This document shows positions 1 to 64,000 of a stretch of DNA of 64,000 nucleotides, piece by piece (the first letter of the stretch is position 1; every line of letters starts with the position of its first letter). A program made the translations under genes and the position numbers. This DNA is from Hydnum rufescens UP504. Lineage: Eukaryota; Basidiomycota; Agaricomycetes; Cantharellales; Hydnaceae. The stretch lies in assembly GCA_014904985.1 (NCBI GenBank), contig MU129085.1:31157-95156 (forward strand), written 5' to 3'. The notes below the pieces were generated by a model, which worked only from the letters and a program-made list of their open reading frames with translations, did no database searches and was not told where the DNA came from.

Positions 1-500
1 GGGGTGTTACCAGGAAGGGGGGCTGTTACCAACGAAGGGGGGCGGTTGCTTGCCAGCAGGGGGGGGGGGAGCGTATTACCAGGAAGGCGGAAGGCGGGAG
101 TGCTTGCCAATAGGGGGGGGGGGGTATTACCAGGAAGGGAAGGGGGGGTGTTACCAGCGAAGGAGGGGGTGTTACCAGGAAGGGGGAGGGGGTGCGTACC
201 AATAAGGGAAGGGGGGGTTGGTACCAATAAGGGGAAGGCGGGGCTGGCTACCAATAAGGGGTGGCGGGAGGTATTACCAGCAAGGGGAAGCGGGAGTGCG
301 TACCAATAAGGAAGGGGGGTGGTACCAATAAGGGTTGGGGGGGAAGGTATTACCAGCAACGGGAAGGGGGGGAGTGTTTACCAATAAGGGGGGGGGGTAT
401 TACCAGTAAGGGGAAGGGGGAGGTTACCAATAAGGGGTGGGGGTATTACCAGCAAGGGGAGGGGGGCGTGATAGCAGGGTATTAGCAGGGGGGGGGGGGT
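1..500. repeat. G-rich degenerate minisatellite
   Basis: The stretch is built from imperfect units of the form TTACCAGCAAGGGGAAG or TTACCAATAAGGGG followed by long G runs. The units vary in length and the two variants (ACCAGCAAGG and ACCAATAAGG) alternate irregularly. Open frames across it are by-products of the repeat and I call no gene. The repeat reaches the left edge, so its full length is unknown. The G runs are the kind that assemble poorly. Confidence 0.85.
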
Positions 501-1610
501 GATTCTGTAGGAGGCATATGGGGAGAATTGTCTTGATTCCACATCTGAATTGACATCCTCAGAACACAAGTGTATTGGCCGCAGCAGCCCAAATGCTATT
601 CTAAATGAATTTCCATTTAAATACCTTGATGAAATGCATTTCAGTTTGGCATAATCAAGTGTGGTTATCTCATGAGAAATACAGAATTATATCATTTTTA
701 AATGCAGGCATACAGACTTATGCGCTGTCAGTTGAGAGAAAACTTAAATAGGGGAGTCAAGGGGATCCTGAGCTATATATCTTACATCATGGGATTACAT
801 AATCAAGATTAACTGATCCATATCCCAACAGCATGAGACAGGTCTCAATAGAAAAAAAAGTCTCCACCAGAACAATGAAAAAAGAAGATGCAGGGTGTTA
901 CATAAGGGATATCTGCACTGCAAGTACAAAGGAATGGAGGGTGTGCATGTGATAGGTGAAGATGGGGTGTAACAGCATCATGGGTTATGGTTACAGTCAT
1001 GGGTTTGGTTATGGGTGCAGGTCAGCCACAATACAGTCAGGTAACTTTTGCAGGGTACAGGTATGGTTTCAGTTTCAGTTGCAGGTTAGCCACAGGGGCC
1101 GTGGTTTCAGGTTACAGCTTCAAGTCAATACAGGCTATACTTTCAGATACAGTGTCATGGGGTTGAATATGAGTTTGGGTTTGGTCATGTGATGAATCCA
1201 CACACATGGTGGGATTCATGGACACAAGGAAGGTGGTGCATGCAGCATGGGGACATTAGAGCCAGGGAGACAGGAACACCACTTCACTGTGGGTTAATCT
1301 CCAGGTATCATGGAGCTTAATTGGGGCCCATAGCCTGTTGGCAAAAGAAAAACTTGATAGGAGATCAGGAATTCCAAGCTATATACATCATGTATATTAT
1401 GTAATAAAAACAAGATTGATCCAATCCTCTCATACTAACAATGGCAGGCTCAAAGCTGGCACCATAGGCTCACAGAAGCCAGCTAAGGCAAGAGTACAAG
1501 CCATGTATCAACAAAGCAGCCAGCTAAGGCAAGAGTACAAGTCATGTATGGACAAAGCAGCCACCTAAGGCAAGAGTACAAGCTGGCATGCACGGGTGAC
1601 AGCCTTTACT
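501..1610. other. Repeat-derived DNA without a supported gene
   Basis: No convincing coding region is visible. Positions 950-1200 are low-complexity DNA made of CAGG, TTAC and GGTT words. Positions 1490-1590 hold about three copies of a roughly 40-base tandem unit built around CAGCTAAGGCAAGAGTACAA. Base composition is AT-rich and CpG-poor, as in the other repeats of the window. Confidence 0.6.
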
Positions 1611-1690
1611 CGTAATAATAGTAGTAGTAATAATAATAAATAATAATAATAATAAATAGTAACAAACAATAGTAAATAAACAAATAATCT
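1611..1690. repeat. (TAA)n microsatellite
   Basis: Imperfect TAA/AAT tract with AGTA interruptions. A very similar tract with the same continuation lies at 5915-5971, right after the end of fold-back element FB1. Confidence 0.8.
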
Positions 1691-1847
1691 AGCACAGCCA
1701 TGGATTGGCCGATAGATGGCCAAAAAAACTGAATTGGAATGGCTTGATTTTGGCCGAAAGGTCTGGGGGACCTCTTAGTACCATTTTCTGCCCCGAAAGT
1801 GGTACCTAAATTAGTCCCCTATGTGACTGACCAGCCTGGTTTACGTT
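1691..1847 (+). repeat. 155-bp dispersed repeat, copy 1
   Basis: The sequence from CTAGCACAGCCATGGATTGG to GTGACTGACCAGCCTG recurs in the same orientation at 5972-6124 with about 90 percent identity by eye. Similarity stops at the same place in both copies (...GACCAGCCTG), so this is a real element end or recombination boundary. It contains the inverted words GGTACC and GGGGACC. A coding function is not evident. Confidence 0.8.
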
Positions 1848-2026
1848 CCATCTCATGATGGGTTGTTGACTCGTCGGCAGGACGTTACGGGAAATCGCCA
1901 TTAATTTCGCTCTGTGGTCCTTCGCTGGCTGGATAGCCTGAGGAAGAACATCATAAGCTCCGAAAAAGGGGAAGGGTTAATCCAATGATACACTCATAGA
2001 TTAGATTAGACACAACACTCACACTT

Positions 2027-2311
2027 TCGTGAAGCACCCTTTGAACTCTTCAGGACCTTCTTGGGTGACAGCTTCCTAATCCCCACAACTGCTTCGACTT
2101 CTTCGTCTTCATTGTCCTCATCTTCATTGTCCTTGTCTTCATCTCCTTCTTCTCCTTGCCACTGTCATCAGTGTGCAGATTGTAACATCCTTGAGAATAG
2201 AAACGTTAGTCACATTATCCAACATGACAAATTCGTTTTACCCTTGGCCTTCGCTTTGAAACAGCCTCTTCTTCGGTCTCATCAGTTGACTGACCTTTCT
2301 GGGAGCGCATG
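2027..2311 (-). pseudogene. 5' fragment of a gene for an acidic protein
   Basis: On the minus strand an ATG at 2311 opens a short exon (about 22 residues, starting MRSQKGQS). A GT..AG intron of about 80 bases follows, with TGACTAAC as branch site. A second exon encodes a strongly acidic run (E, D, N and K repeats) followed by a basic tail rich in K and S. A second donor-like GTGAGT lies near 2026. Downstream the frame closes, and the 155-bp repeat begins at 1847. Composition suggests a nuclear or chromatin-type protein, but no family is recognised. I read it as a gene truncated by the repeat. Confidence 0.35.
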
Positions 2312-2454
2312 GTAATACCCCCCCCTCTGGAGTTACCAACCTCCCCTAACAAACCCCCTTGGAATTAGACCCACCCCCCGGGCAAGTGGATTGATTGTGC
2401 TCCCTCGGTACCACTTAGAAGTGCCAGTACATAGGATTCTAATTACCAAGTAAG

Positions 2455-2545
2455 TGTGTAGTCTCCTTAGTCTTATTGGTTAAGGTGGATTGCTGCTGTA
2501 ATGGCATTGAGAGGTCCCATGTTCAAACCTGAGTGAGAGTGTTTG
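2455..2545 (+). ncRNA. tRNA-like (SINE-type) pol III promoter remnant
   Basis: An A-box-like TTGGTTAAGGTGG (about 2478) is followed about 35 bases later by a B-box-like GTTCAAACC (about 2521). This is the arrangement of tRNA internal promoters. I could not fold a full cloverleaf by eye, so a tRNA-derived SINE remnant is more likely than a working tRNA. Confidence 0.3.
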
Positions 2546-2675
2546 TTTTTGGCACCTTGGCTCTCATCACATGGGATCCGCCGGCTCACTGCCCAGTTCA
2601 AACTCCGCAGATGAGCTAAGCAAAATTGAAACTCCGAAGATGAGTAATCATCAACCTAACTCCCTTCTGTTATAG

Positions 2676-4130
2676 ATATACATATTACACTATATACATA
2701 TTATCCCCCCCCCCCTGGGGTTTGCCACCACAGGGGGGGGCATAGTTCATGCAGGCCATGCACCTGCATATACCCACCACACCCGCCGCAGTGGGTGGGG
2801 TCCATATGCCCCGGTCAGGGTCGGTTCCATTTGGGCGCTCCCTTGAAGGGGTTGGTCTTCATTTGTGGGGCTTCGTTCACGGTAATTGTTTGCCGCGTCT
2901 CGTTCAGCGGGTTCTGCTTGGGGGCTCACAGGGGTTCTGGTTCAGAATCTAGAGAAATAAATGATGAAATGTTAGTAGAACAGCAATGCAGCGCAAAAAG
3001 AGCAGCCTATGCTGCTCTTTTTGCGCCACAAGAATAAGAAATAAAAAAAATAAAAGAGACACACCTTTGTAGTACCCCACACCCGCTGTGGGAGTATGGG
3101 GTACTGGGACCGTGTACTCCAGGTCATCTGTATGACCGGTCGTACGGGTCTTCTCTGTGCCCCGTCGTTCGGGCGTTGATAAGTGGGGTTGCAGGGGGTT
3201 TTGCGTCGGTATTCGTTTGCAAAGAGACTCGAGACCTAGACGATACGACTTTTAAATTAGTTAAAAATTAAAGAACACGCAAAAAGAGCTGCTTTCGCTG
3301 CTCTTTTTGCATGGCTGTAGGTAGTGGGGGGGAGGAACTCACCTGATATGGAACCACACACCCACTGTGGCGGGTGTGTGATTCCTGGCGCGTCATTTGA
3401 CGCGGTGCCGTATATCGCATCGTTGGGTTGCTGTGTCGCATTCCTGTGCATCATGCTGCCATGTCGCGTTGCCGTGCGTCGCGCTGTGGTTGCGTTGCCG
3501 TACACTGTGCTGCCATGTCATGTTGCCGTACGTTGCGCTGCCATGTCACGTTCCCATGCGTTGCGCTGCCATGTCACATTCCCGTTTGGGCTCTTGTTGT
3601 GAGGCCTCAATCTATAATAAATAAAGGCGGGGTAGTAAAAAATTCCAAAGCAGTGCAAAAAGAGCAGCTTTCGCTGCTCTTTTTGTGCCATTGTATCTAC
3701 TAAAAAAAATACTCACCTTGTGACCACACACCCGCAGAGACGGGTGCGTGGTCGTGCGGTTGCCTTTTCGGGTGGTTGCTTGTTGTGGTTGCGGAGATGG
3801 AAGCAAGATGCAGATTCAACACCGGCAATTGCCGATACTCAAGAAGCGCCCAAGCGCTGGTGCTGCAAGCACAGTACACAATAGTACCAAGCATGTAAAT
3901 TATAAATAAATACTATATAATAAAAAATTGTCCAGGAAAACCCGAAGAAGCAGGATGGTAATGAGTCAGAGCGTCAATAAGGCATGAGATGGCTAATTAC
4001 AGAGTGGATTGGGCCACTTCTATGCATCAGAATTGGCCCAAATTTGAATATAGTAGTGTTATATATATGCTCTGCATGGGCAATTGATTATCTCGGACGC
4101 ATAATCACATTTTCAATTTTTCACGCCTTC
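2676..4130 (-). repeat. FB1 left arm: three intron-like cassettes
   Basis: Read on the minus strand, each cassette is a low-complexity 'exon', a GTGTGTGG-type hairpin and an intron-like segment. Intron-like segments are 3612-3716 (105 nt), 3236-3342 (107 nt) and 2949-3064 (116 nt). Each starts GTGAGT or GTGTGT and ends in a pyrimidine tract plus TAG. Clear CTAAT or CTAAC branch words are seen in the outer two. Each holds the hairpin GCAAAAAGAGCAGC..GCTGCTCTTTTTGC (3653-3688, 3279-3310, 2991-3026). The 'exons' are 13- and 15-base minisatellites, e.g. GCCATGTCACGTT alternating with GCCGTACGTTGCGCT at about 3440-3590. They match right-arm cassettes one, three and four. Confidence 0.8.
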
Positions 4131-4144
4131 AATTCCCTATTTAG

Positions 4145-5914
4145 GGAATTGAAGGTGTGAAAATTGAAAAATGCGATTATCGTCCGAGATAATCAATCTG
4201 CCCATGTAGGGTGTATATATACCATTACTATATTTAACTTTGGGCCAATTCAGATGTGTAGAAGTGGCCTAATCCACTCTGCAATTAGCCATCTCATGCC
4301 TTATTGGCTCTGACTCATTATCATTGGCTTCTTCGGGTTTTCCTGGGCAGATATTTATTATATAGTATTTATCTTAAATATACATGCTTGTTACTATTGT
4401 GTACTGTGTTTGCAGTGCCAGCGCTTGGGCGCTTCTTGAGTATCGGCAATTGCCAGCGTTGAATCTACATCTTGTTTCCCATCTCCGCAACCACAACAAG
4501 CAGCTGCCTGAAAAGGCAAGCGCACAACCACGCACCCGCCGCTGCAGGTGTGTGGTCACAAGGTGAGTGTTTTGTCTAGTAGATACAACGGCGCAAAAAG
4601 AGCAGCAAAAGCTGCTCTTTTTGTGCTCCTTTGACTCTTTATACTAACATTTCCTGTATTATTCTAGATTGAAGCCTGAGGTCCAAGGCATGACAAAAAC
4701 CCACAAAATGAGGACCCAGACGGCAGCGCGCCAAACAAAGATGCGCAAACGACGTGACACACGGCAACACGCCACACGAAGACGCACCACACACAGACAT
4801 GCCAAATGATGCACCCCACGGCAACATGCCAAATGAGGGCCCCAGGAACCACACACCCGCTGCGGCAGGTGTGTGGTACTACATAAGGTGAGTCCCCGAC
4901 CCCCAGTAAATACAACCGCGCAAAAAGAGCAGCGAAAGCTGCTCTTTTTGTGCTGCTTTCGAACTTTTTACTAATGTGTCTTTTATTATTCTAGCTGTGC
5001 CTTCATCCAACGCACGATGTACCCACGAAACGACCAGAACCCAAACGCCAACATGACATGCCAACGTGACCCGCCAATGCGACCTGCCAATGTGACATGC
5101 CAACATGACACAGCAACGCAACACACCAACGCAACACGACACACCCACACACCAATGACATGACATGCAGTGCCGCGCCAAACGAGGACGCGACCACACC
5201 AAATGAGGATGAAACCACGCCCAATGCAGGCCCCAGAAATCACACACCCGCCCCGGCAGGTGTGTGGTCCTATATAAGGTGAGTCCCCGTCCCCCCCTGT
5301 AGCTACACCCACACAAAAAGAGCAGCCAAAGCTGCTCTTTTTGCATGGTGTTTAACTCTTAACTAATTTAAAACTCTTATCCTTTAGGTCTTGACTTCCC
5401 TTGCAAATGAATACCAACGCGAGCCCCCCCTGCAACCCCATTTATCAATGCCCGAACAACGGAGCACAGAGAGGACCCATATGTACGACCCAGAGTATAC
5501 GGCCCCAGTACCCCACACTCCCACAGTGGGTGTGGGGTACTACAAAGTATGTTTTCTTTTTTATTTTCACTTCTTGTTCTTGTGGTGCAAAAAGAGCAGC
5601 ATAAGCTGCTCTTTTTGCGCTGCATTACTGTTCTACTAATGTTTCATCAATTATTTCTTTAGGTCCTGAACCAGAACCCCCGCGAACCCCCAAATACGAA
5701 CCCGCCGAATGAGATGCCGCAAATGATAACCGCGAACGAGCCCCCACAAACGAAAACCGACTCCCTCGAGGGAGTGCCCAAAGGGAACCAGCCCCTGACC
5801 GGGGGTGTATGGGTATGGGCAGATGCGGGTGCATAACCCGCATGAACCATCCGCCCCCTGTGGTGGCAGACCCCCAGGGGGGGGGGTAATATGTATATAG
5901 TGTAATATGTATAT
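4145..5914 (+). repeat. FB1 right arm: four intron-like cassettes
   Basis: Plus-strand intron-like segments are 4563-4667 (105 nt), 4888-4994 (107 nt), 5279-5387 (109 nt) and 5547-5662 (116 nt). Donors are GTGAGT three times and GTATGT once. Branch-site words are ACTAAC, ACTAATG, ACTAAT and CTACTAATG, and each ends TCTAG or TTTAG. Each includes the A-type hairpin (4591-4626, 4919-4953, 5313-5344, 5586-5620). Each donor lies about 8-13 bases after a B-type hairpin of the form CCACACACCCGC..GCAGGTGTGTGG. Segments between introns are 13-15 base minisatellites rich in CCAA, ACG and ACATG. I see no conserved reading frame across cassettes. Confidence 0.8.
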
Positions 5915-5971
5915 AATAATAGTAGTAATAATAATAATAAATAGTAAACAAATAATAATAAATAAGTATAT

Positions 5972-6124
5972 AATCTAGCACAGCCATGGATTGGCTGACA
6001 GATGGCCCAAAAACTGAATTGGAATGGCCTGATTTCGGCCGTAAGGTTTGGGGGACCTATTAGGTACCATTTTCTGCCCTGAAAGTGGTACCTAAATTAG
6101 GTCCCCTATGTGACTGACCAGCCT
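5972..6124 (+). repeat. 155-bp dispersed repeat, copy 2
   Basis: Direct copy of 1691-1847, separated from the FB1 right end only by a (TAA)n tract. Its right end (GTGACTGACCAGCCTG) runs straight into the open frame of the next gene. That frame has a stop upstream inside the repeat and no in-frame ATG near its start. Confidence 0.8.
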
Positions 6125-7989
6125 GATGATGATCATAGTGATGAAGACAGCGAGGATGGAGATGATACTGCAGACATACAACATCGAAGGCGCAAATTCT
6201 GGAATGACGAAATCGACGAAGTTGTAGAAATGTTCCACCAGTTTGAAGAGACGAAAGTTAAACCATGTGCCCAGCGCCTGGGTTGTACCGTCACACGCTT
6301 GATGAGAATTGGGAAATGGTCGCTGAATACGAGTGAGCGCCGACAGCGTGGGAATCCTTGGAATGCATACCTCAACCTTCTCAAAGGTTCGTGATCTTGA
6401 TGTCACAATTTCCCTTCATTTCTCATTCTGATCTCTGGAACATAGAGAAAGATGAGTTTGTGTCAAAGTCAGAAGCGCACAACTTGTATGCAAAACTCAA
6501 AAACGATATGGGCGGCAGTGATACTGAAGCCTGGGCGGCAGAGATGGAGCGTTTGACGTCTGAACTTTGTGGGAGGAAGACTGCGGTAGGAAAGAAGAAA
6601 GGAGAATCAGGAGGGGATGTGGCGAAGCTCATGGAACAGACACAGCACCGATGGAATGCGGATGGCAAAACTTTGCTGAACACTGGCATCCATACCTTCT
6701 ACATGATGGTCTCCAATATGGTGTCTTCATCGGCTGCTCATAGTCGGAATACCTCCTCTATGAACTCACCCCAAATGGAATTGTGGTACAAGTCTCACTT
6801 TGACCCCACCCAGCACATTGGTGACGTCTACAAATACATTCTTGCTCAGCAACTATGGTCAAAGGAGGTTGAGGCTTTGGAAGAAGGAGAGTCACACCGG
6901 TGGCGTATAATGGAAACACAAGACATGCACCATACGAAAGCTGTTTGTGCACAGAGAATGTGCAAGCTCCTGGGCCCCTATATGCCGGCGAAGGTCAAAG
7001 TAATGAAGTGGATGGAGATACCAAAGTTGTTGAGGCTTAATTGACTTCAGTTGGAGGGGCTTCCTACTGTGGATGAATTCCCACTCTTAGGGAGTTGGAT
7101 AGCCGATAAGTACCGAACGTCCCACTGGAACAAGATGTATGAGGCCTTTACTTGTCCTGAAGATCGTCGGATCCACCTAGAAGAACTCCCAGAGTCTCCT
7201 CTCGACTCTGATGAGTCCATGTTGCCGGTCATGATTGATCACCGTGGGCAAGTCCAGCATACCATCAGGAGTGTAGATCATGCTAGAGCTTCGAACAACT
7301 GGTCTGGGGGTGCCACGCTGGGGGGAGAAGGAATCAACAGTCCAGTTCTGGATGAAGTCCGGGAGGAGAATGTGGAGAGCACAATGGGGAAACGGAAGTA
7401 TAGTGAATTGGGTAGAAGTCGGGACTCTACAGGAATTGGGCCTGGTCATGCAGCTGAGGATGCTGGGGAGCGTGACAGTGATGTAGAGGAGGATGAGAGG
7501 CCAGTGAGAAGGAGAAGGAAGTTACAACTCCCAAGAAGATCGACATCTACAATTCCAGACAAACTCGACAAGTCGCCAACTCCTCTTTCTCCCAACTCGC
7601 TCATCCATGCTCAGGCTAACCAGAGCCCTCCACCTTTTCTCGCAACAACTTCTGCATCAAGCCATGTGGGAGCCACAGTACCTTTGGTCAACAGCCGGGT
7701 CGCGCAACTACATAGGATGCCAACATATTCGATGAACTCAGGGGCCTTGACACCCTTGGATAATTTCCCTACGTCTACGTCTCCACCTATACAAGTTCTT
7801 AGGGATAGCTCAGCATCATCATCTTCCACTCCCAACTCTGGTCCTGACATGATGAGCACTCACCCGAATGGACCCTCGCAGGCCTCATTTTCACTGCCCA
7901 GTGCGCAGGTTCATCTCAGTGCTGCAGACTTTGACACACTTCAAATGAGCTTTGCTACTTGGGCAGGAAATGGTGCTGGGCTCTTGTAG
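6110..7989 (+). CDS. Hypothetical three-exon protein, 5' end probably cut by a repeat
   Basis: The predicted exons are about 6110-6384, 6447-6999 and 7049-7989. The second intron (GTAATG...TTCAG, with CTTAAT as branch word) is 49 nt and phase 0; the first (GTTCGT...ATAG) is less certain. The joined product would be about 590 residues. It has an acidic N-terminus, a helical charged first half, and a long S/T/P/N-rich C-terminal half with a basic cluster (RPVRRRRK near 7500), which may be a nuclear localisation signal. I do not recognise the family. A helical domain with a disordered tail fits a DNA-associated protein or a transposon accessory protein, but this is inference. No ATG precedes the acidic start: the frame is open from the border of the 155-bp repeat, so the native start is missing or lies in an unseen exon. 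CpG content is normal. Confidence 0.55.
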
Positions 7990-8256
7990 ATACGAGACTA
8001 CTCATGTCCATATCATTCCATTCCTATCATAATACATTGCTCTTGTCATCATTAATAGTGTTCTAAGTTTTCAACATGAATGTTAGGTTTCTAGTGAGGT
8101 TTAAGGATCTGCCGTTCAAGTGTACAAGTTCCCCAAGTTGGGCCCAAGGTAGCCACAAATGGGCCCAAGTTGGGCACAGTTGGGCCCAAAGACTGTAAGC
8201 CACCAGATATCAAAGACCCTGAGTTGGACCCAATTATGTTCCATATTGCTTGGGAC
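7990..8256. other. Intergenic, short GGGCCCAA repeats
   Basis: No gene is seen. The words AGTTGGGCCCAA and close variants occur several times at 8130-8190. No LTR matching the 22.2-23.3 kb copy is visible here. Confidence 0.5.
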
Positions 8257-9524
8257 CTAGTTAGGTATTAAAAATGCCTCATTTTTCGACCTAAGGTAGG
8301 TGTCATAACCGGCTGACCGAGGTGCAACATAGTTTTTACATGGAGAGAAAGCAAGGCAAAGGAGGGGTTTTTCCTTCAGGCAAGAGAGATGGTACATTGG
8401 GGCGATCACATATTTCTTTTGATGATGAAGGATGAATGCTGTATATGGGATGTCTAAGCAATGCTGCTGTTGCACAATATCTGCTGCTTGGATAAAGATT
8501 TTAGTGAGATGGTCAACTTGGGTAATATGGTGATATGTAGATGGATAGAGTAACCGATTGTGCCAATTGGTTACACACTGCTTGTGTTGTAAGAGTTTGA
8601 GGTCGTGTTTGTCAAGGTCCTTGGCTTTTGCCTTGAGGTCGGCTTCTTGTTGATGTAGGGTTGCTGAAAGAAGAGAGAGGGGTGGTGTGAGAGAATCCAT
8701 TTGGAGGTTGTGATTGGTGATGGTACAACTTAACTGGTCAAGTAGTTCCACATTGTCCTTTATATCCTCCTTTCACTTCTCTTCATACTCATGTTGGATC
8801 TCATCAAGTTTCTGCGCTGCATTGTACTCATGATCTATAATCGCTTGTCGATAGGATGGCCATGTGCAGTAAGAGTTGGCATTTTTGCCGGGTCATGGTA
8901 TACTGATTTTTCGAAGGCTGTGAGGTGTGTGAGGAGGCTGGGAAGGAGAATAGGACCGATGAGAAGGATGATACGAAGAATGAGTGCTTTTCGAGGTGAG
9001 AGACCCCGTGGGAGAGTCTGAGGATTCATGCAACTGCTGTGTGGTAGGGGTTGCTTGGTGACTGATGATGTCCTTCTGAGTCAATTCAGGTTCTTTCAAG
9101 GGCTGAGTGGGAAGAGGAATGAACAGAGGAAGTATGGCACGTGGGTAAAGATTAATGGTCTGGGGACGCAATGTGAGATGAGGGTCGATGGTTTGCTGGG
9201 TTTCAAGCCCCGCAAGTGGCTGTGCATTGGTAGAAGATTTGTTGATATTGTAATTCTTGACAATAGCATGTGAAGAGGAGATGGAGTCAGGCCAAAAGTC
9301 TGTTTTGTCATTAGTGATGTCTTTTGCAGATGTCCTGTGTTCCATACCTCGTCGGTTACATTTTGTTCCTTTTTAACTTGAGATGAAAGGAAGATGTCAC
9401 TGTCCAGGTTGAGTTCTATGAGTGGTGTGGGTGGAGTCAGAGAGGGAGCAGGTGTGTGGATGTATTCGAACATGTAGCTTTGAACAGAGCTCACAGTTGA
9501 GTCAAAATGAGCAGAGTCAGACAT
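8257..9524 (-). pseudogene. Extra ORF downstream of the Ty3/gypsy pol
   Basis: Minus-strand frames run from an ATG at about 9524 (MSDSAHFD) through an S/T/P-rich region. They shift frame near 9290, continue to about 8893 with an SSYHPSH..SYSPSQPPHTP tract, and resume at 8751-8257 with a coiled-coil-like segment (heptads around LKAKAKDLDKHDLKLL). The order on the strand is after integrase, where some retroelements carry an env-like or accessory ORF. I see no signal peptide or membrane helix, so envelope function is not supported. It may be a third ORF of the retroelement or an unrelated decayed gene. Confidence 0.4.
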
Positions 9525-10190
9525 GTTGAGATAGGATGGTTTTGACAGGGTATGATAGGATGTGAAAAATGGGCTTGGATATCATTGGTTAGCTGTTGTG
9601 TCGTTTTTATACTCATTGGGCTTACTATACTTGTGTTTGACATTATTTAACCATTCCTTGCTGTAGATATTAGCTGTGATGATTTAGTCAACAGGTTGGA
9701 GTTGTTGTGTGTGGACAATAGATACCAAATGGAATGAGAATGAGAAGAGATGGAAGATGAAGGGTTGCCAGGGTTCATTATGCCATATTATTAAGTTAAG
9801 ACTTCATGACAGTTGGTCAGGAGCGCAGAGGATCACATAGCCATATAGAGAAAGGAGCCAGAAGAAGAGGGGTGTCGATTTTTGATGTGGCTGCAGGTTT
9901 TTTAAGATGGTTGAAAAGAGTTTTCGTGGGTTTTGGCACATTCTGCGATTCAACATTCCATGGCCCTAGGGGCGTTAATTTGGGATTTTCTTTGCCTCAT
10001 GTCTCTAGGGTCATCTTGAATTCATAGTTTTAGTCATGGTCTTGTGATGTGGCTTGTAGAAAATGTTTCAGGGATTTCCTTTTTGAGAATTGAATTTTCC
10101 TTTTATGGAGTCTCTTCAGGGGATTTTTAAGCAGATTCAGAGATCTGGGGCTCCTGCAAGGTGTTCCCTAGGAGTTCTTGTAGAAGGTTC
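9525..10190. other. No supported gene between pol and the extra ORF
   Basis: Frames on both strands are short. The stretch is CpG-poor and probably belongs to the decayed retroelement. Confidence 0.4.
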
Positions 10191-10699
10191 CTTCATTTCC
10201 ACTCCACAATTTTGTTTTCCCAATAGCCCCACAAATCTGTAGCTCTTGGTGGTGGCCAAAGATAGGTTCTCAATTGATTTTCTGGTCCAAGCGATACTGG
10301 GAAGTGCTGTTTCATCATAATTGTTGTTCCCCCATATTCCATAGCTTGGTCCATATTTTTCACATATTTTGCCATATTATTTTGATTTAATTCTTGGTCT
10401 GTGGCACTGTGGCTCTTGTTCCTGGTGATGTCTGTTGTGGCTATTTGGTCATGCATATGGTATTTCTTTAAATGATTTCCAGCAAATATTCCATTGATTG
10501 GGGTCCCATCTAATTCTGCCAGTTGATAGGATCTGTGGGGGTGGTGATGCTGAACTTGGTATGGCCCAATCCACTGTATTTCCCCTTTTTGTCCATGTTG
10601 CATTTGTAATACCAAATTGTATACCAGTACAATTGTACCTGGTTGATAGTTTCCATTGACCAATGTATTTTCATTTCGTCTGGCGTAATCCTGAGCACT

Positions 10700-11302
10700 T
10701 CAAATTCTTGCTTGAAGGATGGTATTTGAGGTGGCTTGAATATCTTCGTCTCTATGCACCAATTGGATTCTGTGGATTCCTAGTAATTCTTCTGTGGTTT
10801 GGATAGTTCCCCATTTTAATGTGTACCATGATGCATCTGTGATATTAAATGGAAACACATGATTTATTCCGTAGAGTAGGTAATAGGGGGTGTAGCTGGT
10901 CATTCATTTTACTGTCACTCGGTCCACCCACATGCACAAATAAAAATAGTTTGACCATTTGCTCAGGTTCCCTTTGCATGCAATGAATAGTGAGTTTATC
11001 CAGGTCCTGTGCCTGTGTTCTATCATTCCATTTGCTTCCGGGTGATAAGGGGCGGCTCAGACAATAGGGACATTATATTCATCCACCATTGTTTGAACTA
11101 GTCCATCGAATTCTGTTCTGTTATCCATTGTGATTTGTAATATGCAGCCAAACCAGCACATGACATCCTTGAATAGAAACCAGGTAATGTGCTTACTCAA
11201 GGCCTTATGTAACATTTTTGCTTCCAGCCATCCAGAGAGATCATCCCGAAGATCCACGATATATTTGAATCTGTTTGATACCAGCATATGGACCATGTCC
11301 AT
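10700..11302 (-). pseudogene. Integrase core of Ty3/gypsy
   Basis: The catalytic core shows the first acidic residues in VDLRDD, the second in TMDNRTEFDG (normally DNGTEF) and the glutamate in ANGMIE after a frame break near 11055. A zinc-finger-like region with His and Cys residues precedes it (about 11350-11500). A later PYYLLYG motif typical of gypsy integrases lies at about 10890. In-frame stops near 11055 and 10900 make it nonfunctional. Confidence 0.75.
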
Positions 11303-12714
11303 ATTAAATTTACATAATATGGTATTAATGTAGGTCAGGCTTAAAGTGATTTTTAGTCAGGTTGTGGACCTCAATTGACATTCATGGCATGTCCAGCAAT
11401 ACCAGGCCACACAGGATAGCATATTTGGCCAGAAGAATCTATCAGATAATTTCTTGAAAGTCGGGTCTCATCCATGGTGGCCTGATTTGTTGTGTGCAGC
11501 CTTACATAAGCAAGCTCAATCATCCAGGTTCTTGATAACTTTTAATGGCAATTGACCATTTCTAGGCCTTCTCCACAGGGTTCCTTGATACATAAAATAG
11601 TGTTTGGTGACCTGAATGAATGTCTTGGTGTTCTTGACTCCTGGGGGTATTTTTATGTGTTCCAGGTAGTATTGAATCCTTTCCCAGTAGTCTTTTCCAT
11701 CAGAATCCTTGAGTTTGTGAGGGTGTTCTTTAATTTCTGAATCAGTTTCTGGGTGTTGGGACTGTGAATGTTGGGAGAGTGCTTTGGGATGGTTTTGAAC
11801 AGATGAGTGGGCTTGATAGGAGAGAGCCACAAATCCACCACTTCTTGTTGTATTTTCCTGTGGCTTGATTGAGAGTACTGTGTGATTTTGCCTGAATTCA
11901 ATGATGTCTTCATAGGGTTCCCTTTTGATTCTTGTTGCTGATAGTCTGGATGCTGAGGAACTATGCATGACCCAGTGTTCATATTCTTCAAGAAATTGTG
12001 GCCCAGTGATGAAATGGCCTGGTTCATCTGGTTCCAGTTCATCTTCTGAATTGGCTGAGTCATTTTTGTGTGCTGGGCACCTGGATAATCCATCTGGACC
12101 TTGGTGTTTTGTTGCAGGGACATGGACCAATTCAAAATCGAATAGCTGGATATAGGAAATCCATCGTGACATAGCTGCATTTGGTAATCCTGGTGTGTTG
12201 ATAGTTTGTTTTAGGAATTTGGCATCCACTTCCACTCTAAAATGGATTCCCCAGAGGTCATTTCTTTGGGCTTTGAGTGCTTTGAATAGCCCTTTTAATT
12301 TGATTTGTGGCTGGGAATACTTGGTTTCAGCTTTGTTGTTGGTTACTGAGCCAAAGACAATGGGGTGATGTCCATCTTCCAAGGTTTGATATTCAATCCA
12401 GCCTACTGCAATGATGGAGCTGTCCACTGCAAGTGTTATGAGGCCATAATCCGAGGTGCGTTTGTCTTCTTTTAATACTCTGGCTATGTCAATGTTCAAG
12501 GATTTTCAAGCAGGAAGATTTGTGGAGGCTTCTTTTAGCTGATTCATGGCTTCTTCAGCTTGATTGTTCCATTCGAATTCATTGGGAGTCTTCTTGGTGA
12601 GTAATGTGAGAGGTTTGGCTATCTTGGAAAATTGCCAAATCCAATTTTGAGCAACTCCAACCATTCCCAGGAATCCACAAACTTGTGTTACATTCATTGG
12701 GCATGGCCAGTTCT

Positions 12715-13443
12715 TTATTTTTGTGATGATTCCATGGTGGGTCTTCTTCCTTCCATAGAACAAACATTTCCCACAATGTGTATGAGAGGTGTCACAAGTA
12801 TGAGTTTTGATCCAGAGGCTGTACATCCAGCTTTGATGAAGGTAGTGAATAATTTGTCAATGACCTGAGCAAATTCCCATATGTAACATTGAATCTTTGG
12901 GTTTTCAGAGATAGGTTCGTCATTGTACCACATTTTTGGTCCTTTTCCTGCTACATCATCCACAAAGGCTTTGGCTCTGTCTGGGATCATAGGCCTGATC
13001 ATGTGTATGACCATTTTCATAAATTCTTGCATGGAGTTCATGTATCCTTGGGGCAGTGTTGTGAGCTTTACAGGACCCAATGGTGAATTGCTTGTTGTGA
13101 GTTCTTGGGATTCTTCTGCTAGTTGTCATCCATCATATCCTGCATAGAGATCTGTGACAATATAGACCAAGCATCCCACAAAGCTGTCTGCAAGGTCATT
13201 GATGTTTGGTGGCAATCCTGAGTCTTTAACTGAGACTGTGTTTAGGGGTTGTAAATTGTGGACAATTTGAATGCCTCCTTTAGGTTTTGCTACTGAGAAC
13301 ATTTGGGAACAATAGGAGGACCATGATGTTTTGTATTTTCCAGCTGCCAATTGATCCTTAATCATCTTGATGAGTGTGGCGATAATAGCTTTTGGTTGAC
13401 AAATTGGAGGCAGTTCCCATGGAATGTGAGGGACTGTTTCCAT
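12715..13443 (-). pseudogene. Reverse transcriptase domain of Ty3/gypsy
   Basis: Two adjacent frames cover RT. The first holds the IP.E conserved entry (VPHIPWELPP) and the template-grip region SVAKPKGGIQIVHNLQPLN. The second holds LPQGYMNSMQEF and AFVDDVAGKGP, the polymerase site (F-V-D-D in place of the more common Y-V-D-D). The NSM/VDD spacing and the P.N..I region agree with basidiomycete gypsy elements. A break near 13125 separates the two frames. Confidence 0.8.
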
Positions 13444-14266
13444 AACATAATCAGGGAAGTATTCTGTCTTGAAGATTCCTCATTCAGATTCATCAAATGC
13501 AAGACCCCTTTCCCTTTGAGCAACCACATAGAGCAGCAAGTCCAGTTCTTCTTCTGAAAGGAAGTTGTTGGGGATATTGTCAATTATCTTTTTGACTCAT
13601 TCTGGGGTAAGCTTCTTGGTGTACTGGAAGTCCTTCAAGCTGGGGGATGCATGGGGAGAATGAGAGGCATTATCAATGGAAGATCCTTGTAGGGAAGATG
13701 AATGACTGGTTTTCAAGTGACTCCTAAGGGTATTGGATTTTTCTTCTTTGCATTCCTGATGACCTGGCCAATGCAATAGCTGAAGTTCTCTGCTTTTTTG
13801 GGATATTTGTTGATGAGGGTTGGCTTCAATTTGTTGTAAACATGCACAAGGTTGTCCTCAAGCTGATTTCCTGATGCTGCAGAGGATGATTTCCAAGTTT
13901 CATGAAGGTACCATGCTGATACGCTTTCCTTGTTTATAATGGCATCCATGAGGTACTTGTTTGTGCTTGGATTGAAGTCCTTAGTGCACATTTCTGGGAG
14001 TCATAAGGCCTCTGACAATTCCCTGCCAAGTATTGGAATAAATGGTGAATTTCCTTGTAACGATTGGTCAGATGGGGTTGCCTCTGTGTGATAGTATTCA
14101 TAATTTTGTGGTAGGGGTTTGGGTGCAGTTCAGATCAATGATACTCCATTTGTTCTATATCAATATTGCGGCTGTGCTGGGCTTGCTTTGCTTGTATCTG
14201 GGGGCCATTTGTCTGGTGGTATCACTGCTGCTGCAAGAACAAGTTTATCCTGTTCCCTGGATTTGT

Positions 14267-14692
14267 TCATAAGGGCATGGAGAGAAGCTGATGATCCTGA
14301 TGGGTTCCCTTTTCGTAGACTTGAATGTCCATTCCATGGATTCCGTTTGTAGCTCCTTCATATTTGATTTGAGCACCAACTCCTACTAGCCAGGGTTGTC
14401 CAAGAAGTATATTGTGGCCTTCGAAGCTTCCCTTTTTGACAAAGAAGTGATGATCAAATTGTATTCCTCCTATTTCAATTGGGACATTTTGACAGCATCC
14501 AACTAGGGGTTCAGGTCCACTATTGATTCCTTGCAATGACCAGTTTTGTCCATCATAGTCTATTGGGATGTTTAACCTCTGCTGAACTTCCTGGGAGATG
14601 AGGTTTAATTCAGATCCAGTGTTGATCATGAGTACAACGTCTTTAGTTCCATTTTGTCCTGTGGCCTTGGCTGTGATCTTTCCTGTGTCCAT
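14267..14692 (-). pseudogene. Retropepsin domain with altered active site
   Basis: This is the aspartic-protease segment of the Ty3/gypsy polyprotein. In the intact family the polyprotein is cut by a dimeric protease with a D-T/S-G motif. Here the motif reads MINTGSELNLIS, so the catalytic Asp codon has become Asn (GAT to AAT, seen on the plus strand as ATC to ATT). A later ILLGQPWL strand fits the conserved flap/ILG region. The change removes the catalytic acid, so the domain is dead even where its frame is open. Confidence 0.75.
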
Positions 14693-15310
14693 GGCGAATA
14701 AAGGATTGGGTCCAAGGATTCCTATGAGATTTACTTGTGCTCAATGATGATTTTGTGATTGTTGTGTTTGTGGATATGGCTCTTCATCAAGGTCTTTGGT
14801 CATCATAAGATCATAGTAGTCCTCCAATTCTGCTTCATCATCAGAGTCATAATCAGAGGCTTCCATTGTGGGAAAATGCGGTTTTATAGTAGCATGATTG
14901 ACTGTGAGTGGCTCTCAATTTTAGGATTATATTCACATTTGAGTTTCAGTCCAGCTGCAAGTATTTTGGCAGGTCCATGGGCTGTTCCAAGGAAGTCTCC
15001 AAGAGTTATTTCGACTGTTTGGTTTAGCACCTTCTTTGCTATCTCCTTGTCTTCACAGGCATCTTGAAAGTCCATGGTAAAATGATATGTTGGAGGATTC
15101 TTGGGAATTCATTTGTCTGGTCAAGCTATTTCAATGTCTATCATTTCTTCTTGGGGATTGGTTTGAGGAGGATGAGGTCTTTGATGAGCAGGTTTCTCTG
15201 CAGCAGGTTCATTCAGAACTGAGGAAGGCAGTATTCCAGGTGGATAACCAAACCAGTCAGCCATAATTGTATATCTAGTTAGGCCCTTTTGCCTTGCTTT
15301 TATTCAATCT

Positions 15311-15640
15311 AAGAGCAGGTTTTTAGGTGGGGGCCCCTGGGGCCCACTGGGTGATTTCATGGCATGAGACAAGGGGCCCCATGGGGCCCCTTGCTCTGAA
15401 CCTGCCTTCGGGTATCAGCCCATGTATGAGACCAAGAGGTTCAAGGCCTTGTTCAAGACCAGTCAGAATAGGTACTTTCAATCAGGGTATCGGGATAGGT
15501 CCTGGCAAGCCTGGGAATGCCCCTGAATGGGTGAGCAGGCTATACAGACTTATCGGCAATTGGGATTGTTTATTTATTACTATTTGTTCTCATTATCAGA
15601 TTAATCCCCCTGCCTCCCCCAGATCATAACACATAATTAT
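15311..15640. repeat. GGGGCCCC-rich repeat fragment
   Basis: Several GGGGCCCC/GGGCCC words (15328-15400) interrupt the retroelement just upstream of pol. The same word family marks 21380-21530, 24860-24910 and 46140-46400. No gene is supported. Confidence 0.55.
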
Positions 15641-15926
15641 TCATTTGTTATTATTATACTATTATACATGTATCATAGAGCTTATCCCCCCTCCCTCCTG
15701 GGGTTGCATGTTTATATTTGGCAGGGTTGTGGGTTTTTGTTCAGCAGGGTCGCAGGACTAGTTGGGGGTAGGTGCGAGCAGTGAGGTCAGAAGAATACCT
15801 AGAATAGTACATTAGTGGAAAAAAGAAAAGCCATGCAAAAGGAGCAGCCTGTGCTGCTCCTTTTGCGCAATCTTACATATAGCCTGAGGACTTACCATAA
15901 AAAATCACCACACCCACCGAAGTGGT
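15640..15926 (-). repeat. Outlying FB2 cassette and terminal repeat
   Basis: A TAT-rich tract and CCCCCCTCCCTCCTGGGG (about 15685) resemble the FB1 terminal repeat. Next comes a minus-strand intron-like segment, 15799-15895 (97 nt). It has donor GGTAAGT, branch CTAATG and acceptor TTCTAG, with the hairpin GCAAAAGGAGCAGC..GCTGCTCCTTTTGC at 15835-15867. The B-type hairpin ACCACACCCACC..GGTGGTGTGG follows at 15906-15930. The cassette 'exon' is cut at about 15927 by the LTR-like copy. Confidence 0.65.
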
Positions 15927-15927
15927 G

Positions 15928-17138
15928 TGGAAGATAAAAACATCCAGTATCAGAAAATGCGAATATCCATTGATCCCAGCCATTGGAATGATCATGTGAC
16001 CTATTACAAAATCAATTATGGCTACGCGCAGAAATCGAATTCGTTCTATAACTCCGTCAGTTTTGATTGGAGAGGTACGCCCATATAACTCTCGGAAAGC
16101 CACGATTCATACCTTTCGAATGGTACCAAACACAAGTCGAACGGACCAGAAATGCACTCTCCAGACCAATATTACTGTCAAAATCCGGGATTTTCAGTAA
16201 AAAACGAATTTCTCCGTCAGTTCGTATCCAATCCTCTCGAAACAACCGCGCCTGGAAAGATATAAAAAATCCGCATCCAACGGTACTGAGCACGCGAAGA
16301 ACAGATCAAAACTGAACTCTACAGAACAATATTACTATCAGAATCAACACCCATCAGTAAAAAACGAATTTCTCTGTCAGTTTACACCGGATCTGCTCGA
16401 AACCGCCGCGCCCAGAAAGCTGTTAAAAATCCGCATCGAATGATACCAAGAACGTCTATTACGGATGCAAACTGTTGTTTCTGCATCAAATCCCATCCCA
16501 TGCACTTGTCCCCATTATCAACCAGCAACAAAAACATCTTAACCACTGGACTACAAACAAATTAATCTCTAAGAACTCGGAAATATCCTTTGATTTCATC
16601 TCCCATTGCCACAAATAACTTCTAGAACCTCACAGATAAGAAAGATAACACTCCCTTGACTACCCTTTTGTTCTGTTTATGAATGACTCACCCCCCTTAC
16701 AACCACTTTATGAAAGATATCACCTTCTTAGCAACCCTTTTGTTCTGTTCATGAATGACTCACCTATCTTGCAACCACTTTATGAATGACTCACCTATCA
16801 TGCAACCACTTTATGAATGACTCACCCTCCTTGACAACCCTATTGTTCTCACATATGACTCACCTAGGAGTGAGTCATATTCTTTAAACACAGCCACCTT
16901 CAGAAAGGTATAAAAGCTGGTAGATTTTCCTGTATCCCCCCATCATCTTCTCACTACTGGAATATACTACTGTCTACAAATCTGCTTGCATCTTAAGAGA
17001 GTACTGATCTAAAGCCATCTGGAGCTAAGTCATATACAAGGATTGTTAAGACTAAGTCACTGGAAGCCCTCTACGCGAAATACTGAGCCAAGGATAGTTG
17101 CAGGACCTAAGGTTAGAGTTGCTGGACATCCAAGGAAA
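15928..17138 (+). mobile_element. LTR-like retroelement 5' region, plus-strand copy
   Basis: This 1.2 kb block recurs in inverted orientation at 22160-23296. It contains a repeated enhancer-like region, a TATA box (TATAAAAG, 16909-16916) and, at its 3' end (about 17050-17138), a short gag stretch equivalent to VAGPKVRVAGHP in the other copy. Similarity to the other copy ends at ...CCAAGG (17137), where GGTGAGT follows. I interpret it as an LTR plus the first gag codons of a Ty3/gypsy element. LTR ends (TG..CA) were not identified with certainty. Confidence 0.6.
16684..16916 (+). promoter_or_regulatory. LTR promoter: six TGACTCA sites and a TATA box
   Basis: TGACTCA occurs at 16684, 16756, 16787, 16818 and 16856, and in reverse (TGAGTCA) at 16871. 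The middle sites sit in a roughly 31-base tandem unit with ATGAATGACTCACC and TTGCAACCAC. TATAAAAG follows at 16909. TGACTCA is the consensus for Gcn4/AP-1 type bZIP factors, so amino-acid-starvation or stress control is plausible (inference). The inverted copy near 22430-22520 retains some sites. Confidence 0.6.
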
Positions 17139-17490
17139 GGTGAGTAAAAACAAAGTAAAGTCAGAAGAAGAAAGAAACACATTGACATACTAAATCAAGC
17201 TTAAACTAGTCTAGAGTCCTCTTTAGAATCCGCATTTTGACCAGGAGGACACAAATAGGTACCACAAATAGCAGTAAACAGTTCAATACAACACATATAA
17301 GCCTTTCACAAGCATCCCACGATATATCATTGACTATAGCTAGTCCATACCACAATCTCATCCTCCACTGAATACCATACCTAACTTGTTAGAGAGTGAT
17401 CAACCATCAGAGCAAACCAGCCCATTGAATAAAAACAGAAATACAGTCTCCCATCTACACACTGGCTGAACCAGAGTTTGATTTGACAGT
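17139..17490. other. No supported gene
   Basis: AT-rich stretch after the gag fragment. It starts with a donor-like GGTGAGT and has no long frame on either strand. Confidence 0.4.
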
Positions 17491-19190
17491 CATCGGAGCT
17501 CCCAATCCTTCTTCTATAGCAGGTGTGGCTCATGTGGGTTCTCGGCATTGCATCATTTCGTGTCTTCATTGGGCGGTGGTTTTGTTATCTGGGTGGGCCT
17601 TGTTCAGCGCAGGGTTTTGGGCAGGTCATTGTTCGTGGGTTTGGTGGTCTCTGTTTGGCCATTCATTCTCATTCGGCGGCCCTTCATTTTGTTGGTGGAG
17701 GTTCAGGCGATAACCTAAAAAAATCAAGTGTTAGTTAGACGTTAAAACCGGCGCAAAAAGAGCAGCCTTCGCTGCTCTTTTTGCACCACTGTATGTATAG
17801 ACATTAAAAACAAATTCACCTTAAATTATCACACACCTGCCACAGCAGGTGTGTGGTTAGGGTGGTCTCTCATTAGGCGGGTGCCTGTTCAGTGCATTAT
17901 TGTTTGGCGGGGGCTCATTGGGCAGGTGTTTGTTTGGCGGGCGTTCATTCAGCAGTTGTCTATTCGGTAGATTGTTGTTTGGGAGGGGGCTCATGTGTTC
18001 ATTCGGCGGGTTCTGGTTCAGGCAATATCCTAGAAAAATCAATAATATGTTAGTTAAAATAATAACCAGTGCAAAAAGAGCAGCATTTGCTGCTCTTTTT
18101 GCGTGGTTGCGTACACTACTTACCTTATATATATTACCCCATGCACCCCGCAATGTGTGTGTGGGTTTTTTGTATGGCGGGCCTCTGTTTGGCAGTCTGG
18201 GTTTGGCGGGTTTTGGTTGGGCAGGTGTTCACATGTTGGGGTTTGGTCCGGCAGGCAGTGTTTGTACAGCAGGTTTTTGTATGGCAGGTTTTTGTATGGT
18301 GGGTTTTTGTACAGCGGGTTTTTGTATGGCGGGTTTTTGTATGGCAGGTTTTCGTACGGCGGGTGTTGATTTGGCAGGTTTGGGGTTGCAGGGTTTGGCT
18401 CAGCAGATTTGGGGTCAGGGGTTCATGTGTTTGAGTTCAAGATCTAAAAAAAATCGATAATGTTAGTTAAACTATTACAACATGGCAAGAAGAGCAGCTT
18501 ACGCTGCTCTTCTTGCACCACAAAACAAAAATAAATTTAAAAAAAAACTCATCTTGTAGCACCACACACCCACCATGGCAGGTGTGTGGCACCTCATCTT
18601 GCACCATGGCTACACACCATTGTTCACATGGCTCTTCATGAGGGTAGTCCCCATGTATAATTGGTCCGGTGTAAATAGATGGGGCTGCGGGGGGTTTTGC
18701 GTTGGTATTCGCATGAAAGATGAAAACCTAGAGTTAAAAATAAGTGTCAGTTAAGAAGTAAAAGCAGTGCAAAAAGAGCAGCTTTCACTGCTCTTTTTGT
18801 GCTGTTGTAGCTACTAGAAAGAAACTCACCTAGTGACCACACACCTGCAGTGGTGGGTGTGTGGTCGTCTGTTTCCTTTTCTGGGTGGTTTGCTTGCGAG
18901 AAAGAACGCAACTCAACACCGGGAATTGCCGGTATCCAAAAAGTGCTCAAGTGCCGTATGAATTAGTAGCAAGTAAATGAATGTAGAATAAATAATATAC
19001 AATCAATATTTGCCCAAAAAAATAAAGAAGACCAAGAAAATCAGTCAGAGTCCAATAAGGCATGATATGCTACATTGCAAAGTGGATTGGGCAATTTCTA
19101 CTGTTCAGAATCAGTCCTAATTTGAATATATTGTTCATATGTATGTATCCTACATGGGCGATTAATTATTTCGGATGTTCTCTTTATTTT
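17490..19190 (-). repeat. FB2 left arm: four intron-like cassettes
   Basis: A-type hairpins lie at 17751-17786, 18070-18102, 18484-18517 and 18768-18802. The best intron-like segment is 18728-18829 (102 nt): donor GGTGAGT, acceptor CTCTAG, branch-like CTGAC. B-type hairpins lie at 17828-17856, 18560-18590 and 18836-18866. The minisatellite 'exon' at 18170-18400 has 15-base units (GGCGGGTTTTTGTAT and variants). The 'exons' at 17870-18010 and 18170-18400 read on the minus strand as N-P-P-N-E/K/R-like pentapeptides. Confidence 0.75.
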
Positions 19191-19234
19191 TCTATTTTTT
19201 CACACCTTCAATTCCCTATTTAGGGAATTGAAGG

Positions 19235-21010
19235 TGTGAAAAATAGAAAAATCGAGAGAATGTCCGAGATAATTAATCGCCCATGTAGGATACATACATA
19301 TGAACAATATATTCAAATTAGGACCGATTCTGAACAGTAGAAATTGCCCAATCCACTTTGCAATGTAGCATATCATGCCTTATTGGACTCTGACTGATTT
19401 TCTTGGTCTTCTTTATTTTTTTGGGCAAATATTGATTGTATATTATTTATTCTACATTCATTTACTTGCTACTAATTCATACGGCACTCATGGCATCAGG
19501 CACTTGAGCACTTTTTGGATACCGGCAATTCCCAGTGTTGAGTTGCACTCTTTCTTGCAACTCGTTACCACCACCCAACAAGGCAGCCACCCAGATAAGA
19601 CATGACCACACACCCGCCGCTGCGGGCGTGTGGTCACTAGGTGAGTTCTTTTTTTTCATTAGTAGATACAATGGCACAAAAAGAGCAGCAAAAGCTGCTC
19701 TTTTTGCGCTGCTTTGAATCGTTTACTAGCATATCTTTCATTATTTTCAGGCACAGTGACAACTCACCAAATGAGGCCCCAAACAGCAACAGGACAGATG
19801 GTAACACCAGACGATGTGACAGATGGCAACGCGCCAAACGACAACGCAATAGACAACAATGCCCAATGAGTGGCCCAAGGAACCACACACCCGCTGCAGC
19901 GGGTGTGTGGTGCTATATAAGGTGAGCTCCCCCTCAAGTAGATACACCGCACAAAAAGAGCAGTGAAAGCTGCTCTTTTTGTGCTGGTTTTAATTTCTAA
20001 CTAAAGTATCAATTTTTTAGGTTATTGACTGACCTACAACCAACAAAACAAAGAAAACAACAAATGGAATGGACACCGCCACATGAAGACCTGCCATATG
20101 AACCCCAAGCCCCCTGAAACGATGGCCCACACCACATGAATATGCGCCAGATGGTAACCCATGCGCCAAAGGCTACACAGCAAATGAACACCGCACAGGC
20201 GAAGGACCGCCCACGAAAGACATGAAACAATGCAGAGCCAACGAGTGCCCCATGAACCACACACCCACTGCGGCAGGTGTGTGGTATTCCAAGATGAGTT
20301 TTTATTTTATTTTATATTTATTTTTGTGGTGCAAGAAGAGCAGTGTAAGCTGCTCTTCTTGCGATGCTTTAATGTTTAACTAACACACTTATTTTTCTAG
20401 ATCTTGGACTTGAACCCTGCATGAACCCCCAACACCAACCCCATGACCCGAAACCCTGCGACCTGAAACCCACGACATGAAGCCCCACGACCCCAAACTG
20501 TGACCCGAAGCCCTGCAACCCCAAACCCACCAAACGAAGGCCACCAAGCCAAACCCATGAACGAAACCGCGGAACGGGGTCCTCCAAGTGGAACCCTGGC
20601 CAACAACAGACATATGAACCACACCCGCTGGAGCGGGTGTGTTCATTTCAGGGTTGTTTGTTTGAGTTTCTATGTGACAGCAGCGCAAAAAGAGCAGCGA
20701 AGGCTGCTCTTTTTGCACTGCCTTGAGTTGTAGCTAGCATGCCATATATTGTAGGCCAGAAGCTGACCCCAACCCCATACAACCCCCATCCCCAAACCTG
20801 GTGAGCAACAACCCGGCAAACGAAACCCTGGCGAGCGATGACCTGACAAACGAAACACTGGTGGGTGAGTAACACATAGGAACCACACCCGCTGCAGTGG
20901 GTGTGGTGGTGTAAGGGTTTTTTTTATTGTAGTAGATACAGTTGCACAGAAGGAGCAGCCCTGCCTGCTCTTTCTGTGTTACTGAGGGTGGGCCATTCGG
21001 CCACTGAATG
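19235..21010 (+). repeat. FB2 right arm: five intron-like cassettes
   Basis: A-type hairpins lie at 19674-19710, 19949-19984, 20330-20362, 20683-20718 and 20944-20978. Clear intron-like segments are 19641-19750 (110 nt; GTGAGT..TTCAG) and 19922-20020 (99 nt; GTGAGC, CTAACTAAAG, TTTTAG). The third has ATGAGT where a GTGAGT donor is expected (about 20294), and its acceptor TTCTAG is intact at 20400. The last two are degraded. B-type hairpins lie at 19604-19634, 19882-19912, 20254-20284, 20617-20645 and 20882-20910. Confidence 0.75.
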
Positions 21011-21089
21011 CATGTATATAATATATAATATGGAAAATAAATAATAATAATAATACAATAATAATATCAGAATGAATATTAGTAATAAT

Positions 21090-21121
21090 ATGCTATCCCA
21101 TGAAGCTTCATGGGATAGCAT
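21090..21121. repeat. Perfect 32-bp palindrome
   Basis: ATGCTATCCCATGAAG is followed immediately by its reverse complement, centred on AAGCTT with no loop. Part of it (GAGCTTCATGGG, TTTAGCATA) recurs just downstream at 21132-21155. Confidence 0.85.
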
Positions 21122-21299
21122 GAATTATTACAGGAGCTTCATGGGTTTTTAGCATATAATCTTATGGCCAGGGCTGGCTGCTGCTGACTATACCCATCAG
21201 CAGGGACTCTCAGGTGATGAAGGTAGTCAGGGCTAATGGCACTGACAGTGAGGATGAATGATTCCTTGACTCTAGATATCTTTTTACTATGTGTACTAT

Positions 21300-21600
21300 G
21301 TCAATATCTAGTTTGTCCATCCCTGAATTGAACTCTAAGAAGTAAGGGGGCTCTACTCTTAGAGACTCCTGCCATATGCACAGGGGCCGCCCCTTCGCCG
21401 GTGAGTAGGGTCTGAGGCCATTTCTAGGCCTTAAACATGGCTGTGGGGCCCCTGGGGCCCCTACATCAAGAGTGGGGGCCCCTCGGCATATGGGCACAGA
21501 TGATAATCATACATGAGGGGCCCCCATGGATCTATAGGAAATGATATTATCTATTAGACTAGATAAATTGCAAGGCTAGATGGATAACTTGCTAATTAGG
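21300..21600 (-). repeat. GGGGCCCC repeat, inverted copy of 46080-46480
   Basis: The order TTTGTCCATCCCTGA, TCTAAGAAGTAAGGGG, CTCTTAGAGACT, GGGTCTGAGGCCATTTCTAGG, GGGGCCCCTG and TCATACATGAGGGGCCCCC is found in reverse complement at 46080-46480. The copy here lacks the amplified 20-base units present there. Confidence 0.7.
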
Positions 21601-22215
21601 ACATGGATTGCAATTGGGTCATGATCAGCCTGGCTGGTTAACAGGAGGTTTTGGCTTGTGTTGGCCGCACAGAGGCACATCAACATACATTCAATTTTTT
21701 AGGATGTTGATTGGTTCTATCTCCATTGGGGTTATGATGATAATCAGGTTTGTTTGTCTTAGCAGCTGGTGCAGATATAAAGGGGCCTGCTGCTATCGCA
21801 TATGAGTGTGTTGTGAAGGGAGAGCATCCATTTTTGTCAACAATACTGATTGCTCCAGTGGTTCATTGATGGGAAGATTCCTCTCTGATCCTTTTGATGT
21901 CATCTACAATGGCTTGTTTGATTCCTCCTTTTCCTGCTATTCCTCATGGTAATTGGGTGTCATCCATCTTCAAAAGTCTTCCTTTGATAGAGTACTTAAT
22001 GATGCCCTGTCGAACCATAGCCTGAGCATCTGGGCAGTTCTTCATTCCAATGTTATGTGCTCCAGTCTTGTCACAGAACCAACAGAGAGTTGCACCAGCA
22101 GACATGTTGGGACCTTGGGTATGATTAGATCCGAGTGGCTGGTTGTTTGGATAGGTAGCTGGCCTTGGGTGTCCAGCAACTCTAACCTTAGGTCCTGCAA
22201 CTATCCTTGGCTTTA
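21601..22215 (-). pseudogene. Ty3/gypsy gag fragment with zinc knuckle
   Basis: A minus-strand frame encodes a basic linker (KPRIVAGPKVRVAGHPRP) and then a CCHC-type knuckle, C-W-F-C-D-K-T-G-A-H...C (22029-22083). A helical tail follows (AMVRQGIIKYSIKGRLL). Gag knuckles bind element RNA during packaging. The spacing C-x2-C-x5-H-x6-C is slightly longer than the usual C-x2-C-x4-H-x4-C. The frame breaks near 21950. It directly follows the LTR-like block on the same strand and stops at about 21605. The pol remnant on the same strand starts at about 15310, so one element may have been split by a 6.3 kb insertion. Confidence 0.65.
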
Positions 22216-23296
22216 GTGATTTTGCTAGAGGGCTACCAGTGGCTTTGTCTCAACAACCTTGAAGATGACTTAGCTCCAGATGGCTTATAGATAGACTGTT
22301 CTTTAGAGGCAAGCAGAAAAGTTGACAGTGGTTGACAGTGATGATTTCCAGAGAGGAGATGATTTGTGTCGGATACAGGAAACTACCAGCTTTTATACCT
22401 TTCTGAAGGTGGCTGTGTTTAAGAAATATGACTCCCTCATGGGTGAGTCATAGGTGAGAACAAAAGAAAAATAACAAGATGATGTAATAATGCCGTCATA
22501 GCTGAGTCATGCATAAGGAGAACAAAAGGAATCATGAGGGTGATGTCATAGTGATGTCATTCATAAAGAGAACAAAAGGAATCATGAAGAGGGGGTGATG
22601 TCACCAATTTGCAAGCATGTGGAATGCTTGGAGCATTGGTCACTGACCATGTGGAGCATTCTGGAGGCAAAATGAAAGGATATCTCTGGTTTTGGAGATT
22701 TATTTGAGCATAGTCCAATGGTTAAGGTGTTTTTTGCTGGTTGATAATGGGGACAAGTGCATGGATGGGATTGATGCAGAAACAGCAGTTTGCATCCGTA
22801 ATAGACGTTCTTGGTATCATTAGATGCGGATTTTTGACAGCTTTTCAGGGCGCGGTGGTTCCGAGAAGAACAGTGTAAACTGACAGAGAAATTCGTTTTT
22901 TACTGATGGGTGTTGATTCTGATAGTAATATCATTTGTAGAGTTCAGTTTTGATCTGTTCTTCATGTGCTTAGTACCGTTGATGCCAACTTTTTATATCC
23001 TTCTAGGCGCATTGTTCCGAGGGGATTGAATGCGAACTGAGGGAGAAATTTGTTTTTTACTGGAAATCCGGATTTTGGTAGTAAAATTGGCCTGGAGAGT
23101 GCAGTTTGGTCCGTTCGACTTGTGTTTGGTACCGTTTGAAAGGTGTGAATTGTAGCTTTCTAAGCATTATATGGGTGTACCTCTCCGATCAAAACTGACA
23201 GGATTATAGAATGAATTGATTTCTGCACATAGCCGTAATTAATTTCGTAATTGGTCATGTGATTGTCCAAAGGCTGGAAGTGTTGATTTCGCATTT
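22160..23296 (-). mobile_element. LTR-like retroelement 5' region, minus-strand copy
   Basis: Inverted copy of 15928-17138, about 80-85 percent similar by eye, with many CpG to TpG/CpA differences. The TATA box (TATAAAAG in reverse complement) lies near 22394 and TGAGTCA-type sites at about 22444 and 22505. It leads directly into the gag fragment. A tRNA-like A-box (AATGGTTAAGGTG, near 22708) lies within it. Confidence 0.6.
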
Positions 23297-23309
23297 TCTG
23301 ATACTGGAT

Positions 23310-23584
23310 GTTTTATCATGCACACCATGCAGACTGACCCACTTGGGGACACCATTGCCATCTTCACACTCAAACCCAAGCTGGCATCTCATCAGGCATG
23401 TCCCCACAGGCTTGCAGCAGCTCCGAGGCATGAGCCTTGGAGGCGAGGATGGCCAGTATGTTGCCACAGTGGGCTTGCAGGTGGAGGCATCGCAGTGTTC
23501 AGGTGCATGGGATGGGTGCAGATCTCAAACTCCTGGCATGCTATGATGGAGTGGGCTTGGAGAAAGTCTCTAGCTTTGCATGGA
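23310..23584 (+). pseudogene. Lactonase 3' fragment, CpG-depleted copy
   Basis: The stretch matches the last 270 bases of the lactonase at 44065-44316 (TDPLGDTIAIF, then LQQLRG.SLGGEDGQYVA and a final FAWT-stop). Differences are dominated by CG to TG or CA changes, plus frameshifts near 23400 and 23480. Only the last blades of the propeller are present, so it is a dead fragment. Confidence 0.75.
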
Positions 23585-24285
23585 CTTAGGCCAGACATTA
23601 TGATAGTAAGAACCCTCAAACACGAATTTTTGCAATTTGACTGAATGAATTCTTTATGTGTCAGCTGTGTGGCAGTCTTCTCGCCAAAAGGCACATATAC
23701 AATCTTCAGTGAGTCAGGTGAGCAGGCATTCCCATATTAATACATCTTACATCCCTCGCTCAGGGCTTCTCTACCAGAGTATGCACCATGATCCTATAGG
23801 TGGATTTCTCCCAAATTACAATTGATTTGTGACCCCCTAGTCGAGTATGCCATGGAGGCAATTTCACATGGGGAAGCCATAATGGGTGTCCTGGAAAAGG
23901 ACAGCATCATTCTGGCCAGTAGAAATTACCAGGAAATTGTCAGATGTTTCCATTGCCAAAGAAGGTGGATATGGCTGTAGCGGCAAGAACATCTCTTCTT
24001 CTAAATTAAGTGGCCAACCACTTTTCCTGGTTTATCCAGACCCACTGAAACCCATTCTCTGTCCAGTAACATTGTGGCTGGCATGGCAGGTCTCACTGCA
24101 GATGCCAACTCTCTCATCAATTACACACAATAAGCTGCCTCAAACCATCTTTTCTCTTCAATGGAAGATATCCAGTAGTAAACAGCTTGCCAACAGTTGT
24201 GCAATTGAAGCAGGGCTACACTCAATATGGGTCAGTCATTCATGCCCACTTCTGTACCAATTCCACCTTCTCACTTTTGCTTTGC
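23585..24285 (+). pseudogene. Proteasome alpha-4 (PSMA4/Pre9-like) 5' fragment, copy A
   Basis: Recognisable pieces in order are AGACATTATGATAG (RRYDS with a GTAAG intron donor), a reduced FSPEG region near 23680, VEYAMEAISH (about 23842), GVLEKD, YGCSGKN, and ITHNKL near 24115. The last matches the region that reads NSLINYAQQAAHRHLF in copy C. Normal alpha-4 is about 250 residues and forms part of the 20S proteasome alpha ring. The start codon region is lost: TTAG is followed at once by GCCAGACATT, with no ATG. Frameshifts are frequent. It ends at 24285, where GGAAGG-rich sequence begins. Confidence 0.75.
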
Positions 24286-24990
24286 TAGGAGGATCCGGAA
24301 GGTTATGGAAGACGGCGGAAGGCTCTGGAAGGTTGGAGGCTGTGTGCAGGAAATAGTATTTATAGCCCTTCGCAGTTGGGGGATCACCAGTTTTGATCTC
24401 TCAGGATTCCCACTGCGATAGGTGCGAGACTTGTGTGTCCCTTGTTGTGTGGTGTATACTCAGGATTCCCACTGCAATAGCATGTGGTTAATTAATCTCT
24501 TCCCTCTTTCTGTTTGTGGCTTTGACGGCAGTGTCGCCCTGACAATGAAGACACCAACAAAACCCCACACATGAACGCAACCCCAAACCAAACCTGCCAA
24601 ATGGAGACCCCACAACCTCAAACCTGCCAAATGAAGACCCACCAAGCTAAACCCACAAGCCCAAACCCACCAAATGAAGACCTGCCAAGCCAACCCCCCC
24701 CCCCCCACACACAAAGGTAAGCATTTTTTTTCTCTAGCTACAATTGCACAAGAAGAGCAGCCTCTGGCTGTTCTTCTTGGGTGCATGGGTGAGCCTACAG
24801 ATGTATATAATAATATAATAATAATAAATGAATAAATAAATAATAATGCATATTAATATGGCAGGGGCCCCTTGATTGTATTGCTGGGGCCCCCAGGGGC
24901 CCCCTCATGTAAACATCTAGTTAGATGCAATTAATGCAATGCCCATCATATCTAATATGATGTGGAAAAGTGACTGACCAGGCTGGATAT
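24286..24990. mobile_element. Insertion with a fold-back arm remnant
   Basis: This stretch separates two proteasome fragments. It holds GGAAGG-type short repeats (24287-24345), a single cassette-like arm (24500-24783) with an A-type hairpin (GCACAAGAAGAGCAGC..GCTGTTCTTCTTGG, 24746-24783) and a CCAAAYGAAGACC-like minisatellite exon, a (TAA)n tract (24806-24850) and a GGGGCCCC fragment (24865-24905). Confidence 0.6.
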
Positions 24991-24999
24991 GGCAGTAGC

Positions 25000-25290
25000 A
25001 GAGTAGACCAAGTGCTTTTTCCTCATTTATCCAGGTCCACTGAAACTCCTGTTCTCTGTCCAGTGATGTTGTGGCCTGTGTGGCAGGTCTTACTGAAAAT
25101 GCCAACTTTCTCATCAATTATCACAATAAGCTGCTCAAAGGCATCTTTTCTCTTTCAATGAAGATATCCCCATAGAACAGCTGCCCAAATGGTTGTGTGA
25201 TTTGAAGCAGGGCCACACTCAATATGGGGTCAGTCATTCACACCTGCTTCCATACCAATTCTGCCTTCTCACTTTGCTTTGCACATCCTG
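25000..25290 (+). pseudogene. Proteasome alpha-4 central fragment
   Basis: The sequence corresponds to the central alpha-4 region: a leftover of the loop after the first beta sheet, then the stretch equivalent to AGLTADANSLI, RHLFSFNEDIPIEQLP and the GYTQYG region. It overlaps in content with copy A (24045-24285), so it comes from another copy. In-frame stops are present. Confidence 0.65.
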
Positions 25291-25790
25291 TAATATAGTG
25301 TATTACATAAGGGAGTTTGGACTCAAAAGTCATGTATATACAGCAGATGCCAAGATTGAATAGAAAACCTTTGCCTGGATCTTCATCACCTAGTGAGAAA
25401 CTGTGAATCTCTGTCTTTGTCTCAGTCTCTACTGCTTCTATCTGGATATCTGATTGGCCTCTCTGGTAGCCATCAATACTAGGCCTTTCCTAGCCTGGGA
25501 GTTACACTTCTGGACCTTGGCAGGAAAGCAGTAAGCAGGATCACCCCTTCCTCTTACTGACCCCACCTCCTCTCCTTAGGTAGTGACTGTGCCACTTGGC
25601 CAGTCACTACTCCTTGATGCCTTCCATCATGACCTCCTCTCTCCCACAACCTTTTCTCCTGTGTCCAGGGCAAAGCCAGTGCTAAGGGTGGTGTGATTAC
25701 CCTTTCACCTTCTTCTCCCCTTACTCCCTCCCATCCTGCTCCCAACCTGTTGACCTCACTTTGTCCAAGTATGACAACAAGTGCCCTCCT
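25291..25790. other. Unassigned insertion
   Basis: CT-rich sequence without a recognisable gene. A 109-residue minus-strand frame (25554-25883) is open but has no recognised motif and overlaps the next proteasome fragment. Confidence 0.4.
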
Positions 25791-26250
25791 GAATCCAGGA
25801 GGCACTTCATTACACATCCCTTCATCCACCACTAGGTCTTTGTCCATTTGGCTTACCACTCTTATACACAGGCTACAATCCACACTGCCAATTCCAGCTG
25901 CACCCCTCTGATCTATCAGGGAATTACAGAGGGTGGACAGTGATGTGCATTGGCATGAACAATGACATGGTACAATGTCTTAAGCAGGAATGCAAGGATG
26001 GCTTGTCCAGGAAGAAGCTATCACTCTCATGATTAATATTATGAGCAAGATGGATTCCACCACACTCAGCAGCAGGAAATGTATGCACTTCATTACCCAT
26101 GATATGATATCCTTTGCTAACATTTGCATTGTGTTCTTGCTGTTCAGTGGAATTCTTGATTCTCATGCTTGGTCCAATGACAAAACAGCCACTTGTAAAG
26201 ATATACAAGCCAGCAGAGACTGATGCATTGTTGGCTAAGCATGGGATTGA
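25791..26250 (+). pseudogene. Proteasome alpha-4 3' fragment
   Basis: Contains the region equivalent to RPFGVSLLYAGYDPHYQFQL, then SGNY, EEAITLMINIMSKMDSTTLSS and, after a short gap, LGPMTKQPLVKIYKPAETDALLAKHG ending at a stop. These are the last helices and C-terminal tail of the subunit. The conserved ELEFA-type strand is altered to RKCMHF, and several stops and frameshifts occur. Confidence 0.75.
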
Positions 26251-26432
26251 GAAGATGGCAGGCTGAAACAGTGTATAATATTTCATTTTATCTTTCCTTT
26301 TGTGAAATAAAAGAAGCTTGCTTTTATGAGGTATTACAACTCTGACATTTGTCCTAGTATATGGCTACAGTGAGTATGTTCACAGCTGATGAAACAAACA
26401 AGAGATGAGTAAAAGAGTAATTGGTGGTTGCT

Positions 26433-28166
26433 TCAAAAAAGGGGAACATTATGAACTGAAGGTGAATGGTATTTAAATGTTACAACTCCCTGAAACCACA
26501 GATAGCTTCTCCTTCTCCAGTACTTCATGACACTGTGCCCACTCCCTGCCACACTTGAGGGCTGAAAATCAATCTGGGTGGTATTTGGGTTTCCTATGGC
26601 ATAGCAGTGAGGGTGCCCAAGGGATGCATGGTATGCAGCAGGGACCCAAAGAATAAGCTCATCACTTGGTCCCAAAATCCACCCATCCTCAACTTGAAAT
26701 GGGGATGGGGGCAATGGAAATAGGTGAGTGGGATATGAGGGGCTATGTTCGGGTTGTGCAGGAAGCAACCATGAAATTTTGGCATTGAATGGTATGAAGG
26801 ATGAAGCAATGCAGTTGCCATCATGAAAGAAAGTAATGGACCAGATGCCATTACCATGTCCTGGACTTGGCTGGCCAATAGATGCCCCTGTCTCCACATT
26901 CCACAGTTGGATGGTCTTGTCTGAGGAGCTAGAAGCAATCTGTTTCCCATCAGGTGAGAAAGCAATGGACCAGACAGGAGCATGCCCCCCCATTGACTGC
27001 CAAATGCTTGCACCTGTCTCCACATTCCAGAGTTGTATGGTGCTGTCCCAGGAGCCAGAAGCAATTTTCTTGCCATCAGGTGAGAAAGAAATGGACCCAA
27101 CTCCATTGTCATGCCCCTTCATTGGCTGGCCAATGCTCACACCTATCTCTGCATTCCAGAGTTGTATGGTCTTATCCTGTGAGCCAGAAGCAATCTTCTT
27201 GCCATCAGGTGAGAAAGCAATGGAATAGATGGTATTATCATGCCCCTCATTAGCCTACCAATGCTGGCACCTGGCTCCACATTCCAGAGTTGTATGATCC
27301 CATCCTGGGAGCCAGAAGCAATCTGCTCGCCATCAGGTGAGAAACCAATGGACCGGATGTGCCCACCATGCCCCTTCATTGGCCAGCCAATACTTGCACC
27401 AGTCTCCACATTCCAAAGTTGTATGGCTCTGGCTGAGGAGCTGGAAACAATTTTCTTGCCATCAGGTGAGAAAGCAATGGATGAGATGGCACCATCCCCA
27501 TCCTGTCCCTTCATTGGCTGACCAATGCTGGCACCTGTCTCCATATTCCAGAGTTGTATGGTTCCATCCTTGGCACCAGAAGCCACCCACTTTCCATCAG
27601 GTGAGAAAGCAACAGACTCAATGTTGTCATGATGCCCTCTGATTGGTTCACCAATGCCCACATTCATTCCCACATTCCAAAGTTGTACAGTTGCATCATA
27701 GGAGCCAGAGGCAATCTTCTGGCCATCAGGTGAGAAAGCAATGGATGTGATGAAGTTCTTGTGCCCCATCATTGGCTGACCAATGCTGGCACCTGTCTCC
27801 ACATTCCAGAGTTGTATGGTCCAGTCTGAGGAGGCAGAAGCAATCTGCTTCCCATCAGGAGATAATGCAGTGGCTGTGCTGTACCTGGCATGCATTCCCA
27901 TTGGCTGCCTGATGTTTTCACCTGTCTCCACACTCCAGAGTTGTAGGATTCTGTCTTCAGAGCCAGAAGCAATGTGCTTGCCATCAGATGAGAAAGCAAG
28001 TGACAAGATGTCACTATCATGCCCCTTCATTGGCTGACCAATTCTGGCACCTATTCCCACATTCCAGAGTTGTATGGTCTTGTCATCAGAGCCAGAAGCA
28101 ATCTGCTTCCCATCAGGTGAGAAAGCAAAATCTGGCACCAGAACCACACACTTGCCATCAGGTGAG
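26433..28166 (-). pseudogene. 5'-truncated WD40 copy of the NWD gene
   Basis: The minus strand encodes ten recognisable WD40 repeats plus the degenerate C-terminal blade and the tail motif GWILG..ELI.WVP. It is a near copy of the last part of the NWD gene at 29433-34721. The NACHT half is absent: homology ends at about 28166, where proteasome alpha-4 sequence starts. A frameshift near 27235 splits the reading frame. The adjacent plus-strand proteasome 3' fragment has the same spacing as at 29190/29433, so the two are one tandemly duplicated unit of about 3 kb. Confidence 0.85.
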
Positions 28167-28169
28167 AAC

Positions 28170-29190
28170 GCAACGAGATAGGTGAGCAGGCATTCCCATA
28201 TTAATACATCTTACATCCTCGCTCAGGGCTTCTCTACCAGAGTATGCACCATGATCCTATAGGTGGATTTCTCCCAAATTACAATTGATTTGTGACCCCC
28301 TAGTCGAGTATGCCATGGAGGCAATTTCACATGGGGAGCCATAATGGGTGTCCTGGAAAGGACAGCATCATTCTGGCAGTAGAAAGTTACCAGGAAATTG
28401 TCAGATGTTTCCATTGCCAAAGAAGGTGGATATGGCTGTAGTGGTGAGAACATCTTTCTTCTAAATAAGTGGGCCAACCACTTTTTCCTGGTTTATCCAG
28501 ACCCACTGAAACCCCATTCTCTGTCCAGTAACATTGTGGCCGGCATGGCAGGTCTCACTGCAGATGCCAACTCTCTCATCAATTACACACAATAAGCTGC
28601 TCAAAGCCATCTTTTCTCTTTCAATGAAGATATCCTAGTAGAACGCTTGCCCAACAGTTGTGCAATTTGAAGCAGGGCTACACTCAATATGGGGTCAGTC
28701 ATTCATGCCCACTTCTGTACCAATTCCACCTTCTCACTTTGCTTTGCACATCCCTTCATCCACCACTAGGTCTTTGTCCATTTTGGCTTATCACTCTGAT
28801 GTGCAAGTTACAATCCACACTACCAATTCCAGCTGAGCCCCTTGGATCTATCAGGGAATTACAGTGGGTGGAAGTGACATGCATTGATGTGAATAATCTC
28901 AAGCAGGAATGCAAGGATAGCTTGTCCATGGAAGAAGCTATCACTCTCATGATAAATATTATGAGCAAGACCATGGATTCCACCACACTCAGCATCAGGA
29001 AATGTATGCACTTCATTACCCATGATATGATATCCTTTGTCTAACATTTGCATTGTGTTCTTGCTGTTCAGTGGAATTCTTGATTCTCACACTTGGTCCA
29101 ATGACAAAACAACTGCTTGCAAAGATATACAAGTGAGCAGAGATTGATGCATTGTTGGCTATGCATGGGATTGAGAACATGGCAAGCTGA
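28170..29190 (+). pseudogene. Proteasome alpha-4 fragment, copy B
   Basis: Starts inside the gene at a GTGAGCAGGCATTCCC segment shared with 23725. It continues through VEYAMEAISH (28312), GVLER, the AKEGGYGCSGENIFLLNKW block, GMAGLTADANSLINY (28545), KQGYTQYG, and finally the LTLGPMTKQLLAKIY tail to about 29190. It is more continuous than copy A but has many frameshifts. The promoter, start and first exon are missing, since the WD40 copy abuts it on the left. Confidence 0.8.
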
Positions 29191-29432
29191 AACAGTGTAC
29201 AATATTTTATTTTATCTTTCCTTTTGTGAAATGAAAGAAGCTTGCTTTTATGAGGTATTACAGCTCTGACATTTGTCCTAGTATCTGGCTATAGTGAATA
29301 TGTTCACAGCTGATGAAACAAACAAGAGATGAGTAAAACAGTATTTGGTGGTTGTTTCAAAAAAGGGGGAAATTATCAACTGAATGTGAATGGTATTTAA
29401 ATGTTGCAACTTCCTGAAACCACAAATATCTT

Positions 29433-32400
29433 CTACTTCTCCACTTCTTGACACTCTGCCCACTCCCTGCCACACTTGAGGGGCCGAAAATCAATCTGGG
29501 TGGTATTTGGGTTTCCTATGGCATGGCGGTGAGGGTGCTCAAGGGATGCATGGTAGGCAGGAGGGACCCAAATAATAAGCTCATGACCAAGTCCCAAAAT
29601 CCACCCATCCCCAAGTTGAAATGGGGATGGGGGCAATGGAAATAGGTGAGTGGGGTATGAGGGGTTGTGTTTGGGTTGTGCAGGCAGCAACCATGAAATT
29701 GTGGCTCTGGGATTTTGAAAGGATGAAGCAATGCAGTTGCCATCATGAAAGAAAGTAATGGACCAGATGCCATTACCATGCCCTGGACTTGGTGGGCCAA
29801 TCGATGCCCCTGTCTCCACATTCCACAGTTGGATGGTCTTGTCTGAGGAGCTGGAAGCAATCTGTTTCCCATCAGGTGAGAAAGCAATGGACCAGACAGG
29901 AGCATGCCCCTTCATTGGCTGCCCAATGCTTTCACCTGTCTCCACATTCCAGAGTTGTATGGTCCTGTCCCAGGAGCCAGAAGCAATTTTCTTGCCATCA
30001 GGTGAGAAAGCAATAGACTTGACTCCACCAGCATGCCCCTTCATTGGCTGGCCAATGCTCACACCTGTCTCTGCATTCCAGAGTTGTATGGTCTTATCCC
30101 CTGAGCCAGAAGCAATTTTCTTGCCATCAGGTGAGAAAGCAATGGCATGGGTGGCATTATTATGCCCCTTCATTAGCCTATCAATGCTGGCACCTGGCTC
30201 CACATTCCAGAGTTGTATGAGCCCATCCTGGGAGCCAGAAGCAATCTGCTTGCCATCAGGTGAGAAACCAATGGACCAGATGTGCCCATCATACCCCTTC
30301 ATTGGCCAGCCAATACTTGCACCAGTCTCCACATTCCAAAGTTGTATGGTTCTGGCTGAGGAGCTGGAAGCAATTTTCTTGCCATCAGGTGAGAAAGCAA
30401 TGTTGTAGATGCCACCATCCTGCCCCTTCATTGGCTGGCCAGTACTGGCACCTGTCTCCACATTCCAGAGTTGTATGGTTCCATCCCTGGCACCAGAAGC
30501 CACACACTTGCCATCAGGTGAGAAAGCAACAGACTTAATGTTGTCATGATGCCTTCTGATTGGTTCACCAATGTCCACATCCATTCCCACATTCCAAAGT
30601 TGTACAGTTGCATCATGGCAGCCAGAGGCAATCTTCTGGCCATCAGGGGAGAAAGTGATGGATGTGATGAGGTTCTTGTGCCCCATCATTGGCTGACCAA
30701 TGCTGGCACCTGTCTCCACATTCCAGAGTTGTATGGTCCGGTCTGAGGAGCCAGAAGCAATCTGCTTCCCATCAGGAGATAATGCAGTGGCTGTGCTGTA
30801 CCTGGCATGCTGTCCCATTGGCTGCCTGATGTTTGCACCTGTCTCCACACTCCAGAGTTGTAGGATTTTGTCTTCAGAGCCAGAAGCAATGTACTTGCCA
30901 TCAGGTGAGAAAGCAAGTGAGAAGATGGCACCATCATGTCCCTTCATTGGCTGACCAATGCTGGCACCTGTTCCCACATTCCAGAGTTGTATGGTCTTGT
31001 CATGAGAGCCAGAAGCAATGTGCTTGCCATCAGGTGAGAAAGCAAGTGACAAGATGGCATCATCATGCCCCATCATTGGCTGACCAATGCTGGCACCTGT
31101 TTCTACATTCCAGAGTTTTATGGTCTTGTCATGAGAGCCAGAAGCAATCTGCTTCCCATCAGGTGAGAAAGCAATGGATGAGATGGCTTCCTTGTGCCCC
31201 TTCATTGGCTGACCAATGCTCACACCTGTCTCTACATTCCACAGTTGGATGGTCCTGTCCCAAGAGCCAGAAGCAATCTGCTTCCCATCAGGTGAGAAGG
31301 CAATGCACTGGATGCGAGCATCATGCCCCTTCATTGGCTGGCCAATGCTCACACCTGTCTCTGCATTCCAGAGTCTGATGGTCATGTCTGCAGAGCCAGA
31401 AGCAATCTGATTCCCATCAGGTGAGAAAGCAACAGATTCAGACAGCACCATGATGTCCCTTCTAAGATCAGCACAATATTTGGCCAATCCTGAAGTTGTC
31501 CCTGAGTAAGTTTGGCAACTCTGGGAAATTGTCCCTTCCACCTCTGATATAGGAGGGATGATGTGGGAGCAAATGTCAGACCAGAGAGGTAGATGTGAGG
31601 TGCACTTGTTGAGATGGCAGTTGCAAACATGGAGATGAATTGCTTTGCATCATGGTGCAGCTCAACAAGGTCCACAGACATCTGGGAAATCCATGTTAAG
31701 AATCAGCTCACAGCCTCAGCATCTGATGGAATTGTAGTCATGCTTACATGAGAGGTGCTAAGCAAGGCTAAGGCACTTTGGGGGGAGCTCTGTGTGAGAC
31801 TCATCACTTCCAACCAGGGCAAGAAGTCCTTCTTAAAGAATGACACCATGTCTTTCTGAGCAACCTTGCCCATAGATGTTGCAGACACATGGAAAGCCCA
31901 GAATCGACAAGCATAAGACAGATGGTCGGAGATGTGTTTCTTGCAAAGACCAGTAATGTCAGGGATGTCAACATTGCGAAGGAATGACGTCGGAAGTTGA
32001 CAGATATTGAATGTCAAGATCTGGTCCATAATGCGGAAGCATCGCCAGGGCCATGTCCTGATTTGCTTCATCTTGGTCGATACAGAAATCTTTGTTATCC
32101 TCCGGGTTACACAAGAAATCCCGATAAGACGAGTGGAGGGCCACAATTGGCTCATGGTCACTGTGTGTACCGCTAAGGAGCGAGCCAAGATGCTTCACAA
32201 TTCGTCGCTGCATCTCCACGTCGTCCGGAGTGAGAATAGAGTCAGGCGGAACGAGGTGCACAAGGACAAGTAATGATAAAGGCTCCTGAGTGCATATGAT
32301 CCGGCCTAGGATTGACTTCACTTGGTTTACTGCTATCTCATCCGATGGATTGCACTGCTGTTTCATGACGGCACTATACAGCCCATACAACCCCTTATCA

Positions 32401-34721
32401 GCATCCAGCACCTTCCCGATCTGACGCCCTGGGTCAGCCCCAGCATAACGGCTGCAAATGAAGCCACAGGCAGTTGCAGCCCACTGAAAGGAAGTTTCGG
32501 CCATCCCAATGAGTGCAGCCAGCTGCTTCTGGTACTTCTCCCCATGGAATTCCTTCACATCACGGAGTTCATGCCGTATATATGCCGCAATATCGCGCGA
32601 AGTCTGAGATAGCGGGATGTCGTCCACACGTATGATGTCAACCCCGGGTGGTAATGGAGACTGCAATGCATCTTGAATATCGGGCTCATGTCTCGAAGTC
32701 ACTACGATTCGAAGACCGGAGGGAGTTCTGATGCTCGCGTTGTTAAAATTGCGAGCACATTGGCACGAGCCCTATCGTCCCTAGATTCATCAAATGCGTC
32801 GAGGAAAACAATGGTCTCCCCAAGGGCCTGATCATCCTCGAATGATTTCTTGATAAAGTGCTGGAACTGCACTTTGCAGTCAAGCGTTCTTCGTATCGCG
32901 GTGTCGTCCTTGACAGCATCCACCAGGCGCTGCTTCCGCGACTTGTCCAGGTCCGCGAGGTCTTGAGCGATCGTACTGAATAGGCTGGTCAGGTTTGCGA
33001 GGGGCTGATTCCTGTCAAAGCCGTAGTACGACCCCATGCGTTCAAGCTCAGAAATGCGTTTTGCGCATGAGCGAAGGATCGACGATTTCCCGCACCCGCC
33101 ACCCCACACAACCAAAGCACACGAGACGAGTCGTTAGAGCTCAATCTTATCGAATCACTCCCATCAACCGACGGCGTATCCGCTCCAACAGCCCAACGCA
33201 CTATAGTCTCGATGATCTCAGTACGTGTGCCTGGCAAGCACTCTTGATCTAGATCATGACGGGCCTCCGGGGCATATTTCAGTTCGCTCAGCACTTGCAA
33301 GTCCCCTGTAAATCATCTTAGAACCTAGGCTTTAGCCAAAAGCATACAAGAAGCACTTACGGACTTCAGTCACAACGTCTAAGACGCGATGGGTAACGAC
33401 GGTGCATTGTATATTAGCATGATCAATCAGATTCCGCCGGAGACTCTCAAGGGTCCCCTTGTAGCTATCGATCCGTGCGTCCACGAGAGACACCGTGTAC
33501 TTCACAGTGCGATGGGCTGCGACTCACGGGGGTCAGCCTTGGAGCAAGCAGGAGATCGGGGATTCCACATACCAAAGGACTTGTCCCTGCAATAGTCCCG
33601 AATGAAATATGTGCATTCCATTACTTGGCGCAGTATTTGGTTGATGATGACTTGATCTGGTTTTGAGCGTCCCTTCAACCCCTCGGCTTCGTCGGCAAAA
33701 GAGCAGCTATCCGCCATAGTCTGGACTAGACCCATTACTTTGGCGTCTCGATCACTCTGGGCCGAAGGGATCTAATCGAACACCAGTCAGAGAGTATACA
33801 GATGCAAAAATTTGATTCCAATCGTACTTTATATGCTGCCGAGACGACTCCCCATGCTAACTTGATCCATGGGTGAACCTGTTTGTAAACGCTTCTTAGT
33901 GATCGGAGGGCTCAAGTAATTCGGGATGAAACGTGCCTCGGCGACCGCATCAGCAACTTTCACAAGTGCACTGAGGCGACTCAACAGGGGCTGCCAAGCA
34001 TTGACCTGAGCCGTGACTTCTGTTGCAAGTAAGGTGGTAGCTTGCATGGCGTCGTTGACCACGGTTAGCCCAGGACCTAGCTGCTGAACAGCCGAATTGG
34101 CGCTCCCGACAGCATCACTAGCGGATGCGAGAGAGGATGTCACGCATATTGTCAACTCCCCGACTTTGTCGTTCGCGGCACCTTGAAGATCGAGGCGGAT
34201 CTCTGTAAGGATAAAGACCGTGGATGAGCGCAGCCCTCTTATCGCAGAAATATGAGCAGGCTCACCATTACCTGTTGCAGAGGAGAGATCCAAAGCACAC
34301 GATGCGACAATCTGCCCCTTACGCCCAAAACGACGCTCGCACAGATCTATAGTCACTCTGCAATCGATAGGTGTCGGAGCGACCATGCTGCCGAGAGAAT
34401 ATAAAGGGCGAGGAAGCACATGTGGGTGAAGGCGACCTACAACTCCTCCCCGAAGGGATCCTTCCATGTCACCGCCTCACGTGTTGCCTTGAAGTACTCT
34501 GATTTTGGCGAACGAAGTCCAGTGACGGTAGCGGGAGGCTCGATGGTGAAGTGAAGGCGATATTTTTCCGACGTACGCAGAAGATGAGTACTGCATCTGG
34601 CCTCTGTCGCGAGTGCCAAAGAGGTTTGTTGGATGCCAATTACTGGTCCGTAAGTAGATGGCACACCTGAAATATACACTCTGTGCATGTCTGCTGGTTT
34701 CAGTGGATCGTTAGATGCCAT
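29433..34721 (-). CDS. NACHT-WD40 (NWD) STAND protein, with several frameshifts
   Basis: Minus strand. N-terminal exons (34721-34210) encode a C2-like region with HFTIEPPATV and CRVTIDLCERRFG. Helical exons follow (34205-33360), then a NACHT ATPase (about 33300-32270) with a P-loop near 33090 and Walker B IVFLDAFDES near 32800. A helical region (32270-31700), 13 WD40 repeats plus one degenerate blade (31440-29700) and a tail complete it. NWD proteins are oligomerising signal sensors; fungal relatives (HET-E/HET-D class) control allorecognition. Introns at 34205-34275 and near 33310-33350 have canonical ends. Four frameshifts (about 33090, 32718, 32037, 31435) and a TGA (31703) break the frame. 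All four lie at runs of two to four equal bases, so sequencing error is possible. The WD40 half is CpG-poor; the NACHT half is not. Confidence 0.85.
29700..31440 (-). repeat. WD40 array with near-identical repeats
   Basis: Fourteen units of about 43 codons follow the pattern AFSPDGK.IASGS.D.TIQLWN.ETG.SIGQPM.GH. The framework is almost invariant. Differences concentrate at a few positions, e.g. the residue before D in SGSWD/SGSHD/SGSED and the residues after MKGH. Fourteen blades would make two seven-bladed propellers. The high identity is typical of fungal NWD recognition domains that evolve by repeat exchange. Confidence 0.85.
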
Positions 34722-35640
34722 GGTGTGCGAGAGAGCGCTCCAAGGGACGGATTTCCCAGACGATTAAAGGTGGATGGTGCGATTGAATAGCGACGAGGCG
34801 GAATTAATTTGCGACCACGAGGCAGAAGTCCCTCGTGCTTGAGGGTGTCCAGTCGAAATTTGCCAGATACTATGTACGAAATGTGTTGCTCTTTCAGAAA
34901 CGGCTAGTCAGTGCCACCAGTCGCTCAGACCTTGTCCTAACAGGTTTTCGCAGCGGTCTGACTTTTGGGACATTCAATCCCACGGTCACACGGTCATTAG
35001 GAAGTTGCTGACGTAATTCGTGGCCGTGGTGGCCCAACGGGCTGGAACGGCCTTCAGATCTGGCCTAGGCAAGTACGGCGTCGACAGAGATCTAGGGGGG
35101 TGTTGTTACTAAGCTCGGAATCTGTTCATATGGTCTTCTCTTTAAATTTGATATCTGCCTGTGCGCTCTCGTTGCCGCGGCTTTCGCTCTGGGTCCTGCG
35201 GTAATATTATGGAGGCTGCAGTTACCTGCATTGTAGACTGGCGGTTTGGTCACGCTCTTTCCTCTAATAGAGCAAGGGATGGATGGTGATCTTGCCCCAT
35301 CTGTGGGAGTTCCAGGGCAATATAGAAATGGCTCCGATGAAAGACAAAATCAGGTGTCAGGGGGTGAACACGGAATGAGACAGTGACTAATATAGTGCTT
35401 GGGACGACCTTTTCTCTTGCACTATTTCTCAAGCCGTCCGATGTCCGACTTCAAGCGGTCAAATCGTGGACTTGGCCTTTCTCAGTTTGGCTTGGGCTCC
35501 GACGTCAGTCTTAGTATATCAGGCCAATAAAAGATCCTCCGAGGTTGTGGGACACTGTAATATTGCACATACAAATTCTGAACGTGGAGGGGCATCCAGG
35601 ATGAAGAGATTAGACAAACAAGTAGTAAAAGAAGATAGCG
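34722..35640. other. Upstream region of the NWD gene
   Basis: No gene is supported. The stretch is CpG-normal and probably carries the NWD promoter and adjoining intergenic DNA. No clear TATA box was found at a convincing distance from 34721. Confidence 0.4.
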
Positions 35641-35816
35641 TCAATTAGAACCGTACATAACGCCAACAGAAGAAATACCCCTAGTCAAGTTGTCGTCGAT
35701 CGTTATGGTCTCATCATCAAACCACGACGGGAGATCATCCCGAAATCCCACTATGCAGCACCTCCCCACACCGATCGCGCACCACGCTCGTATCCACAAA
35801 ACAAAGCACCGTACCG

Positions 35817-36234
35817 ATGGGGAAGCAGAACAAGGCCGAGGAGGTCGAGGAGACCCCAGCGTGTGGGGTCGGGGACGTGCGCGCCCTGCTGGAGACACTG
35901 CATCGCGGAGTGCGTAGGCGGGAGATGCGTCGTGATGGTCTGCAGTGTCTGCGGATTCCGATAGTGGCAGAGCGTTACGCGCTCTGGGATATTGTGTGAA
36001 CTCGCTACTGCGTGGGGTGCAAAGGGACACGAGGATGCCGGGAGGGGATGGAACTGTTGCGGCAATCCGGAGGGTGGTAGGGACTTGGAGGCGTCCATGT
36101 TCGCTGTGGAAGTTGGTTGTTGTTTCTTCGCATCCCCACTGTTCCTAGTGTTGGTAGCGGTGTCCCTACTGTGGATGGGTAAAAGGATGATGTTCTTAGG
36201 GCATATACGCGTACGATGGAAAGTAGAACGATAG
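35817..36234 (+). CDS. Possible small gene, unrecognised
   Basis: An ATG at 35817 opens a 60-codon frame (MGKQNKAEEVEE...) that is rich in charged residues and ends at 35999. An overlapping frame continues to 36234 and encodes a hydrophobic stretch (CCFFASPLFLVLVAVSLLW) with basic residues after it, as in a membrane helix. A spliced product would be a small membrane protein. The donor (GTGTGA near 35988) and acceptor are not convincing. The minus-strand frames across the same region are probably shadows. Confidence 0.25.
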
Positions 36235-36239
36235 CTCAC

Positions 36240-36868
36240 GTTGAGCGTTACCACTGACTGGGACGTCATGCGATGGGGGGTGTCCTTCGTCTAATAATCA
36301 TATTCGAACCCCACCGTCCAATTCTCGAAATAATGAGTTTTGGGTTGGGAACGACATCGCTCCTGAGTCGGCAACTGCCGCCTGATTGTTTTCCCGCCTT
36401 GTAGTCCCGGCGATTACTGCACAATCCGGGTGCTACTTTCATCCACGGGCATTACCTTCTTCTCTTGGGACGAGACCAATGCTCATCGGAGGCCCTACAC
36501 TCGTGCTTGGATTCGAATGACACCCTTTTTGGCTTACTGTGATGCACGACTCTGCACGAAACCATCATCAATCGATTGCTATGGACCTGGCCCGGAGCAT
36601 GTTCTAATTGAATCCCCCGAATTATAACCGCTTGCCTGCTTGGAATTTCTCCACCTTTGTTATTCGGGTGGTTTCTCATTCTCGCGAGCCAAACGCAATA
36701 TCGATATACTCTATTATTAAACCTTCAAAATGTGCCTAACAGCCGAACGGTAATGTGGGGATAGTCGAATTTGGGCTTGTTGAATCGTGTTGGCCCCTTC
36801 GGCTGTTTGAGGGTGCCAGTCGATTAGTACATGCTGTGGCCTAATAATATTAATATGCACCACCAGAT
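36240..36868. other. No supported gene
   Basis: Only short frames on both strands, with no motif recognised. Confidence 0.4.
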
Positions 36869-36879
36869 TTGTTTCAGAG

Positions 36880-37675
36880 CTCGCATTCGCAAACCGGGAC
36901 TCGTCCTCGTGAACTAAAAATGCCACCCTCCCCCCGCATTAAATGTATACATAGGGCATGCAATATGGCGATGGTGTTTTCATCCCTGACCTTGGGCCGA
37001 CAAAGCATGGTGCCTCCAGAAAGATGTTGGAACCTGGTCTATGAAGGGATTCATTCAGCAACCTCCGGGATCTGGTGGATCCTGGTCCTCGTCATGTAGT
37101 CCCACTCAGCAAGTGCGTCCATATAAAAATCGCGCGTACGGGTCCTTTCCTTCAACCCAACACTGTCGATTGTTGCCTTATTTTTTTAATTCTGAACAGA
37201 GGGGAACTTGTAAACTATCCACGGAATGGGTAACACCCTGACTGAACAAGTGATCCCAACCCTCGACGGCACAAAGCACCAAGAGCTCCTCGCGAATACC
37301 TCTACTCTTCCCCCAACCGTCCCCGCCGGCAGTCTCTACAATGCAGCAGAGCTCTTCATCTCCCTGCCCTCGATACATTACCCAACGCCCTACCTCTACG
37401 CGTCTAATCGCCCCTCCCCGCGCAGACTGACCCGCTCGGGGACACCATCGCCAACTTTGCACTCGAAACCAGGTTGCATCTCCTCAGACACGTCCACACA
37501 GGCTTGGAGCAGCTCCGCGGCGTGAATCTCAGAGGCGAGCACGGCCAATACGTCACCGCGGCACGCCTTGCAGGCGACGGAATCGCCGTGTTCGAGCGCG
37601 TCGATTGGGGTGCGGATCTGAAGCTCCCCGCGCGCTATGATGGAGTGGGCTCAGGGAAGGTCCCTAGCTTTGCAT
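36880..37675 (+). pseudogene. Partial lactonase duplicate
   Basis: Matches the second half of the gene at 42914-44316, starting near the intron before AVQYGNEVFIPDLG. It covers GFIQQPPGSG, LYTIHE-like residues, the LDGT..ELLANTSTLPPTVPAGSLYNAAELFISLPS stretch (37262-37380, still in frame here), and LQQLRGVNLRGEHGQYV. It has insertions in the first exon and no 5' half. CpG content is normal, unlike the 23.3 kb copy. It shows where the 44 kb copy is damaged. Confidence 0.7.
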
Positions 37676-37739
37676 GGGCTCAGACACCAGGCTCGCTCGG
37701 CTGTCCAGATTGTTCGAATGATGAATGGAATTCATGCTC

Positions 37740-39947
37740 ATGTACACAACCTCCCCTTGACGGCTCTCGAAGTATGCTGGTCCCAGTTACTAATAGTACC
37801 GTAGGTTTTCCTATAAGAAGGTTCCCATTTGGCATCGAAGGAGGAACTGCCAGTGCGCGGAGGGAAGAGATATAGTACGCATTGTGACTGAGATGTGTAG
37901 CACGCACTCACAATCCGGCGATATTTCCGAACTGAGAGAATGAATTGATCAGGGCGAGAACCACCGTGGGTATAGCAGGAGGACGGGGGAAGGAATTCCT
38001 GCCACAGGGGATTAGAACTGGGAAATGAGGACACTTACGTCGAGCAGCTCACGAGATCCAGCTAATGGAAATGATAAATCCAGAATAAGATCGAGCGATT
38101 AGGAACCTGGATGAATCCAGGTGTAGTGGGAGGAAATGAACTGAACAAGTTGAACATGCAGTTGCCAAGAACGAACAAGGTAAAGTAACGGGGTCCAGTC
38201 TTTTCCACATTCAGCGCGATGATGAAACCAACTATCCCAATGGACAACGGGGTAATTATGTGGAAAAATCGTTCTCCAGTTTTATCCGCATGCCTGAACG
38301 ATTATATCGGTCAGACGCATCATCACCATTTACAAATCCTATCCCAAACCTAGCAACTATAAAGACGATGACTGTCGCAAATCCCCGTGGTGGTGCACAG
38401 AGGAGAAGCGTGATCGTTCGTGAATATCCAAGCGTTACCGCGAGAGCTATCGAAAATAACGCCACAGTTTATTATAGCCCGGAAATCGGGACTATACTTT
38501 ATAATCGTCGGGACAAAAAGCACGCTCACCAGGGAAGTATTGATTAAATCTGCGCAAGACGATCAGCTCGGCTTGAAGGTATGATTCTCGAGATTCGACG
38601 CGTACGATAGTCCAATAGCCATCGCCGTCAGGGCCAGTGCCATCCACCACACCTAGCGTAGGGGATTTAGAAACCTTGTATTTTTGCTAGGGCAGGCGCA
38701 CACCTTCCAGTCCGTCACTGCCAATATCAAACCTGTCAAGTGCCTCCCAGATTCGCTGTCGGTCTCCCCTACGTCCTCAGCCATACGCACCTCTGCAAGT
38801 CGGCGCTCAAGAGGGGATAAAAATTTGGAAGTACTCGGGAAATCGGGAAGGATGAATATCGCGACGACGGCGAAAAACATCGTCAAAGCACCCTCAATAT
38901 AAAACAACCTATCCCGCACCCTGAGCGATCAGTTCCACGATTTCTGCACCCGGAGTAGGCGCACCATCGCCAAGCAGCGTGACCCAGCTTATCGTCCATC
39001 CCATTAAGCACCCCAGCGGCAATCAGGCCGCCGAACGCGTTGGAGATAAGGCTCCCGCAATAGAGAAGGGCAGTTCTCAAGCCCAGTTCATCCCGTTTAT
39101 ACCTAGCGACAATGGAAATGATTGAAGAGACGGCCCGGATGCCAAACACCGATGATAGCGCAGACGTACCATTTTGAAAGGAGGAATAAGGCACCGGGGA
39201 AGAAAGCAGCTGCACAATGTCAGATATGGAGAATAATAGCTTTCGGCGTCGGGATTAAATTTAATTAACCTTCGACAACGCCCAAGAAGAATCGGGTGAC
39301 CACCGCACCCGTGAAACTGAGCATACCAAAAATGTGTAAAATTTCCAAAAAAAAAAAATACGGAGATAGCTCACTTCGTTGTGACTCCTGTGAGGACGGA
39401 TATGCACCCCCATATCAACATAGAGGCAGGCAGATATACAGAGGGTTTTCCAATATGGTTCAGGAACATATTCGAAGGTATCTGAAAGATGATATATCCC
39501 ACATATAAAATACTGAGCACTGGGAGAAAAGTGAGCGACGGACAATTGCCCCGTATCAGAAACTAAATGACACCGTCGAGTAGGAAATTGCTGTCCCTTC
39601 AAATGGAGATCCTTTTCGAGCCCAAGTTGACGAGCTGCCGCTGCATTATTCCGATCAATCTGAAGTAACGAAAGAAGGACTCACGTAATTCAAACTAGTG
39701 TGCACAACAAGACGTGGGTCGAGGATGGAACTTTGCAATCAAACAAGGCCACGTACATATAGATGAGTACCAAGATTGACATCCTCAAATCAATTTTCCA
39801 TAACAACCTGCGCTCAAGCTTGGCTCGAGCCAAATGTTCCCCAAATTCAGCATCCGGCTGCTTGAGAATAGGGCCACTGGGAGTATCGCCGCTTTCCCGT
39901 CTCTCCAGAGATGCGGGATCGGTTGTGGGGACTGCTGGGCTGAACAT
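37740..39947 (-). CDS. MFS transporter, allantoate-permease/Dal5 family
   Basis: The minus-strand gene starts at ATG 39947 (MFSPAVPTTDPASL). The N-terminus is cytosolic. LRMSILVLIYMY starts helix 1, then come DRNNAAAARQLGLEKDL, GYIIFQIPSNM, VVTRFFLGVVE, AAFFPGALFLLSKW, YKRDELGLRTALLY, LISNAFGGLIAAGVLNGMD, IEGALTMFFAVVAIFILPDFP, RFNQYFP and near the end VVLALINSFSQFGNIAG. These are signature motifs of the anion:cation symporter family, which takes up allantoate, nicotinate, pantothenate or similar anions at the plasma membrane. At least eight short introns interrupt it (e.g. GTACGT..GCTAG near 39170-39110). Once spliced, most of the frame is open. It diverges from the next transporter across about 600 bases. 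The substrate is unknown. Confidence 0.8.
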
Positions 39948-40554
39948 GATAATATATCGGGAGGAAGAAAGTGATCCCGGGGCTCCAGAATAATTGTCCC
40001 TAGGAAATATTTGATTGCGCAGAATGCAGATGAGGTGGGCTGAAGGTCAGTGATGAGTGCATCCGACCCGCCGGCAATTCAATCGCATCGGTTATCCCCA
40101 ATATGGGAGCACCGGGATGCGGGACATCCTCGGACCTTTCTCTCCCAGATACGCAGTTTCTTGTTTTCTTTTTGCACCCCCCTTTAGGCGATGGGCCGCA
40201 CTGGCCCCTTGCACTAATTTTTCGCGTCCTTTCGCTCCTCATTTCCTTTTGTTAAAGGCTGAGGTTAGCCCATCTGTGGTCTCTTGAGTAGTATGGGAAG
40301 GCTCACCTGGCCCGTATATACACCTTGTGTCTAAGTACTGTTAGTATATCCGAATCTAAGTTCCTTTTGTTAACGGCTGAGCCCTGTCTAGTATAAGTCC
40401 GAAGGCCTTCAATGTAATAACGACTGCTCATTCTCGAGAAGCGAGAGCGATAGGGGACATAATTGCTCGTGAGAGCAGGGACGAGAATGCAGATAGACTT
40501 CGAAATTTAGAAAACACGAGGAGTGTGGATCACGTGCCACTGCACTCTCAGGCT
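39948..40554. promoter_or_regulatory. Divergent intergenic region between two transporters
   Basis: The two MFS genes point away from each other, so this stretch should hold both promoters. The word TTTTGTTAA(A/C)GGCTGAG occurs twice (40248-40264 and 40366-40382) and is a candidate shared site. No factor is assigned. Confidence 0.45.
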
Positions 40555-42641
40555 ATGAGCCGCATTGAGCGGTTCTCCTCAGTAGAAGGTCCCCAACCGA
40601 TATCGAAGTGGAGCATGTCACCCTTCTCCACTCAACTTTCCCTCGAATCTCTTCCCTCACTGAGGAAGACCGCTCCTTATTGGAACGGAGTCTTGTTGCC
40701 AGCCTTGACTTGCGACTCATGCCATTGCTCATCTTATTCTTCATCTTGAACTTCTTGGATCGCGTCAGTAACTTCCTTTTCCAATTACCCGTGTGTTTCC
40801 ATTGTATGAACCCAGAATGTTACAGCAAAACATAGCCTCGGCTCGACTAGCCAACATCGAGAGAGACCTCTCTCTCGTTGGAACACAGTATCAAACATGG
40901 TGGGCCCACTTCGACGCAAAACTTTCTCCTTACAGGGCTCATCAAGCCCATTAGCGTTTCTATTTTGTTTGTAGGCTATAGTGAGTATGATAATCAATAT
41001 CATATCTGGGGTCCTATAGCTTCTCCTCCCAGTTATAATGCAGGTTCCGTCAAATCTTATATTGGGCCAAATTAAGCGACCAGGATGGTATCTATGCGGA
41101 TGCATGGCTGCTTGGGGGACTATCTCCGCGTGCACAGGGGCCGTGCAAAATTTCCATGGCTTGCTGGTCTGTCGTTTTCTCCTGGGGTTTTTCGAGAGTG
41201 CATTTTTTCCGGGTGCAATAGTAAGTCCCATGAGCTCTCTTCGTCACTTGATATGATAGCCGTCTCACAACGGAAACCGTCCCTCGCAGTATTATATTTC
41301 TGCTTGGTACACGAAACGAGAATTGGCCCTTCGTACTGCGTGTGTATTTTCTCCTATATATAATACTATTTTATCTGAGTGATATCCCAGCATCTTTTAC
41401 GCCGGCAGTCAACTGGGTAATGCATTTGGTGGTCTCATCGCAATCGGTATTTTGAACCTCGACGGACATCTGGGGATTGCGGGATGGAGATGGCTCTTCC
41501 TGAGTACACTTCTTTGCACGTATGATAAGCATGGCCCGTTTGATCTGATCGATTCATGCAGTTGAAGGCTCGGCCACCGTTATCGTTGCTGGTTTGGGTG
41601 CGCTTGTCCTTCCTGGACTTCCTTCCTCCGATACACACCTCACACCCGAAGAGCGAGATCTAGCCGTCTGGCGGCTACGGGAGGACTTCGGTGATGCTCA
41701 CTTCACCCCGAGTACATCCCGTTTGGATGGTTTCAGACTTGCTGTCTGTGACCCGAAGACGTGGTTTCTGTGTGCGATCTTGTTCTTTACGTGTGAGCTG
41801 TGAGGATTTGTGTATGATGGCCAAGGGCCTGATGTCGTCGTGCGGATTCTATCAAGTCGTGGCTGCGGCCGTCACGAATTTTTTCCCATGTAAGTTCGCT
41901 CGGTTGTTCGTATTCACACTCATATCGATTTTCGTAACCCTAAAGCTGTCGTCAACACACTGGGATATTCACGAAACATCACCTTGCTGCTCACGGCACC
42001 GCCTTACCTCTTATGCTGCGCTGTTACGATGCTGAACGGGATGCACGCAGATAGGACTGGGGATAGGTGACGTCCAAAAATGTTCGATGCATATTCTGTA
42101 TTATTATTACTGACGACTTGGCCCCCTTTCTCTTCTAAGGTTCTACCATATTACCATCCCATTATTGATCACGGTGGGGGCCAACATCCTTGCAGCCACT
42201 ACGACTGGGATCGCGGCACGATATGTGGCTATGATGTTGATGCCATCGTCTTTCTATTCGGCTAGCACAGTGACTCTTGCCTGGATATCTGTAAGGGCAC
42301 TTCTCCTGTCTCCTGGATTGATATTGCGGAAGGCGGTTGAGAGCCTTTGTGTTAGCAAATTATAAACCAACCTGCAATGAAGAGAGCGGCTGCAATAGCC
42401 TTGATTAATGCGATTTCAAACACGGTGAGTGCTCGACCATGGATCGATGATTCTCCCGCGCACTGAGCGGAGGCTAAGTGAGATTTCGCAGTCAAATATT
42501 TGGACATCCTACCTTTATATTGGACCACCTCGCTATCTGCTGGCCCTCAGTGTGAACGGCATTGCGGCGACTATAGCCATGATGGCCGCGGTTGGCCTCC
42601 GCAGATATCTTGCTCATGAGGATAAACGGATCGCTCTTTGA
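40555..42641 (+). CDS. MFS transporter, allantoate-permease/Dal5 family (second)
   Basis: Plus-strand, intron-rich. Motifs in order are SLTEEDRSLLERSLVASLDLRLMPLLILFFILNFLDR (helix 1, 40650-40765), NIASARLANIERDL, a break, MQVPSNLILGQIKRPGWYL, RFLLGFFESAFFPGAI, QLGNAFGGLIAIGILN, PGLPSSDTHLTPEERDLAVWRLRED, NTLGYSRNITLLLTAPPYL, ILAATTTGIAARYVAM and NIWTSYLYIGPPRYLLALSVNG, ending ..LRRYLAHEDKRIAL. The order agrees with a 12-helix symporter of the same family as the divergent gene. The start is uncertain: ATG 40555 is in another frame from SLTEEDR, so a short intron or frameshift lies near 40605. Further breaks near 40870-41040 and 41830-41970 may be introns. Confidence 0.75.
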
Positions 42642-42913
42642 AGCTCGGTTTTCTTAGAGAGGGGCGGCCTGTCGTGAATCTATATATCACGGCGAATGAG
42701 ACTACTTGGGTGTGAACGTGACCATCAAGGAGCCAGTTACATAGTTCTTGGAGGGGAGAGAACTAACTACACTGTACATGTTATGCATCGGCTTACCTGC
42801 CGCGGTTTTCACGATGCGGAATTTGTCCCGATTTTACACATCCGAGTTCAACCTCATTTGATGCCTTTAATTGCCTCATATATACAGTTAGAAAGCAAGA
42901 CCACTCTTGAGCT

Positions 42914-44316
42914 ATGAAGATCACGACTATGTGGAATAACCCCATTACCCTTCTTGGCGGGACGTATACAGCATTCATCAACACCTATAGCTTTGTTCCA
43001 AATGGACCTCTGTCCACCTTGTCCCTTGTCGGCCAGAGTCCTGGCCCTAGTTCCACTTGGATCTCCCTGCATCCTAAAAATCGCTCGTTACTCTTGTGAG
43101 CACTTTTTCTTCTGCACGAAGACTATGGGTCTCAAAGGTGCCTTTGTGTTACGTTCTAGTTCGACGGTTGAAACAGGGCCTGGCTCGGTCGCGTCCTTCA
43201 TCATCGGTTCGGACGGGCTTGTCAGGCAGATCGACCGAACACCCTCCTTTGGAAATTCGCCAGCTTACTTGGCAATAGTGAACGATGGAAAGGAAGTCAT
43301 TGCTCCTAACGTACGTCGTTCTCTTTCCGCGTCCGATCAGATACTCACGCGTTTTTCCTTCTTTTTTTTTGCGCTCCACCATGCTGATCGTTCCATTATG
43401 ATATATGTAGTATTCTAGCGCAAATGTCGCGTCACACATTCTGGGAGAGGACCAAGCCTATTTCGTGTCCAGGAGTAATTTGGTCACGTTTAATGGTTCT
43501 GGCCCTAATCGAGCACGTCAGGCCTCATCGCATCCTCACGAGGTATTTTCTTCCCTTTCCTTTCTCGTCTTCGTGAACTAACATCACCACCCCCCACATT
43601 AAATATGTACATAGGCTGTGCAGTATGGCAACGAAGTCTTCATCCCTGACCTCGGGGCCGACAAAGTGTGGCGCCTTGAGAAAGATGGCGGAAAGTGGTC
43701 TGTGAAGGGATTCATTCAGCAGCCTCTGGGATCTGGTCCTCGTCATATAGTCCCACTCAGTAAGTGCGCCCATACATTTAGTCCGAGACTGCCGATTGTT
43801 GCCTTATTTTTTTCTTCTGCACAGAGGGCAAATTGTACACTATTCATGAAATGAGCAACACCGTGACCGAACAAGTGATCCCACCCCTCGACGGCAGAGG
43901 GCCCCAAAGCTCCTCGCGAATATCTCTACTCTTCCGCCAACTGTCCCTCCCGGCAGTCTCCACAACGCAGCAGAGCTCTTCGTCTCCCCGCCCTCGACAC
44001 GTTACCCAACGCCCTACCTCTACGCGTCCAATCGGAATGTCTCGCCCCTCCCGCGCAGACTGACCCGCTCGGGGACACCATCGCCATCTTCGCACTCGAA
44101 CCCAAGCTGCATCTCGTCAGGCACGTCCACACAGGCTTGCAGCAGCTCCGGGGCGTGAGCCTCGGAGGCGAGGATGGCCAGTACGTTGCCGCGGCGGGGC
44201 TTGCAGGTGGAGGCATCGCGGTGTTCGAGCGCGTGGATGGGGGTGCGGATCTGAAACTCCTGGCGCGCTATGATGGAGTGGGCTCGGAGAAAGTCTCTAG
44301 CTTTGTATGGACTTAG
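42914..44316 (+). pseudogene. Lactonase / carboxy-cis,cis-muconate cyclase-like protein, damaged
   Basis: ATG 42914 starts a seven-bladed beta-propeller lactonase: GGTYTAFINTYSF, LSLVGQSPGPSSTWISLHP, FVLRSSSTVETGPG, SPAYLAIVNDG, then introns at 43311-43410 (GTACGT..TGTAG) and about 43543-43614 (GTATTT..ATAG). AVQYGNEVFIPDLGADKVWRL and a GTAAGT..CACAG intron (43759-43826) follow. Then come TIHEMSNTVTEQVIPPLDG, LLANISTLPPTVPPGS, DPLGDTIAIFALEP and GVSLGGEDGQYVAAAGL. The end is SSFVWT-stop at 44316. Family members hydrolyse lactones or act near the protocatechuate branch. Frame breaks near 43095, 43905 and 44060 argue for a pseudogene or sequence errors. It sits 3' of two transporters. Confidence 0.7.
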
Positions 44317-44318
44317 AC

Positions 44319-45905
44319 CAGACGTTATGATAGTAAGAACCCTCGAACACGAATTGTTGGAATTTGACTGAATGAATTCTTTACGCGCCGGCCGTTCTTC
44401 TCGCCAGAAGGCACATATACGATCTTCCGCAAGTCTGGCGAGCATGCATTCTCGTATGAGCGCATCTTACATCCTCGCTTGGGCTTCTCTACCGGTATGC
44501 ACCACATCTATAGGTAATTTCTCCCAAATTATAATTGATTTGTGACTCCTAGTCAATATGCCATGGGTAATTTGACATGCAAGAGCATAATGTGTCCTGC
44601 TTGGGCTTCTCTACCCGGGTATGCACCACGATCCTATAGGTAAATTTCTCCCATTTCTCCCAAATTATAATTGATTTGTGACCTCCTAGTCAAATATGCC
44701 ATGGGGGTAATTTGACATGCAAGAGCCATAATGGGTGTCCTGGAAAAGGATGGTGTCGTTCTGGCAGCAGAAAAAAAAGTACCGGGAAATTGTTAGATCT
44801 TTCTTCTAAATAAGTAGGCCAAGCACTTTTTCCTCCAGACCCACTGAAACCCGTTCTCTGTCCAGTAATGTTGTGGCCGGCATGGCAGGTCTCACTGCAG
44901 ATGCCAACTCTCTCATCAATTATGCACAACAAGCTGCTCACAGGCATCTTTTCTCTTTCAATGAAGATATCCCCATAGAACCTTCCTTAACAGTTGTGCG
45001 ATTTGAAGCTGGGCTACACTCAATATGGGGGTCAGTCATTCATGCCCGCTTCCATACCAATTCCGCCTTCTCACTTTGCTTTGCACATCCCTTCATCCAC
45101 CCCTAGGTCTTTGTCCATTTGGCTTATCACTCTTATATGCAGGCTACGATCCACACTACCACTTCCAGCTGCAACCCTCATCAGGGAAACTGACACATGC
45201 TCTGGAGGCTCCAGAGCAGCCTATGTGGTCCAGTTAAAACTGGTGCATGGGATTTGGCTGATTTTTTGCATGGTTGTAGATATATACTATGTAGAATATC
45301 TTCCAGGACTGCAAGTCATTCTATGATCTCCTTCACCAGCTACATGCATTTTTTCATGACAATTTTTAATTTTGATCTTGATGTCAAGCTTGCAAAAAAG
45401 AAGCTACAGCTTTGATTTTTTCCTTGACTGGTCACAGTATATATCTATGACTGTGCAAAAAATTAGCCAAATCCCATGCACCAGTTTTAACCAGACCACA
45501 TAGGCTGCTCTGGAGCCTCCAGAGCATGTGTCAGTTTTCCTGATGCTCAGATCCATCAGGGAATTACAGTGGGTGGACAGAGACATGCATCAGCATGAAC
45601 AATGACACAGCACAATGTCTTAAGCAGGAATGCAAGGATGGCTTGTCCATGGAAGAAGCTATCACTCTGATGATAAAGATTATGAGCAAGACCACCACAC
45701 TCAGCAGCAGGAAATGTATGCACTTTGTTGCCCATGATATGATATCCTTTGTCTAACATTTGCATTATGTTCTTGCTGTTCAGTGGAATTCTCGATTCTC
45801 ACACTTGGTCCAATGACAAAACAACTGCTTGCAAAGATATACAAGCCAGTGGAGATTGATGCATTGTTGGCTAAGCATGGGATTGAGAAGATGGCCAGCT
45901 GAAAC
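44319..45905 (+). pseudogene. Proteasome alpha-4 (PSMA4/Pre9-like), copy C
   Basis: The most complete copy. It starts three bases after the lactonase stop with AGACGTTATGATA|GTAAGA (RRYDS plus intron). FFSPEG follows near 44395, then a tandemly duplicated LLYQ segment (44478-44740), MGVLEKDGVVLAAEKKVPGKLLD (44732-44792), GLTADANSLINYAQQAAHRHLFSFNEDIPIE (44890-44980), FEAGLHSIWG, RSLSIWLITL..GYDPHYHFQL and, after a 370-bp insertion, SMEEAITLMIKIMSKTTTLSS and LAKIYKPVEIDALLAKHGIEKMAS-stop. The family forms the alpha ring of the 20S proteasome. The first residues before RRYDS, normally Met-Ser, are absent, and frameshifts are numerous. A functional gene should exist elsewhere, since the subunit is normally essential or near-essential. 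Confidence 0.8.
45178..45546. mobile_element. MITE-like inverted-repeat insertion in proteasome copy C
   Basis: About 92 bases at 45178-45270 (CATCAGGGAAACTGACACAT, then a CTCTGGAGGCTCCAGAG palindrome) are repeated in inverted orientation at 45455-45546. The spacer is about 185 AT-rich bases. Proteasome copies A and B lack this segment at the same place (SGNYSGW codons), so it is a recent insertion. No frame of significance lies inside. The target duplication is unclear (possibly CTC). Confidence 0.75.
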
Positions 45906-46060
45906 AGTGTCCAATATTTTATTTTATCTTTCCTTTTGTGAAATGAAAGAAGCTCGCTTTTATGGGGTATTATGGCTCTGACATTTGTCCTAGTATCTGG
46001 GTATAGTGAGTATGTTCACAGCTGATGAAACAAACAAGAAATGAGTAAAACAGTACTTGG
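45906..46060 (+). repeat. Shared 3' flank of the proteasome copies
   Basis: CAGTGTCCAATATTTTATTT through TGGCTCTGACATTTGTCCTAG to AAACAAACAAGAAATGAG is also found after copies A (26262-26420) and B (29190-29345). The duplications therefore include the 3' untranslated region, and similarity stops here at about 46062. Confidence 0.75.
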
Positions 46061-46079
46061 TGGCAGGCTGGTCAGCCAA

Positions 46080-46480
46080 TTATCCATGTCTAATTAGATA
46101 TCATTAGCCTTGCATTTATCTAGTCTAATAAGATACATTTCCATGGGGGCCCTAGGGACCCCTCATGTATGATTATCATCCATGCCCATATGCTGAGGGG
46201 CCCCCACTCTTGATGTAGGGGCCCCAGGGGCCCCACAGCCATGTTTAAGGCCTAGAAATGGCCTCAGACCCTACTCCAAAGGGGCCCCTGCATGTGCAGC
46301 AGGGGCCCCTGTGTGCATGGCAGGGCCCCTGTGTGCATGGCAGGGGCCCCTGTGTGCATGGCAGGGGCCCCTGTGTGTACAGCAGGGGCCCCTGTGCCTA
46401 TGGCCCAAGTCTCTAAGAGTAGAGTCCCCTTACTTCTTAGAGTTCAATATAGGGACGGACAAACTAGATATTGATATAGT
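46080..46480 (+). repeat. GGGGCCCC repeat with 20-base amplified units
   Basis: Reverse-complement relative of 21300-21600. Within 46280-46400 the unit GGGGCCCCTGTGTGCATGGCA (20-21 bases, with CAGCA variants) is repeated about six times, which the other copy lacks. It is flanked by GTCTCTAAGAGTAGAG and ACTTCTTAGAGTTCAATA. Confidence 0.8.
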
Positions 46481-48224
46481 AGTACACCACCTTAGGCAAC
46501 CCTATTTTTGTACCTAAGTAGACTATGTTTTTCTGGCAGAATTGCCTGTCTAATAGACTGATTTCCACGTGGGCCCACGTACTCTATGAGACTAGCATGG
46601 GCCCACAGTACCCCTGGAAATTTTAGGCCCCATGGGGCCCATGGGCCCATGCCAGAACTTTTTTTTAGGCACCATGGGGCCATGAAAACTTCCCTGGCTC
46701 TCAGCTCTACCACAGAGACCACGGACCATTCATTCCGGTCTCTGTTTTTTTTTTCCAAGTCCACACATCATACACTCCATTCCACACTTTTTTTTTTGGG
46801 TCCCTGCTAGGCCACCTTGGCTTGCTTTTCCTTGGTTTTCTGTTGGATTCTGGATGTATATATCCCTATTATACTTGTACAGTAACTATTACAAAACTTG
46901 AATTAAAAAAAAAACAATCAAAAAAAAAAACGCTCCACGACTGGTGCTTTTGAGGCACCAGTCACGCAAACGACAAACTGGGGGGGGCAGAGGATACATA
47001 GGAGCCCACACACACCAAGCTTGGTGTGTATGGGCTTTGGGGTTCCCGACATTTCTCTTTTCCCGGTTTTCAGTTAGTAGTCCAGGTTTATACCCGCGGC
47101 CACTAAGGCGCCGGCTATTGGGGGTTTCCCCCTCTGTTTTCCCTGGTCCTGGTGATAGGGAGGCTGGGGGAGGGGTTCGCGGTAGAAAGGTGCGACTGTT
47201 GCCCAAACAAAATGGGGCCACTTTTTTTTAAGGCGCCAAGGTCGTAATGGCTCCTATGGCGCATACAGCATTGCACTGCCGCTTAGGTAGGCGGGGCATT
47301 CATTTCTGGACCCCCATGATCTTCTGTGGCAGGGTGGGCTTGATGTCGGCAGGTTCTACTGGATGGGTTCAGTGTAATACTTTCACCCCCCACTGCCCAT
47401 GACACTGGATAATGTGACAAAAAACATCACTACGGCCCTTAGGCTGGCATTGGTTTGTGGGCTATCACGCCCATACCATCAGGCGGGGGGAAGGGATGAG
47501 GAGGGTGGCTGGGGGGTTTGTTGACACTGCAGAGGGCGGGTTCGACTGGGGGACACTGTAATGAGGGATCTTTGTGTTACGCTAAACAAAAATTCAAGAA
47601 GTCACGGCAAAAGACGCCATAGGCTGCTCTTTTGCACGAAGGTATCTATATTTCCGAGTACTTCTTCACAATGACCTTTATCACCCACACCCCAGTTCTA
47701 TACCGTGGGCGTGTGGCTGGCTTTGTCCTGGGGCCATCCTCCTGTTGTTTGCGCGCGCCGCAGTAGGAAGATGCAAGACCGCAGTTTCGCGGCTCACTGA
47801 ATCTCATCGACTCAAACTCGGAAAGGTTTGCCCAGACCGCTGGAACGCGAGTGGGCGCTTCGTCTGAATCTCTTTGCACAATAATTCAGGATACCATATT
47901 CTGGGCAAAACGAATATCATAATTTCAGCCAATTCTGATGCAGCAGTTATGTGACGTAACTAAGAAGCGACAGAACTTAACATTGACAAATCAATTTCCT
48001 CTCCCCCCCACACGCACAAAATCACTGGACTTGGAACTTTACATGGGAGGGGGCCCACTATACATGGATGGAAAGTCACTATGCCAACAATCAGGCAATC
48101 ATCCCGCCTTTTTAGTACTCTAGAAACTCAGTGAGCATCCAGTGGGAAACTAGTGGAGGATTGCCAGTCTGAAAAACCCAAATTTTAGCGGTGCTTCAGT
48201 CTGGAAAATTTGGCAGCGCCGTAC
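46481..48224. other. Unassigned repeat-rich stretch
   Basis: Positions 46560-46690 contain GGGCCCA/TGGGCCC words. Poly-A and poly-T runs lie at 46745-46800 and 46905-46930. The direct words CACCAAGCTTGGTGTG (palindromic) occur near 47012. A degraded cassette (CGGCAAAAGACGCC..GGCTGCTCTTTTGCACG, with CCACACCCCAG..GGGCGTGTGG) lies at 47600-47720. No gene is supported. Confidence 0.5.
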
Positions 48225-51200
48225 TGGGGCACCTCACGGCGCCGATTTTCGGCAACCTCTCCTTAGGTGACTTCGGTCTGTGGGCGATGTCCCAACCTAA
48301 CGAGAAGGTACGGACTCGAATGTGTACCTTATGGTGGAAGTACATCAGTAATGGTTCAACTACAATACCGAGTGTAGCTACACAACCTGAAGTGTAGCAC
48401 CACCCGGGGGTCGGGCGGAGCGCCCGGAGCTAGGGTAAGGTGTTGCCTACATTATTTGAATTAGGACTATTAGGTGGGCGAAGCTACAGTTCTGTTGTGT
48501 GCCCTCCAGGGTCAGCTGATGTCTACACCACTATCCACGAGGTCTCTCAAATGTGGTAGCTACAGTTGGTTTCTAGAACCTGATTATTATTCCTTAGTGT
48601 GAGGCTACGCGACTCTATGGGGGCATAGTAGTTGACTGAAAGTCAGTGTACCGTACACATACGCGCAGTTTGCCTTCAGACCAAAAGAATGCATGAGCCT
48701 TGGGCCATAAAGGTACGCACTTATTACATACCCATTCCACATACCTACCGTAATGGAAGCATTGAAGATGTAATACCTACTAATCTATCTACCGTAATTC
48801 ATTTTAGACTACTACTATTGATCGTATCAATTATCCGGACCGACCTAATCTCTAGACTTGGCGGCGCGACTAACTGGCCCAACCCTCTGGCGCCGGCTTA
48901 TGCAAAAGAGGGGTCAGCCACCCGCACCGCCCACTCACTAGCAGGGGTGGAAGCGCACAGATACCCCAGAACACCGCGATGCGTTGCAGCGGACCCCCTT
49001 CTCGTGTGCCATGGGGGCAGGCTACGCTGGACCCACGCCAGCCTTAGGCGGCGGCCGGTCTGTTCATGCGACCTCCCCCAGTGCGCACACAAGCCGGGGG
49101 CACACTGGGCAGGTGCACTGGAGGGGTGAGACGGCCCCGCTGGGGAGTGGGAGGGACCTGGGGGGATTCTATAATGGGAAGATGCAGGGCGCTTAGGGTG
49201 AAAAAATCAAGAGGGAGTGCGAAATGAAGAGTAGCCAGAGGGCTGCTCTTCTTTGCACTAATAGTAGGCTATAAAGAAGATAGCAACATACTCCTACAGG
49301 CACCACACCGCCCAGTCTATACTGGGTGGTAGGTGACAGCGTCTGGCTCTCGGTAGGATGGTGGTGGTGGGTCGCGCGAAGATGAAAACTTTTCGGCAAT
49401 TGCCGGTAAATTGAACGCTGGGGACTCAACACGAGCTGCCCAAGTTCAGAGAGGCGAGCACCCTGCCTGCTATGGAACAAAGCCGTAAGAGGCCCGGTAA
49501 CGCTAAAGATACCCCGACCAGTCGATAAGCACCGGGGTAGGGATTAGGATAACGGAATACTGCATATTGAACTTTGGATCATTTCTCATGCTACATCCAT
49601 GGAACTGTGACCGGTCGCTATTGTAGAAAAAGCTGAAAATGCAGAGCAAGTTGGATAAAGTACATTCCAAACAGCGCGGGGTGGACAGTGACCAGTGTCG
49701 TGAAATTTGGTGCAGTATCTCGAGGCTGGAGGATACTTTCGTACAGCAGATACGGTGACGTCCAAGAAGTTTCGAGCAAGGATTGGTCCAGGGGTTAGTC
49801 GGGATAAGTAGGAGGGCAAGCAAGTCTGGACGATTGACTCAATTTATTTCTCGCCTCTTGGGCAGAATAGCTAGAGCACCCTGTTAAATTGCGGCAAACA
49901 ATCTAGACAATAATCCATTCGGTCTAACCATCGGCCAACAAATCAGGCCACATCCCATGCACTTTAAGGGAACTGAACTGCCTTTTCAGGCCAAATAAGA
50001 GACCAAGCAAGGCTAGCATCCGGAAGTGTTAAACACGTTCAAAATTACCCCTAAAGTCAGGTGGAATAAGGCTCCATATCACGCGAGTTCAGTCCCTGAC
50101 TATATCCCCAAATATAATGAATTGGATGTGCTGAGAGCAGCTGAATTGACGGGGGAGGGGGGCGAAAAGATCACAAGTGTGCGAATTACTCAAACATCCG
50201 TACGCACGGGGTCGCTTTTCTTTAGTTACCCACTCGAGATTACAGACATATATGGGGAGCTGCTACATACAGGATATCAGCCAACATGGACTCCATTCTT
50301 AGGCCGGTTACGCACAGGCCTCCCCCCTAAACAACAATTTCCTCCCCAGAGCCTTCCATCCATGCAATTTCCTTGGAAATGCACACTTAGTTCATCCAAA
50401 TACATTTATAGCATCCCTCAAATTTTCAGATTCATAACTCCAGTGCCAGAGTCTCCATAATATTTTCAAGTTTCACTGAAATACACCCTCCAGTTGGGAC
50501 ACTTCTAGAGCTCCAATCACTCTGATTTTTTGTAGGCCACACCTCCTCACTATTTGAGGCTCAGCCCTAAAATTTCAGCCCATTCTGAGGACTTTTGAAA
50601 TCTGTCACATGACCAAGATCTTCTCCTCCCCCTGCTTCACTCAGTCCTCTAATTTGTATGGACTTTGTTGCCATTTGTAGTAGTAGTATGTGACAGTGTA
50701 TGATTTAAATTTCAAAATATTCCATGCAATATTCATGGAGTTATTCAAGAAACATTCTAGATCAATTCAATTTGGGGTCAGAACAGCGGTATTTAGTGGA
50801 AATACCGCTGTTCTGACCCCAAATTGAATTGATCTAGAATGTTTCTTGAATAACTCCATGAATATTGCATGGAATATTTTGAAATTTAAATCATACACTG
50901 TCACATACTACTACTACAAATGGCAACAAAGTCCATACAAATTAGAGGACTGAGTGAAGCAGGGGGAGGAGAAGATCTTGGTCATGTGACAGATTTCAAA
51001 AGTCCTCAGAATGGGCTGAAATTTTAGGGCTGAGCCTCAAATAGTGAGGAGGTGTGGCCTACAAAAAATCAGAGTGATTGGAGCTCTGGAAGTGTCCCAA
51101 CTGGAGGGTGTATTTCAGTGAAACTTGAAAATATTATGGAGACTCTGGCACTGGAGTTATGAATCTGAAAATTTGAGGGATGCTATAAATGTATTTGGAT

Positions 51201-52153
51201 GAACTAAGTGTGCATTTCCAAGGAAATTGCATGGATGGAAGGCTCTGGGGAGGAAATTGTTGTTTAGGGGGGAGGCCTGTGGAGTACTGCCTAAATGGAG
51301 TCCAGTTGGGCTGATATCTGGTATGTACACTCCCCATATATGTATTAACTCAGTGGTGTAATATAAGAGCCACCCCTGCTGTACATCTTATGTAATTCAC
51401 TTTTGATCTTTTCCCCCCTCCCCCTCAATTTCAGCTACTTCCACACATCCAATTCATTATATTTTTGGATATAGTCAGGGATATACTATTATGAGCCTAT
51501 TCCACCTATTTTGGGTGTAATTTGAAGTGTTTAACATTCATGGTAGCTTGTTGTTCTCTTTTTGCCTGAAAAGGGAGTTCATTCCCTTAAAGTGCATGGA
51601 TTGGGCTGATTTTTGGCACATGGTTAGGAAATTATATTGTCTAAGTTTTTGCCAATTTTAAAGTCTCTAGCTATTCTGCAAAGGGAGGAAATAAATTATC
51701 AATGTCCAGACTTGTTTGCCTTATATCTCCATAACCCCTGGACCAATTTGGCTGAAATTTTGATATAATCTGTGTAGAAATATTTTCTAATGATGTACCA
51801 AATTTCAGAATGGTCTGCTCACCCCTTGTTTGGATGTACTTTATCCAATTTCTGCATTTAGGCTTTTTTAAATAGGAATCACTGTATTATGTAATGAGAA
51901 ATGATCCAAAGTTATTATGCAGTATTATCTAATCTACCCTATTATATGGGTCTATCTAGTTACCGCATTTAGGCTTTTTCATAGCAGCAGGTGGCTTGCC
52001 TTTGAAACTGGGCAATTGCCGGCGTTGAGTCCCAGGTTCAATTTACCGGCAATTGCCGGAAAGTTTTCGTTTCGCGCGACACCACCACCACCATCTACCG
52101 AGAGCCCAGGAGCAGTCACCACACCCCAGTATAGACTGGGGTGTGGTGCTTAG

Positions 52154-52260
52154 GTATGTTGCTATTTTTATAGCTACTTTAGTGCAAAAAGAGCAGCCTC
52201 TGGCTACTCTTTTTGCACTCCTCTTGATTTTTTCACTAACCCGCCATCTTCCCATTATAG
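52154..52260 (+). other. FB3 intron-like cassette
   Basis: 107 nt: donor GGTATGTTG, A-type hairpin GTGCAAAAAGAGCAGC..GGCTACTCTTTTTGCAC, branch site CACTAACCC, and acceptor CCCATTATAG. It is preceded by the B-type hairpin ACCACACCCCAGTATAGACTGGGGTGTGGT (described here in two halves: ACCACACCCCAG and CTGGGGTGTGGT). All four splice signals fit fungal consensus, the best match in the window. Confidence 0.75.
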
Positions 52261-52689
52261 AATCCCCCCAGGTCCTCCCCACTCCCCAGGGGCCTCCACC
52301 CCCTCCAGCACCTCCCAGGGCCCCCTTGTGTGGCATGGGGGAGGTAGCATGAACAGAGCCGGCCTAAGGGCCGGCGTTGTTCATGCTACCTCCCCCATGC
52401 CACACAAGGGGGTCCTGGAAGCATCGTTTCTGGGTATCTGCGCAGCCTCCACCCCTCTAGTTGATGGGGTGGGGTGGGCTGACCCCTCTCTTTGCATAAC
52501 CGGCGCCAGAGGTGCCGGTTATGCAATCTAAATTATATAATTATACAATCAATTAGGTAGTAAAATAATTAGGTAATAGATTAGTAGGTAGTTATATAAT
52601 GTGTTCATTAGGTAGTATTAATTATGTAATAAATTTACCTTACGGCCAAGGCTGTCATTGCATTTTTTTTGAAGGCAAATCCGGCTATG

Positions 52690-52935
52690 TGTAGCTACAC
52701 TGATTCATTCAATACTCGCCATAGATGTAGCTACACTATTTGAAGGACTCTATAGGGTGTAGCTACATCACTACCCTGAGGCACACAACTGTAGCTCCAC
52801 TAATAGTCTAATTCAAAAATGTAGCAACACTACCCTGAGCTCCCGGGGGCTCCGCCCCGGACCCCCGGTGGTGCTACACTTCAGGTTGTGTAGCTACACT
52901 TATTTATATGGAACATTCTGACTGTAGCTCCACAA
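52690..52935 (+). repeat. Subterminal GTGTAGCTACAC repeats of FB3
   Basis: The palindromic word (G)TGTAGCTACA(C/T) occurs near 52690, 52727, 52757 and 52892, with diverged forms TGTAGCTCCAC at 52790 and 52922. A GC-rich hairpin (CCCGGGGGCTCCG..CGGACCCCCGG) lies at about 52843-52870. Corresponding words on the left side are at 48372 and, damaged, at 48555. Regular subterminal repeats of this kind are commonly transposase binding sites. Confidence 0.65.
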
Positions 52936-53040
52936 AGGTACACATTCAGTCCTACCTTGTTAGGTTGACATCCGCACAGGACGAAGTCAACCTAAGGAGG
53001 TTGCCGAAATGGGGGGCCTGAGGTGCTTTGCTTCGGTTTT

Positions 53041-54050
53041 CCAACGAGGGTTTCCGACATTCCGTAACATAGGCATGATTCCGTCGCTCGTAGCTCTCGA
53101 ATGTGCATGGCGACTCTCATTTGTGTCTGCCCACTTCTATCGCCTATCGGCCCCAATTACTACTATTAGTTATCACCTCCGTTGCCGTGATCGGGTACTT
53201 GCCGCGACCCCTCTAGCCCCTTCAATTCTCGCCCGTTGCGGCCCATATCTGGTACTTAGGTGCAGGCAGTATATATCTAGGGCTCTGTTCAAAGAGAACT
53301 CGAAAAATCATGAAATTGTCGCTTCTTTACAGTACATTACTGTTGAAAATGATGAGAATTTAATGGTTTTGAATCACTTGAAGTGCTTTAGTAAGTCAAC
53401 AAGCCATTGCATTGGGAAAATATTGTCTTTGAGCTGTGGACTACCCTTCTAGCAAGTCATAAATGAAATACCAGTCATACTGGAGGTGAATTGGGGTTGT
53501 AAATGTCTGAAGGATTATGTGAGCGCTTGCCACCAGAACAACCTCATGCCTAATTACCGCCACCTGCAGTCCCATCCCAGAAATAATCAATCCCCCATCA
53601 CTTCCCTCAGCAATGGCCTCAATTGGGGCCAAGACCTCAATGGCTAGGAGTCCATATGAGCTTAATGGAATTTTATATTGAGTCTGGACAAGTACAATAC
53701 ATGATAGACCAGATAGTGATATATCCAGGTCTACCACCCCTCTGACTCATGTTTCCAAGCTCAGAGTTACTCTAGATAAAGGCACAGCAAGGGTTCTATC
53801 GGTGTCAAGTGGTGGGAAGGAATGGCGGCAACTACACGATATCATGAACTTGCCATTGCCGAAATGACCGCTTGACTCGGATCCCTTCCAAAACACTCAA
53901 TTCTCCATATATTCCTCCCTAATTTTTAGAGCCTGTGTAGAGTATCATTTACTATGTTTCTGCCAAGTTTGAGCACAATCTGGGCTCTCTAGCTTGTGCA
54001 AGAGCTTTTTTTCTGACTTCGCGGCAAGTACCCGTTAATGAATAGTATCA
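53041..54050. other. No firmly supported gene; one small unknown frame
   Basis: A minus-strand frame at 53441-53737 (98 codons, I/L/V-rich, ends WYFIYDLLEG) lacks an ATG start and has no recognised motif. The stretch 53290-53800 is CpG-poor inside a CpG-normal region, suggesting a repeat insertion. Positions 53009-53290 contain a weak relative of the 54240-54420 repeat (GGTTTCC..ATTCCGT..CATGGCG.CTCTCATT). Confidence 0.35.
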
Positions 54051-54500
54051 CAAACACGTGGCTGAAGAGATCCCGTCCCGCAATACATCATTCCCCTCGT
54101 TGACTATGAAGGGCAGGATTCCCAGGAACTCAGCTGGAACGGTGGCTCCGACGAGGATTGAAAATTACTCAGCACAGTGTTTCGTACTCGGCGTTCCTAT
54201 TGCCATATGGCGCCTTGCCGTTTTGATACCTCGGAGATAAATGCCTTTCTGGCCTAGACGATCTGGAGCTGAGTCCAACTTCATCGCCTTGCCCAAAAAA
54301 GGTTTCCTGTATTCCGTACCATCCATATATTATTCCGTTTCTCCTGGCTCTCAGCGAATGTGCATAGCATGGCGTCTCTCATTCATCTTTGTCCTCCACC
54401 CTTCTCTCGATTATTCACTACAATCGCGATGTCTGCCGAGGGCTCTTCTTTCACATTCACTGGTCCTGACACTATATTTGGTTCCACTACCCATGTACTG
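54050..54500 (-). repeat. Duplicated segment, copy 1 (with 59745-60240)
   Basis: From CACGTGGCTGAAGAGATCCC to CGACTATTTACC-type words, this segment is a direct copy of 59745-60240. In copy 2 the minus strand encodes an open frame of 77 residues (59868-59635); here that frame is broken. It probably forms the 5' flank or first exon of the adjacent minus-strand TPR gene family. Confidence 0.65.
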
Positions 54501-55192
54501 TCTCGTGTCTCATTGACGTGAACCATAATTCAAGGTAAGAGCACTCGTTCATATCGCTAAGGCGAGACTGATACGGTCTGGTCTCTGCATTTCTGCTCGG
54601 ACTAAGTATTTGAAGACAATCGCGAAAGATGAAAGGAAAGGTTTCCAAGAGAGCGAGCGACTAGCGAATATTGGATGATAAGTCTCTGCTGCCGGGATTA
54701 GAAGATCGGTGTCTCTCTCTATATATATGCCTCTGAAACTTCCCTGAAGGAAGGTTCTGGAGCTTTGTTTCCTCACCCAAAGTTGTTTCTGACGACACCA
54801 AACAACTTCCCTTGCCCGGAAGTTGACTCTGATGAGCACTGGTCCCACTCGTCGCAAGGCTTCATTGCGGCCGTGCTCAATTGGATGCCTTTGTATCCCC
54901 GTCGACAGCTGTTAGATAAGTCTTTATCTCTGCCGCAGTTCAGGCTGGTACCCCTGACCGGAGAGTTTATCGCCTTGCCTAAAGGAAGTCTTCTAGATGT
55001 GTCATTCGTATGATTCCGTCTATCATCACTCTCAAATCCGCATAGAGTTCTAGTTCGTCTCCGATCTCACGACTATTTACCAGAATCACTGCACTTGCAT
55101 AGGGCTCTTCTCCCCATTCGCTCAATGAGAGGACAGTAAGATACTGACGTCCCCTGTGTTTGTCTTGATGTCTTCCTCGTGCTCGCCTAATT

Positions 55193-55435
55193 TTAAAAGA
55201 TAAAGTTCACAACAGAGCGAGCGAGACCTGGGCAGAAGATTTCTCTTCGATCTGCTACAAGGATGTGGTAGATGTTCACGTCTTCCTCATTTACCCTCAG
55301 TGCTTCTTCATGGAGACCATATTTCGAAAGATCAATGGAGAGGTTGAGAAGAGAACAAGAGAGATCTGAGTGTACATGGTAAATGCCAGAGGTTTCCTCA
55401 CCGGCCTTGGGTTGGTTCCACATGTTGGCTGTCAA
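55193..55435 (-). pseudogene. TPR gene fragment
   Basis: The minus-strand frame contains LSCSLLNLSIDLSKYGLHEEALRVNEEDVNIYHILVADRREIFCPGLARSV, about one and a half units of the 42-residue TPR seen at 56.1-58.2 kb. Nothing on either side continues it, so it is a relic. Confidence 0.6.
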
Positions 55436-56092
55436 TACAGAGTTTAACGTAGAGCATATGGCATCTTGATGGCAATGGAGCTTGAATGTCCCGAAAGGAC
55501 TAAATTTTGGGGCGAAGACCTGCAGCTCTCGCGAAACGGAAGTGGCTACTGTTCATCTGGTTTCTCTCGGTTTGTCTCAGCTGGAAAATACTGACTAGAT
55601 TGTCGCTTTCTGAGGGTCTACGATTGGATTGTACTTTGTCCCAGAGCCTTCAATCCTACTCGTATTCCTTGTACAGTCAAGTTCGCTTCCGCGAAAACTC
55701 ATACCGTCAGAGTGCGTTCGCACTTAGATGTATCATAGTGGTTTGTTCATTAGAGTGCCTGCAGCATAAGCGCAGTCCAAACAATCCAACCCAGCCACTA
55801 CGAGCGCCACTCAAGTAGGCCTTAATATTTTCAAGCCTAAACGGCTGCAATGGTATGGTGAAAGCGAGTACAATCACGTTTATAGCAGACCACGCCTGTT
55901 TACACCTCCCTCGGGCCCGCCCACCACCCTCACTCTCGATTATCGAGTAATTAATTCCGTAGAGCACCAGACCTACAGACTCCCAAGTGCCGGTTGAAAG
56001 AGTCATGTATCGAACGCATCAGATGTGGATCTATGCATGAAGACCTTCCAATTCCTTTTTTGCTTGCAGTGTGTCCTCGTGCCGTCCCATAT
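55436..56092. other. No supported gene
   Basis: Short frames only. The region after the end of the TPR gene probably contains its 3' end. Confidence 0.4.
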
Positions 56093-59000
56093 CTAAATGG
56101 CAGCCCGAAAGCTTGGAGAGCAATGAAACAAGTCTTCCAACGAAGGGTGCTTTCTGGCGAGGCGTCTGAGCAAGTTTGCAGCTTGTTGAATTGCCAGAAG
56201 CGCTTCAGAAAGACGACAAAGATCAGAAAGAATGTCGAAGTGGGTGGAGAGTGAACATGATAGCTCGGAAGTGAAGGCGGCAGGTCGTTCCGTGGCTATC
56301 AGGCGGTAAACGCGCACGGCCTCCTCACTTGCCTCACCTCAAGCGCTTCTTGATGGCGGCCAGATTTCGAAAGACAAGTGGATAAGCTGTGAAGAGAGTC
56401 AGCAAGATCCTGGCGGAATGCATCTGGGCAATCTCCGCTAGTGGGCGATAAATGTGCACGGCCTCCTCACTCGCCTCAAGCGCTTCTTGATTGCAGCCAG
56501 ATTTCAAAAGATAATTGGATAAGTTGTGAAGAGAACCGGCAAGATCCTGGCGAAATGCATCTGGGCGATCTGTCGCTAGTGGACGATAAATGCGCACGGC
56601 CTCCTCACTCGCCTCAATCGCGTCTCGATCGCGGCCAAGTTTGAAAAGACGAGTGGAGAGGTGGTTAAGAGAGCTAGCAAGGGACCCATGGAATACTTTC
56701 GGTTGATCTTCAGCTAGTGCACGATAAATGCACACGGCCTCCCTCACTTGCTTTCAGGGCCTCCTTATGGCGGACACATTTGGAAAGATGAATGGAGAGA
56801 TTATCAAGAGAGCGAGCAAGATCTGGATGGAATCGATTGGGTTGATCCACCTCTAGCCGGCGATAAATCACGATGGCCTCCTCAATTGCGTCAAGGGCTT
56901 CTTGATGGCGGCCAAATTCCGAGAGACGAAGGGAAAGATTGTTAAGAGAGAGAGCGAGATATGAACTGGATATGTCTGGACGCTCCGTTGCTAAACAGCG
57001 ATAAATGTTCAAGGCCTCCTCATTTGACTTGAGAGCCTCTTCATGGCGGCCAAACTCCAGAAGATCAAGGGAAAAGTTGTTAAGACAGTGAGCGAGCATG
57101 GGGCGGAATACCTCGGGTCGATCGGCGACTAGGGGGCGATAAATGCTCACGGCCTGCTCAGTTGCATCAAGGGCTTCTTGACGGCGACCAAACTCCGAAA
57201 GACGAAGGGATAAGTTGTTAAGAGAGCCAGCAAGATCCGGGAGGAATACTTCCGGTCTATCTGCAACCAGCTGGCGTTGAATGTCCAAGGCTTCTTTAAT
57301 TGTTTTGAGTGCCTCATCATGACGACCAAGTTTCGAGAGAGAGGCGGATAAGTTGTTAAGAGAATGAGCAAGATCCGAGCGGAATGAATCCGGGCGATCT
57401 GCAGCCAGCTGGCGATAAATGGTCACGGCCTCCTCACTCGCTTCAAGCGCTTCTTGATGGCGGCCAAATCCCGAAAGACGAGGGACAGGTTATGAAGAAA
57501 GCAAGCGAGATCTCGCCGGAAGCCTTCTGGGCGTTCTTCAACTAGTTGGCGTTGGATGTCCAAGGCTTCTTTAATTGCCTTGAGTGCCTCGTCATGACGC
57601 CCAAGCTCCGAGAGAAGAACGGATAAGTTGTTAAGAGAGTCAGCAAGATCCGAGCGGAATGAATCCGGGCGATCTGCAGCTAGCTCGCGACGAAGGCTCA
57701 CGGCCTCCTCACTCGCCTCAAGCGCTTCTCGATAACGGTCCAATTCGAAAAAGATAACCGGAGAGATTGCAAAGAGAGCGGGAGAAATCTGGAGCCAATA
57801 CTTCCCGTCTCTCTGAAACTAGTGGGCGAAAAATGCCCACGGCCTCCTGACATGCCTTCAGGCCTTCTTCATGGCGGTGAAGGTCCCAGAGACAGGCGGA
57901 GAGATTGTTGAGCGAGAAAGCAACATCTGACGGGTCTCCTCCAACCCGGAGCAGCTCTACTACTTTAGTCTGTACCTGAACGGCTTCATCCCAAAGGCCC
58001 AAATCCCTCAAGCTCAGCCCCAATTTGTTCATCTTTTTGGGTAGAATCGCTGAATCGAGTTCAATCTCGGGGGTACCATGCAGCTCTTTCAGCAGCTGCA
58101 ATGCCACCAAAACTGTTTCGTGGAGTTGCTGCGTAGGGTTCCCCGTCTGTGCCCGGTGAGTTCCGCATCCCACAAACTGTGCTTTGATGTCCGTGGCGAC
58201 TGAAATATCTGGCAAGATAACGCCGACCTCCGTTGTAAGCTCGGATATCTGCCTCGTGAGGAATGAGACGTGACGGTTGTGCCCAGTTCGTAGTATAGTT
58301 GTGTCCGGGAGGCTATTTGGTTTTCATCAGTGACTAATGGCCATCTTGAACTAAGGATAGTACGCACTTTGAGCCAGGTGGGGGGGCAGTCGCTGGCAAC
58401 TTCATTCCTTCCAAGTGTCCCTGCAAAGCTGTGACGATCGGTTCGAATATTGCCTGACTCGCCGGACACTCAAAGAAGTTGCGGATTCCTGCAGCGAAAA
58501 TCGAAGCCTTATAATAGGGCGGTTATCATCCGGCCCAACCGCTGTGGGCAGACATGGATTACTGACGGGAGTGTTTTCAGGGGCTGCCACCGGTGTTGCT
58601 GGCACTGATGGGGACAAAAATCGGGCCGTCTCCACTCTGTCCATAGGGTTGAATGTTGGTATCGATATAGCGATCTTTATCATAACATCAGCTTGTTTCG
58701 CATCAAGTGAGAATGTGCGTGCTGAATACACACTCACTTGAAATGCGCGCAAGCAATCTGTCAGATTCTCTCCGTGCCTCGATATCGCAGTCATAATCTT
58801 ATCCCGTCGGAGATAAAGCTTCATAACATTCAAACGAGACCATCGTGTAGCGTCCGTATGGATTTCCAACAAGTCACTGGAGCCAAGGTTTAATTCGGCA
58901 CCAAGAATGTGCAAGGAATTTAGATCCCATACCGTTTTAAACGACGTAGACTGTCAGCTGTTGGGGCACTATCGGGGATATTCCTCCCCTTCAACACGTC

Positions 59001-59372
59001 CACCAAGTACTGAAGAAACTTCAGCACTCGAAATATGAGGTGCCTACATTCATCGTTTGCATCGCGCATCTTTTTCACTGCATCGCTTATCTCCGACACG
59101 ACCTCCAAAACTTGGGTGAGCGGGGGTACAAGCGCGAGAGGGACAGCAGGAATATCGTTCACGATGGAGGCCACAGTGAGAGCGGCATCCCATCCTGGGC
59201 CAGCGGTCTCGTTGAGATAATCTAGGTATACCCGCTGAGGCGCAGTTGGAGGGTCAGGATGAGTGCGTTGAATGATGGAGGTGGATACTCTGTTAGGAGA
59301 GGAATCATTAGGTGGGAGGGATGGCGATTGGACGGTATGTCTTTTCCATGAAAAGAGTCTTCTAGGGGGCAT
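56093..59372 (-). CDS. MLKL/HeLo-like N-terminal domain fused to a TPR array
   Basis: Minus strand, ATG at 59372 (MPPRRLFSWKRH). Exon 1 encodes helices AALTVASIVNDIPAVPLALV, TQVLEVVSEISDAVKKMRDANDECRHLIFRVLKFLQYL; a 56-nt intron (58877-58932) follows. Next come RLNVMKLYLRRDKIMTAISRHGENLTDCLRAFQV. This layout matches the four-helix N-terminal domain of fungal MLKL/HeLo-like proteins, whose relatives disrupt membranes in regulated cell death. A linker and about twelve 42-residue TPRs (58030-56093) follow, pattern ALKAIEEAL.IYR.LA.DRPD.FR.DLA.SLNNLS. No nucleotide-binding domain lies between. Frameshifts near 57740, 57470, 56745 and 56400 interrupt the array. A sensor and executor in one chain is an inference. 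Confidence 0.65.
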
Positions 59373-59634
59373 GGGATGTTGTGCACTCGAGAGAGGCGAT
59401 GCGAGGCAGTGCGAAGCGAGGGCGATGAGTCATCACCTACTCATTGCGCGTGTATTCAACTCCTTTGAGGGCCCGCTCAGCTCCAAATCGTCAACATATG
59501 TCGAAGAAAGGTGGAAATGACCGAACGGCACGCATATTAGCCAGTCGCCTTAATGATTCGAAGGAAGCGCCTAGGAAAGGCAGACCCAAGTGCCAGAATA
59601 AGATTCATGACCTCGAGAAGAACTAGCGAAGCGT

Positions 59635-59868
59635 TCAAGATGAAAAATTCGGAAATATTTTACAAGCTTGAAATTTCCCGTCGGGTGGCAATATTATTCC
59701 CGATCGTGGAGTTGGAGCGGTAACCTCAAACGAGGCTCGCCCATCACAAACACGTGACTGAAGGGATCCGCACTGCCATACGTCGTTCTCCTCGTTGACG
59801 ATGAAAGGCAGGATTTCCAGGCACTCAGCTGGAACGGTAGCTCCGACGAGGATTGAAAAATTACCCAT
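59635..59868 (-). CDS. Small unknown protein or first exon
   Basis: ATG at 59868 starts a 77-residue frame (MGNFSILVGATVPAECLEIL) containing three Cys residues and beta-strand-like segments; it ends at 59635. It sits upstream of the MLKL/TPR gene on the same strand and has a broken relative at 54050-54240. Either a small gene or a 5' exon of a TPR family member. I do not recognise the family. Confidence 0.35.
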   Translation of the reverse strand: MGNFSILVGATVPAECLEILPFIVNEENDVWQCGSLQSRVCDGRASFEVTAPTPRSGIILPPDGKFQACKIFPNFSS

Positions 59869-60240
59869 CGCAGTGTTCCGGACTAGGCGTTCCTATTGCC
59901 GTATGGTGCCTCGCCGTTTTGATACCCCTGAGATAAATGCCTTTCTCGCCTAGACGATCTGAAGCCTTTGACTCCAACATTATCGCCTTGCCCAGCAGAG
60001 GTTTCCTGTATTCCGTACCATCCATATATCATTCCGTCCCTTTCGACGAATGTACATGGCGTCTCATTCATCTCTGTCCTCCCCCCTTCTCGACTATTTA
60101 CCACAATCACTATATGGAGTCTCCCATTCATCTCTGCTCCACTCACTCTCTCGACTGTTTACCACAATCACTACGTCTTCCAAGAAAGAACTCTTGCACA
60201 TTCACCGCTCTTGTCCATGCACTCTGTCTCGTGTCTCGTG
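59745..60240 (-). repeat. Duplicated segment, copy 2
   Basis: Direct copy of 54050-54500 at roughly 85 percent identity by eye, with short indels. CT-rich words (CATTCATCTCTG, CGACTRTTTACCACAATCACTA) are repeated two to three times inside it. Confidence 0.65.
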
Positions 60241-63230
60241 TCTCGTGAACAGTCCATGGCTCCACGGCGATGCGCGCTCTGAGTATGGAACATTTCCATA
60301 TAAAGCAATGCATTGGTCCCTAGAAAGGAGATCTATTCCCTAGAATGTTGAGGGATTCGCGACGTTCTAGTCAAACTCCCGTGTCACCAGTCATGCATGT
60401 TCATAAAGAGAGATTTCTCCGGCTCGTAATGACTACTTGAGGACAGGAATGGAGGCTCAAGCATCTGAAACATGTTCCCGGTAAGTGCAAATTATACGAG
60501 TAGGAGAGCTAGTGTCACTCATGCAATGATTGATGCTTTTAGATTTCAGGTAACGGCAACGACAAGGCGGGCTTGAACGTCTCCACCTCTACGCAGGACC
60601 ATGCCTTCTCTATGACTTCGCCAGCCTTCACACCTCCCGATAATCGAGTAGTTCCGTAACGTACCCACGTGAGTGGATGATAGACGCCCATAACGTATGC
60701 TCTGCTGATCAACAAACTACATAGGGACCATATCCGGTGCCGGGATCCTACTTGCAGGGCATTGCCACGATATTACATGTCCAAATGGCAATGCCGAAGA
60801 GTAATGGTGCCGCCGCCGGTGTTCCGGGCAAGAGAGCTACTTTCCCAATAGGAACCGGGAGCGATCGTGGCGCGCGATGCACTCAACTGAGAGAGGACCC
60901 ACTGTATCCACGCATGCCAATTATTATCGTTCGGGGTGGGTCGGATTTACGCATGATGTTTAAGGTGCCAAGCATTGCGTCTAGGTCTAGATCTTGCAGC
61001 CTTGTCCAAGTGGACTTTTCTAATGATCTTCGGACTCGAGCTCTAATTTAGCCTTGAATTCGCGGGATCGACTTCTCATCGACCAGAATAGGAAGTAGTT
61101 CAAATTTTCTCACCGATGGCTCTGACGCAATTCTTCAAGAAAGATTAGGCCTGGGTTGCATAATTCCTAGGAGACTCAAATCCAGGGAGTAGCGAACCTG
61201 GTTACCATGCAATGGTCTGCAATTCCATCACAGGCCAGCGGACCCGGGCCACTACAGAAAAATGGCAGTTTGGAAAAAGGTTCGAAGCAAGAAAATGAAC
61301 AGCGGGAGCCTGCACTGTGTTCTCCACCCACACTCAAGGCTTCGATTTCCATTCGCTGGACCACAGCCAGGTTGATTCTCAACTCAAACTGGACTTGCGC
61401 CTCGCACAGTTCGATTCGAGATCGGATATCCCGCCGCGTCCATCTTTCACAGTTCCACAGGTCCCATGGGCGCCTCGATGGCATCCTCAGGCGTCCCTGA
61501 ATCCCAAGCTTTATCATGGGCCTAATAAAAGATGCGCAGATGGGATCATGACACTAGGGTGAGGGGTGCGTGCATGCGTAGATCAAGACATGGCGGTGCT
61601 CGATTGGCTAGTAAGCTTGTTCTTTACAGTGCCACGCCCTGCATGTCTAGCATCCAATTGTGAGGTTTTACGATGCCCAATGGCACTATGAAAATCTTTA
61701 ACGTTCAGCATGGTCCGGCAAGCGTCATCCACCCGGACAGTGGGAGGTCGATACGCATCTAACCTCCCTGTCCGGAAGAACGAACCTAGGATGGTTTGAT
61801 TAACCACATCGCCTTCGTCACCCTCGTTATGAGAGTGGCACAGTGGATATCCTCGATGGTTGAACGAAAAGCCCTACCCCTAAAGAGAAAGCCTTCAAAA
61901 GTTCCAGGCTCTCTGTTTTCATCTCGACTCCCGTCGCTTCCTGCCTCAGCTTCCACGTTTTGACCCGGCCCCCTGAGGTGTATGCGTTACGACTTCTCCT
62001 ATCGTAAGAGTATCTTGTCGCTATCTCAACCGGACTTGCCTTACTATGGCCTGTATGATGTTCGACGCCTTTCCAGAAAATTATGCCCAACACACCTATC
62101 GATCCGTTATGTTGCATGGTGGCGTTTGTACCGACCTTGGAGGTCTCACGACGTGTTCTTGGCTGATTTGATAAATGACATGACAATCCCTAACTTTTAG
62201 CATTATACGTTTCCTCATCCGAAGCTGGCTACATGTAGCACCTGTGGATCTTGCCAATTTTCCTGCATCGTGAGTTACTCACAGAGTTCATGTCTTGGCT
62301 CCACGTACCATTCGTACGCTCACTAAAATGGACCTCGTCTCGCCTGAGATGGGTGTCCTGCGGCTCACCGTGAACCTTGCCACGCCCGCAAATCCAGTAC
62401 ATGTTAAGTCGCTGATTTGGCATCGCCCAGTGCGTAATGAAGACACTGTCAAAACATTCCAAGTGGACGCGGTAGAGCTGGCCATAACACAATTGAAGAA
62501 CTTCAGCTGACCTTCTCGCTCGAGCACGTCCTTGATCTTGGGGGGAGACTTCTGACTCCGGGAGTCACCATGGACAGAGTGATGATATACCACGGTGTGG
62601 ACCTATGTCCGTAGAGGTTTCCACTCTGCGGTGTTGTGCTCAGAATTTTCACTGGAGACCGTGGACGGTCTGATTTTATTTGCAGTCGGGATGATGGTTC
62701 TCGCCGTGAGGATACGGTGAGTCTGATTGCCCTTGATCTATTTTCCCCTAGTGTGTTCCGGGCCGTAAGGTAGGGACCATGAGGTTGTGGTACAAGAATT
62801 TCACTTTCTGTTTGGATCTTTAATCCTATGTGCACTCCCTGCCCGCGAGGTTGTGTTCCCCACGAAACTGCACCATGCAGTGCATTGGAGGCAGTCAGAT
62901 ACTTCATAAATTAGAGGGGCTAGAATGGGAACACAATGCAAGTATACAAACCAGTGAGGGGCGTGAGGATTATGAGTCGCACTCTGGTCAGGATGAACAC
63001 CTTGAGGTCTAAACAATGACAGTGGCGTGACAAAATTGAGTGCAAGGACATCTATAATATAATGCAGCATAGCTCCTCGACACCACCCCCAAGCCAACCC
63101 AGGTATTCTGGCTCTTGACTGCAGAGCCATTCCATAAAATAACGGACATCCTGCCTCCAGGATCCTGGATGATGCAATGAGTCACGCATCAAATGTAAGT
63201 CCGGTGACTCAGTGGTTTCTATTGGCCAAC
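60241..63230. other. Unassigned stretch with several unrecognised frames
   Basis: Open frames at 60737-61051 (plus), 61176-61517 (minus) and 62295-62510 (plus; APRTIRTLTKMDLVSPEMGVLRLTVNL, ends QLKNFS) have no recognised motif and no convincing splice structure joins them. CpG content is normal. One or two decayed or multi-exon genes may be hidden here. Confidence 0.35.
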
Positions 63231-64000
63231 ACTTTCCGCCTCCATTCTCACTTGCAACGCATCCTCATGCCGTCCCATATCTGAATAGCAGCGTGAAAGC
63301 TTGGAGAGTAACGAGGCAATGGTTCCCGCAAACACAGTGGGGCGCTCCATTGCGAGGGGTCTGAGCAGGTTTACAGCCTCTTGAATCGCCAGAAGAGCCT
63401 CAGGGAGACGAACAAGATCAGAAAGAATGTTGAAGCAGTAGGAGAGTCAGCGTGCTAGATCTGGGCAGTGTGCATCAGGTCGTTCTTCCGCTAGTGAGCG
63501 ATAAATGCCCAAGGCCTCCTCATTTGATCTGAGGGCCTCTTCATGGCGGCCAGAGTCCGAAAGACGAAGGGAGAGATTGTCGAGGGAGTGAGCAAGATAT
63601 GGGTGGAATACTTCCGGTCGCTCTGCATCTAGGGAACGATAAATGCACACGGCCTCCTCACTTGCTTTCAGTGCCTCCTTATAGCGAGAAACCCTGGAAA
63701 GGTGATTGGAGAGATTATCAAGAGAGTAAGCAAAATCTGGGCGGAATTGATTGGGTCGGTCCACCTCTAGCCGGCGATAAATGGACACGGCCCTCTCAAT
63801 CGCCTCAAGCGCTTCTGGATAGCGGCCGAATTTGGAAAGACAAACGGAGTGATTGTCGAGAGAGAGAGCAAGATCTGGATGGAATCTGTCTGGTCGCTCT
63901 GCTGCTAGATCGCGATAAATGTTCAAGGCCTCCTCATTTGACTTGAGAGCCTCTCCATAGCGACCAAATTCCCAAAGATGCAGGGAGCGGTTGGTCAGGG
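63230..64000 (-). CDS. TPR protein, 3' part (continues beyond the window)
   Basis: The minus strand enters from the right edge with the same 42-residue TPR (e.g. EALKASEEAVCIYRSLDAERPEVFHPYLAHSLDNLSLRLSDSGRH). At least five units are seen, and the C-terminal part ends near 63230 (LLAIQEAVNLLRPLAMERP then RCYSDMGRHEDALQV). A stop at 63447 splits the last units, probably by a frameshift or a TGA (DLAR-stop). It is a paralogue of the array at 56.1-58.2 kb and ends with an equivalent LLAIQQAANLLRRLA block. The N-terminal domain lies outside the window. Confidence 0.7.

Follow-up and report, generated by a model that had tools for sequence, protein, structure and literature searches.

A fold-back transposon family of Hydnum rufescens with arms made of serial, spliceosomal-intron-like cassettes

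The window analysed here is a 64,000-nucleotide stretch of contig MU129085.1 (positions 31,157 to 95,156, forward strand) from the basidiomycete Hydnum rufescens UP504 (assembly GCA_014904985.1). Near its left end lies FB1 (2676-6125), a copy of a fold-back transposon whose two inverted-repeat arms flank a central palindrome at 3814-4464. A preliminary description, made from the sequence of the window alone, had placed the right end of this element at 5914; homology to other copies continues to 6125, where the element closes with the terminal repeat CAGGCTGGTCAGTCA (6111-6125, minus strand). The intervening segment, 5915-6110, is AT-rich and contains AATAAA-like words and a terminal GGTACC region, and the stretch 5923-6126 is 99% identical to the copy C150. 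No left terminus was found for FB1, nor a target duplication: ATGATGAT, the eight bases past the right terminus, is absent to the left of the element. The palindrome is common to all other copies compared (C32, C205, C150, C423, C16, C14b and FB2). It holds TATA- and CCAAT-like words, noted by eye, and we read it as a putative divergent promoter.

Read directly, FB1 contains seven cassettes running outward from the central palindrome, and all seven that the preliminary description claimed are present. In each cassette a B hairpin is followed by a donor, an A hairpin, usually a CTAAY branch site, and TAG. Four introns lie in the right arm on the plus strand: R1 at 4563-4667 (105 nt, GTGAGT..CTAAC..TAG), R2 at 4888-4994 (107 nt), R3 at 5279-5387 (109 nt) and R4 at 5547-5662 (116 nt, GTATGT). 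The left arm carries three on the minus strand: L1 at 3612-3716 (105 nt), L2 at 3236-3342 (107 nt) and L3 at 2949-3064 (116 nt, GTGTGT). The donor is GTGAGT in five introns, GTATGT in one and GTGTGT in one; the acceptor is TAG in all seven. CTAAY is found in six, the exception being L1, which has TACTACC only. One of the seven A hairpins occupies 4597-4620 (plus strand), the others being at 2997, 3283, 3659, 4924, 5317 and 5591. One of the seven B hairpins, each placed directly before a donor, lies at 4845-4879 (plus strand), and the rest near 3071, 3350, 3720, 4524, 5236 and 5507. With its inverted arms and seven hairpins of either type, FB1 is indeed a fold-back element with arms of serial intron-like cassettes.

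A 24-nt A-hairpin pattern, allowing up to three mismatches, gave 17 matches in the window (seven in FB1, ten in FB2) and none in 100 shuffles. The ten FB2 hairpins mark cassettes at 15839-20973, centred on 19219, and FB3 adds a 107-nt cassette intron at 52154-52260 (plus strand, GTATGT..TAG); the further cassettes announced for these two elements are present. Those of FB2 are more decayed: a strict intron caller accepted one of five right-arm and four of five left-arm hairpins. A window-wide scan that was meant as relaxed was discarded, having returned a single candidate and missed known cassettes. Yet another copy, at 24717-24985 (plus strand), consists of an outermost cassette-like stretch, an AATAAA-rich stretch and a terminus; its cassette-like part (24717-24800) has the donor GTAAGC but shows neither a CTAAY nor a clear B hairpin. 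The right terminus of a further member of FB1's family lies at 1616-1838. The outer inverted repeats around FB2 (15923-17518 and 22163-23327) were considered as its arms and rejected, being a different repeat that is present at the locus C5 too.

The preliminary description had proposed a genome search for A hairpins and their flanking splice signals against controls. The 63.2-Mb assembly holds 2,349 exact matches to the A hairpin and none to the same pattern read backwards. GTRAGT stands 12-42 nt upstream of AAAAAGAGCAGC, one half of the A hairpin, at 1,590 places (785 + 805), compared with 14 (4 + 10) for the permuted control word GTRGAT. The phenomenon is thus real, and wider in extent than had been claimed.

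We then described the cassettes from the window and 24 further loci, with overlaps left out or de-duplicated. This sample holds 140 distinct cassettes (three more near stretch ends were dropped), 137 of which could be oriented from the B hairpin with no use of splice words; the other three have no B hairpin. Among the 137, the donor word is present in the sense direction in 115 and in the antisense direction in 4, the CTAAY branch word in 107 and 6, and the YAG acceptor, a short word that is weak alone, in 129 and 71. Donor, branch word and acceptor occur together in 93 cassettes in sense and in none in antisense. The order of their signals, from GT donor through branch site to AG acceptor, is that of a U2-type intron, and the sequences are host-like.

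A GTRWGT donor lies within 25 nt of the B stem in 98 of the 137 cassettes (GTGAGT 55, GTAAGT 29, GTATGT 13, GTGTGT 1), and the acceptors of these 98 introns are TAG (94) or CAG (4). They span 79-119 nt, with a mean of 104.6 nt, so that the range of 105-116 nt first given for intron length applies to all seven in FB1 and is too narrow for the wider genome sample. Likewise, the donor does follow closely behind the B hairpin, at 6-15 nt and mostly 7-11 nt in the 98 cassettes rather than at the 8-13 bases first described. In the remaining 39 cassettes no GTRWGT lies that close to the B stem; given this lack and the erosion of FB2, splicing may be absent from many copies. Across ten arms, drawn from several copies, AAG ends most exons before the donor and TTATTCTAG-like tracts precede the next exon, both of which are U2-type signals. 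An actin-family host gene has one clean intron with the same grammar (55 nt, GTGAGC..CTAAT..TAG). Two other inter-exon gaps of that gene look alike by eye.

The outward orientation seen in FB1 also extends to the genome. Of 101 cassettes lying no more than 2.5 kb from one of 13 identified centres, a count that omits more distant cassettes and stretches with no identified centre, 97 point outward and 4 inward. Two of the four exceptions, both in C2, sit past a terminal repeat at C2:156790 and are therefore part of a neighbouring element. The arms are not always mirror copies of each other: C32, C205, C150 and C423 carry different cassette types in each arm.

The terminal-repeat word CANNYTGGTCAGTCA occurs in 729 exact copies genome-wide (363 forward, 366 reverse), compared with 2 + 2 for a control. 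This figure is not a count of elements, as it includes the ends of KDZ-carrying relatives discussed below; as one element can have about ten A hairpins at most, we estimate from the 2,349 in the genome that the family probably has hundreds of copies. The copies C32, C205 and C150 have both boundaries in common, C150 also carrying an insertion. The end sequences of all three are CACCTTGGTCAGTCA.. and ..TGACTGACCAGCCTG, and exact duplications of 8 bp flank them (GAGAAGGT, GTGGAGCC and AATTGAGT). Of five end pairs inspected, four (C32, C205, C150 and C14b) have an exact 8-bp target duplication, and a matching one is absent from the C16 pair. A 13-kb composite of fold-back modules at C14:315113-328111 is flanked by GTTGTTGC; lying within one 8-bp duplication, its modules can therefore move together. 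In the three full copies, AATAAA or ATTAAA words are found in outward sense 185-212 nt inside the right end and 245-250 nt inside the left end. The cassettes are thus carried by a DNA transposon that has a terminal repeat of 15 bp and makes target duplications of 8 bp, and long inverted arms of repeats make up most of it, as expected of a fold-back element.

That a single genome has such similar short introns by the thousand could also mean that the cassettes are introners, inserting in host genes as well, which filled fold-back arms by chance. The terminal repeats and target duplications, however, mark the whole element and not the intron. Moreover, 48 of 50 A hairpins inspected by spacing alone (C1-C4, of 2,349) are clustered or near terminal repeats, and of the two outliers one sits among several FB2-like cassettes and the other is a lone hairpin with no splice words, neither of them an ordinary-gene intron as far as shown. 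In this sample the intron is not seen as the inserted unit in host genes, and we regard an introner origin as very improbable.

What moves the element is suggested by its ends. The genome has at least 154 matches to the KDZ (Kyakuja-Dileera-Zisupton) transposase domain (the best 150 of 584 first-look candidates were scored), an expanded repertoire that, like the short introns, fits a fungus of mushroom type. One locus, C5:442634, opens with the terminal repeat of the fold-back family and has a KDZ domain 1.8 kb inside. Separate ORF pieces there match KDZ (E = 2.4e-34), a C48 peptidase (3.1e-9) and CxC1 (1.1e-7), and in the piece neighbouring KDZ the CxC1 profile ranks ahead of CxC2. The C48 peptidase may or may not belong to the same element as KDZ, because a smaller repeat pair lies between them. 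The terminal 296 bp of the C5 element match at least 41 places (the best 40 of 150 candidates were scored). By eye, a KDZ domain lies 1.6-3.1 kb inside in 9 of the 41 listed matches, its 3' end towards the terminus, at seven loci (C5, C130, C109, C57, C157, C391 and C76); the other 32 have no KDZ domain nearby among the KDZ matches listed. Two more matches of this terminus adjoin fold-back material, at C4:85842 (A hairpins) and C21:380624 (a core match).

In the window itself, 24886-24987, beside the cassette-like stretch 24717-24800, is 84% identical over 104 bp to the terminus of a KDZ-carrying element; the FB2-type terminus is common to elements that encode KDZ. FB1-type termini (GGTACC) share with the KDZ element the 15-bp repeat only, and among the best 40 of 673 such termini none has, by eye, a KDZ domain within 3 kb inside among the KDZ matches listed. 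For this type it is the 15-bp repeat, together with the 8-bp duplication, that supports the presumed KDZ link. hAT transposases also make 8-bp target duplications; the genome has 90 hAT domain matches, and by eye none was inside a terminal-repeat pair among the listed 100 of the 729 repeat places. Because about 100 bp of terminus are common to a cassette-bearing relative and to KDZ-carrying elements, the cassette family looks like a non-autonomous KDZ family. As candidates for an autonomous copy with serial introns, the 13-kb end pairs of C14 and C16 were rejected: no transposase was seen by eye among their open frames of at least 150 aa. The right boundary at 6125, the 8-bp target duplications and the KDZ link were all absent from the preliminary description.

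The splice words were also said to change more slowly than their neighbours, while the exons diverge. Because all cassettes are homologous, we compared 63 disjoint pairs of related cassettes, dropping those above 98.5% or below 62% identity; a motif was counted when at least one of the two carries it. Changes were seen in donor sites at 14 of 289 positions (0.048) and in acceptor sites at 6 of 174 (0.034), compared with 394 of 3,406 (0.116) for other intron sites outside the hairpin, or about 2.4 and 3.4 times fewer changes. Scaled expectations were about 33 changes for donors, where 14 were observed, and about 20 for acceptors, where 6 were. When intron stretches of equal width were resampled 2,000 times, no draw came down to the value of the donor or of the acceptor; these resamples used all 63 pairs, whereas the motif is in register in 49 (donor) and 60 (acceptor). 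The claim therefore holds for donor and acceptor in this sample. It does not clearly extend to the branch word, which changed at 27 of 275 positions, with 145 of the 2,000 resamples at or below this value. Two donors, four branch words and four acceptors were displaced between pair members. An earlier comparison of 51 pairs gave 0.15-0.16 for exons, 0.09 for the B hairpin and 0.044 for the A hairpin, bearing out the faster exons; it required the motif in the reference member, which biases motif rates low, so for these we rely on the 63-pair version. The slow parts of the cassette are donors, acceptors and the A hairpin, and the fast parts are the exons.

The hairpins themselves carry a strand signal. 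The region 4840-4996 folds as RNA with z = -6.46, its centroid being formed by the A and B hairpins. Among the 137 cassettes, the loop of A is a GNRA tetraloop in 44 in sense and 1 in antisense. Mismatches in the A stem are G.U, which pairs in the sense RNA, in 106 cases and A.C, which would pair in the antisense only, in 44; in the B stem the numbers are 90 and 52. These counts include related copies repeatedly, so they are not independent events and, short of a test with a defined error rate, lean towards a role of the hairpins in RNA. Alternatively, the palindromes A and B could serve as DNA sites, repeated along the arms and bound by the transposase or some other dimeric protein, with the splice-like words being unused relics of the ancestral unit. 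Such sites would agree with the slow change of the A hairpin and with its form, a dyad whose 4-nt spacer is mostly fixed (120 of 137 cassettes), and arrays of short repeats suit fold-back arms, subterminal repeats of other DNA transposons being comparable. A DNA dyad would not need loops and wobble pairs biased to one strand, however; donor and acceptor are conserved separately from the palindromes, and the splice words are still tied to the sense orientation despite much exon divergence. We therefore hold this explanation to be unlikely.

The coding capacity of the arms was assessed on ten spliced arms, with outer ends set arbitrarily. Their longest ATG-started ORF has 80-210 aa, varies by copy and shifts frame, and two of the spliced ORFs had no Pfam match over the cut-off. 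As the spliced ORFs differ among copies in this manner, protein-coding arms were rejected. The arms could instead be pieces of a once protein-coding, repeat-rich multi-exon gene that the transposon carries and whose introns they retain. Some traits of the exons fit this: exon 1 starts with ATG, and in 24 of 28 distinct copies one of its frames stays open over 27 codons; its changes are mildly in excess at third positions (70, 99 and 126 by codon position). In five right arms of FB1 type, every exon 3 has a length of 2 mod 3. Others speak against it, namely the shifting ORFs, the lack of a Pfam match for the two compared, and lengths that vary modulo 3, being 1, 1, 0, 1 and 1 for exon 2 (five arms) and 1, 0, 1 and 0 for exon 4 (four arms). 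On balance a gene-fragment origin seems improbable; the shared peptide start of exon 1 may or may not be coding. A comparison with known RNA families gave 15 matches at E <= 1, all under the gathering score, ten of them on the central palindrome. Finally, two exon-junction patterns (two and three mismatches allowed) found no intron-less copy in the genome. This absence neither supports nor excludes splicing, and it is in line with DNA-based spread.

We now propose that FB1 belongs to a family of non-autonomous KDZ fold-back transposons in which each arm is a serially spliced and mostly non-coding transcription unit, the two being divergent, a reading to which we give a probability of about 0.6. 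A KDZ-type transposase supplied in trans would move this high-copy family. RNA polymerase II would start at the central palindrome and proceed outward down both arms, each a tandem series of exon-intron units from which the host spliceosome would take out introns of about 80-120 nt. Every donor would sit between two stable RNA hairpins, B at the exon end and A within the intron, and the AATAAA-like words inside the terminal repeats would set the transcript ends. In gene-like terms the element would read most simply as a divergent promoter with two arms, each of them serially spliced and ending in a polyadenylation region. With arms that are inverted copies, outward transcription would yield two RNAs of the same sense and avoid double-stranded RNA, and efficient splicing might keep the arm transcripts from being treated as aberrant.

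That the cassette introns are actually spliced is, on the sequence evidence, likely. More tentatively, and with rather less than even confidence, we suggest that the whole payload is a spliced non-coding RNA: selection would preserve splicing itself and no protein, the serial introns aiding survival of the element. Possible benefits include export, escape from RNA-based silencing and suppression of R-loops on the GC-rich arms. The suggestion in the preliminary description that splicing softens insertions into genes is not supported, because removal of the introns alone would leave in place the exons, the terminal repeats, the AATAAA-like words and the opposite arm.

Fold-back transposons of the FB/TU type in animals and plants have long inverted arms of tandem repeats, variable in length, and usually no coding capacity. 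The FB1 family resembles them in all of this, but its arm repeats are exon-intron units with conserved splice sites. With the fungal KDZ DNA transposons it shares 5'-CA..TG-3' ends, an FB2-type terminus common to elements with a KDZ gene, and 8-bp target duplications, which are described for Zisupton and for the Dileera element Zisupton-1_PGr (PMC12730594). It differs from KDZ elements in its serial-intron arms, with no transposase found inside, and from two Kyakuja families, which the same source describes with 7-bp duplications and without terminal inverted repeats (PMC12730594).

Introners and introner-like elements are likewise large families of near-identical spliceosomal introns, some described with terminal repeats and target duplications; the fungal ones described are from Pezizomycotina and are reported without either (PMC9860276). 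Introners are single introns inserted in genes, whereas here the mobile unit is the whole many-intron element. The symmetrical sister stwintrons of Hypoxylaceae are described as propagating fungal introns with inverted-repeat symmetry (PMC8469720), a trait shared by the cassettes; no nested introns were seen in the latter, and the 8-bp target duplications point to DNA transposition of a larger element. Among the titles and abstract openings listed from open-licence papers, none describes a fold-back or KDZ element with arms of serial introns. We would class the family as a non-autonomous fold-back family, probably mobilised by KDZ, whose payload is unusual.

Altogether, a large non-autonomous family tied to KDZ transposons is indicated in this genome. 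If its introns are used, purifying selection would act on splicing in an element that apparently encodes nothing, and the value of splicing could be separated from the value of a protein. The cassettes would then form a large natural set of replicate introns within one genome, in which one could ask whether the transcripts of transposons are protected from silencing by introns, how donor-side hairpins affect splice-site use, and whether intron arrays seed introns of host genes. Should the spliced-RNA payload prove true, the family would represent a class of selfish DNA that exploits the spliceosome from within its own transcript.

Exon 1, the first exon of each outward arm, begins with an ATG followed by 27 codons that stay open in one frame in 24 of the 28 distinct copies, and it does so in both arms. 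In the fold-back copy FB1 the exon 1 stretch concerned lies at window 4384-4515, with homologous stretches in the other copies; a short peptide may be produced from the start of exon 1.

Several fold-back modules are joined in one 13-kb composite on another contig of the assembly (C14:315113-328111, stretches L037+L038), which has a single 8-bp target duplication at its flanks. Around the copy FB2, an inverted pair of a repeat unlike the fold-back arms occupies both sides (window 15923-17518 and 22163-23327); it recurs at about C5:448924-450568 and probably represents another transposon nested around FB2. Near the FB3 cassette lies a perfect palindrome with 482-nt arms and a 5-nt spacer (window 50313-51281), whose similarity to part of a C16 stretch (~80% identity) points to a further palindromic repeat family.

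A single A hairpin without splice words adjoins terminal-repeat-like remnants at about position 2018 of C4:532000-536000 (L040), perhaps a decayed end. At about 4410-5540 of C5:442600-450600 (L041), a short inverted pair beginning with CAGGCTGGTC is possibly a small relative nested inside the element carrying the KDZ (Kyakuja-Dileera-Zisupton) transposase.

The window also contains large ORFs with long tandem arrays of repeats, WD40-like by eye and TPR (26803-31432 and 56307-57733), along with duplicated blocks.

Genome-wide, the KDZ transposase domain has at least 154 matches (150 scored of 584 first-look candidates): it is strongly expanded in this genome.
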